In this document: in pieces, positions 1 through 41,482 of the stretch | How positions within the stretch are numbered: the stretch's first letter is position 1 | Layout: each line of letters opens with the position of its first letter | From: Rhizoclosmatium globosum | Lineage: Eukaryota; Chytridiomycota; Chytridiomycetes; Chytridiales; Chytriomycetaceae | Reading direction: 5' to 3' | DNA length: 41,482 bases | NCBI GenBank assembly: GCA_002104985.1 | Contig: MCGO01000281.1 | Span: forward strand, 1-41,482 | Notes under the pieces: model-generated | Databases searched by the model: none | What the model saw: the letters and a program-made list of their open reading frames with translations, nothing else | What the model was told of the DNA's origin: nothing | Translations under genes and position numbers: made by a program

Positions 1-2957
1 CACGGACTTGGTAACATGTTTTGTGACAATTGAATCTTGCGCTGACGTAATCTCTCAATCAAAAAAAGGCACATGCTGTATACCAGCCACATGTGCAACT
101 GAGGATGGACTTCTGGAACTCATCCCGATGGATGTGGAGCTACAATCAATTGTGATAACAGAATCTAGATGTATGTGCCAGTTAAGTGCGCTTTCTGTTT
201 TTGATGTCGGAGATCACATTTTTTTTGACCGAGACGTGTCTAAACATGTGGCTAACCTCAAAAAATCAGTTTCAACGACGCTGGATGAAAACTGCAGGTG
301 TGGTGTAAACAATATTCCATGCGGAAAAGGTGCTATTTGCAAAGACGACAAGTGCACATGCCCATCCCACTTCCATAACCAATGCAATTACACTGTGGTC
401 TCCCGACGCCGTGTGTTCCTGTGATGGAGGCTCCTTCCATCTTGTACCACCGGCCACTTTTGCAACGAGTTTGGGAACTGCGCCTCAAAGCCTTCGTGTG
501 GGGATGATAGTTGCCTGACACCAGCTTGTGGAACAAGCGAATGCGCAACTCATTTTATACAAATAATACCCGACAAAAGATTGTTTCTGTACCGCTGCAA
601 CTCAATTTGCTCCTTATTTCAATTCGAGTCTGCCATTGGTCGGTGCTGTACACCACAGACTTGTGCAACGGGAAATTGGAACTCTGGAAGTCACTCTGAC
701 GGATGTGAGGTACTATCAACTGCGATAATCAAGATTTACCTGCGTGCGCAAGTAAGTGCGCTTTCTGCATTTTCCATTTCATTGAGATGCTACTAACTAT
801 TCACTAAATTAAGTTTCGACGACTCTGTACGAAAATTGCAGATGCGGTGTAAACAATCTCAATGCGGAATAGGTGCTATTTGCAAAGACGACAAGTGCAT
901 GTGTCCATCCACATCCATAACCACTGCATTACACTGTGGTCTCCCGACGCCGTGTGTACCTGTGACGGAGTTTCCTCCTTATCTTGTACTTCAGGCCACT
1001 TTTGTAACCCGTTCGGGAACTGTGCATCAAAGCCAAATTGTGTGGACGATATCTGTCTCGCCCCGCTTGTGGATCAAACGAATGTGGAACCCATGCTGGT
1101 ACTACGCAAATCCAATAACAGATTGTTTCTGTACAGCTACAAACTCAATTTGTACATTGTTCAATTCTGTATCTTCCGCTGGTCGCTGCTGTACACCACA
1201 GACTTGTGCAACGGGAAATTGGAACTCTGGAAGTCACCCTGACGGTTGTGGAGGTACTATCAACTGCGATAATCAAGATTTACCTGCGTGCGCAAGTAAG
1301 TGCGCTTTCTACTTTTGAATTCAACCTAAATCCGGCTAACTTAAACTCACAAAAAACAGTTTCGACGACTCTGACCGAAAATTGCAGATGCGGTGTGAAT
1401 AATATTCAATGCGGAAAAGGTGCTATTTGCAGAGACGACAAGTGTCTTTGCCCTGCTTCCTCAACCACCACAGCTTTATCGTTATGGACCAAAGATGCGC
1501 AGTGTTCATGCGATGGAGGAAGCTTTCCCTCTTGTTCTTCCGGTCATTACTGTAATCAATTTGGAAACTGTGCGTCACAAGCAAACTGTGGTGACGACGC
1601 CTGTGTTACTCCTGCTTGTGGAACAAATGACTGCAAAATCCATTTTGTGACAAAGGCTTGCCTATCAGCGACTGCTTCTGCACTGCGCCAAACAATGTGT
1701 GTTCTCTGCTTGAGACGGCGAATGGTAAGAAAAGACTTCACATGCATCTTGTACTTAGCAGATACATTACCAGGTCAATGTTGCGCTCCAAAAACGTGTA
1801 CATCGGAAAATTGGACCTCAGGCAACCACGATGACGAATGTGGGAATATTATCAACTGTGATAATCAGAATCTAGATGCCTGCGATGGTGATATTTTTTG
1901 TTACAATCATTGCTTTATTGGCTAATTTCAGTTTCCAGCATCAGGAACGCCTCTGGAAGCCAAATGTCGATGCGGGAAAAACAACCTTGAATGTGGCGCC
2001 GGTGCAGTCTGCAAGAATGATATGTGTCTTTGTCCAGCTTCTTCGAGGACAACGGCTTTGTCTCTGTGGACAACTGACGCTCTGTGTTCATGTGACGGAG
2101 GAAGCTTTCCCTCTTGTTCTTCTGGCCACTACTGTAATCAATTTGGAAATTGTGCGTCAAAAGCAAACTGTGGTGATGATTCTTGCGTAACGCCTGCGTG
2201 TGGAACAAACGACTGTAAAATTCATTTCAACGATAAGAACCTGCCAATAAGCGACTGCTTTTGTACTTCCCCAAATAGTGTTTGCTTTTTACTTGGAACA
2301 GATACTGGTAAATATCGCATTTGGGTGACGTTTTTGGTTGACATAAATTAGGGAAATGTTGTGCACCAAAGACTTGTAAATCGGAAAATTGGACTTCAGG
2401 TAACCACAATGACGGATGTGGAAATATTATCAACTGTGATAACCAGGCACTACCTGTGTGTGATGGTAAGTTAGGTGTTGTTGTTTGTGTCCTAATCTCT
2501 GTTCCAAGTTTCAGCAGAACATCTCAAAACTGAATGCCGATGTGGTATGAACAATCTTCACTGTGGACAAGGTGCCATTTGCAAAGACAATCAGTGTATG
2601 TGTCCATCGAATTCTATCACAACGGCTCTGTCTCTATGGAGTAATGACGCGTTATGTTCTTGTGATGGCGGAACGTTGCTTCAGTGTCCAAGTGGGCACT
2701 ACTGTAACCAATTTGGAAATTGTGCTTCAAAGGCTAATTGCGATTGCGACGACGACACCTGTGTTACTCCTGCTTGTGGAACAAACGACTGCAAAATCCA
2801 CTTTAATGACAAAGGCTTGCCTATCAGCGACTGCTTCTGCACTGCGCCAAACAACGTGTGTTTCCTGCTTGGGACAGCGAATGGTAAAAAACGACCACTT
2901 CCGTATCTCAAACTTAAAGATACATTACCAGGTCAATGCTGTGCTCCGAAAACATGT
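1..2957 (+). pseudogene. Cysteine-rich repeat surface protein, 5' portion, cut by retrotransposon
   Basis: This is an array of homologous units of about 500 bp, entering from the left edge. Each unit encodes a Cys-rich module: CRCG..NxxCGxGAxC, a C-x-CP step, TTALSLW, CSCDGG, GHYCNxFGxC, TPACGxxxCK, CFC, then CCxPKTC, SGxHxDGCG and INCDN. Short introns separate the modules and split them before CCxPKTC (for example GTAAAT...TTAG at about 2309-2351). Units can be recognised ending near 170, and spanning about 285-760, 830-1300, 1370-1890, 1930-2465 and 2515-2957; the last is cut by the LTR at 2958. The first units carry several 1-2 base indels (near 105, 150, 435 and 1645) that break the frame, while the units at 1930-2465 and 2515-2957 read cleanly. 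The modules look extracellular (EGF-like spacing in places), but I recognise no named family. The start codon lies outside the window. Confidence 0.75.
2954..2957. repeat. Target-site duplication, left copy (ATGT)
   Basis: ATGT directly precedes the 5' LTR, and the same four bases follow the 3' LTR at 12169-12172. Collapsing the element and one ATGT rejoins a PKTC-K-SEN reading that matches the sister repeats of the host gene. This fixes the element boundaries. Confidence 0.9.
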
Positions 2958-3224
2958 TGTGGAAGGGGAAATTAGTAGGAAAACGCGTCTTTGAGTTTGT
3001 ATTATTGTTTATATTACGTAATGTGAGTAGTAATAGAGTTTGTTTGTGCCAAATTGTGCAAGTGACGTTGAGAGGAGAGGAGTCATAGCTGACCAGGACA
3101 CAGAGTGTGTGACTGTTACCCTCGGTTCAGCTGCTCTGTTCGACTCGAGAATGGTACGATCTCTCTTGTATCCGAGTGAAGGCCTACGTGTGCGCTGCAA
3201 GAGAGCCTTTTCTACCGTTCCGCA
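2958..3224 (+). repeat. 5' LTR (267 bp)
   Basis: Starts TGTGGAAGGGG and ends CCGTTCCGCA, with the TG...CA termini of LTRs. It matches 11902-12168 base for base as far as I can compare by eye. An A/T-rich TTTATATTA stretch near 3009 could serve as a TATA element (inference). The last 122 bp are duplicated directly downstream (3103-3374). Confidence 0.95.
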
Positions 3225-3374
3225 GATGTGCCTTCTACGAGTGTGTGACTGTTACCCTCGGTTCAGCTGCTCTGTTCGACTCGAGAATGGTACGATCTCT
3301 CTTGTATCCGAGTGAAGGCCTACGTGTGCGCTGCAAGAGAGCCTTTTCTACCGTTCCGCAGATGTGCCTTCTAC
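3103..3374 (+). repeat. 136-bp tandem duplication spanning LTR end and leader
   Basis: Two copies (3103-3238 and 3239-3374) run from GAGTGTGTGACTG inside the LTR, through the LTR end (CCGTTCCGCA), to the leader bases GATGTGCCTTCTAC. The right LTR has no such extra copy. The duplication therefore joins U5-like LTR sequence with the first 14 bases of the internal region. Confidence 0.9.
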
Positions 3375-4265
3375 CAGATGCGCTCGTTCCCGCTCCGTAC
3401 CGTCTCTCTGCTTCGGTTCTCGCCAGTCCCTCGGTTGGTTTACGCTGGATTCAAGCCTTGCTGTGCCGGAAGCCACGAGCTAGTGAAGTGTTTTCGCCTT
3501 TTCATGTCTGTCCAACTCTCTCCACAGTCGCTCTCGCAGCTCCGCCAACAGCATTGATCTCTAGTTTCGATTGCTACAGCCTTGCAGCAACGCAGCTCCT
3601 GGATTTGATTCGGAACGCACGGAATTGGCATACTACATGCACTACTCAACTCCACCATTCAGCTTGCACTTGAAACCAGCAACACCACTGATTACTGCCA
3701 ACGAGGATCGAAGTCGAAGACATTACCGAGCATTGGAGGAGCCATCTTGTACTGGATTGTTGTTTCGACTGCACTCTCAACTCTGTTTCCGTTCCTCGCA
3801 ACCTGCCACGCAGCAAGCTCGAACGCATAACGCAGACACAAGACTGCTTCAACAACCACAACTGCCAACATCACAATCACAACAATGGGAGCAGGTTGGG
3901 ACTTAACTCCACAAGTCGAGGCATCGCGACTTGTGAACTGCCATATTCTAGGAGCGGGGTGTCCAACTGGGTTTGCCATCTTCGATGGCAGTGCCGCAGT
4001 AAGTCCTATCAGCGGATCATACACTGGACTTTGACAACAGTGTGTGGCCGACGGCTGTCAGTCCGCAAACGCATCAAACGCATTCACAGTTGGATCATGG
4101 ATGGGTTTTATTGAATTCTATTCTTTCCCTTTCTCCCCTCCTCTCTTCAGCCTCTTTTATTACTGTTTATCTTTCCCTTTCACGGTGGTTGGTGGTCTTC
4201 CATCAATCTCCACATTTTCCCAATTGTGGAGAGTGGACTCGGGGCAGCGGCCTTCTTTTTCTTGC
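3375..4265 (+). other. Long untranslated leader of the retrotransposon
   Basis: There is about 0.9 kb without a convincing gene; the short open frames here have no recognisable motif. At about 4109-4185 the DNA becomes strongly pyrimidine-rich, followed by GGTGGTTGGTGG near 4185. The same order recurs before the pol ORF (7201-7310). No TGG-starting tRNA-complementary primer site follows the LTR. Confidence 0.6.
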
Positions 4266-4423
4266 CTGCCCCTGGACTGCAAACCACCGTGCTCACGCTG
4301 TATTGTTTTCAAATCCCAACCCGTGACTATTAGGTGATTGTCTTTCTTAATAAACTGCCCCTGGACTGCAAACCACTGTGCTCACGCTGTATTGTTTTCA
4401 AATCCCAACCCGTGACTATTAGG
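4266..4423 (+). repeat. 69-bp direct duplication just before gag
   Basis: Copies 4266-4334 and 4355-4423 differ at one base and are separated by 20 bp containing AATAAA. The first copy ends ATTAG followed by GTGATT, and the second ends ATTAG. A GT...AG interval 4334-4422 is therefore exactly one repeat period (89 bp), like an intron whose removal leaves a single copy. The gag ATG follows at 4430. Confidence 0.85.
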
Positions 4424-4429
4424 CGTACA

Positions 4430-5935
4430 ATGCAGGCTCAACAACTCCTCCAAATCATCTCCGCACTCTCTGGTGTCTCTCCCAACCTGTCCTCCGATCC
4501 TGACGAAGCCGATTTCATTGGTCGCTTCGACGGTCTTGAGGTCAAACAGTTCACCAGAACTATGCGGAAGCTCTATGCCTCAGTCATTTCCAGAGGCGGT
4601 TCAAACGTACCTTACATTCACATTGACGACATTTGCGAGAACCACCTTGGTCCCAGTGTCAAGGATCATGTCAAGAAATGGCTCAAGGACCAACTCGATC
4701 CAACTGCCTTTGCCGCGGACCCGCACAAGGAGCGATTGCGAAAACACACATTTGCAGCCTTCTTTGAGTGGTTGGAGGACCAGTATATTGGACTGAATGG
4801 CGACTCAGTTGCAAATAAGTTCGTTGCTCTCTATTCAGCTGCCAGCACGTGGGACGAATGGAGTGTCAATTGGTTGAGTATTGTCGCGCGAATCAAGTCC
4901 TTGATTGCAGACGCTGCTGTTAAGTCCGATTTTCCTGAGGGAGAACAAGTGAAACGTGTCTTGACAGCAATGCCTACTACCCTTGCCTCAGATGTCCGTC
5001 GCAGAGTGTATGATGAACGTCAAAAAGCCTATGAGAAAGATCTTAGGGATGTGTTGGAGAAGGGGGCAGTCACCACAACCAACAAGCTTCCAGACATGCC
5101 TAAGTCGTTGGATGTCGAGCCTTCGTCCCTATCGGAACTCGATGTCGCAATCAAGAAAGCTTTTATGGAATCTCAACGTCTCTCCTCGTCCCCTCGACGA
5201 GCAATGCCTTCGATTGAAACCCAACAACCAACCAACCAACTTCCCGCTCCTACCCTGTCCTCCATTTCGACTCCTCCTGTTTCGCTTAAGACAAACGTCG
5301 ATGAGAAAATCCTCGCAGAAATTCGAGAGGGTTTCAAAGGCCTTTCCCTTACGCTCCAACAGTTCCAAAGTGTTATGCAAGGTTTTGCCAACCAGACAAG
5401 TCAATTCAAACCCCCGCCTTTTGTGGATTCACACGCTTTTGAAAAGGTCAAATTCTGTGTTTGGTGCGCCTGCGACCACAATTTGGGACAGTGTATGCGT
5501 TTCTTTGACGACGTCTTCAAGCGAGGCATCCCTGTTGCTCGTAATATGCACGACAATGGTAAAGTCTGGAAAATTCGGAGGAACGCCGATGGATCATCTA
5601 CCTTTCTGGAACTTGTCCCTCTCAGCAAGGAAGGACTCAGTTCATCAAGCCCTCCGACGATCCAGCGTGGCAACAGGAAGCAAAAGCGTGCAAGGATAAA
5701 GCATCAAAGAACTCGTCTGTTTCGATGCTCATTCAGGACGCTGAGGGTGGTGGTTTTGTTGGGGATTCATTTGCGTTTACTGTTGACACATTCACTCTTG
5801 GAACCAAGACTCCAGCGGCTCCTCGCGACGTCCCAGCTCTGTCTGTGTCTGACATTAATCAATACGAAGTTCTTGCCGTCGTTTCGAATTTCCCAAGTGA
5901 ATCCGGATCTGATTTCAACGTTCCAGTCTCTTTAA
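4430..5935 (+). CDS. gag: Retrotransposon Gag-like protein
   Basis: Capsid/nucleocapsid-type protein that would assemble the particle and bind RNA. The ATG at 4430 (MQAQQLLQ) follows the duplicated leader; an in-frame GTG at 4334 lies inside the repeat and is not preferred. Residues 1-240 are a helical, capsid-like region (DADFIGRF-like start, WLEDQYIGLN, WLSIVARIKSL). A Pro/Ser linker follows, then a compact zinc knuckle, C343-x2-C346-x3-H350-x4-C355, one residue shorter than the usual CX2CX4HX4C. The tail (KVWKIRRNADGSSTF) matches fungal gypsy gags in layout. Beyond about residue 400 this frame turns Arg/Leu-rich and looks non-coding, because homologous coding continues in the -1 frame (next entry). 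The biologically meaningful product therefore probably ends or shifts near 5615-5640. Confidence 0.8.
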   Translation: MQAQQLLQIISALSGVSPNLSSDPDEADFIGRFDGLEVKQFTRTMRKLYASVISRGGSNVPYIHIDDICENHLGPSVKDHVKKWLKDQLDPTAFAADPHKERLRKHTFAAFFEWLEDQYIGLNGDSVANKFVALYSAASTWDEWSVNWLSIVARIKSLIADAAVKSDFPEGEQVKRVLTAMPTTLASDVRRRVYDERQKAYEKDLRDVLEKGAVTTTNKLPDMPKSLDVEPSSLSELDVAIKKAFMESQRLSSSPRRAMPSIETQQPTNQLPAPTLSSISTPPVSLKTNVDEKILAEIREGFKGLSLTLQQFQSVMQGFANQTSQFKPPPFVDSHAFEKVKFCVWCACDHNLGQCMRFFDDVFKRGIPVARNMHDNGKVWKIRRNADGSSTFLELVPLSKEGLSSSSPPTIQRGNRKQKRARIKHQRTRLFRCSFRTLRVVVLLGIHLRLLLTHSLLEPRLQRLLATSQLCLCLTLINTKFLPSFRISQVNPDLISTFQSL

Positions 5936-7194
5936 TTGTTGACAAAGTTCGCCAACAGCGTAACGAGTTCTCACATGGTGAAGTCACTTCCGCTCCTGTT
6001 CTTCGTGGCCGTACTCGTGAAGATTTGGACGTTTCTTGGCCTCCAGCTCAAGGTCAACTAAATGTTCGTGTATCTCGCAAGCCAGCCACTCCCCGCGAAT
6101 CTGCTGCTCCCTATGTTCCTCCCAAGTCAACCAAGGATCCAAACGCACCTCGCCGCTCTTCTGAAATGGCCACTGATGTCGAGTCTCCTCAGACCATTCC
6201 CATGGATCAGGTACAGCGTTTGATTCAGGAAGCGTTGGACAAGCGTAGCAAGGAGTTAGGGGGTTTACAAGGGGAAAAACAGGCACTTGAAAAGGGGAAC
6301 AAGGCTGTGACGTCAGACGTACCAAAAACAACAGGAAGTCCCTTGAAAGAAGTAGAGACGGTGGACACTGCGAAGGAAGAAGCGGCAAAGGCGCAAAAGA
6401 AGTTAGCAGCTGAGAAGAAACGATTGGAGAAAGTCGAAAATGAGAAGAGGTACGAGTTAGTTAGCGAGGATTTGGGAGGGAGGTTGTTGCAGATGGATGC
6501 TCCTCGGATGTCTGTTGCTGAATTCCTGACTGCCGCTCGCGGCGTACGCTCTTTCATCCATGAAAAGATTGATCCCAAGTCTGGTGCTCCTCTTGTTGCT
6601 ACGTTGTCTGTTGCTGCCGGGTGTGCAGGTCTTGTCGAAGGTCTCGACACTCAAGTCCTGGCCCTCTTCCAGGAGTTTGTTCGCTCAAACTCTTCATCTT
6701 CTTCTCCATCTGGTGATATCCTGGCTTCTCTGGTTGTCGACAATTTCCGTACCGCAGTGGTCATTTCAGAGTGCCCTCGTCTGGACGAAGTCCTTGTCGC
6801 TATGCGTGTGTTTGCTCGCGACGTTCTGCTTGATCAAGGTTCCCAGATCAATGTCGTTATTCTCAGTCTAGTTCGTAAATTTGCAAGACATATCTCAGTC
6901 CAACAAGATGCTTTCATCAACATGCGCAGTGCACAAGGCGCGGTTCGCAAGCTTTCGGGTCTCGCGCTAGTTCCTTTGGACGTCTATGGTCATAAATTCT
7001 TGACGCCTTGTTTCATCTTGGATGATACGGACGAAGCTGCACCTTTCGACTTGCTCTTGGGAATGCCTTTCGTCAAACATGCACGTCTTGCTACCTACGT
7101 TGACGAGAAGGACAATGCCACTTATGCCACTTTTATTGGTCCCAAGGACGGACAAAAGTATGTCATCCAAACTTCAGGTGGTTCTGCAGCTTAA
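5725..7194 (+). CDS. Retrotransposon protease ORF (coiled coil plus retropepsin-like domain)
   Basis: Frame is -1 relative to gag. The frame is open from 5563, so the first ATG at 5725 may not be the true beginning; a gag fusion by frameshifting is likely. From the ATG, residues about 1-150 are a variable Pro/Arg linker. Residues about 160-250 are a Lys/Glu-rich coiled coil (KEEAAKAQKKLAAEKKRLEK). Residues about 255-350 are a conserved helical segment. The retropepsin-like aspartic protease has its active site at LLDQGSQINV (Asp370) and a hydrophobic FDLLLGMPF near the end. DQG replaces the usual DSG/DTG. This domain would cleave Gag and Pol. The ORF stops at 7194, so pol is not a simple continuation. 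Confidence 0.75.
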   Translation: MLIQDAEGGGFVGDSFAFTVDTFTLGTKTPAAPRDVPALSVSDINQYEVLAVVSNFPSESGSDFNVPVSLIVDKVRQQRNEFSHGEVTSAPVLRGRTREDLDVSWPPAQGQLNVRVSRKPATPRESAAPYVPPKSTKDPNAPRRSSEMATDVESPQTIPMDQVQRLIQEALDKRSKELGGLQGEKQALEKGNKAVTSDVPKTTGSPLKEVETVDTAKEEAAKAQKKLAAEKKRLEKVENEKRYELVSEDLGGRLLQMDAPRMSVAEFLTAARGVRSFIHEKIDPKSGAPLVATLSVAAGCAGLVEGLDTQVLALFQEFVRSNSSSSSPSGDILASLVVDNFRTAVVISECPRLDEVLVAMRVFARDVLLDQGSQINVVILSLVRKFARHISVQQDAFINMRSAQGAVRKLSGLALVPLDVYGHKFLTPCFILDDTDEAAPFDLLLGMPFVKHARLATYVDEKDNATYATFIGPKDGQKYVIQTSGGSAA

Positions 7195-7364
7195 GGTTGC
7201 TGAGTTTTGAGTTTTTCTTTCTCTTTATTGGGATTTCTCGTCTTTCTTCTTTCTTTCCGTTCTACTTCTATTCCTTTCTCTTATTTCTTTGGTGGCTGGT
7301 TGGTTGCATTGGCTCGGAGTTCTGCCACACAACAGTTTGGGACTTGTGATTTTTTCTTCACCCC
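7195..7364 (+). promoter_or_regulatory. Pyrimidine-rich leader upstream of pol
   Basis: After the protease stop, the top strand is T/C-rich for about 90 bp and then reads GGTGGCTGGTTGGT near 7290. This copies the layout seen before gag (pyrimidine tract, GGTGGTTGGT, duplication, ATG). I infer a second transcription start or pol leader; no TATA box is obvious. Confidence 0.4.
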
Positions 7365-7504
7365 ATCTGTGTGGTTTCGCGACTCTTGGTTCAATCAACT
7401 GACTGACGCTCACCTGTTTGATTTAGGTATGTCTTTGAATAAATCTGTGTGGTTTCGCGACTCTTGGTTCAATCAACTGACTGACGCTCACCTGTTTGAT
7501 TTAG
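7365..7504 (+). repeat. 62-bp direct duplication just before pol
   Basis: Copies 7365-7426 and 7443-7504 appear identical and are separated by 16 bp (GTATGTCTTTGAATAA). GTATGT at 7427 is a consensus fungal 5' splice site. The second copy holds CTGACTGAC and ends TTTGATTTAG, a good 3' splice site. The GT...AG interval 7427-7504 equals the 78-bp period, so splicing would remove one copy. Pol starts at 7509. Confidence 0.85.
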
Positions 7505-7508
7505 ATCC

Positions 7509-10500
7509 ATGAAGCTCGCTGCCATACTGAAAACCGCCTCCTCTCACTCGCTCTGGTGTGAGGAGTCATGGGATGACGTTCGCTCCTACGTCGATACCGG
7601 TTCCAAGACGTCGTCATTTGAGTTGCCAGACGAGTACACTGGTTGGGACGCTTCCCAATTCAGACGCTCCTACTGTCGCTCAGTAAACCGTCGTCTTCGT
7701 CATCAAGGATACCTCTCTGCCTCTTCCGGTTTCCTTGGTGTCATGTCCGTTGCCTGCAACATGGACAATCAAGTACTTTTGGAAAAAGCACTTCAACTCC
7801 GTTACCACGGCGTTGTCGACTCATGGGCGGATGCGAGGATGCTGGATTGGTGCATGGATCAATTACCCGATTCAAAAGGGGTTTCGTTGTCTCCGGTTGT
7901 CGACGTCTTCACAATGTACAAACCGGCAGCGCGAAAAGTCCGTCCGGCAACGGAAATGCTCCCTGATGGTGTTGCTCCATCCCCGTGGGTCAATTCTTCT
8001 CCCGAAACTGTTGAAAAGTCTCGTCTCTCGGATACCCATATTGAAACCTTGTGTAGTGAGTCCAGTTGGCTTCATGCCGAGGAAGGCTCCTTGTTGCGCG
8101 AAGTCCTGAGAGAGAATGAAGATGCCTTTTCGTTCACTCTCAAGGAACGCGGTCGTGTCAACCCCGATGTTTGTGAACCCATCAAGATTCATACTGTCGA
8201 ACACAAGGCGTGGAAATTCAAGCCTCGCAGGATTCCTTATTCTCAACTTGAAAAGCTCATTTCCTTCCTCAGGGAGAAGCTTGATTGTGGTATTATGGAG
8301 CCCTGTTTTGGCCCTTATTCTGCGACTTTCTTTATTGTCCCTAAAAAGGACGGTGGTATTCGTTTCGTTCAAGACTTACAACCCCTCAATGCCGTGACTA
8401 TTCGAGATTCTGGTGTTCCACCAGGTTCTGAGGATGTGGTGCAGCAATACGCTGGGCGGGCCATCTATTCACCTTTAGATTGTGCATCGTTTTATGACCA
8501 GTTTCTCATTGATCCGGCTAGCAGGGATCTCACTGCCTTTGCTACTCCTCTTGGCCTCATGCGTATGGTTACTCTCCCTCAAGGTTGGACAAATTCAGTC
8601 GCTATTGCTCAACGTGCCTCACTCAAGATTTTGGCACCTTTTATTCCAAAGTTGGTGTCTCCTTTTGTGGATGATTACGTCTTGAGAGGTCCTACTGTTT
8701 ACGAGGCTGACCATTCGGAGGTTTCCCCTGGTATTCGTCGTTTTGTTCAAGATCACATCTTCGATATTAGATCAGTCCTAAAACGCATCATCGAATGCGG
8801 AGTTACGCTATCTGGGGTCAAGTCTAGGTTTTGTGTGAGGCAGTGTGAAGTTTTGGGTCATCTTGTTGGGGATTTTGGTCGCTCTCCCGGTTCAAAAGCA
8901 GGCAGGCTTGCAACGTGGCCGGACTTGAACACAGTTCCGGATATAAGGTCCTTCCTGGGCCTTGCTACGTTCTTTCGCAAGTACATTCCTAAGTTTGCCC
9001 TTAGAGCTGACGTCCTCTACAAAATGCTGAAGAAAGGTGCGGTTGTTACTGATTTCTGGGATGCTGTTCAAGCTGCAAAGCGCGATCTAGTCAATGCTAT
9101 CACGTCTAATCCAGTCTTGTCTCCAATTCAATATGGTGTGGGTTCTGGTCAGATTTCTGTTAAGTCCGACGCTTCTCCAGACGGTTGGGGCGGTTGGGTC
9201 TGTCAAGTCAATTCAGAAGGTTTCCCTCACCCTGTTGTCTTTGTATCTGGCAGGTGGAACGATAGAGAACGCAAGTATAGTCAGCACAAGCGAGAACTTT
9301 TGGGTACGCTCAAAGTCCTTCAAGCCGTTCACACTTACGTTTGGGGTTCCGACTTCGTATTGGAGACAGACGCGAAAGCATTGATTGGGTCTATTGACAA
9401 GGTTGCTACTTTGGATGAGGCGGAGAAACGATGGCTCCTTACTATTCGAGCATACACACCAAGATCTGTTGTTCACATTGCCGGGAGGAGTAACATTGTT
9501 TCTGATGTTATGAGTCGTACTGAGTTCGGTGAAACGGACGATGCCGGTGATGTCGAAGACCATGTGGAGTCTGTGCTGGGGTTGAGTTTAGCCTTGGAAC
9601 GTAGTCTCAAGGTTCTCTGTTGGAATGTCAATAGTGTAAACAGTGCGGTGACTAAGTCACCAACAGTTGTCAAAGAGCTGGTGCTGTCGCATGACATCAT
9701 ATTCCTTCAAGAAACACGCATGGGTCGTCGTTTGTTTGATCGTGCCTTTGGGTTTGAGTTTCAGCTTTCACATTTTGCGTACTCGGTGGATTTTCCTGTT
9801 GAAAGAGAGGAAGATGGGAAACCGGTGCGTGGAGCTGCTGGACTTGGGCAAAATGGTGTGGCGGTGCTGATTAGGCGTGGCCTCTTCAGTTCAAATGAAC
9901 CAGATTCGGTAGAGTATTTGTTCCATGGTTGGGATGCATTCGACATGGAGGGTCGGTTCCTCGCTTTGCGTTTCGGCAAGGTTGTCGTTTGTTCCATCTA
10001 TTTCCCTTGTGTTGTTGAGTCACGTATGCATCGCTTACCTTACAAAATTCGTTTCCAGAAAGCCGCTTCTGACTGGTTGATAGAGTGCAAGAGCCAAGGC
10101 CTGACAGTCATCGCTGGTTGCGACTTCAATGTTGCGTCCTGTTTGCTTGATATTCACCCTAACTTGATACCCAAGATCCGTTCTGGGTTCAGCGCGGGTG
10201 AGCGTCTGTGGTACTCTGGTCTCCTATCTCACTTCCAGGATTCTTTCCGGACTTGTCACCCTTCCACGGTGTCCTTCACAACGTGGTGGCGGCAGACTCG
10301 GAAGAATAATGAAGGGTTTCGGTTCGATGGTGTTTTGGTTTCATACGATGTTAACGTTCTTGCAGCAGCCCATCTTGACTATGTAACCGCGTCTGATCAC
10401 ATTCCAGTTTCAGTAGAACTTTCCTTAGTTCCTGTTGTCAGTGTCTGTCGGTGGACATTGGATGACGTTTCGACTTGGGTTGCGGATGGGGGTGCATCCG

Positions 10501-11864
10501 AGATCCACGTTCGTCGAAGATGCGAGTTTTTGGGTTTGTCTGGACGTTTGGGCATGCTTTTCTGGTTTCTCACTCTTGGTACTTGGCCCTCTGGTGCTCC
10601 GGCAGCTATTCTTGCGTCGCTGGAAAGACAAGTTACTCTGTATCAGGTGATTGAAAATATGCTCTTTCGAAAGGCCAACGAAGGGACTCGTGCGCCTCGT
10701 CGTGTGGTTGGCTTGGCGCGTGAAAAGCTTTTCTTGTTGAAGGAAGCTCATGAAGGTTCTGGAGGTGGACATCGAGCAGTCCATGCAACAGCAACGAAGT
10801 TATTACAACGGTATTGGTGGCAAGGAGTCTGGCAGGATGTAACCCTATTCTGCAAGACTTGTGATTCTTGTCAACGTTCTAACCCTATTCGTTATCATGA
10901 ACCTCTCCAAACTATGTGGGGACGACTCCCGCAAGGATTATTTCGCCGCTGGTATTTGGACCTCTGTACTATGGAGGGAACCAACCGGTACTTTGTTCTT
11001 GCCGTCGAGGAAGTTTCAGGTTGGGTCGAAGGATGTGTTCTTCGCCGGAAATCTTCTGGACCTATAATCAGGTGGATTGGCAAGGAGATTTATCAGCGTT
11101 ATGGCGTTCCCTTTGAGTTAGTAATCGATGGAGGGGAGTTAGATGGTAATGAGTTGAAGAACGAGGCTTTGAGTCTAGGTTTTGATTTGCGGGTGGTAAT
11201 GGCGTACTCCCCGCAAGCAAACGGTAAGGTTGAGCGACATAACCAACCTATTATTGATGCAGTGCGGAAAATGACTGAGGGTAAACGAGGGGATTGGTAT
11301 CGGTTCTTCTCTATGGCACTCTGGTCTATTCGCGTGACTATCAATAGAGCTACTGGATACAGCCCTTACGAGCTCTGTTTTGGGCAGGAGCCAGTACTTC
11401 CAATGGAATTCTTGATTGAGTCTTTTGCTGTCATTGAGTGGAGGGACATGACAACTCAGGAGTTGTTGGAAGCTAGGTTCAGGATCTTGGAGCGTAAACC
11501 AGAGGATTTGCAGTTGGCGCGGGAACGCATTGAGCGGGCTCGTGAACAACGAGCAAACCAGTTTAATCGGGAGCATCGTTTGAGACCAGATTCTGAGTCC
11601 ATTGAGGAGGGGGATATGGTCATTGTTCGCGATTCAAAACTTGACACGATTGCCGGTGGAAAACTTCGTTGGCGTTATTTTGGACCATTCTGGGTTTTTG
11701 CGAAAGGAGAAAGCGGATACTGGTTGACAGAAATGGATGGTACTCGGATTCGGAAGCCATTTCAAGGATCTCGCGTGAAGCTGTACAGGAGAAGGGAGGA
11801 TTATCTCGGTCATTTCCCTCTGGAGCTTTTAGACGAGGAGTTGGATGCATCTGGTGTCGTCTGA
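7509..11864 (+). CDS. pol: Retrotransposon Pol: RT - RNase H - APE/EEP endonuclease - integrase
   Basis: 1451 residues, uninterrupted; ATG four bases after the duplication. RT: D324 in the LDCASFYDQ block, LPQGWTNS at 356, FVDD box at 386-389. RNase H: D554 (KSDASPDGWGGW), E596, D621, D666. EEP endonuclease, about 700-970: WNVNS with N706, LQETR with E735, IYFP, GCDFNVA with D872 and N874, RFDGVLVS with D940, SDHIP with D963 and H964. These are the ExoIII/APE1 signature residues. Integrase: H-H-C-C zinc finger about 1080-1125 (GGHRAVH...CKTCDSC), catalytic D1151, D1207 and E1242, then a GPF-containing C-terminus (KLRWRYFGPF). No chromodomain. The separate reading frame and own leader imply independent expression from gag. 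An EEP domain is normal in LINE elements, not in LTR elements with an integrase. Confidence 0.93.
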   Translation: MKLAAILKTASSHSLWCEESWDDVRSYVDTGSKTSSFELPDEYTGWDASQFRRSYCRSVNRRLRHQGYLSASSGFLGVMSVACNMDNQVLLEKALQLRYHGVVDSWADARMLDWCMDQLPDSKGVSLSPVVDVFTMYKPAARKVRPATEMLPDGVAPSPWVNSSPETVEKSRLSDTHIETLCSESSWLHAEEGSLLREVLRENEDAFSFTLKERGRVNPDVCEPIKIHTVEHKAWKFKPRRIPYSQLEKLISFLREKLDCGIMEPCFGPYSATFFIVPKKDGGIRFVQDLQPLNAVTIRDSGVPPGSEDVVQQYAGRAIYSPLDCASFYDQFLIDPASRDLTAFATPLGLMRMVTLPQGWTNSVAIAQRASLKILAPFIPKLVSPFVDDYVLRGPTVYEADHSEVSPGIRRFVQDHIFDIRSVLKRIIECGVTLSGVKSRFCVRQCEVLGHLVGDFGRSPGSKAGRLATWPDLNTVPDIRSFLGLATFFRKYIPKFALRADVLYKMLKKGAVVTDFWDAVQAAKRDLVNAITSNPVLSPIQYGVGSGQISVKSDASPDGWGGWVCQVNSEGFPHPVVFVSGRWNDRERKYSQHKRELLGTLKVLQAVHTYVWGSDFVLETDAKALIGSIDKVATLDEAEKRWLLTIRAYTPRSVVHIAGRSNIVSDVMSRTEFGETDDAGDVEDHVESVLGLSLALERSLKVLCWNVNSVNSAVTKSPTVVKELVLSHDIIFLQETRMGRRLFDRAFGFEFQLSHFAYSVDFPVEREEDGKPVRGAAGLGQNGVAVLIRRGLFSSNEPDSVEYLFHGWDAFDMEGRFLALRFGKVVVCSIYFPCVVESRMHRLPYKIRFQKAASDWLIECKSQGLTVIAGCDFNVASCLLDIHPNLIPKIRSGFSAGERLWYSGLLSHFQDSFRTCHPSTVSFTTWWRQTRKNNEGFRFDGVLVSYDVNVLAAAHLDYVTASDHIPVSVELSLVPVVSVCRWTLDDVSTWVADGGASEIHVRRRCEFLGLSGRLGMLFWFLTLGTWPSGAPAAILASLERQVTLYQVIENMLFRKANEGTRAPRRVVGLAREKLFLLKEAHEGSGGGHRAVHATATKLLQRYWWQGVWQDVTLFCKTCDSCQRSNPIRYHEPLQTMWGRLPQGLFRRWYLDLCTMEGTNRYFVLAVEEVSGWVEGCVLRRKSSGPIIRWIGKEIYQRYGVPFELVIDGGELDGNELKNEALSLGFDLRVVMAYSPQANGKVERHNQPIIDAVRKMTEGKRGDWYRFFSMALWSIRVTINRATGYSPYELCFGQEPVLPMEFLIESFAVIEWRDMTTQELLEARFRILERKPEDLQLARERIERAREQRANQFNREHRLRPDSESIEEGDMVIVRDSKLDTIAGGKLRWRYFGPFWVFAKGESGYWLTEMDGTRIRKPFQGSRVKLYRRREDYLGHFPLELLDEELDASGVV

Positions 11865-11901
11865 CGAGGGCGCCAGACCGATTTCTTTGGGGTTTGCCAG
11901 C

Positions 11902-12168
11902 TGTGGAAGGGGAAATTAGTAGGAAAACGCGTCTTTGAGTTTGTATTATTGTTTATATTACGTAATGTGAGTAGTAATAGAGTTTGTTTGTGCCAAATTG
12001 TGCAAGTGACGTTGAGAGGAGAGGAGTCATAGCTGACCAGGACACAGAGTGTGTGACTGTTACCCTCGGTTCAGCTGCTCTGTTCGACTCGAGAATGGTA
12101 CGATCTCTCTTGTATCCGAGTGAAGGCCTACGTGTGCGCTGCAAGAGAGCCTTTTCTACCGTTCCGCA
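11902..12168 (+). repeat. 3' LTR (267 bp)
   Basis: Same length and, by eye, same sequence as 2958-3224. It is preceded by CTTTGGGGTTTGCCAGC, which is not a clean polypurine tract; the nearest purine run (AGGAGAAGGGAGGA, about 11788) lies within the pol coding end. Confidence 0.95.
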
Positions 12169-12172
12169 ATGT
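12169..12172. repeat. Target-site duplication, right copy (ATGT)
   Basis: Matches ATGT at 2954-2957. It marks the right edge of the insertion, after which the Cys-rich host exon resumes. Confidence 0.9.
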
Positions 12173-14767
12173 AAATCTGAAAATTGGACCTCGGGTAACC
12201 ATGACGACGGATGTGGAAATATTATCAATTGCGATAACCAGAATCTGAATCCCTGTGATGGTATTTTATTTGATTCAAATTTTAACTTCATACTCAAAAT
12301 CAAGTTCAGGAGAAACACCGAGTGGTATATGTCGATGCGGCTCAAAAAATACAGTTTGCGGTGTAGGTGCATTATGCGAGAATGACGTCTGTCTTTGCCC
12401 GCCTTCTTCGACTACAACAGCTCTTTCACTTTGGGCAAATGATGCAACATGCTCGTGTTCCCCAAACGGCGACAACAAGTGCTCCACTGGACATTATTGC
12501 AACAAGTATCAATCTTGCTCGTCCGTACCAAATTGTGAGTACAGCAGTTGCCAAACACCTGCTTGCGGTTCGAAAGAGTGCAAATTCCACACAGACGGAG
12601 CCTTCTTCAGTTCAACCTGCTTTTGTCCTTCTGGCAGCACTTGTGTTACGGATTCTGATTTTCCAGAAGGGAAATGCCGTGTTCCAAAAACTTGTGCGGA
12701 TTTGGGGGCAACGTCCGGTAAACATGATGATGGATACGGGCACACTTTAAATTGTGATAATTTGGATTTACCAGAATGCAATGGTAAGATTATATTAGGT
12801 ATGAAATGATATCTCATCGAATTTTTAGAGCTGGGATTACCTCTTTCGTCCCAGTGCCGTTGCGGGCCAGATAATGTACTATGTGGTTCAGGAGCATATT
12901 GTTTGCAGGGGAAATGTACATGCAACGTATTTGACACCGCAACACCCGTTCCAACTTTGTGGTCCAAAGATGCCGAATGTTCTTGTCCCTACGGGTCAAT
13001 TTTTAGCGATAGGCTGCTTTGTTCCACTGGCTCGTACTGTGACAGCTTTGGAGTCTGTGCAAACAAACCTGACTGTAATGACGAAAGCTGTGCCCTTCAT
13101 CCATGTGAAACGGACGAATGCGGTTTCTTGGTGACCCTCGGCATACCTTTGGAGGTATGCCCATGTCCTAAAAATCAACGTTGCTTTAGCTCCCTTGCTA
13201 ATGTGTCCTATACAAATGGTAACCAAGTTTGTTCATTTGAAAGTATTGAATTCTAACGCTTTGCAGGAAAATGCTGTGCACCAAAAACATGTTCTGATTT
13301 CGGCGGCGGCGACCATTTTGACGGATGTGGAAATACAATAACCTGTCCGTATCCAATTTCGGAAACTATATCAAGCACTTCGGCATCACAATCCTCTTCT
13401 GTTACAACAGAATCGTTTGGTCCAACGATCTCAACGACTCTGATTTCAAGCGTGACAGGATCTGCAACAACGCTATTTCCTTCGTCTATTCAAACGGCAA
13501 CATTACCATTACAAACATCAACATTCTCGTCTGCCAATACATCCGTTTCTTCGAATACAAGTCCCACTGGTTCTGTTTCTTCGAATACAAGTCCCACTGG
13601 TTCTGTTTCTGCCAGTACATCTGTTTCTACGAATATAAGTACCACTGGTTCTGTTAGAACAAATGCAACAATGCTGATATCTGGCACTTTGACTTTGACT
13701 TCAGTTGGTACGACTCGCTTTGCTGAATATAGCGAAACTGCGACCAAAACGTCTGAAATTGGTTCAACTAAAACTATCCTAGCTGCCACACTCACTACAG
13801 TTCCAAGTTGTGTAACCAATATCCCTCTGAGCACAATTAATGAGATTGCGCTTGGTCCAATACCGGCTGAAAACTCAATGCAATTGTATAATGGAGACGT
13901 TGCGGCATATATTGCAGCCTTATTGAAGCTTCTTCCATCGTATGGAAGCACTATCAACCAACTTGGATCGTCATTATTTTATATTCCGGAGCCTATTGTC
14001 CCTGGTCAAGAACCTTCGAGGTTTCAGGCAACACCGTTCCTCGCTGGTTCAAATTTAGTTGCCGTTTTGATCTCATCGTCACAATATGAGGTAAGTGATT
14101 TTATTGACGCGTTTCCCATAACTCACCAAATTCACAGTTTGTTGGGGAACCAACAATTCAAACCTACTTTGGGTTTTCTTGCAACTTGGCAATCAAGGAA
14201 TCTCCTTTACCAAGCATCAGCGGCGTTGGATTCAGCTACGTGATTGATTCAGTTCAAGTCAAGAGTGAATGGTTCGCCATGTTCTTGACACCAGACGGCC
14301 AGCAGCTCGTGTTTACGATCAACACCAACCATTCAGTTATTGCATCACTGACGTTTCCTCTGAAAGTAATTAGGAAAAGGCAGTACCAATCAAATGGCGG
14401 GTTTGTAGTTTTGAATGGAGTTTGGCCGATCAACGTGTCGACACCTTTTTCGACTGCCTCTGCTCCAACTTCAACTGCGTTGTCAACTCGACAACAAGTA
14501 GCCTCATCAACTTCGACATTATATGTGCCTTCTTCTACGAATGCCTCTTCAACCTTTCCAAGAACTGATAATCCGCCACGTGTGTCGTCGACAACAATTT
14601 CCTCGTCGACAGTCACCTCTAATTCAACAGCAACAATGACGCAAAATCGATTGGAGACAACGACGTCGTCTCGTCCAACATTGAATGTAATCATCAACGC
14701 TGCTGCAAACAAAAACCTGGAACTCACGATCAGTCTACTCTTTTTCGTTTCTGTTATGCTGTTTTAA
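12173..14767 (+). pseudogene. Cysteine-rich repeat surface protein, 3' portion with mucin-like stalk and GPI-type C-terminus
   Basis: Continues the host gene after the element. Exons: 12173-12260, 12310-12783, 12829-13218, 13267-14090 and 14138-14767; all introns are 45-50 bp GT...AG. It encodes the end of the interrupted module and two more diverged Cys-rich modules (CRCGSKNTVCG; CRCGPDNVLCG). Next comes a Ser/Thr-rich stalk with short repeats (SVSSNTSPTG, about 13546-13650), then a folded-looking domain of about 200 residues (AAYIAALLKLLPSYGS... GVGFSYVIDSVQVKSEW). A second Ser/Thr stalk follows, and a hydrophobic end (LELTISLLFFVSVMLF) typical of GPI-anchor signals. The overall design fits a fungal adhesin or wall protein (inference). 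These exons read cleanly, but the retrotransposon separates them from their promoter and start, so I class the gene as broken. Confidence 0.8.
13546..13655 (+). repeat. 30-bp repeats coding SVSSNTSPTG
   Basis: GTTTCTTCGAATACAAGTCC-type units occur twice almost perfectly, flanked by degenerate copies. They encode Ser/Thr-rich stalk sequence likely to be O-glycosylated. Confidence 0.7.
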
Positions 14768-14775
14768 GAACGTGA

Positions 14776-14781
14776 AATAAA
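14776..14781 (+). terminator. AATAAA poly(A) signal after the Cys-rich gene
   Basis: AATAAA lies 9 bp after the TAA at 14765-14767, a plausible cleavage/polyadenylation signal. Confidence 0.5.
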
Positions 14782-14942
14782 GATTTGATGTGTTAGTAAC
14801 ACAAAATATCATAACTATTGTTGGGATTGATGATTTGTAAGTGAAAATGACAGATTTTAGTGAGATTTTCATGAGGTTCACCCGAAATTACTCACGCCAT
14901 TGTACAGACCGTCCCAAGTTCAATCGCTGTGGAACTCTGCGG

Positions 14943-14950
14943 CTTTATAA
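14943..14950 (+). promoter_or_regulatory. TATA-like element of ABC1
   Basis: CTTTATAA lies about 55 bp before the ATG at 15004, in the 236-bp gap between the Cys-rich gene and ABC1. Confidence 0.4.
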
Positions 14951-15003
14951 GGAAGTATAAAGAAAAGACAACATCCTCTTGACTCTTTCTTTTTGGAGTA
15001 AAA

Positions 15004-17971
15004 ATGACATCATACGATTTCTCACAAATTCTATTACCAGGCAATTGCTATGTTTCCAAGTATTCTATCGGATATCCGATCACCGACTATGGTTATTCCT
15101 GTGCTCCTCATTTCTACTGTCCCAATTCTACGTCTTCTGTTATCCAATCTCTACCTCAGTTATGCACACCAACTGCAGACTGCGTCGGCACGCGTCTAAA
15201 ATCCAAGCCGTGTTTGGTGAGTAGCTTATCTTTCCGGGCCTTGCGTTAATCAACCATCTCCATAAGCCACAAGGTCCGTACGAACCTCAACTTTGTCCTG
15301 CAGGATCCTATTGCCCAAGTCCAACTCTAATGCTACCCTGTCCGAAAGGCTCGTTTTGCCCCGTTGGAACAATAACCCCAATCAACTGTCCCCTCCTTTC
15401 CACATGCCCAGAATCCACCACAACTCCGACATACTACGGTGGCATCATCTATTGCGCGATCATAGACGTTGTCCTTGTCATTTTGTATTTGATTGCAAAG
15501 CATTATCCGCAACCACTTCAACGTATCAAGAAAGTTTCCCACGAATGGACTCTCCATGACATGCCAAAAAAGCGCGTAGATTCCACGATCGTTTCGATAG
15601 CTGCTGCTTCGAATGATAATGAGGAGTCGCGCCCAAGTCTCGCGTACCTCTCCAGGTTCATGCAAGGGTTTCGCGCCGCCCTAGAAGGCAAGAATGTGTT
15701 TATGGACTTTGAGTTTGAAGATCTGGGACTCACGTTGAAGAAGCCGGCTGGCAAGTGTGTTTTAAAAGGTGTGAATGGGGAGATTCGGAGCAAACGATTA
15801 ACGGTACCAAGAACCACTTCTTTCCAATATATTTTTTATTCATAAACTTTGGTTTTAGGCTATTATGGGACCTTCAGGGTGTGGGAGTGAGTATTGTAGG
15901 TTTAAAACGCAACCACTAACTGTGATTTACAGAAACAACATTCATGAACGTACTGATGGGAAAAGTCACAAGAACTTCAGGTAGTTTATTGATTAATGAT
16001 CAAGAATGTGAAATGTATGATTTTCCAATTTTAAGTTGACTTCCAACTGAAAATCAGTTTAGGTCAAAGTACAAAAAAGTTATTGGCTATGTTCCACAAG
16101 AAGACATCATGTTGCGCGAGCTTACCGTCCGCGAGAATATATTCCACTCTGCTCGCGTACGATTGCCTCGAACTTGGACAGATGTGCAAGTGAACGAATA
16201 TGTGGATGAAGTTATCGAGGTTCTAAGGTATATGGTATTGAGCCAATTTTTATGGCTCTGCTAAACTTAATGTTGCAGTTTAACTCATGTACAACACTCT
16301 CTGATCGGATCTGAAAATGAGCGTGGCGTGTCAGGAGGTCAAAGGAAACGCGTTAACATTGGAATGGAGCTTGCAGGAGGTATCTATTCAACGTTAAAAG
16401 ATATAATTTAACATAAATATAGTTCCGCTGGCTCTATTTCTTGACGAACCGACCAGTGGGTAAATGAATCTTTTCAAAAACTGTAACCAAATTAACGCCA
16501 ACATATGCATCAGACTCGATTCAACATCCTCCCTCAAAGTAGCCGAGATTCTCCGTAAAATCGCGTCTCTTGGTCTGACAATTGTTGCTGTAATCCATCA
16601 ACCGCGTTACGAGATCTTCCAACAATTCAACGATATTCTTATGCTCGTTCCCGGGGGAAAAACTGCATATATTGGCCCGACAGCGCATGTTGTCGAGTAT
16701 TTCAAAGAGCTCGGATATACTTTCGACGCACTTGCGAATCCAGCTGATATCTTGATGGATATTTTAAGTGGAAAGGGTGTACACTCGTGTGGTGAAAATA
16801 TCACGCCAGATCGGCTGGTGGAACTTTGGGAGTCCTTTGGGGTTACATGGGTGGCAGGATGTTCGCTTGAAGAGGGGGGAATTGGTGAAGCAGACAGCGG
16901 ACGCAGTGTTGAGGAGTATGAGGCGTCGATTAGGGATTTGGAAGAGATTGTTGTGAAGAGGGGTGCGCCGTTATGGAAGCAGATTTTGCTTTGTCATAAC
17001 AGATACATTGTGCAACAGTATCGAAGAGCAGGGAGTTTAGTGATTGAAGTTGTGGTCGCATCGTTGGCTGGGTTGTTGGTAAGTCTTATATGCCGATTTA
17101 TTGGAAAGTAGTAAATAACGCAACTTGTCTCGGTAATAGATGGGAGTTGCCATTATGGGACAGAAGGGACAAATCTTCAAAGGCATCTACGTGGAGCCAT
17201 ATTCTGGATTGACGCCTTCCACTCTTTTGTGGATGATTCCTCAGCTGGGTAATAACAAAATGAAATAGAAAGCATTACTGAATCACTCTACTACATCAGG
17301 TCTCCTTGTTGGTATGGCGTGTGGTCTTGCCGGAGCTCCAGCAGGCGTGAAAGTATTCGCCGAAGAGCAAACGGTGTATTGGAGAGAAGCCGCAAATGGC
17401 CACGGCAAGCTTGGATATTTCACTGGAAAAGCTGTCGCTTCTATTTATCGTTTCATTTTGAGCTCTTTGCACTTTGCTTCGATTTTCATCTTGCTTGGAA
17501 AGCCAACTTCGTCGTTCGGATTCATTTACTTGGTAATTATGCTGCAGTTTTGGTGCGTTTATGGCATGGCTATGTTGGTAAGTATGCTGGTTCGTCGCGA
17601 AGATTCCGCATTACTGGCAGTCGTGATTTGTCTGTTCTCAGCTGTGTTCTGTGGATGTAAGTTGCTTTTCAGTGTACGCAAATCCTAACCTCAAAAATTC
17701 TTAAGATGGTCCATCGATCAAGGATAGCTATAGCATGGGAATAACATTTCTATTCGCGATTTCCTATAATCGTTGGGCAGTTGAGGCATGGTTTTCTCGC
17801 GAACTTAGCATATTTGATGGAGTTTATCAAATTTCGGAAGCAGCAGGTTACTATGGTTATGTTTTGAACAAGGAAGCAATGAATCTTGGGTTATGTTTCT
17901 TGATTGGATTGGTTCTGAGAGTGATTGCGTTTGGCCTTATGGTTCTGTTAAACCGAGACAAGCAAAAGTAG
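15004..17971 (+). CDS. ABCG-type half transporter with Cys-rich N-terminal head (ABC1)
   Basis: Eleven exons: 15004-15216, 15267-15803, 15859-15886, 15933-16014, 16063-16227, 16279-16379, 16423-16459, 16514-17078, 17140-17248, 17300-17656, 17706-17971. These join in frame to 819 residues. The N-terminus (1-125) is Cys-rich and extracellular-looking (YSCAPHFYCPNST, CPAGSYCPSPT, CPKGSFCPVGT), followed by a membrane segment at about 127-148. The nucleotide-binding domain has Walker A GPSGCGKTT (254-262), Q-loop YVPQEDIMLREL, signature VSGGQRKR (about 359), Walker B ALFLDEPTSG (about 379) and H-loop VIHQPRYEIF. A C-terminal ABC2-type membrane domain follows. The layout matches the fungal/plant ABCG24/ABCG28-like family; the substrate cannot be read from sequence. 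The start is MTSYD, conserved in the paralogues; no classical signal peptide is seen. Confidence 0.93.
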
Positions 17972-18087
17972 TATTTTCCTCGTTTCCTCTCCTTATTTTT
18001 CCTTTTTCCATTGATTAAATGCTTCTTGTTCCTTTTCCTTTCTCTGTTTTCATCACGTGAATTGGATTGTGATCAGAAAAGGAGACA

Positions 18088-19823
18088 ATGGCCGCCAACG
18101 ACTGCCGCACTGTTGGCAATGCCCTAGGCATCACCGTTGCCGATGACTGCTGCACCAGTGGAGCCAACGGACTTGTTCAATGTGCGAATGGACGAGTGAC
18201 AACACTGTGAGGAGATCAATTACAAGATGCCATCAGTAGCACGCACTAACCAACCCTAATCACATCCACCACACTACCAATCATCCACCAACTACAACTA
18301 CAAAACCATACAAATCAGTACTGCAGCTTGCACATCCTCCTCAGCATGGGCAAACAAGGCGTTCCCGTACCAGATTGGACAGCTGGCTGGTCTCAACTCG
18401 CTTTCCTTTGTCAACTGTGGCCTGACTGGCACTTTGCCCAACATTTGGGGCAACTTTTATCTTCAAGAGCTGCACTTGGAAGGCAACAAGCTCGGGGGTA
18501 CCCTGCCAGCCTCCTTTGGCCAGATGATATACATGAACTATCTGTGAGTATTGACGTACTTCTGTTGTACAGTCTAACTCACTCTTCTTTATTAGTTACA
18601 TCCAAGGCAACAGCTTTATGGGAGCACTGCCCGCGGGAATGGCAAACTGGAACAAGATCACAACAGCCCAGATTGACGGAAACTGCTTCACTGGAACATC
18701 GCCAAACACTCTCATTCCACTTGGCACACAACGCACTGGATGCACTGCGCCTACTGCTGGTGGTCTAGGTCCCGGGGGTGCAAATGCTCCACAACTTCCT
18801 GTCAAGACAACAGCCTCTCGCCCACCAGCTCCTCCAGGTGCAACTGCTGATCCAAATAACCCTGCTGCTACTCAAGATGCAAATGCCCCTGATCCAAATG
18901 CTTCTTCAACGGATGGCACTGATCCAAATCAACCACTTGCAACAGCCCCCATCGTCTCAGGAATTGCTCCTCCAACTGGGAAAGTTGTCCAACAAAACTC
19001 TATCCCAGGTGCTGTTCCCCCTCCCACTTCCACTTCCACTTCCTCCTCTTCGCCTTCATTCACGTCGAACGTTCCCTTGATTGCTGGCGTCGCAGGCGGC
19101 GCCGCAGCCCTTCTCCTCATCATTGGTTCCGTAATCTTCTTTGTTCGTCGCAAGAGCCAAGACAGACGTAAGGGCGATTTGGATATGTACGCCGACGACG
19201 ACGGATACTACCGCCGCGGTGATGATAATGAAGCTGGGCGATACAACGAAAAAGCTCGTATGAACGGTGTCAGCTCAAGAAACGGTGGAGGACGACCTGA
19301 AAAGGCCAATGAATCTAGAGAAAAGGCATCTCCATCCCCACGATATGGCGACAGACGTGACAACAACGGAGACAGAAGAGACGGTGAAAGAAGAGAAGAC
19401 CGTGGGAGACGAGACAATAATGATTCCTACGAAATGGCGGAAAAGAAGCGTGGAGCTGCTGGAGCTGCAAACACAGCTCGTAGTCCTGCAACCCGCGATC
19501 GTGACCGTGAACGTGACATCCGTAGTCCATCCAACAAAGACATGCGCAGCCCAGCTCGCCAGCCAGATGTTTCTGCCTCCAAAAAGAAGGGCCCAGCATC
19601 CCGTGACGATTCCCGTTCTCGTCCACGTGACCTTTCTCCTGACAGCCGTGGAGGCAGTTTCGATAGCGATGATAGTTTTGATGATCGTCGTAGAGGTGGT
19701 AACACGAATAACAACAAGGGACGTGATCAGAGCCGTTCGAGACGCGATGACCGCGACTACGATAGACGTGGAGATGCTGCTTCTGGGGGTAGACGCAATG
19801 ATGACCGCAGAAACAAGTATTAG
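18088..19823 (+). CDS. LRR single-pass membrane protein with charged cytoplasmic tail (LRR1)
   Basis: Exons 18088-18206, 18319-18543 and 18596-19823 join in frame to 523 residues. An N-terminal Cys cap (NDCRTVGNALG...DDCC) is followed by plant-type LRRs (CGLTGTLPNIWG, LHLEGNKLGGTLPASFG, IQGNSFMGALPAG). Next come a Pro/Ala/Thr linker, a transmembrane helix at about 273-297 (LIAGVAGGAAALLLIIGSVI), and a long tail dominated by Arg and Asp (RRDGERREDRGRRD). There is no kinase domain. It is probably a surface sensor or wall-contact protein (inference). No signal peptide is visible at this ATG, so a short upstream exon may be missing. Its exon phases match LRR2, so the pair arose by duplication. 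It lies between ABC1 and LRR2 on the same strand. Confidence 0.85.
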
Positions 19824-19874
19824 ATTATACATTTCCCATTTCTATTATCATGTATCTCCTTATTCCCAAGTAGC

Positions 19875-19880
19875 AATAAA
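19875..19880 (+). terminator. AATAAA poly(A) signal after LRR1
   Basis: AATAAA lies about 52 bp after the LRR1 stop at 19821-19823. Confidence 0.5.
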
Positions 19881-20073
19881 ATTCCATACTCATGACATTT
19901 AAGATAATTCTCATGTTCAAGATAATTCTACGACTGAATATGATGATTTCGTCCCATTGAAAAACATGGGCCTTATGATTCGTATCTTCTATTTATCTCT
20001 ATTTTCTTCGAGCGTTAATGAAACGTGATGGTACGAACCTGAGTGTCTCTAAAATTTTTCTAACTGAAAACAA

Positions 20074-21364
20074 ATGAGCACTGACTGTCAGACACTGGCT
20101 AGTGCCCTCGCTTATGCGGCAGTCCCCGTGAATGTCGAAACATGTTGTTCTGATCCATACCAACTGGTCAACTGTGATGCCAACGGAAACATCTACCAGC
20201 TGTAGGATCACATGCTTGCTCTCTTGCATCTCCTAATTGATTTCAATGGCAGGAACATGGCATGCACAGACAACTTTCTTTGGGCATCAAAGCCTTTTCC
20301 ATCAGGAATCTCCGGATTGCCATACTTGCAAACGATGTATGTGTTGTTTCATGATTTGATCTTTACACAAGCCTGACTAGTTTTCCCCCCTCAGTTTCAT
20401 GTCTGGATGTGCAATGACGGGAACCCTTCCAGACATTTTCGCGAGCTTGCCAAACCTCCTTGTTTTGGAAGTTGATGGAAACAGACTGACTGGATCGTTA
20501 CCGGCATCCTTGGGCTCTATTGGTCTCCGATGGGGTCAGTTCCAGAACAACTTGTTCACTGGATCCGTTCCAACCACATTTACTCAATATTTGAATGGTT
20601 TGCAATGCTCCGTTGACCGGCCTTGTCAGTATTGGTTTGAAGGTAACACTGGCTTGACTGGTGTACCATCAGGAACTCCTGCAAACTCTGTCTGGATTTA
20701 TTCCGATGCCGCTCCTCCAGCCTCGCCAGTTGGAGCTCAACCAATCGGTGTTTCTGCCGCTGCTCCTGTAGCTACAAACAACGCCGATGTCCAAACCGGT
20801 TCTGCCGCTACATCTGCCGCAACCTCAACCGCCGCTACTGCCGCCACAACGGCGGTAGCCGCAACCGCAATCGTAGCTGCAACTTCTAAAACAACTGCAA
20901 CTACAACTGCCACAGCGTCCTCAGACTCAGGTTTCTCTCTCACCGGAACCACTCTCTACGCTGTCATTGGTGGTGGAGCAGCCCTCCTTCTTATTATCAT
21001 CGGAATCGCAACCTGGTGTCTCTGCTTCCGCAAGAGAAAGAACGCAGCCGCAAACAGGGCCGTGAAAGATGGACGCTACGACACTTATACTGACAACTAC
21101 AACGGGGCTGGACGATACGACTCCTACAACGATGGCTACAAGAACGGCGGTGGAAAGTACGATTCTCAGTATGACGATCAAGGCCGTCCATACTCGGAAT
21201 ACGATGATCAAGGACGTCCTTACAGTGAGTACGACGACCAAGGACGACCGTACAGTGAGTACGATGATGGGCATGGCAATGGAGGCAACAGAGGGTACTC
21301 AGAGTATGATCAGGGAGGTTATGATGACAGACGTGGAAACAATGCTGGAGGTAAACGACGTTAA
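20074..21364 (+). CDS. LRR single-pass membrane protein with repeat tail (LRR2)
   Basis: Exons 20074-20201, 20253-20336 and 20395-21364 join in frame to 393 residues. It has a Cys cap (TDCQTLASALA...ETCC), LRRs (CAMTGTLPDIFASLPNLL, VDGNRLTGSLPASLG, NNLFTGSVPTTF), an Ala/Thr linker, and a transmembrane helix at about 256-281 (LYAVIGGGAALLLIIIGIA). The tail is Tyr/Asp/Gly-rich with three tandem YDDQGRPYSE repeats at about 330-362. It has the same domain plan and intron phases as LRR1, but a different tail chemistry. The ligand is unknown. As with LRR1, a signal peptide is not visible at the chosen start; a hydrophobic stretch upstream (ATG near 19976) did not splice cleanly in frame. Confidence 0.85.
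21170..21262 (+). repeat. 30-bp tandem repeats coding YDDQGRPYSE
   Basis: Three near-identical copies of about 30 bp (TACGATGATCAAGGACGTCC type) lie in the LRR2 cytoplasmic tail, with degenerate extensions on both sides. All differences keep the frame. Confidence 0.8.
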
Positions 21365-21579
21365 TTGCGTACCATGCAAGAAGGAGAAATAGGGCTGGTC
21401 CCATAATTGTAATTCATATTCTGTTAGATTAAAGCTATATTCTTTTAACCAAATCAAAATATTTTAATTGCTTACGTTCTATCATTATGAAGTGTACAGT
21501 TTTTTTATTGGGATGGGATTCTCATGATTCTCGAGGTGATTTGCGGATTCTCTCCACAAGAAGTACTGAAACGCAGCAG

Positions 21580-24500
21580 ATGACTTCCTATGATTTGACC
21601 AAGATTTTACTTCCTGGAAACTGTTATGTGTCCCAATACTCCATCGGATATCCAATCACGGATTATGGGTATTCTTGTGCGCCACATTTCTATTGCCCAA
21701 ATTCCACAGCCTCCGTCGTGAAATCTCTTCCACAACTTTGCACTCCAACAGCAGACTGCGTTGCGACGCGCCTCAAGTCAAAACCGTGTACAGTTAAGTT
21801 AATTTGTACCAGATTAACGCAACCCCTGACATAATATGCTGATACAAATTCAAAACATAGCCCCAAGGCCCATATGAGCCTCAACTCTGTCCAGCAGGAT
21901 CATACTGTCCTGATCCAACAACGCTTCTCAACTGTCCAAGTGGCTATTACTGCCCTGTTGGAACCGTTACCCCAATCGCGTGCCCGCCTCTGTCCAACTG
22001 TCCAGAATCCACCATCGCCCCAACTTACTTTGGTGGCATCGTGATTTGTGCGATTGTCGACATCATTCTAGTACTGTGTTACTTTGGAATCAAGTATGAT
22101 TGGATTAACAAGATACAAAGCAACCAAAAAACGCGACTTTCAAACACAACTCGAAAAAAGGTTGAACAAGAAAAAGCAGAAAACGACCCTGAACAAGGTC
22201 TTAGCGAGGTGACAGCGGACGAAGAGCGGCGTAGAAGTGAGAGTGTAAATCCTTTGACTTGTTTGGGAAGACCCAGTGTGGTCGATGCTAAAGTCCCTGT
22301 GACTGGAAGTATGGAGGAGTTGTCTGGGTTTATTGGTGGATTTAGAACAGCTTTGGAGGGAAAAGAAGATGTTTTCATTGATTTCAAGTTTGAAAATCTT
22401 GGTTTGAAGTTGAAGGAAGGGAAGACAATCCTTAAAGGCGTCAATGGTTCGATTCGGAGCAAGCGTTTGACGGTGAGATCGTGAAGATATTCTTATTTAC
22501 CTCTACTGATGCATATAACCAGGCAATTATGGGGCCCTCTGGTTGCGGAAGTGAGTTTCGCGACTTTCACCGTTTTCCAACTAATTCACGCAAAAATAAA
22601 CAGAGACTACATTCATGAGTGTATTAATGGGAAAAGTTGCTCGCACTTCAGGGACGTTGCTGATCAATGAAGAAGAATGCGAAATGTGAGTTCTTTGATG
22701 TTACGAACCACCAAATGTTAATTTGATGGATGAAAAAAAAGGTCCAAATACAAGAAGATAATTGGTTATGTCCCGCAAGAAGATATTATGCTTCGAGAAC
22801 TTACGGTTCGGGAGAACATTTTTCATTCTGCTCGAACAAGACTTCCCAAGACGTGGACCGCTGCTCAAGTCAACAAATATGTCGATGATGTACTCGATGT
22901 TTTGAAGTATGGTTTTGTAAGATCATAGATTCCGACTTATACCTTCTAACTAGCTTATCTCACGTCCAACACTCTCTCATCGGTTCAGAGACAGAGCGAG
23001 GTGTGTCGGGTGGACAAAGGAAGAGAGTAAATATTGGAATGGAACTTGGAGGAGGTGAAATCACTTTCTTCTGGTTCTCTGTCGGATTCTAATCTTAAAA
23101 AAGTCCCGATTGCCTTGTTTCTCGATGAGCCAACCAGTGGGTGAGTCATTCATAATCCAATTTTTTCGCTCTTGCTAATAAATGATCTTAGTCTTGACTC
23201 AACGTCATCCTTAAAAGTCGCTGAAATCCTTCGTAAAATCGCATCGCTCGGTTTGACGATTGTGGCCGTCATCCACCAGCCTCGATACGAAATCTTCCAG
23301 CAATTCAATGATATTCTCATGCTTGTACCAGGAGGGAAAACAGCCTACATTGGACCCACCGCCTTCGTCGTCGCCTACTTCAAGGAACTAGGCTACTTTT
23401 TCGACGCGCTTGCAAATCCTGCTGACATATTGATGGATATTCTCAGCGGAAAGGGAATTAACCAAAAAGGAGACGAAATCACACCCGACGGTCTCGTTGA
23501 CAGATGGGAATCGTTTGGACAAGCATGGGTTGACGAAAAAGTCGAAGCTGATACGGAAAATCAAAATGCACGCTCTGCCGAAGAATGTGCAGCATCAACA
23601 AAGGACTTGGAGCTTATTGTCAAAAATCGCGGAGCTCCTATATGGACTCAAATCGGACTTTGTCACAATCGTTACATTGTTCAGCAATACCGTCAGGCTG
23701 GAAGCTTGGTGATTGAAATTGGAGTCGCTTCTCTTGCGGGCTTATTGGTAAGTTTTCAATCTTCGACAATAATGTGTGATTAACAATAGCTCATAGATGG
23801 GGATTGCAATTATGGGTCAGAAGGGCCAGATTTTTAAAGGAGTGTATGTTGACCCGTATTCAGGCCTCACGCCGTCAACTGTCTTGTGGTTGATTCCTCA
23901 GCTCGGTAACTTCAAAGAGGGTGATGTCATAAACACTAACACATTGAAAGGTTTACTCGTCGGTATGGCGTGTGGGCTTGCCGGAGCTCCAGCTGGCGTG
24001 AAAGTGTTTGCAGAGGAGCAGTCAGTATACTGGCGCGAAGCGGCGAATGGTCATGACAAGCTTGGTTACTTTACAGGAAAAGCAATAGCGTCAATTTATC
24101 GTTTCATATTGAGTTCTCTGCATTTTGCATCTATTTTCGTATTGCTCGGAAAACCTGCATCTTCATTTGGTTTTGTCTACGCTGTCATTATGCTACAATT
24201 CTGGAGTGTTTATGGTATGGCCATGCTTATTAGTATGATTGTTCGCAGAGAAGATTCTGCCCTACTTGCCGTAGTTGTATGTTTATTTTGCGCCGTGTTT
24301 TGTGGATGTAAGTGCAACGTTATCTGAGATTCATTTGTCTTACTCTTCAGTCTAGATGGCCCAACAATCAAGGATAGCTATTCGATGGGAATCACATTTC
24401 TTTTTGCAATTTCGTACAATCGTTGGGCTATCGAGGCTTGGTTTTCTCAAGAGCTGAGCCTTTTTCAGGATATCTATCAAATAGGGGCGGCCGCAGAAAA

Positions 24501-24621
24501 TTACGGATACGTGTTAGGCAAAGAAGCTATGAACCTCGGCTTATGTTTTTTTATTGGTTTAGTTCTCAGAATGATAGCGTTTGCACTGATGGTTCTTTTG
24601 CACCGGGACAAGCAAAAGTAG
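21580..24621 (+). CDS. ABCG-type half transporter with Cys-rich head (ABC2)
   Basis: Eleven exons: 21580-21792, 21861-22472, 22523-22550, 22604-22685, 22742-22906, 22954-23054, 23104-23140, 23192-23747, 23797-23905, 23951-24307, 24356-24621. These join in frame to 841 residues. All ten introns sit at the same codon positions as in ABC1 and ABC3. It carries the Cys-rich head (CPAGSYCPDPT, CPSGYYCPVGT), a TM segment, Walker A GPSGCGKTT, signature VSGGQRKR, Walker B ALFLDEPTSG and the ABC2 membrane domain. Its cytoplasmic linker before the NBD is 25 residues longer than in ABC1. An in-frame ATG upstream (21487) exists, but paralogue alignment favours MTSYDL at 21580. The transported molecule is unknown. 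Confidence 0.93.
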
Positions 24622-25014
24622 ACAATCAGTAGATTTCTTAATAATTATTTCACTTTGCTTTCTATAAATATAGAGGCACTTTAGAACAATTAAAATACGT
24701 CTATGTTCCCAAATACTCCACTGCCTCAGGAATCCAGATGACCTCATTCTACAAATTCAATAAAATAACAGAAAAGGAGTAATTTACGCTCAGCAAGGCA
24801 GTGATGGAATCAGTAACTTTGGGATTTTGTAAACAAGAAGAACTAAATAAGTTTACAATTTGTGGAAACTGCCCAATATTGCTCCGGTTCCAGACCTTTG
24901 AGGATTGTTTGTATTCGTCAACAGGCTATCAGGTAATTGGTCAACTGAAAGGGCCCTTCCAGTGACAATTCTTTGCTCACAACAATACCAACCAGAAAAA
25001 AAGGCCCTAATTGA
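24622..25014 (+). other. Intergenic gap ABC2-ABC3
   Basis: 393 bp, A/T-rich, holding the ABC2 3' end and ABC3 promoter. I see no gene or repeat in it. Confidence 0.5.
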
Positions 25015-28000
25015 ATGTCCTACGACCTCACACAGATTCTCCTACCAGGGAATTGCTACGCGTCAACGTATACAATTGGGTATCCGGTCACAGACTATGG
25101 ATATTCTTGTGCCCCACATTTCTATTGTCCAAACTCCACTTCAACCATCGTAAAATCTCTGCCGCAAATATGTTCCCCCACAGCAGACTGCATCGCGACT
25201 CGTTTGAATTCGAAACCGTGCACGGTTGAGTTCAAGTTCCTTTTGGTTTGACAGGGATCTAAATTCGTCATTCACAGCCCCAAGGCCCATATGAGCCTCA
25301 AGCCTGCCCAGCAGGATATTACTGTCCCACTGTCAAGACTATGTTTCAGTGTCCTAGCGGATATTACTGTCCGATCGGAACCATAACCCCGCGATCTTGT
25401 CCGACGATGAGTACCTGCACGGCGGGATCCGTCGTGCCAACTTACTATGGCGGAATCATCATCTGCTTCATCGTCGACATTGTTTTAGCGATCGCATACT
25501 TTGGAATCAAATACGGCGGATGGCTCGGGAAAGTGCAAGACGCGACAAACAAACGTAAGACTAAACAAAATGAAAAACGGATCCAAATCGAAGACGCAGA
25601 AAAGGGACTTCCGGTGCCAGACGAAGAACGAGGCCGAGAAAGAAGCCCAAGTGTCCAACCTGTCAATGTCTTGGGCAGGCCCAGCATCGGAGAAATTCAA
25701 CTGGCACCGGCGGGAAGTATGGGAGACCTTTCAGGATTTATTGGCGGATTTAGAACGGCTTTGGAAGGGAAAGAAGATGTGTTTATTGACTTCAAGTTTG
25801 AAAACCTTGGATTGAAGCTCAAGGAAGGAAAAACTATCCTGAAAGGCGTGAACGGCTCCATTCGAAGCAAGAGGTTAACTGTAAGTTTTTATTAAATAAT
25901 GTGTTTTTCTAATCCGATTGTATCAGGCGATCATGGGGCCATCCGGATGCGGAAGTAAGTTCATTCAGGACTCCCCCAGGACAGTTCCAACTCATTCTTG
26001 ATCAATAGAAACGACATTCATGAGTGTATTGATGGGAAAAGTTGCTCGTACATCTGGAACGTTGTTAATCAACGAAGAAGAATGCGAAATGTGAGCATTA
26101 TAGACTAGAGTGATTTCTATTTTGACCAACGATTGAAAACAGGTCTAAATACAAGAAAATCATTGGTTATGTCCCTCAAGAAGATATCATGCTTCGGGAG
26201 CTCACAGTCCGAGAGAATATTTATCATTCTGCGCGAACAAGACTTCCCAAGACGTGGACCGCTTCTCAAGTCCACAAATACGTTGATGATGTACTCGATG
26301 TTTTGAAGTGAGAACATATGCGTGATGGACCCGATAAACACTCATACTGATTTTCATTGCTTAGCTTATCCCATGTCCAACACTCTCTCATCGGTTCAGA
26401 GACAGAGCGAGGTGTATCCGGTGGACAAAGAAAAAGAGTCAACATCGGTATGGAACTTGGAGGAGGTGAGAGGATTCGTTCATGGATTCCAATTGTACTG
26501 ACTGATTGCAGTGCCTATCGCCTTGTTCCTTGATGAGCCAACCAGTGGGTAAGTTATATAAGATGTTTTTATATCTCTTGCTAATATGGTCTTAGTCTTG
26601 ACTCAACTTCATCATTAAAAGTCGCTGAAATCCTTCGCAAAATTGCATCTCTCGGATTAACAATCGTGGCCGTCATCCACCAGCCTCGATACGAAATCTT
26701 CCAGCAATTCAATGATATTCTCATGCTTGTACCAGGAGGAAAAACCGCCTACATCGGACCCACCGCCTTCGTCGTCGCCTACTTCAAGGAACTAGGCTAC
26801 TTTTTCGACGCGCTTGCAAATCCTGCCGACATCTTGATGGATATTCTCAGCGGAAAGGGAATCAACCAAAAGGGGACGAAATCTCGCCCGACGGACTCGT
26901 TGACAGATGGGAATCGTTTGGACAAGCATGGGTTGACCAGAAAGTCGCAGCTGATCATGAGAACCAGAAGGGACACTCAGTGGAAGAGAGTCTTGCTTCT
27001 ACAAAGGACTTGGAACTTATTGTTCAGAATCGCGGAGCTCCATTGTTGACACAAATCGGGCTTTGTCATAACCGGTACCTAATCCAGCAGTATCGCCGTG
27101 CAGGAAGTTTGGTGATTGAGATTGGAGTAGCCTCTCTTGCTGGTTTGCTCGTGAGTCTTCTTTCTCAGCCTTTGCTTAAAGTAACGATTTAAATCGTGAA
27201 TAATTAGATGGGAATCGCGATTATGGGACAAAACGGACAAATCTTTCAAGGAGTGTTTGTTGATCCATATTCAGGCTTGACGCCATCAACTGTTGAATGG
27301 TTGATTCCACAGCTTGGTATGTGATACTTAATTTTCTTGTTCGAGACTGACAGAAAGATTTCGATAGGTCTCTTGGTTGGAATGGCATGTGGTCTCGCCG
27401 GTGCTCCTGCAGGTGTGAAAGTGTTTGCCGAAGAACAGACTGTCTATTGGAGAGAAGCTGCGAATGGACACAGCAAGCTGGGTTACTTTATCGGAAAGGC
27501 AATTTCGTCCATCTACCGCTTTATTTTGAGCTCGCTACATTTCACTGCAATTTTCGTCGTGTTGGGTCTGCCATCTGCATCTTTTGGATTCATTTACGCT
27601 GTCATTATGTTACAGTTTTGGAGTGTTTATGGAACTGCCATGATTGTGAGTATGACCGTTAGACGTGAGGATTCGGCGTTGCTTGCTGTCGTTGTTTGTT
27701 TGTTCTGTGCCGTGTTTTGTGGATGTAAGTTCCGATTTGATTTATTGGACCGAAGCTAACTCGTGTAATGCAGATGGTCCAACTATTAAGGATAGTTACT
27801 CTATGGGTATCACCTTCCTCTTTGCGATTTCTTACAATCGTTGGGCTATCGAAGCTTGGTATTCACAGGAACTCAACGTATTCCAGGATGTGTATCAAAT
27901 CTCAGCCGCTGCTGGTCGTTTTGGATACGTGTTGAACAAAGAGTCCATGAACTTGGGTCTTTGCTTTGTAATTGGATTGGTGTTGAGAATTATTGCGTTT

Positions 28001-28039
28001 GCATTGATGGTTTTGTTGCATCGCGACAAGCAAAAGTAG
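25015..28039 (+). pseudogene. ABCG-type half transporter (ABC3) with a single-base frameshift
   Basis: Eleven exons at the paralogue positions: 25015-25224, 25278-25880, 25927-25954, 26009-26090, 26143-26307, 26365-26465, 26512-26548, 26596-27150, 27208-27316, 27368-27724, 27774-28039. It has all the same motifs as ABC1 and ABC2 (Walker A, YVPQEDIMLREL Q-loop, VSGGQRKR, ALFLDEPTSG). Exon 8 is one base short: at 26867-26876 (CCAAAAGGGG) the frame slips after GKGINQKG. The paralogues continue DEI.PDG there, and ABC3 does so only in another frame. Read literally, the protein ends before its main membrane domain; with one more base it would be 837 residues. Everything downstream is well conserved, so this is either a very young pseudogene or a sequence error. 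Confidence 0.85.
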
Positions 28040-28097
28040 ATAACTTTACTAGATAGGTTAGGTGGAGAGAACTGGTGTTTTGTGATATTTTACTTCG

Positions 28098-28103
28098 AAT
28101 AAA
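28098..28103 (+). terminator. AATAAA poly(A) signal after ABC3
   Basis: AATAAA lies about 60 bp after the ABC3 stop, in the 242-bp convergent gap with the lectin gene. Confidence 0.45.
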
Positions 28104-28281
28104 TTAGAGCTTTCTTTGAAGACTCCGCTATTCATACGCTAACACAAACGAAAGGTTAAGTAACAAAAACTATACAGAATCGAACTATTATTATTCTTGG
28201 AAAGTGTCGAAAAAGAAACAAAGGGATAACCGAATCATCCAAACAAACTCAAATCACATCATCAACATCATACCACCTCCT

Positions 28282-29924
28282 TCAAAACCTTTTTTGATAT
28301 GACTTTGGCGTCTGCACCTTGACCCGCTTCCACGCAACAAGCCCTGCAACACCCACAACACAAACACCAAACACACCAACAACCCACATCCCAAACCTTT
28401 CCAAAAACCCACGGTCTCCCGAGAAACTCCCGTTCCTCATCGATGTTCCGGAATCTTTTCGGATCTTGCGACTGTCTTTGGACGACGCGGCCGCCGCAGA
28501 GTCTTTACTGGATCCCGGAGGCGTATGTGGCATGCCTGAGGTAGTAACACGGAGGATATTGTGGTTGTCGAATGCGGCGCCGGTGTGGGCTGTGAAACCG
28601 AGGTATCCAAAGGATGGAAGTGTTACGCCAGAGATTTGTGTGCACAGTTCCCACTTGTTTTCGCCCTTGACGTTGAGGAACACCTAGTTTTGATGAATTA
28701 AGGGGTTGTTGGATTAGTCCCAAAATGAGTATTGATGGATTCAAGATAACGGGTTTACCTTAAGGCTCTCACCAGCAAGGTACTCAACACGAGCAACAGT
28801 TCTCCAGTCACGGTTTCGAAAGTCGTAGGCGGGACAACCACCTGCTTCCCCGCTCTTTCCGTCTGTTTTGAAGTCGTATCCTTTGACACCGTCGCCGAGT
28901 TGGACAGTCACGTAAGGGAACAGGAAATCGTGTTTTCCATTTTTGAATGTGTCGAAAAAGACGCCGAGTCCTTCTGTGTGGTCTTGGTTTCCAAAGACGG
29001 GACCAGATTGTTGTTTTGTTTTTGTGTCTATGTGAGTGTGTTATTTTACGTGGGGTTATTGTGGGAAGTTGAAATGGAGTTACTTACACCAGAATGCAAA
29101 GCCGTCGCCGTGGAAGTAGCCCGATCTGCCATGAACTACAAAATCGATATCAATGGACCAGGCATTCGATGCGAGTTGCTGGTTTAACAGTTAATTATAT
29201 TGAAGCTGGGGGTTGGTTTGGTGGAGATTGAGTGGTTGAGACTGTGGGGGTTCACTTTTAAACGCATCTTCTGACGAAGAACAGTTTTATCCTTTCTGTG
29301 CGTTCTTTGTTTGTAAACTAGTTGAATTCGACATACGGTCTGTTCCTTTAAACTCCAGTCTTCATTCTCATAATTCAGCCCATTTGACTCTAGTTCACAA
29401 GTCATAGGCAAGTAAACAATTTCGAATTTGTTGACGAAGGCATTGAGTGATGTTGACTGGGCGGGACTCGGGCATCACCAACTCCGACTGAGCGACGACA
29501 ACACAACTGCACGTCAAAGTATTTTGCAGAATTGACAACACACCTGACGAGACCATAGCCATCCAGCCTGGTTAGGAATCTCACGGGTCAAAGAGATTGT
29601 CTGTGAATTAATGTCAACAACGGTGTCCCCACCAAAGTCCCAGTATCTGTTGTTGAAAGGAGGAAGATCTGTGGTGAGTTTGAGATTGAGTTAGTTGATT
29701 GAGATTAAGTAAGCAAACAGAATACCAATAAAAGGCCATTCGATAGAATATGACTTGAGAGGGAACGAGTTGTTTGGAGGCGGGAGGACACTCTGGTGGG
29801 TCAATTGCATTCTTTCTCTTGTTTCTGAGTGAGATTCAAAAACAGGAATCGGACAAAAGAAAGAAATGACGAGTTTGGAAGCCGAGCGGGTTTGTCCACA
29901 TTCTTCCTTCTCCTTTGAGACCAC
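28282..29924 (-). CDS. L-type (legume-like) lectin, VIP36/ERGIC-53 family
   Basis: Minus-strand exons in order: 29924-29726, 29668-29544, 29178-29088, 29027-28759, 28683-28282. These join in frame to 361 residues. Family hallmarks: SVLPP, then IEWPFID-LPPFNNRYWDFGGDTVV, LTREIPNQAGWLWSRQ, FVVHGRSGYFHGDGFAFWYT, GPVFGNQDHTEGLGVFFDTF, GGCPAYDFRNRDWRTVARVEY, and FGYLGFTAHTGAAFDNHNI. A transmembrane helix (WVVGVFGVCVVGVAGLVAW) precedes a short tail ending QKRF, like the KRFY tail of VIP36. The family shuttles glycoproteins between ER and Golgi, binding high-mannose glycans with Ca2+. The first exon is the least certain part: the chosen ATG does not give a clear signal peptide. One intron (29179-29543) is unusually long for this locus. 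Confidence 0.88.
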
Positions 29925-30230
29925 CCACTAATCCAACTAATAATCTAATCAAACAAGGCCTGGGTCAGACAAGTGCATTCAGTATTTGACAAGTTGCTCA
30001 AGGCATCAAGGTGAGACTTGTTAGGCAGTCTAAGCACCAAAGCATTCTTAACCTATTCTCTTCTCCTATTCAATCCTGATTCCTATGCACCTACCTATTA
30101 TCTATATATACTATAGACCAGATGCCAAAAGTCTCTCGTCTCTCGTGACACTTTCCGTCATCGGCCGTTCTTCACCTGTTTGTTACCCATTTGTTACTTT
30201 ATTCCATCTACTTTCTTGACCTAACTTCAA
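29925..30230. promoter_or_regulatory. Divergent promoter region, lectin / BIR gene
   Basis: This is the gap between the minus-strand lectin and the plus-strand BIR gene. CTATATATACTATAG at about 30102-30116 contains a strong TATA-like run pointing at the BIR gene; an ATG follows at 30122, but its frame did not splice cleanly into the BIR exon. No other gene seen. Confidence 0.5.
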
Positions 30231-33056
30231 ATTCTCTACTTCCAAAACAAAGTGGTCCGCCGAAGCAAAGCAAGCACGCGCCGCCTCGTTCACAGCGCCG
30301 GTTCTCGTTGCGCCGGCGAAAGGACGCCGAAAAACGATCCCGGTCGAATGGCCACACTCCGGCGACGCAAACTGGGGCTGCTCCGCTGAAAAGGTGCGTG
30401 CGCGTGATTGATTGGTACTTGGATTAATGACTGGGCTTAGATTGCGGAAACCGGAATGTTCTTCAAACCGCAAAGTATCGACGAGAACGATTATGCTCTG
30501 TGCCAATACTGCCTGCTCGGTCTTGCGGGCTGGGAATCAACCGATGATCCGGTATTCGAACACAAAAAGCGAAGTCCGGATTGCATCATGTTCAAAGGTC
30601 CGCGTGTCTTTGAGAAACTTGGCCCTTCTGTCATTCAAAGCTTGGTGCGCATCGCTTTGGTTGTTCAGAATCCTCACTTATACTATATTGTTTAATTAGG
30701 AGGCTGAGGCGGCAGAAAAGGATAAAGATGAAGTAGAATCAGTTATCGAATTACCTTCAGCTGAACATACTGCTCCCGAACCCACACCTGCTGTCCCAAC
30801 AATAAAACCTACTACAGCGAAAACTACAGCTTCTAGCACTGCGACCAAAGCAGCAGCGACCACCAAACCCAAAGCTGCCCCAACAACTCGCAAACCTCGC
30901 AGCACATCTACAACTGCAGCTCCAGTTCCAGCACCAGTTCCAACTCCAGCCCCAATAGAGCCGACAGAACAACCAAATACCAACGAATCTGAATCAGAAG
31001 CTCCTCCAGCAAAAACCACAAAACAATCGACACGCGCACCCAGAGTCTCACGTACAACAAAAGCAACTGCAGCTGCTCCAAAAACAGCAGCGCCTCCTCC
31101 AACAATTACAGAAGACGAGAGTGAATCTGAACCCGCGGAAAAAGTTTCGGCTACCGTTGTTTCATCAGCTGCTCCGGCTTCTTCCTTTACGATCCCCACT
31201 GTTTCAAATGATGCACGTCCATCTGCTCCTACTTCTCAAAGGTTAAACTTTGTTATTGACCTACCTTCCTATCAACTCGACATTGCTGATGAACCTTTGG
31301 AAACGGATACTGAGGAGGTACCTTCGAAATTACTGAGCCCGAAACGAAAACGCGAACCACTCAATAATACAGACCACGAGAATAGTGACGAAGATGACAA
31401 CGATGATGGCGGAAGAAATAAGAAGAAGGGATTCGTTGTTCAGGAAACTCAAATGCCACTGTTCCAAGAAGAGAAAGAGAGGGACGTGATTGTCGTCGAG
31501 GACCTTGTTGATGATACTAAGTCGAGTTGCCCCTCAAATTCAATTCGTGACATGACTTCTCACAAAACACAAGAATCCGCCGATGAAGCATCGGCACCCG
31601 CCCCGCCCCTGTAAAAGCACCCGCAGTTAAGAAACGGACTACTGCTGCTGCATCAAAAGAAAAGAAAGCTGCATCATCAAAAGCCACAGTTGTGACTGAG
31701 TCCATCACCATTCCCTCTGAAAAACAAGATTCCATGAAACCAGTGAAAGCACCAGCGAAGAAACGCGTACCGAAGGAAAAAATGGTTGTTGAAGTGAAAA
31801 GCGTTGCTGACGAAGAGTCCCATTTAGTGGCAGACGTATCAACGGAGCCCGTGCGAGAATCATCCAATGAACATGTCGGTTCAGCCAATAAGGCTGAAGA
31901 GAATGTGTTGGATGTTGAACCGGTATCAGATTTAGTACACACAGTTCATGGAAACTCCGTAGCTCAGTCCGATATGGATGTTGATTCTGGTTCACAAGAG
32001 TCGGAGACTGTCGAGTCAGTCGCGGAGGAGCCTCCAGCTTCGCTTTCAGAGCCGGATTCGGTGGATTCTTGTGTTGACGCAAGTGTTGAAGTCAGTGTGA
32101 TTGAGGAAAAGGCTGTGAAACCTGCGAAAATTGTTCCAAAGAAACGTGTCGCTGCTGCGAAAGGAAAGAAAGCTGGTGTTACCGATCAAACAAGTGGTGA
32201 AGGCGTTGCTTCGCAAGCACCTGTACATGCGAAGGATGTGGTATCGAAACCAGACGAGGAGAAACTTGAAAAGACTCAAACCAAGAAACGAGTTACGTCT
32301 GCAAAAGAGAAGAAGGTTGCGGTGGAGCCTGAAGCTCTTGTGCCTGTTCAAGAGCCAATTGCAAGAGCCACTGCTTCTGTTGTGGCTCCTGAAATTATCT
32401 CTCAGCCTATTTCACAACCTCGACTCAATAATGGTCCCACCTCTACCTCGGAAGTCCCTACAAATAATGAAAAAACCAACAGTATGAAAATACCAGCCAT
32501 TAAAAGTATCAAAACGTCAACGACGGTGGTGGACTACTCTAAAATGATTGACGATTTGGACAACGAACTCCTTCAACACGCTTTTGCAACCGAAACGCCG
32601 TCCGCTATTCAAAAACATCAACCACAACCAATGAATTTGAGTATTGTGAGTGAAGACGACCTCCTAGATTGTTACGGAGCAAGTCCCGAGGGTACACCTA
32701 AAGCTTCTGCACCGCCTGCCGCCGAACCTATAGCCTTCGCATCTAGTAAACTTCGAAATATCGCAGTCGAAGTTGAAGAAGATGAGGAAGAGTTCCAAGA
32801 CGCGTCGGAACACCTTACTATGGACTATACGAACCCAGAAACTATTGTGAGGGAGTTTTGGCCAGCAGAAGGAGCCCTTGTCCAGCGCGTTGACGACTTG
32901 GATCCTAAAGAGAGAGGGTTGTCTGTTCGGGAATGGATGCGTAAAGTTGGGGAGACTGAGGTTCTGAGGATTTTGGAAGGTGTCAAAACTGTTTCTGCAC
33001 TTGTTGAGAGGGAGGTTGGAAAAGTGAGAGATGAAGTTGAGGATATGGAATGTTGA
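30231..33056 (+). CDS. BIR-domain protein (Bir1/survivin-like)
   Basis: Exons visible: about 30231-30393, 30441-30644, 30700-33056. The BIR begins RRKTIPVEWPHSG...CSAEKIAETGMFFKPQ and ends in the zinc site C-x2-C-x16-H-x6-C (CQYC...GWESTDDPVFEH...C), matching the BIR family. A single BIR is followed by a long disordered region of about 780 residues with Pro/Ala/Thr runs, basic KKR/KEKK patches and acidic stretches. The conserved-looking C-terminus is REFWPAEGALVQRVDDLDP...REWMRKVGE. In fungi such proteins belong to the chromosomal passenger complex with Aurora kinase and INCENP (family knowledge). The start exon is unresolved. The frame breaks once near 31596-31612 (CCCCGCCCC, then TAA), after which coding resumes in another frame (APVKAPAVKKR) to TGA at 33054; one added base would restore it. 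Confidence 0.8.
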
Positions 33057-33088
33057 CCGATATTTATTAAATAAGAATATTTCGTGTC

Positions 33089-34490
33089 TTATGGTTGGAG
33101 GAGAGGTGTTTCTTCTGTTGTTTCATCGGAGGATTCAACTTCAGAGGATAAGAGAGGCATTGCACCCAGTTCCATGGCTGCAACTCCTTCTTTTGAAAGA
33201 AATAGGAGAGATGTCGTTGCTGCGACTGCCATGACAATCGCCATTCCAAAAAATACAGCTTGTGGGAAACTGCTGACAGTCATCTGGTACAACACACTAA
33301 CAGCGACACTTGCAAATAATGCAGACACGCTTTCAAAGATCTGAATCGAACCAAGTAATCGACCTTGATGACTTGGAGAAACCATCGTACTCAACAGTGA
33401 TCTCACAGTCGGGGCCACAACAGAACCGACCGAATACAACACCGCAACACCTGTAAACACAACTCCATTCGGTGCCAACGCGTACCCAATCTCTCCCATG
33501 ACTGAAAACCATATCCCAACCCTCAACACAAATACTTCAGTCGCAACCTTCTCCCCACCAATCCACCGCATCAGTCGTGGCAATACACCAACTAGCCATG
33601 TTATTTTGAGAAACGATCCGAAAAACACGAAACTTCCAACGTCCAAAGAATCCCAGCCGAACCGCTTTGCAGGGTAAAACAGGAACCGGACTTGTAGCCC
33701 ACTGGTAAGGATTGCGAGTGCGATCAAGATGATGATGAGTGTGACAGAATTGGGAAATCGCCCCAACGGTTGTTATCGTGCCTTTCACAGAATCTGTAAA
33801 GACCTGTTGAATTGATTTGTTGTCTCCATGCGGTTTAACAGGTATAGACGGAAAGAAGAGTGTTAGATGAACAAGGAGAAGACAGGACAGAATCAGTTGT
33901 ATAGTGAACACAGTTGTGAACCCGTATTCCTTTGCGATAAGTCCACTGAGAAGCGGAGCAAGGCACGCTGAGAGGGCTAACACACTGTCCAAGTACATGA
34001 AATACTTTGTTCGTTTGAGAGGCTCTGCGGTATCGACAATGTAAGCCAAGCACGACATCCTTATGAGCGGGATTCCTCCGCATAGACCAAACAATATATA
34101 TACTCCACAGAATAGGTAGAGAGGAACTTGAGTGGTTGAAGCATATAGATAAGCGGCAGATAATATACAGAGTGATACAGTTGCTGAAAACATGGCTGCT
34201 TTCCTCCCGAACACGTCAACGAAATGGCCGCTAACAATCAAAGCGCATATTCCGGGTATTTCTTGAAACACGTGGAATGATATTGCCCAGGAGGCTGCAA
34301 TTGCTTGTACATCTCCTCGTTGCGAACATGTTTCGTAATCATCTTCAAACGTGGTGGTTGTGCCATTGAGCTCTTTGCAGACAGTTACAATGAGAAGCTC
34401 TTGAAATGGCAAGACGCCGAGCATGATTGGGAAAATGAGGAGGAAGAGCACTAAGAGTCCATGGATGGGATGAGGCGTGAAAACTGGCAT
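33089..34490 (-). CDS. MFS transporter, SLC46/proton-coupled folate transporter-like, with frame break
   Basis: Single exon on the minus strand, starting at the ATG at 34490 (MPVFTPHPIHGLLVLF). About 12 hydrophobic segments; an early extracellular loop carries N-glycosylation-type NGTTTTF and CSQRGDVQ. The MFS loop 2-3 motif reads GHFVDVFGRKAAM. The first half runs to FTDSVKGTITTVG; the second half (RFPNSVTLIIILIALAILTSGLQ...) is in another frame. The slip sits at a run of four C on the plus strand (33761-33764). Removing one base would give 466 residues, a normal MFS length. The substrate is not determinable; the resemblance to tetracycline/SLC46-type carriers is a weak inference. It ends 32 bp from the convergent BIR gene stop. 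Confidence 0.75.
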
Positions 34491-34601
34491 TGAAATTCTC
34501 GTGCCACAAATAGATTAACATTGAATACAAAAACGATAACTGATAGAATTTATTTACTGCACAATAGACAACGATTCAATGAATGTTACTCATAGAAGAA
34601 T

Positions 34602-36743
34602 TTAGTACTGGTACTTGACTGGAGCTGGCTTGACGTACTTGAAGTCGTTGGTCTTGTACAAAGTAGCAGACTTACAGTAGTCAGAGTAACCAGAGGATGG
34701 AGTGAAGTGGGATCCGTATGGAGCAACCAAACCAGAGCCATCGGCAGCAGTAAGTGGCTGACCTGGGAAACAGCACTCAGCAGTCTTCTGGCCTGGGGAG
34801 CTGTTGTTATCACAGTACTCTGGGCGGAAGACAAAGTTTTCACCGTTTCCGAGGTAAGAAAGGTCAGCAGAAGCGATACCCTTCTCGTTGATGAGGGAGG
34901 CACGGAAACGGTCCAAACGAGTGGCAGTGTTGTCGTTTCTGGCAATGTTGGACCAGTAACGCTCAGCAACGGCGGCAATACGTGGGAAGACGTAACGGTC
35001 AAGGTTGTGGCGCTAAATTAATTCAAGAGGTTAGATATGACGTTTTATGAAGATTAAATCGCGTCAGTTACCTTGACAGTCTCAGACCACAAAGCACCGA
35101 ATCCTCCCTAAACGGTGGCCTTGGCCTTGTCAGTGAGTCCGGCAAGTGGGTCGTAGTCGTAGATGAGAGTCCAGTTGTGCCATTGACCAGCAAAGGTCTT
35201 GAAACCATCAAGGTTGTAGGCGGTTGGTGGGTTGTTTCTCTCAAAGTCGGAAGAGCACCAGTGAGCAGATGGGGAGCAGTCAAAGTAGTAGTAGTCAGAT
35301 GGAGCAAGAACAATGTTGGTGAAACCCTTGGCAGCAGCGTTGTTGACAGTGTCAGCAACTGGTCCAGTCCAGACAGTGATCAAGGAATCCTTCTTGATGA
35401 TGTCATCAACTCCGTAAGCCCAGGCAACCTCGTCCCAAGCTCCGAGAGTCTTTCCTCCAAGCATGTTTTGGAGTCTGGCATCAAAGTTTCTCATCATTGG
35501 GGTCAAGAGAGCGGTAGAGTCGAAAGAATCGTAGTTGTCTGGGACAAGTCCGTAAGCTCTGGTGTTCTATTCAAACATATTAGAAATTAGCTACTGTTGT
35601 GAACTTACAATCTCGTCGTGTCCCATGTGGATAACTGGGTCCTTGAACCATGAACCGACTTCGTTGATGAGCTGGTCAAGAATTTGGAGAGCCTTCTCTT
35701 GACGGACATCAAGCTGTCCACAAGGTGGCTGGTTACAGTAGTTACGTCCCCACCATACGACACCACCAACGCAATCGTTGGTCTCCGCATTGACTGGAAC
35801 AGTCTGGTTGGAGCACATGGCGTTGGTAGCGAACGAGTTACCGTTCCATGGAGAGTGGTTCCATGAAGAAACAATGTTCTGGTCAATCCATCCCAAAACA
35901 GCGTTGTGTCCTGGAGTCTCAAACTCTGGAATAACACGAATGTTGCGGTCAAACGCGTACTGGACGATGCCTTGGAGTGTAGATCTTCAAGGAACCGTCG
36001 GCGTTCTTGTAAGCCGCGTTCTTATGGACCTGTGGGTAAGTCTTCCACTCAATTGGGAAAGACTGAGAGTCAAAAATGTGCCAGTGGAGACGTTGAGCTT
36101 GGCAGCAGCCAAACCGTCAATGATACGCTTGATGTCCTCGACTGGGAAGAAGTTACGGGCAGTGTCCAACATGAAACCACGGTATGGGAAAGCTGGCTTG
36201 TCGTTCACGGTGGCAAGGACGAGCTTTCCGTCAGCAGTGATGAGCTGGGACAAAGTTTGGAGACCGTACTGAACTCCGACCTTAGAGTTGGCTAATTGTT
36301 GTGTCAGATTAAATCGAGGAAGACAACATAAATTATAAATAAGTACCAGAGACGGTAGCACCAGTAGCAGTAATGTCCAAAGTGTAAGACTCGTCAGCCT
36401 TTGGCAAGTCCTCAGGTCCAGAGACGGACCAACCGTTGTTGCTAACAACATTGGCGGTAACTGGGAACTTCTTTCCAACTTTTCCACCCTTAGCGGTGAA
36501 AGAACCAACAAGAGAAGCGACAGCTGGGTCAGTAGCGACGTTCAAAATGTTGGAGGTGACAGCAAAACCTCCAATAGCAACGGAGGACTTCTTGTCAACA
36601 ACCTAATTCGAAATAACATAAGTTTCAAACATCAATTAACATAGCATGAATATACGAACCTGGTTTGGCAATGGCCAAAGGTAGTCGGAGGCAGTGAGGG
36701 CTGAGACTGAAGCAGCCAATGCAATGAGGGAGACGAATTGCAT
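34602..36743 (-). pseudogene. GH20 beta-N-acetylhexosaminidase, secreted, with several lesions
   Basis: Minus-strand exons: 36743-36660, 36602-36347, 36291-35609, 35566-35072, 35012-34602. It begins with a clear signal peptide (MQFVSLIALAASVSA). Family hallmarks: YRGFMLDTARNFFP, RVIPEFETPGHN, the catalytic Asp-Glu pair in VIHMGHDEI, TLGAWDEV, YYYFDC, GALWSETV and a C-terminal AERYWSN. Such enzymes trim chitin oligomers and glycans outside the cell. Lesions: one base missing near 36085-36090 (the family LNVFHWH reads LNV then shifts), one extra base near 35970 restoring the frame after about 115 bp, a TGA at 35987 in the shifted interval, and an in-frame TAG at 35108-35110 where GGFGALW follows. 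The exon phases otherwise agree (642 residues). It is broken as read; sequence error is an alternative. Confidence 0.82.
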
Positions 36744-38053
36744 GTTTTTGTTATAGAACTTGAGAGAGAGCCTGAAAAAATGTCATGGTCCTTTTAAAGG
36801 CTTTCTAGGTGGCTCCTATCGGTGACAAAACGTGGCATAAGCAGTCAGATGACTTTGCTCAACCGAAATTGGGAAAATTTTGGAAGCGTTGGGAAAGCGA
36901 GATCTTGAAGTTTCACTGTGGATTCATATCTCGTCACTATGAGCCATGCTTCTTTGTTTCGCTTTTCTTATGTGCAATAGCTGGGTTGCTTGTCATTCAA
37001 TGGACAGCCTTGTACGAAACAAGGGCGTTACATATTTGTGTCTCGTCTAATTTACATCACACTTGATACAACATAATGTCTTTCACCCACATAATTGATG
37101 GAGAGCACTTATGATTAAAAATACGGATGCGGTGATTCTAGGGTGGAGAGGGAAAGACCAATTTGATGTCGGAAAGGGCCACTTTGTTCAAGCCCGTAGT
37201 ACCCTTTGATTAGACACCTATACCCCTTGTCCACTTACCCATCGCTGGGAACCGTTCTCTCTACAGTTATAATATCGAGATAAACAATTTGTTATTATTG
37301 CCCTCAGACACAATTGAGTAGAATTAAAGAACCTTAGCACTCTCTTCCTCTCGCTTGGTCTTCTTTATTGAACCACAACTCTTGAAGTCAAATGAATCAT
37401 ACATAGTAAGATGCCTGTTTGCCATAGTGATTCGTCAGCCGAAATTGATATCACTTCTTGGAAGCTGAAAACTCGTCCGTTTAGCAAAGAATGTACAACG
37501 AACGTCCATCTTTTACCCCCAGTTCGTTTTGTTTTCGCAACCTGATGGAAAGAGGACCTTGTATCTGGGCTGAAGTGAGACACTTTGCTTTCGGGCTTGT
37601 GAAGAGACAGCGAAAATCTCCATGAAACAAAAACAGGGCTATTCTTTGAGTAACAATGCTCTATCTCTCTTCTCACACGCTCTCCACCAATTTATGAGAC
37701 ATGTCCACTCACTCGTTATCTTATACGATGCCCATACTGACATCATAAAGTGAGTTTTGACATCAACTCGCCATCAATATGAAACACAGCTCTCTCTTCT
37801 TTCATTTCCTTTTCCTCCGTCCAATCGATCTAATGTTTGAACCAAACAACGAGATTCACAACTCAATCACACCTACCCATCAAATACAGTCATGGCCTTC
37901 TGCTCCGTTTCTCTTAACTGCTTCCCCCTCTTCGCAGGCTCCATTACTTCCTCAAACTCCTCACTTTCACAATCAGTCCTGAACTTCGTGTAATAAACAT
38001 TGTTTAATAGTCTAATACCAATCAAAAAAACACCAAAACAGACGCAACAAACA
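36744..38053. other. Intergenic region between hexosaminidase and MBL genes
   Basis: 1.3 kb with only short open frames of no recognisable content. It includes the hexosaminidase promoter at its left end (CCTTTTAAAGG at about 36791) and the 3' flank of the minus-strand MBL gene at its right end. No RNA gene, repeat or mobile remnant noticed. Confidence 0.5.
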
Positions 38054-39248
38054 TCACAACTGAATCACCAACCCATCAAACGCAACCTCCGCCTTGACCC
38101 CCTTTTCCCTCAACCCCTTCCCCCACTCCTCACTCTCCAACACCTTCTCAAACTCTCCATGCTCACACTCATGATTAAACCCCATGAAATACACACGCGG
38201 GACTCCAAGCGCCTCCGCACACGGAATCGCACTCTCATACCCCTGATGCGACGCAAAGTCCTTCTCCCTCAAACAATCAAGCACCAGTACTCTGTTCTCC
38301 GACCTCCTCACGAGTTCGAACACGGGTGCAGGGATGTGGTTCGTGTCTGAGATGTATGTGAGGTGTGGGAGGAGGAACGCGGTGCAGTAGTATGGGTCGG
38401 ACCCCTTGCGGCCGTGTTCGACGGGGAAGGGGGTTACGGGGAGGGTGGAGTTTATGAGGAAGGGGGGGAAGGTTGTTAGGGTTGGGGTGTCGAAGATGTG
38501 GAATGTGAGGGAGGGGATGTGGCCGCCGCCTGTTGCTTTTGATGCGTTTATGATGTAGGGGAAGATGGAGGAAATTACTGTGTATGTTGACTGGTTGAGG
38601 TAGATGGGGATTGTGGATTGGACGGGGCCGTCGCGGTGGAGGGTCCAGGAACGGAGGTCGTCGAGTCCCATTACTGCATCGGCGTGATCGTGGGTGAGGA
38701 TGACTGCATCGATTTGTTGGATGTTGTAGTGGACGAACCATTGGACGGCGGAGGCGTAGAAGGTTTTTCCGCAGTCGATTAGAATGTTTTTGATTGTGCC
38801 GGTTGCATCTCTTTCATTGTTTTTGATGGGTTAAGGTTGAGGTTGAGGTTTTTGTCTTAGTACTCTATTTAAGATGACATTATCATCCATACCTGTATCG
38901 ATAGATCCCAGATGTGTTTCCTGCAATATTAAGAAAAAACGATCAGCACAGTAGAAGCTTAATTGCAAGATCACCTCGTCTGTTCTTGTTCCACATTTGC
39001 ACTTCCGCTACTCTTGGATCAGATCGGCGAGGCGGACGAGAGTCCCGCTCTGCTGGCTGGGTGGCAAGAAGACAGACTTTGCACGATGGATTCGGGCGGG
39101 TGAGACAAGTGACATCAGGAATTGCATTTGAGGGACCTTTTGACAGGATGTGTGTGCAAGAGTTAGACAAGAACACATTAGGTCAAAGGAACTAACCTGT
39201 GCCAAGAAAGATGAATTCAATTGGAGTAATGGCTGCTGGTGCAGTCAT
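38054..39248 (-). CDS. Metallo-beta-lactamase-fold hydrolase (PhnP-like)
   Basis: Minus-strand exons: 39248-39197, 39136-38975, 38920-38893, 38810-38054. These join in frame to 332 residues. It starts MTAPAAITPIEFIFLGTG, the first strand of the MBL fold, then GPSNAIPDVTCLT and a CKVC pair. NTSGIYRY...NILIDCGKTFY precedes the metal site HDHADAV (His121, His123, Asp125), then GLDDLRSW, YISDTNHIP and FMGFNHECEH. This matches the family of eukaryotic MBL proteins related to bacterial PhnP cyclic phosphodiesterases (family knowledge). It is likely a cytosolic, metal-dependent hydrolase with unknown natural substrate. A very short 28-bp exon is supported by frame and by conserved sequence on both sides. 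Confidence 0.87.
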
Positions 39249-39599
39249 GGTGATGATGGATTGATTGTTGAAGAGAGACTTCTTTTAGAGCATCCACGCT
39301 CGCATCAATATGAATGTGATAATCACTAAGATTAATCTACAAAATGCCATGGATAACACAAGAATTGTAGGCCAAATCACTTGGATTGCCAGCCGCAGCA
39401 AAGAGCGGACCTTGTGTTAACTAAAGACAACCGGACAATTTAAGACCGCAATGTACCAATAGGGACTACTGATGCGTAATTAAACTTGTATTATCCGAAA
39501 GCCAAAAGAGGCTGCTGCTTGGTTATCCCTCTTATGGCAGCAATTCTTTGACAACCAAGCATCCAACCTGCACCAAAAACAAACAACAAGTAAAAGCAA
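39249..39599. promoter_or_regulatory. Divergent promoter region, MBL / last gene
   Basis: 351 bp between two divergent starts. I see no TATA box or repeat that stands out. Confidence 0.35.
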
Positions 39600-41482
39600 A
39601 TGTACCGGGGGACAGACTCGGACAGCGATGGCGAATCAGGCACAGCCGCAACGGTGTCCGAACAGTCGCTGAGCAGCAGTCGGGCGGCGTCTCCGTCCGA
39701 ATCCATTCAAGTGTTCAGAGTGTCAACGAAGCGTTTCTCGAATCGCTGCTTTTGAACATGAGAGACGCGGCGGGGCGGCGGCACTTCGACTGGGTCTTGT
39801 TTCGTCTGGTTCTGGTGCTTCTGCTTCGAATGAGTATCCTTCAACTTCAACGGGTGAGGGGTTGCCTTAAAACCTGAAGAGTCAACTAAACATGCAGAAC
39901 CAGCACAAGCACCAGCAACTCCCTCAAACAGACTATTCGACATTCGAGGTGCTTTAAATGATGCCACACCGTCCCTGGGCATTGGCCACCTCTCTCGCAG
40001 CACCACAACCACCACACCACCACGAACACCAGCAACCTTCTTCAAAGACGGTCAAACTACTCGGCGGACGAAAACGCAGAACCTCAACAATCGATTCAAT
40101 GCACAACTTCGAACAAGACTGGCAAGACAGAAACGAGGACAACGACAACTTCAGAAACAGTCCTCACTTTGAATCACCAGAAAAGATGCCCCAAAAAGAC
40201 TTTCTCGACTTGGACTTTCGGGATTCAAAGAAACTGGCTTCAATGAGCTCGCTGTTTGATGCGGATGATGAGGATCGCGTGGATTCAGATGATCTGGATG
40301 AACTGAAGCTGCACGCGTCTTTGCCGCCCTCGTTGGCGGCTTGGGATTCCACCCCCTTTGTCTTTGGTGGTACCGGTCTACCCTCTACCTTCCAAAATAC
40401 TCACCAGCAACAATTCAACATCCATTTCAACATAATCCATTTCATAATCAGCAAAATCATCAACAAATGCATCACAATCAGCACCAAGTTTTCCAATCAT
40501 TTCAATCTAGTTCTCTCTTTCAGCATCCTCAAGCATCCCTTTCTCTTCCTTCAGCCTCGCTTTTTGGTGCAACAGCTCCACAGCAATCATTTACTCCATT
40601 TTCATTTGACTTTGCAAACCATTCCCATCAACAGCACAACAAAATGAACAAGAACAAGCAGCCGCTAAGGTAAAGAGTTTTAATTGTCTATGAAAGCATT
40701 TCCTAACTATTTCTGATAACCTTAGAATCTCGATATTGATTCCCTGTTTCACCAACTCTTGCCTCCCAACCAAGAACAATCATCTGCATCTCTATTCGAT
40801 ATTCGAAATACAACACATCGAACTTCGCCTTCAATCAAAAGAAAAACACGGAACCAAACGTCTTCTCATCTTCCACTGCTTCTGCCACACAACCACAGCA
40901 CCTGCCGCAACGACGAGCATCCGATGCATTTTTAGGTATTCAAAATGCCACTGCCTCAAAGTCTGGAAGGTATCCGACTAGACAAAGACCACAAGCGGAT
41001 CGTTCCTCTTCCTCACTGGACCAAATGATGGAAGAAGACGAACAGAAGACTTGGCTGGATCCAAGACTCCCTTCTTTTCTGCATCTTCCATGCCTCCCAT
41101 CATGGCGAATAATGCCGTTGATTTGAATCCGTTTCTGGATATTGGTGGTATTGATGAGTATTTGCTTGGAACTGCAGGAGCTGTCGGGAATGTACCTGGT
41201 CATGGAATGAATCCGTTTTTGATTGAGTCGGGTGGTGGGATTGGGATGATGGATTTGATGAACGGAACTGCCAGTGATGTGAGCCTTTTTGAATCCAAGC
41301 CGTCGGAATAATTTAACCCATCGATTTTTTATTTAGATGATGGAATTGGAGACAATGTTTGATCCAAATCTGTTTGGTCTTGCGGCACCTTCCCAGTTAC
41401 TGGAAGATTCGATGGGTGAAGAAGTTATCAAGCAAGAGCCAGTTTCTATACCCACAACAGCAACAGCAACAGCTACCAAAGC
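39600..41482 (+). CDS. Unrecognised Ser/Gln/His-rich protein gene, incomplete, frame broken
   Basis: Candidate start is the ATG at 39600 (MYRGTDSDSDGESGTAATVSE). Coding-like stretches appear in changing frames. A Ser-rich piece leads through a 44-bp intron (39854-39897) into PSNRLFDIRGALNDATPSLG. An acidic piece follows (FLDLDFRDSKKLASMSSLFD, about 40195-40365), then a His/Gln/Asn-rich piece (about 40400-40670) ending at GTAAAG...CTTAG (to about 40728). Next is NLDIDSLFHQLLPPNQEQSS, a piece ending near 41050, and NPFLDIGGIDEYLLGTAG to 41278. An intron, then ETMFDPNLFGLAAPSQLLED, runs off the window. Short acidic/hydrophobic patches in low-complexity sequence recall transcriptional regulators (weak inference). 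At least three frame changes are not explained by introns. Confidence 0.45.

What the first reader, a model, noticed from the sequence alone, without database searches (positions are those of the whole stretch)
9606..10400. Complete APE1/ExoIII-type endonuclease domain inside an LTR-retrotransposon Pol that also has a DDE integrase
Between RNase H (last Asp, D666) and the integrase zinc finger, pol residues about 700-970 contain the EEP signature in order and spacing: WNVNS, LQETR, IYFP, DFNVA, RFDGVLVS, SDHIP. All catalytic residues are intact, in one uninterrupted frame with RT and integrase. EEP endonucleases are the cutting enzymes of LINE elements; Ty3/gypsy elements use integrase. Having both could mean integrase-independent, nick-primed insertion as a second route, abasic-site processing of cDNA, or removal of RNA primers. 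I know of no described LTR lineage with RT-RH-EEP-IN, but cannot search.
Basis: partly seen in the sequence, partly recalled or inferred. Interest (0 to 1): 0.92.

Follow-up and report, generated by a model that had tools for sequence, protein, structure and literature searches.

The report
Retrotransposon carrying its own exonuclease III
A mobile element in a likely fungal genome carries, in one protein with its reverse transcriptase and integrase, a complete exonuclease III-type DNA-repair domain that is predicted to mend the element's own DNA copy before integrase would insert it.

The parts
2954..2957 (.). 5' copy of the 4-bp target-site duplication, ATGT
2958..3224 (+). 5' LTR, 267 bp, TG..CA, identical to the 3' LTR
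4334..5935 (+). ORF in the gag position (no Pfam match)
   Evidence: gag by position only
5725..7194 (+). ORF with a protease-like motif DQGS at 6832-6843 and LLLGMPF further on; no Pfam match above cut-off
   Evidence: motif read by eye
7509..11864 (+). pol ORF, 1451 aa, order RT - RNase H - EEP - integrase
8337..8861 (+). reverse transcriptase (RVT_1, pol 277-451)
   Evidence: RT-RNase H nearest to Ty3 4ol8, E 1.8e-31
9150..9455 (+). RNase H (pol 548-649)
9606..10421 (+). exonuclease III / APE1-type EEP domain (pol 700-971)
10734..10886 (+). integrase zinc-binding domain H2C2 (pol 1076-1126)
10959..11234 (+). integrase catalytic core stretch from D1151 through D1207 to E1242 (34 residues between the last two)
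11902..12168 (+). 3' LTR, 267 bp
12169..12172 (.). 3' copy of the target-site duplication, ATGT

Best explanation
This is a Ty3-like LTR retrotransposon whose Pol carries a complete exonuclease III-type domain between RNase H and a DDE integrase, and that domain likely repairs the element's own cDNA while integrase would do the inserting. Shown: the domain, its family, its catalytic residues, its recurrence in many elements, purifying selection, and LTR ends with 4-bp target duplications. Inferred: Pol is packed with the RNA into the particle; there the domain cuts at abasic sites and cleans damaged or blocked 3' ends of new cDNA, so that fewer copies are lost or integrate into themselves; integrase then joins intact LTR ends to target DNA. 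The element would thus bring along a base-excision-repair step that other retroelements take from the host.
For: Family: TIGR00633 xth over the curated cut-off, also for 7 of the 9 further proteins tested; fold matches to AP endonucleases; catalytic residues complete in 17 of 21 copies read and in P0001 and P0012. Kept by selection: pooled dN/dS 0.17, 9 non-synonymous of 24 changes, p 2e-5; one pair per family, chosen by hand, 9 of 19, p 0.003. Recurrent: 47 of 60 integrase zinc-finger loci, plus P0001, P0002 and P0012 elsewhere. Integrase does the insertion: 8 of 10 copies with perfect 4-bp duplications. Precedent: knock-down of APE1 raised HIV-1 autointegration and lowered integrated DNA (PMC2644782, passages); short-patch base-excision-repair genes promote HIV-1 after reverse transcription (PMC5741268, passages).
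Against: No activity, expression or packaging data. Relatives P0003-P0006 show no EEP match and 13 of 60 integrase loci have none nearby, so it is dispensable in some. Conservation is weaker than in RT (dN/dS 0.17 against 0.03; family C301 has 5 non-synonymous and 4 synonymous changes). C301's domain falls under the curated cut-offs (69.9 of 99.05 bits; 22.1 of 24.5 bits). In the window F replaces the W of the conserved GWRID motif of ExoIII. In the cited HIV work MLV and ASV did not depend on the APE1 complex, and APE1 nicking has also been proposed as a threat to HIV-1 cDNA; the passages of PMC5741268 name no AP endonuclease.
Confidence: 0.5

Rival explanations
1. The domain would process replication intermediates rather than damage: removal of primer-derived RNA or trimming of 3' tails at the LTR ends by the 3'-exonuclease and RNase H-like activities of ExoIII (recalled), so that integrase gets correct ends.
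For: Same enzyme family; in class A the domain lies directly between RNase H and integrase.
Against: Class B elements hold it in front of RT instead; RNase H and integrase already process primers and ends in relatives without EEP (general knowledge).
Confidence: 0.2
2. The domain would nick target DNA and allow integrase-independent, target-primed insertion, as in LINE elements.
Against: Intact integrase residues; LTR ends and perfect 4-bp duplications in 8 of 10 copies with both ends found, one imperfect and one without a match; xth-type rather than LINE-type by the searches made. Truncated copies were not surveyed.
Confidence: 0.07
3. The domain would act mainly as a DNA-binding or tethering module of the integration complex, its catalytic activity being unimportant.
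For: It adjoins integrase in class A and in the chromovirus-like class; the deletion copy C54 keeps a gag start, EEP and integrase only.
Against: Catalytic residues are invariant across three deep groups.
Confidence: 0.1
4. The domain is a passenger without benefit that was picked up and is being lost.
For: Relatives without it exist.
Against: Present in three deep groups in and outside this genome and under purifying selection.
Confidence: 0.04

Closest known systems
Ty3/gypsy LTR retrotransposons (Metaviridae), e.g. yeast Ty3
   Same: LTRs with TG..CA ends, short target duplication, RT and RNase H nearest to Ty3, HHCC and DDE integrase near PFV and Ty3 integrase, order RT-RH-IN
   Different: a complete ExoIII domain of about 270 residues between RNase H and integrase, or in front of RT in the sister clade
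Exonuclease III / AP endonuclease family (xth, ExoA, APE1)
   Same: fold, catalytic residues and curated profile score
   Different: it is a domain of a retroelement polyprotein, about 33% identical to the nearest free enzyme found
APE-type LINE (non-LTR) elements
   Same: an EEP nuclease encoded with a reverse transcriptase
   Different: LTRs, RNase H and DDE integrase of Ty3 type; domain of xth type; integrase-like insertion ends
Gypsy elements with captured enzymes: KnitGypsy-Dnmt3 (PMC5890265, passages) and orchid Gypsy with an AlkB RNA demethylase (PMC9289625, abstract and two sections)
   Same: a host-type nucleic-acid enzyme taken into a Gypsy element and kept
   Different: a DNA-repair nuclease, inside Pol, in several families and two lineages
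HIV-1 use of host APE1 in the SET complex (PMC2644782, passages)
   Same: an APE1-type enzyme proposed to act on retroviral cDNA before integration
   Different: there a host protein, here encoded in Pol; the role here is inferred

Membership tests
Ty3/gypsy LTR retrotransposon | two LTRs with TG..CA ends and a short target-site duplication | tested here: met
   267-bp identical LTRs, ATGT on both sides
Ty3/gypsy LTR retrotransposon | Ty3-type RT and RNase H | tested here: met
   Pfam matches; Ty3 4ol8 E 1.8e-31
Ty3/gypsy LTR retrotransposon | order RT - RNase H - integrase with HHCC and DDE residues | tested here: met
   the EEP domain stands between RNase H and integrase
Ty3/gypsy LTR retrotransposon | gag and aspartic protease | tested here: inconclusive
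   ORFs in the right places, no Pfam match above cut-off; DQGS motif by eye
Ty3/gypsy LTR retrotransposon | tRNA primer-binding site (TGG..) after the 5' LTR | tested here: inconclusive
   window has GATGTGCC after the LTR; C397, C301 and C412 have TGG within the first four bases; no tRNA comparison made
Exonuclease III / APE1 family | curated xth profile score | tested here: met
   TIGR00633 117.8 of 99.05 bits
Exonuclease III / APE1 family | catalytic Asn, Glu, Tyr, Asp-x-Asn, Asp, Asp-His | tested here: met
Exonuclease III / APE1 family | four-layer EEP fold | tested here: met
Exonuclease III / APE1 family | AP-endonuclease and 3'-exonuclease activity | not testable with these tools
   needs protein
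APE-type LINE (non-LTR) element | no LTRs, no integrase | tested here: not met
   LTRs and DDE integrase present
APE-type LINE (non-LTR) element | LINE-type endonuclease | tested here: inconclusive
   profile and PDB sequence matches are xth/APE1-type; no tree with LINE endonucleases was made
Chromovirus (second EEP-bearing class: C43, C366, P0012) | chromodomain after integrase | tested here: inconclusive
   Chromo 30.1 bits in P0012; none listed for the C43 and C416 frames

The most novel reading that the evidence does not exclude
LTR retrotransposons have taken up a cellular exonuclease III at least once, kept it active, moved it within Pol (in front of RT in one sister clade, between RNase H and integrase in the other) and hold it again in a distant chromovirus-like lineage: an unrecognised class of LTR elements that carry their own base-excision-repair step and so need less from the host to complete and protect their cDNA before integration.
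Probability: 0.5. Interest if true: 0.85.

Novelty: new variant of a known kind. Interest (0 to 1): 0.75.

Why it matters
LTR elements and retroviruses rely on host repair for parts of the road from cDNA to provirus. Elements that encode an APE1-type nuclease in Pol make that dependence testable: what does the nuclease supply that hosts otherwise lend? The change of place between sister clades, and the second lineage, show that Pol can accept a repair enzyme and that selection keeps it. For annotation, an EEP domain next to an RT is readily taken for a LINE; in this genome that would misname most integrase-bearing elements found (47 of 60 loci).

Tried and rejected
Chance or mis-read frame: rejected; single open frame, curated cut-offs passed, identical second copy.

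One-off insertion of a host repair gene: rejected by recurrence and by P0001, P0002 and P0012 from other records.

A LINE nested in an LTR element: rejected for the window and for the loci with RT, RH, EEP and IN in one frame; 30 of the 47 EEP-IN loci list the same open-frame length for EEP and IN (read off; that it is the same frame is inferred).

Recent gene from a prokaryote: the nearest free proteins found were archaeal-type ExoIII at 32-33%, and 27 prokaryotic ExoIII stand apart in the tree. Donor not identified. No eukaryotic APE1 and no LINE endonuclease was in the tree.

One capture or two: unresolved. The retroelement EEPs lie on one side of a branch only at 78/89, while the RT tree separates the two classes, with EEP-less proteins near both.

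Virus collection: the window domain alone matched 3 stretches, none a relative; alignment A1 gave 10 loci with ExoIII-like genes, not followed. BFVD fold search gave mainly giant-virus EEP proteins, best query TM 0.73, not followed. The second structure job was not used.

No LINE endonuclease is among the 50 rows shown; that is no proof of absence.

Saturated comparison: for C416 against C366 synonymous sites are saturated in RT, EEP and IN, so I quote no ratio.

Full report
What is there. The window holds a 9.2-kb LTR retrotransposon at 2958-12168 on the plus strand. Its LTRs are 267 bp, identical, with TG..CA ends, flanked by the 4-bp duplication ATGT. By eye the two flanks continue one another as coding sequence of a cysteine-rich host gene. 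The ORF 7509-11864 (1451 aa) has RVT_1 at 277-451, RNase H at 548-649, Exo_endo_phos at 704-964 and Integrase_H2C2 at 1076-1126. The integrase core has D1151, D1207 and E1242, with 34 residues between the last two; these three, both His and one Cys of the zinc finger are invariant in the 11 rows of alignment A3, and the other Cys nearly so. RT plus RNase H is nearest to the Ty3 enzyme among solved structures, integrase to PFV and then Ty3 integrase.

Recurrence in the genome. The window's genome is held as G000, 56.9 Mb in 420 contigs. The domain as query gave 44 matches. By coordinates (combined), 47 of 60 integrase zinc-finger matches have an EEP match within 6.5 kb upstream on the same strand: 37 in the order RNase H-EEP-IN, 3 EEP-IN and 7 EEP-RNase H-IN; 12 have RNase H-IN only and 1 has neither. 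These are copies, broken ones included, and lower bounds by the tool's own statement. The fetched loci show two orders in elements close to the window's: class A, RT-RH-EEP-IN (window, C13, C397, C90, C387 and one copy on C383), and class B, EEP-RT-RH-IN (C368, C412, C146, C347, C411, C301 and a second copy on C383, here C383b). A third, distant class (C43, C324, C372, C416, C366, C86, C124) has EEP in front of IN and, where they were matched, RT and RH in front of EEP; in C43 a zinc knuckle, RT, RH, EEP and IN share one frame of at least 2734 aa.

Outside this genome. P0001 and P0002, from ENA records without an organism name, are class B. P0012, from a JGI record and named exodeoxyribonuclease III there, is 3338 aa with zinc knuckle, RT, RH, EEP, IN and chromodomain. 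P0009 is a partial protein of Rhizoclosmatium sp. JEL0117, 51% identical over 35% of the domain query; read side by side, its N-terminal part resembles the pol N-terminus of the C397 family. The host is therefore likely a chytrid near that genus, which is inferred. P0003-P0008 and P0013-P0015 list no EEP domain.

Trees. In the RT-RNase H tree (19 rows) classes A (100/100) and B (100/99) are sisters (94/97), with EEP-less P0003-P0006 around them; the third class lies far off (100/100), among EEP-less P0007, P0008, P0013 and P0014. In the EEP tree (38 rows, 27 of them prokaryotic ExoIII) A and B again form one clade (100/99). The simplest reading is one capture before A and B parted, then a change of place in Pol, or an ancestor with two copies. 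Whether the third class got its domain separately is not settled (78/89). C146, C301 and P0012 are long branches.

Selection. Between near copies in six families the EEP domain has 9 non-synonymous and 15 synonymous differences (dN/dS 0.17). Against neutrality p is 2e-5; with one pair per family, chosen by hand, 9 of 19 changes are non-synonymous and p is 0.003. The first figure shares rows between pairs. RT, RNase H and IN are lower (0.03, 0.04, 0.09). Families C368 and C416 had no EEP difference; C301 had 5 non-synonymous and 4 synonymous.

How it inserts. Both outer ends were located in ten copies. Eight have perfect 4-bp duplications: window ATGT, C13 CCAG, C397 ACGT, C54 CCGC, C412 CCCC, C301 ACGC, C383b CAGC, C416 CGCT. 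C411 has ACAT with one extra base on one side; C146 has no match. A solo LTR on C364 matches at three of four bases. For the other fetched copies the ends lay outside what I could fetch or were not found; in the C90 family the three 3' ends all stop at CACA. This is what a DDE integrase leaves and speaks against a nick-primed route as the usual one. Truncated copies were not surveyed.

How it works, as I judge it. ExoIII/APE1 enzymes cut at abasic sites and clean 3' ends (established for the family). Reverse transcripts made in a particle are hard for host repair to reach, and damaged ones may be lost or integrate into themselves. In HIV-1, knock-down of APE1 raised autointegration and reduced integrated DNA, although MLV and ASV did not depend on this complex and APE1 nicking had earlier been seen as a threat to the cDNA (PMC2644782, passages). 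Short-patch base-excision-repair genes promote HIV-1 after reverse transcription; the passages name glycosylases and polymerase beta, no AP endonuclease (PMC5741268, passages). A Pol-borne ExoIII would supply such a step inside the particle. Both positions in Pol fit, since either would bring the domain in with Pol. Packaging, cleavage and activity are inferred. Trimming of primers or ends is the main rival.

A natural deletion copy. C54 is an internal-deletion relative of C397: 832 bp from the 5' end (98.4%) joined to the last 2834 bp (99.5%), with a 985-aa frame that runs from a gag-like start into EEP and integrase and lacks RT and RNase H, with identical LTRs and its own duplication. Such a copy was mobilised, presumably in trans; whether its product works is unknown.

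Known or new. Nine searches aimed at such elements and one on repair and integration in an open-access library showed no LTR element with an EEP domain in their listings, several of which were cut short. I read passages of PMC3248453, PMC5348765, PMC10799480, PMC9926174 and PMC5890265, abstract and two sections of PMC9289625 and the outline of PMC12440569. Subscription papers, preprints and Repbase were not searched. Captured enzymes in Gypsy elements are known (KnitGypsy-Dnmt3, orchid AlkB), so this is a new variant of a known kind, with an unusual enzyme and a wide hold on one genome.

Noticed in passing
window 3103-3374: A 136-bp tandem duplication (3103-3238 and 3239-3374) covers the end of the 5' LTR and the start of the leader; the C13 copy was not checked for it.
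   Followed up: no
window 3225-3240: After the 5' LTR the window element reads GATGTGCC, without the TGG of a usual tRNA primer site, while C397 has TTGGTGCC at the same place. Priming may be unusual.
   Followed up: partly
window 7365-7504: A 62-bp direct repeat (7365-7426 and 7443-7504) between the protease-like ORF and pol; the stretch 7427-7504 starts GTATGT and ends TTTAG, like a small intron (read by eye).
   Followed up: no
window 6832-6843: The protease-like motif reads DQGS instead of the usual D-S/T-G.
   Followed up: no
L011 (C54), oriented 3744-7394: Internally deleted element with a gag-like start fused in frame to EEP and integrase, 985 aa, identical LTRs and its own target duplication.
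   Followed up: partly
L017, L018, L019 (C347, C146, C411): The long LTRs of this family contain repeated units of about 64-72 bp in shuffled order.
   Followed up: no
window 137-2916 and 12170-13400: Array of cysteine-rich repeats of a host gene family, one copy of which the element has split (reading by eye).
   Followed up: no
window 15010-28043: Three tandem copies of a gene that looks like an ABC transporter, about 71-94% alike (naming by eye).
   Followed up: no
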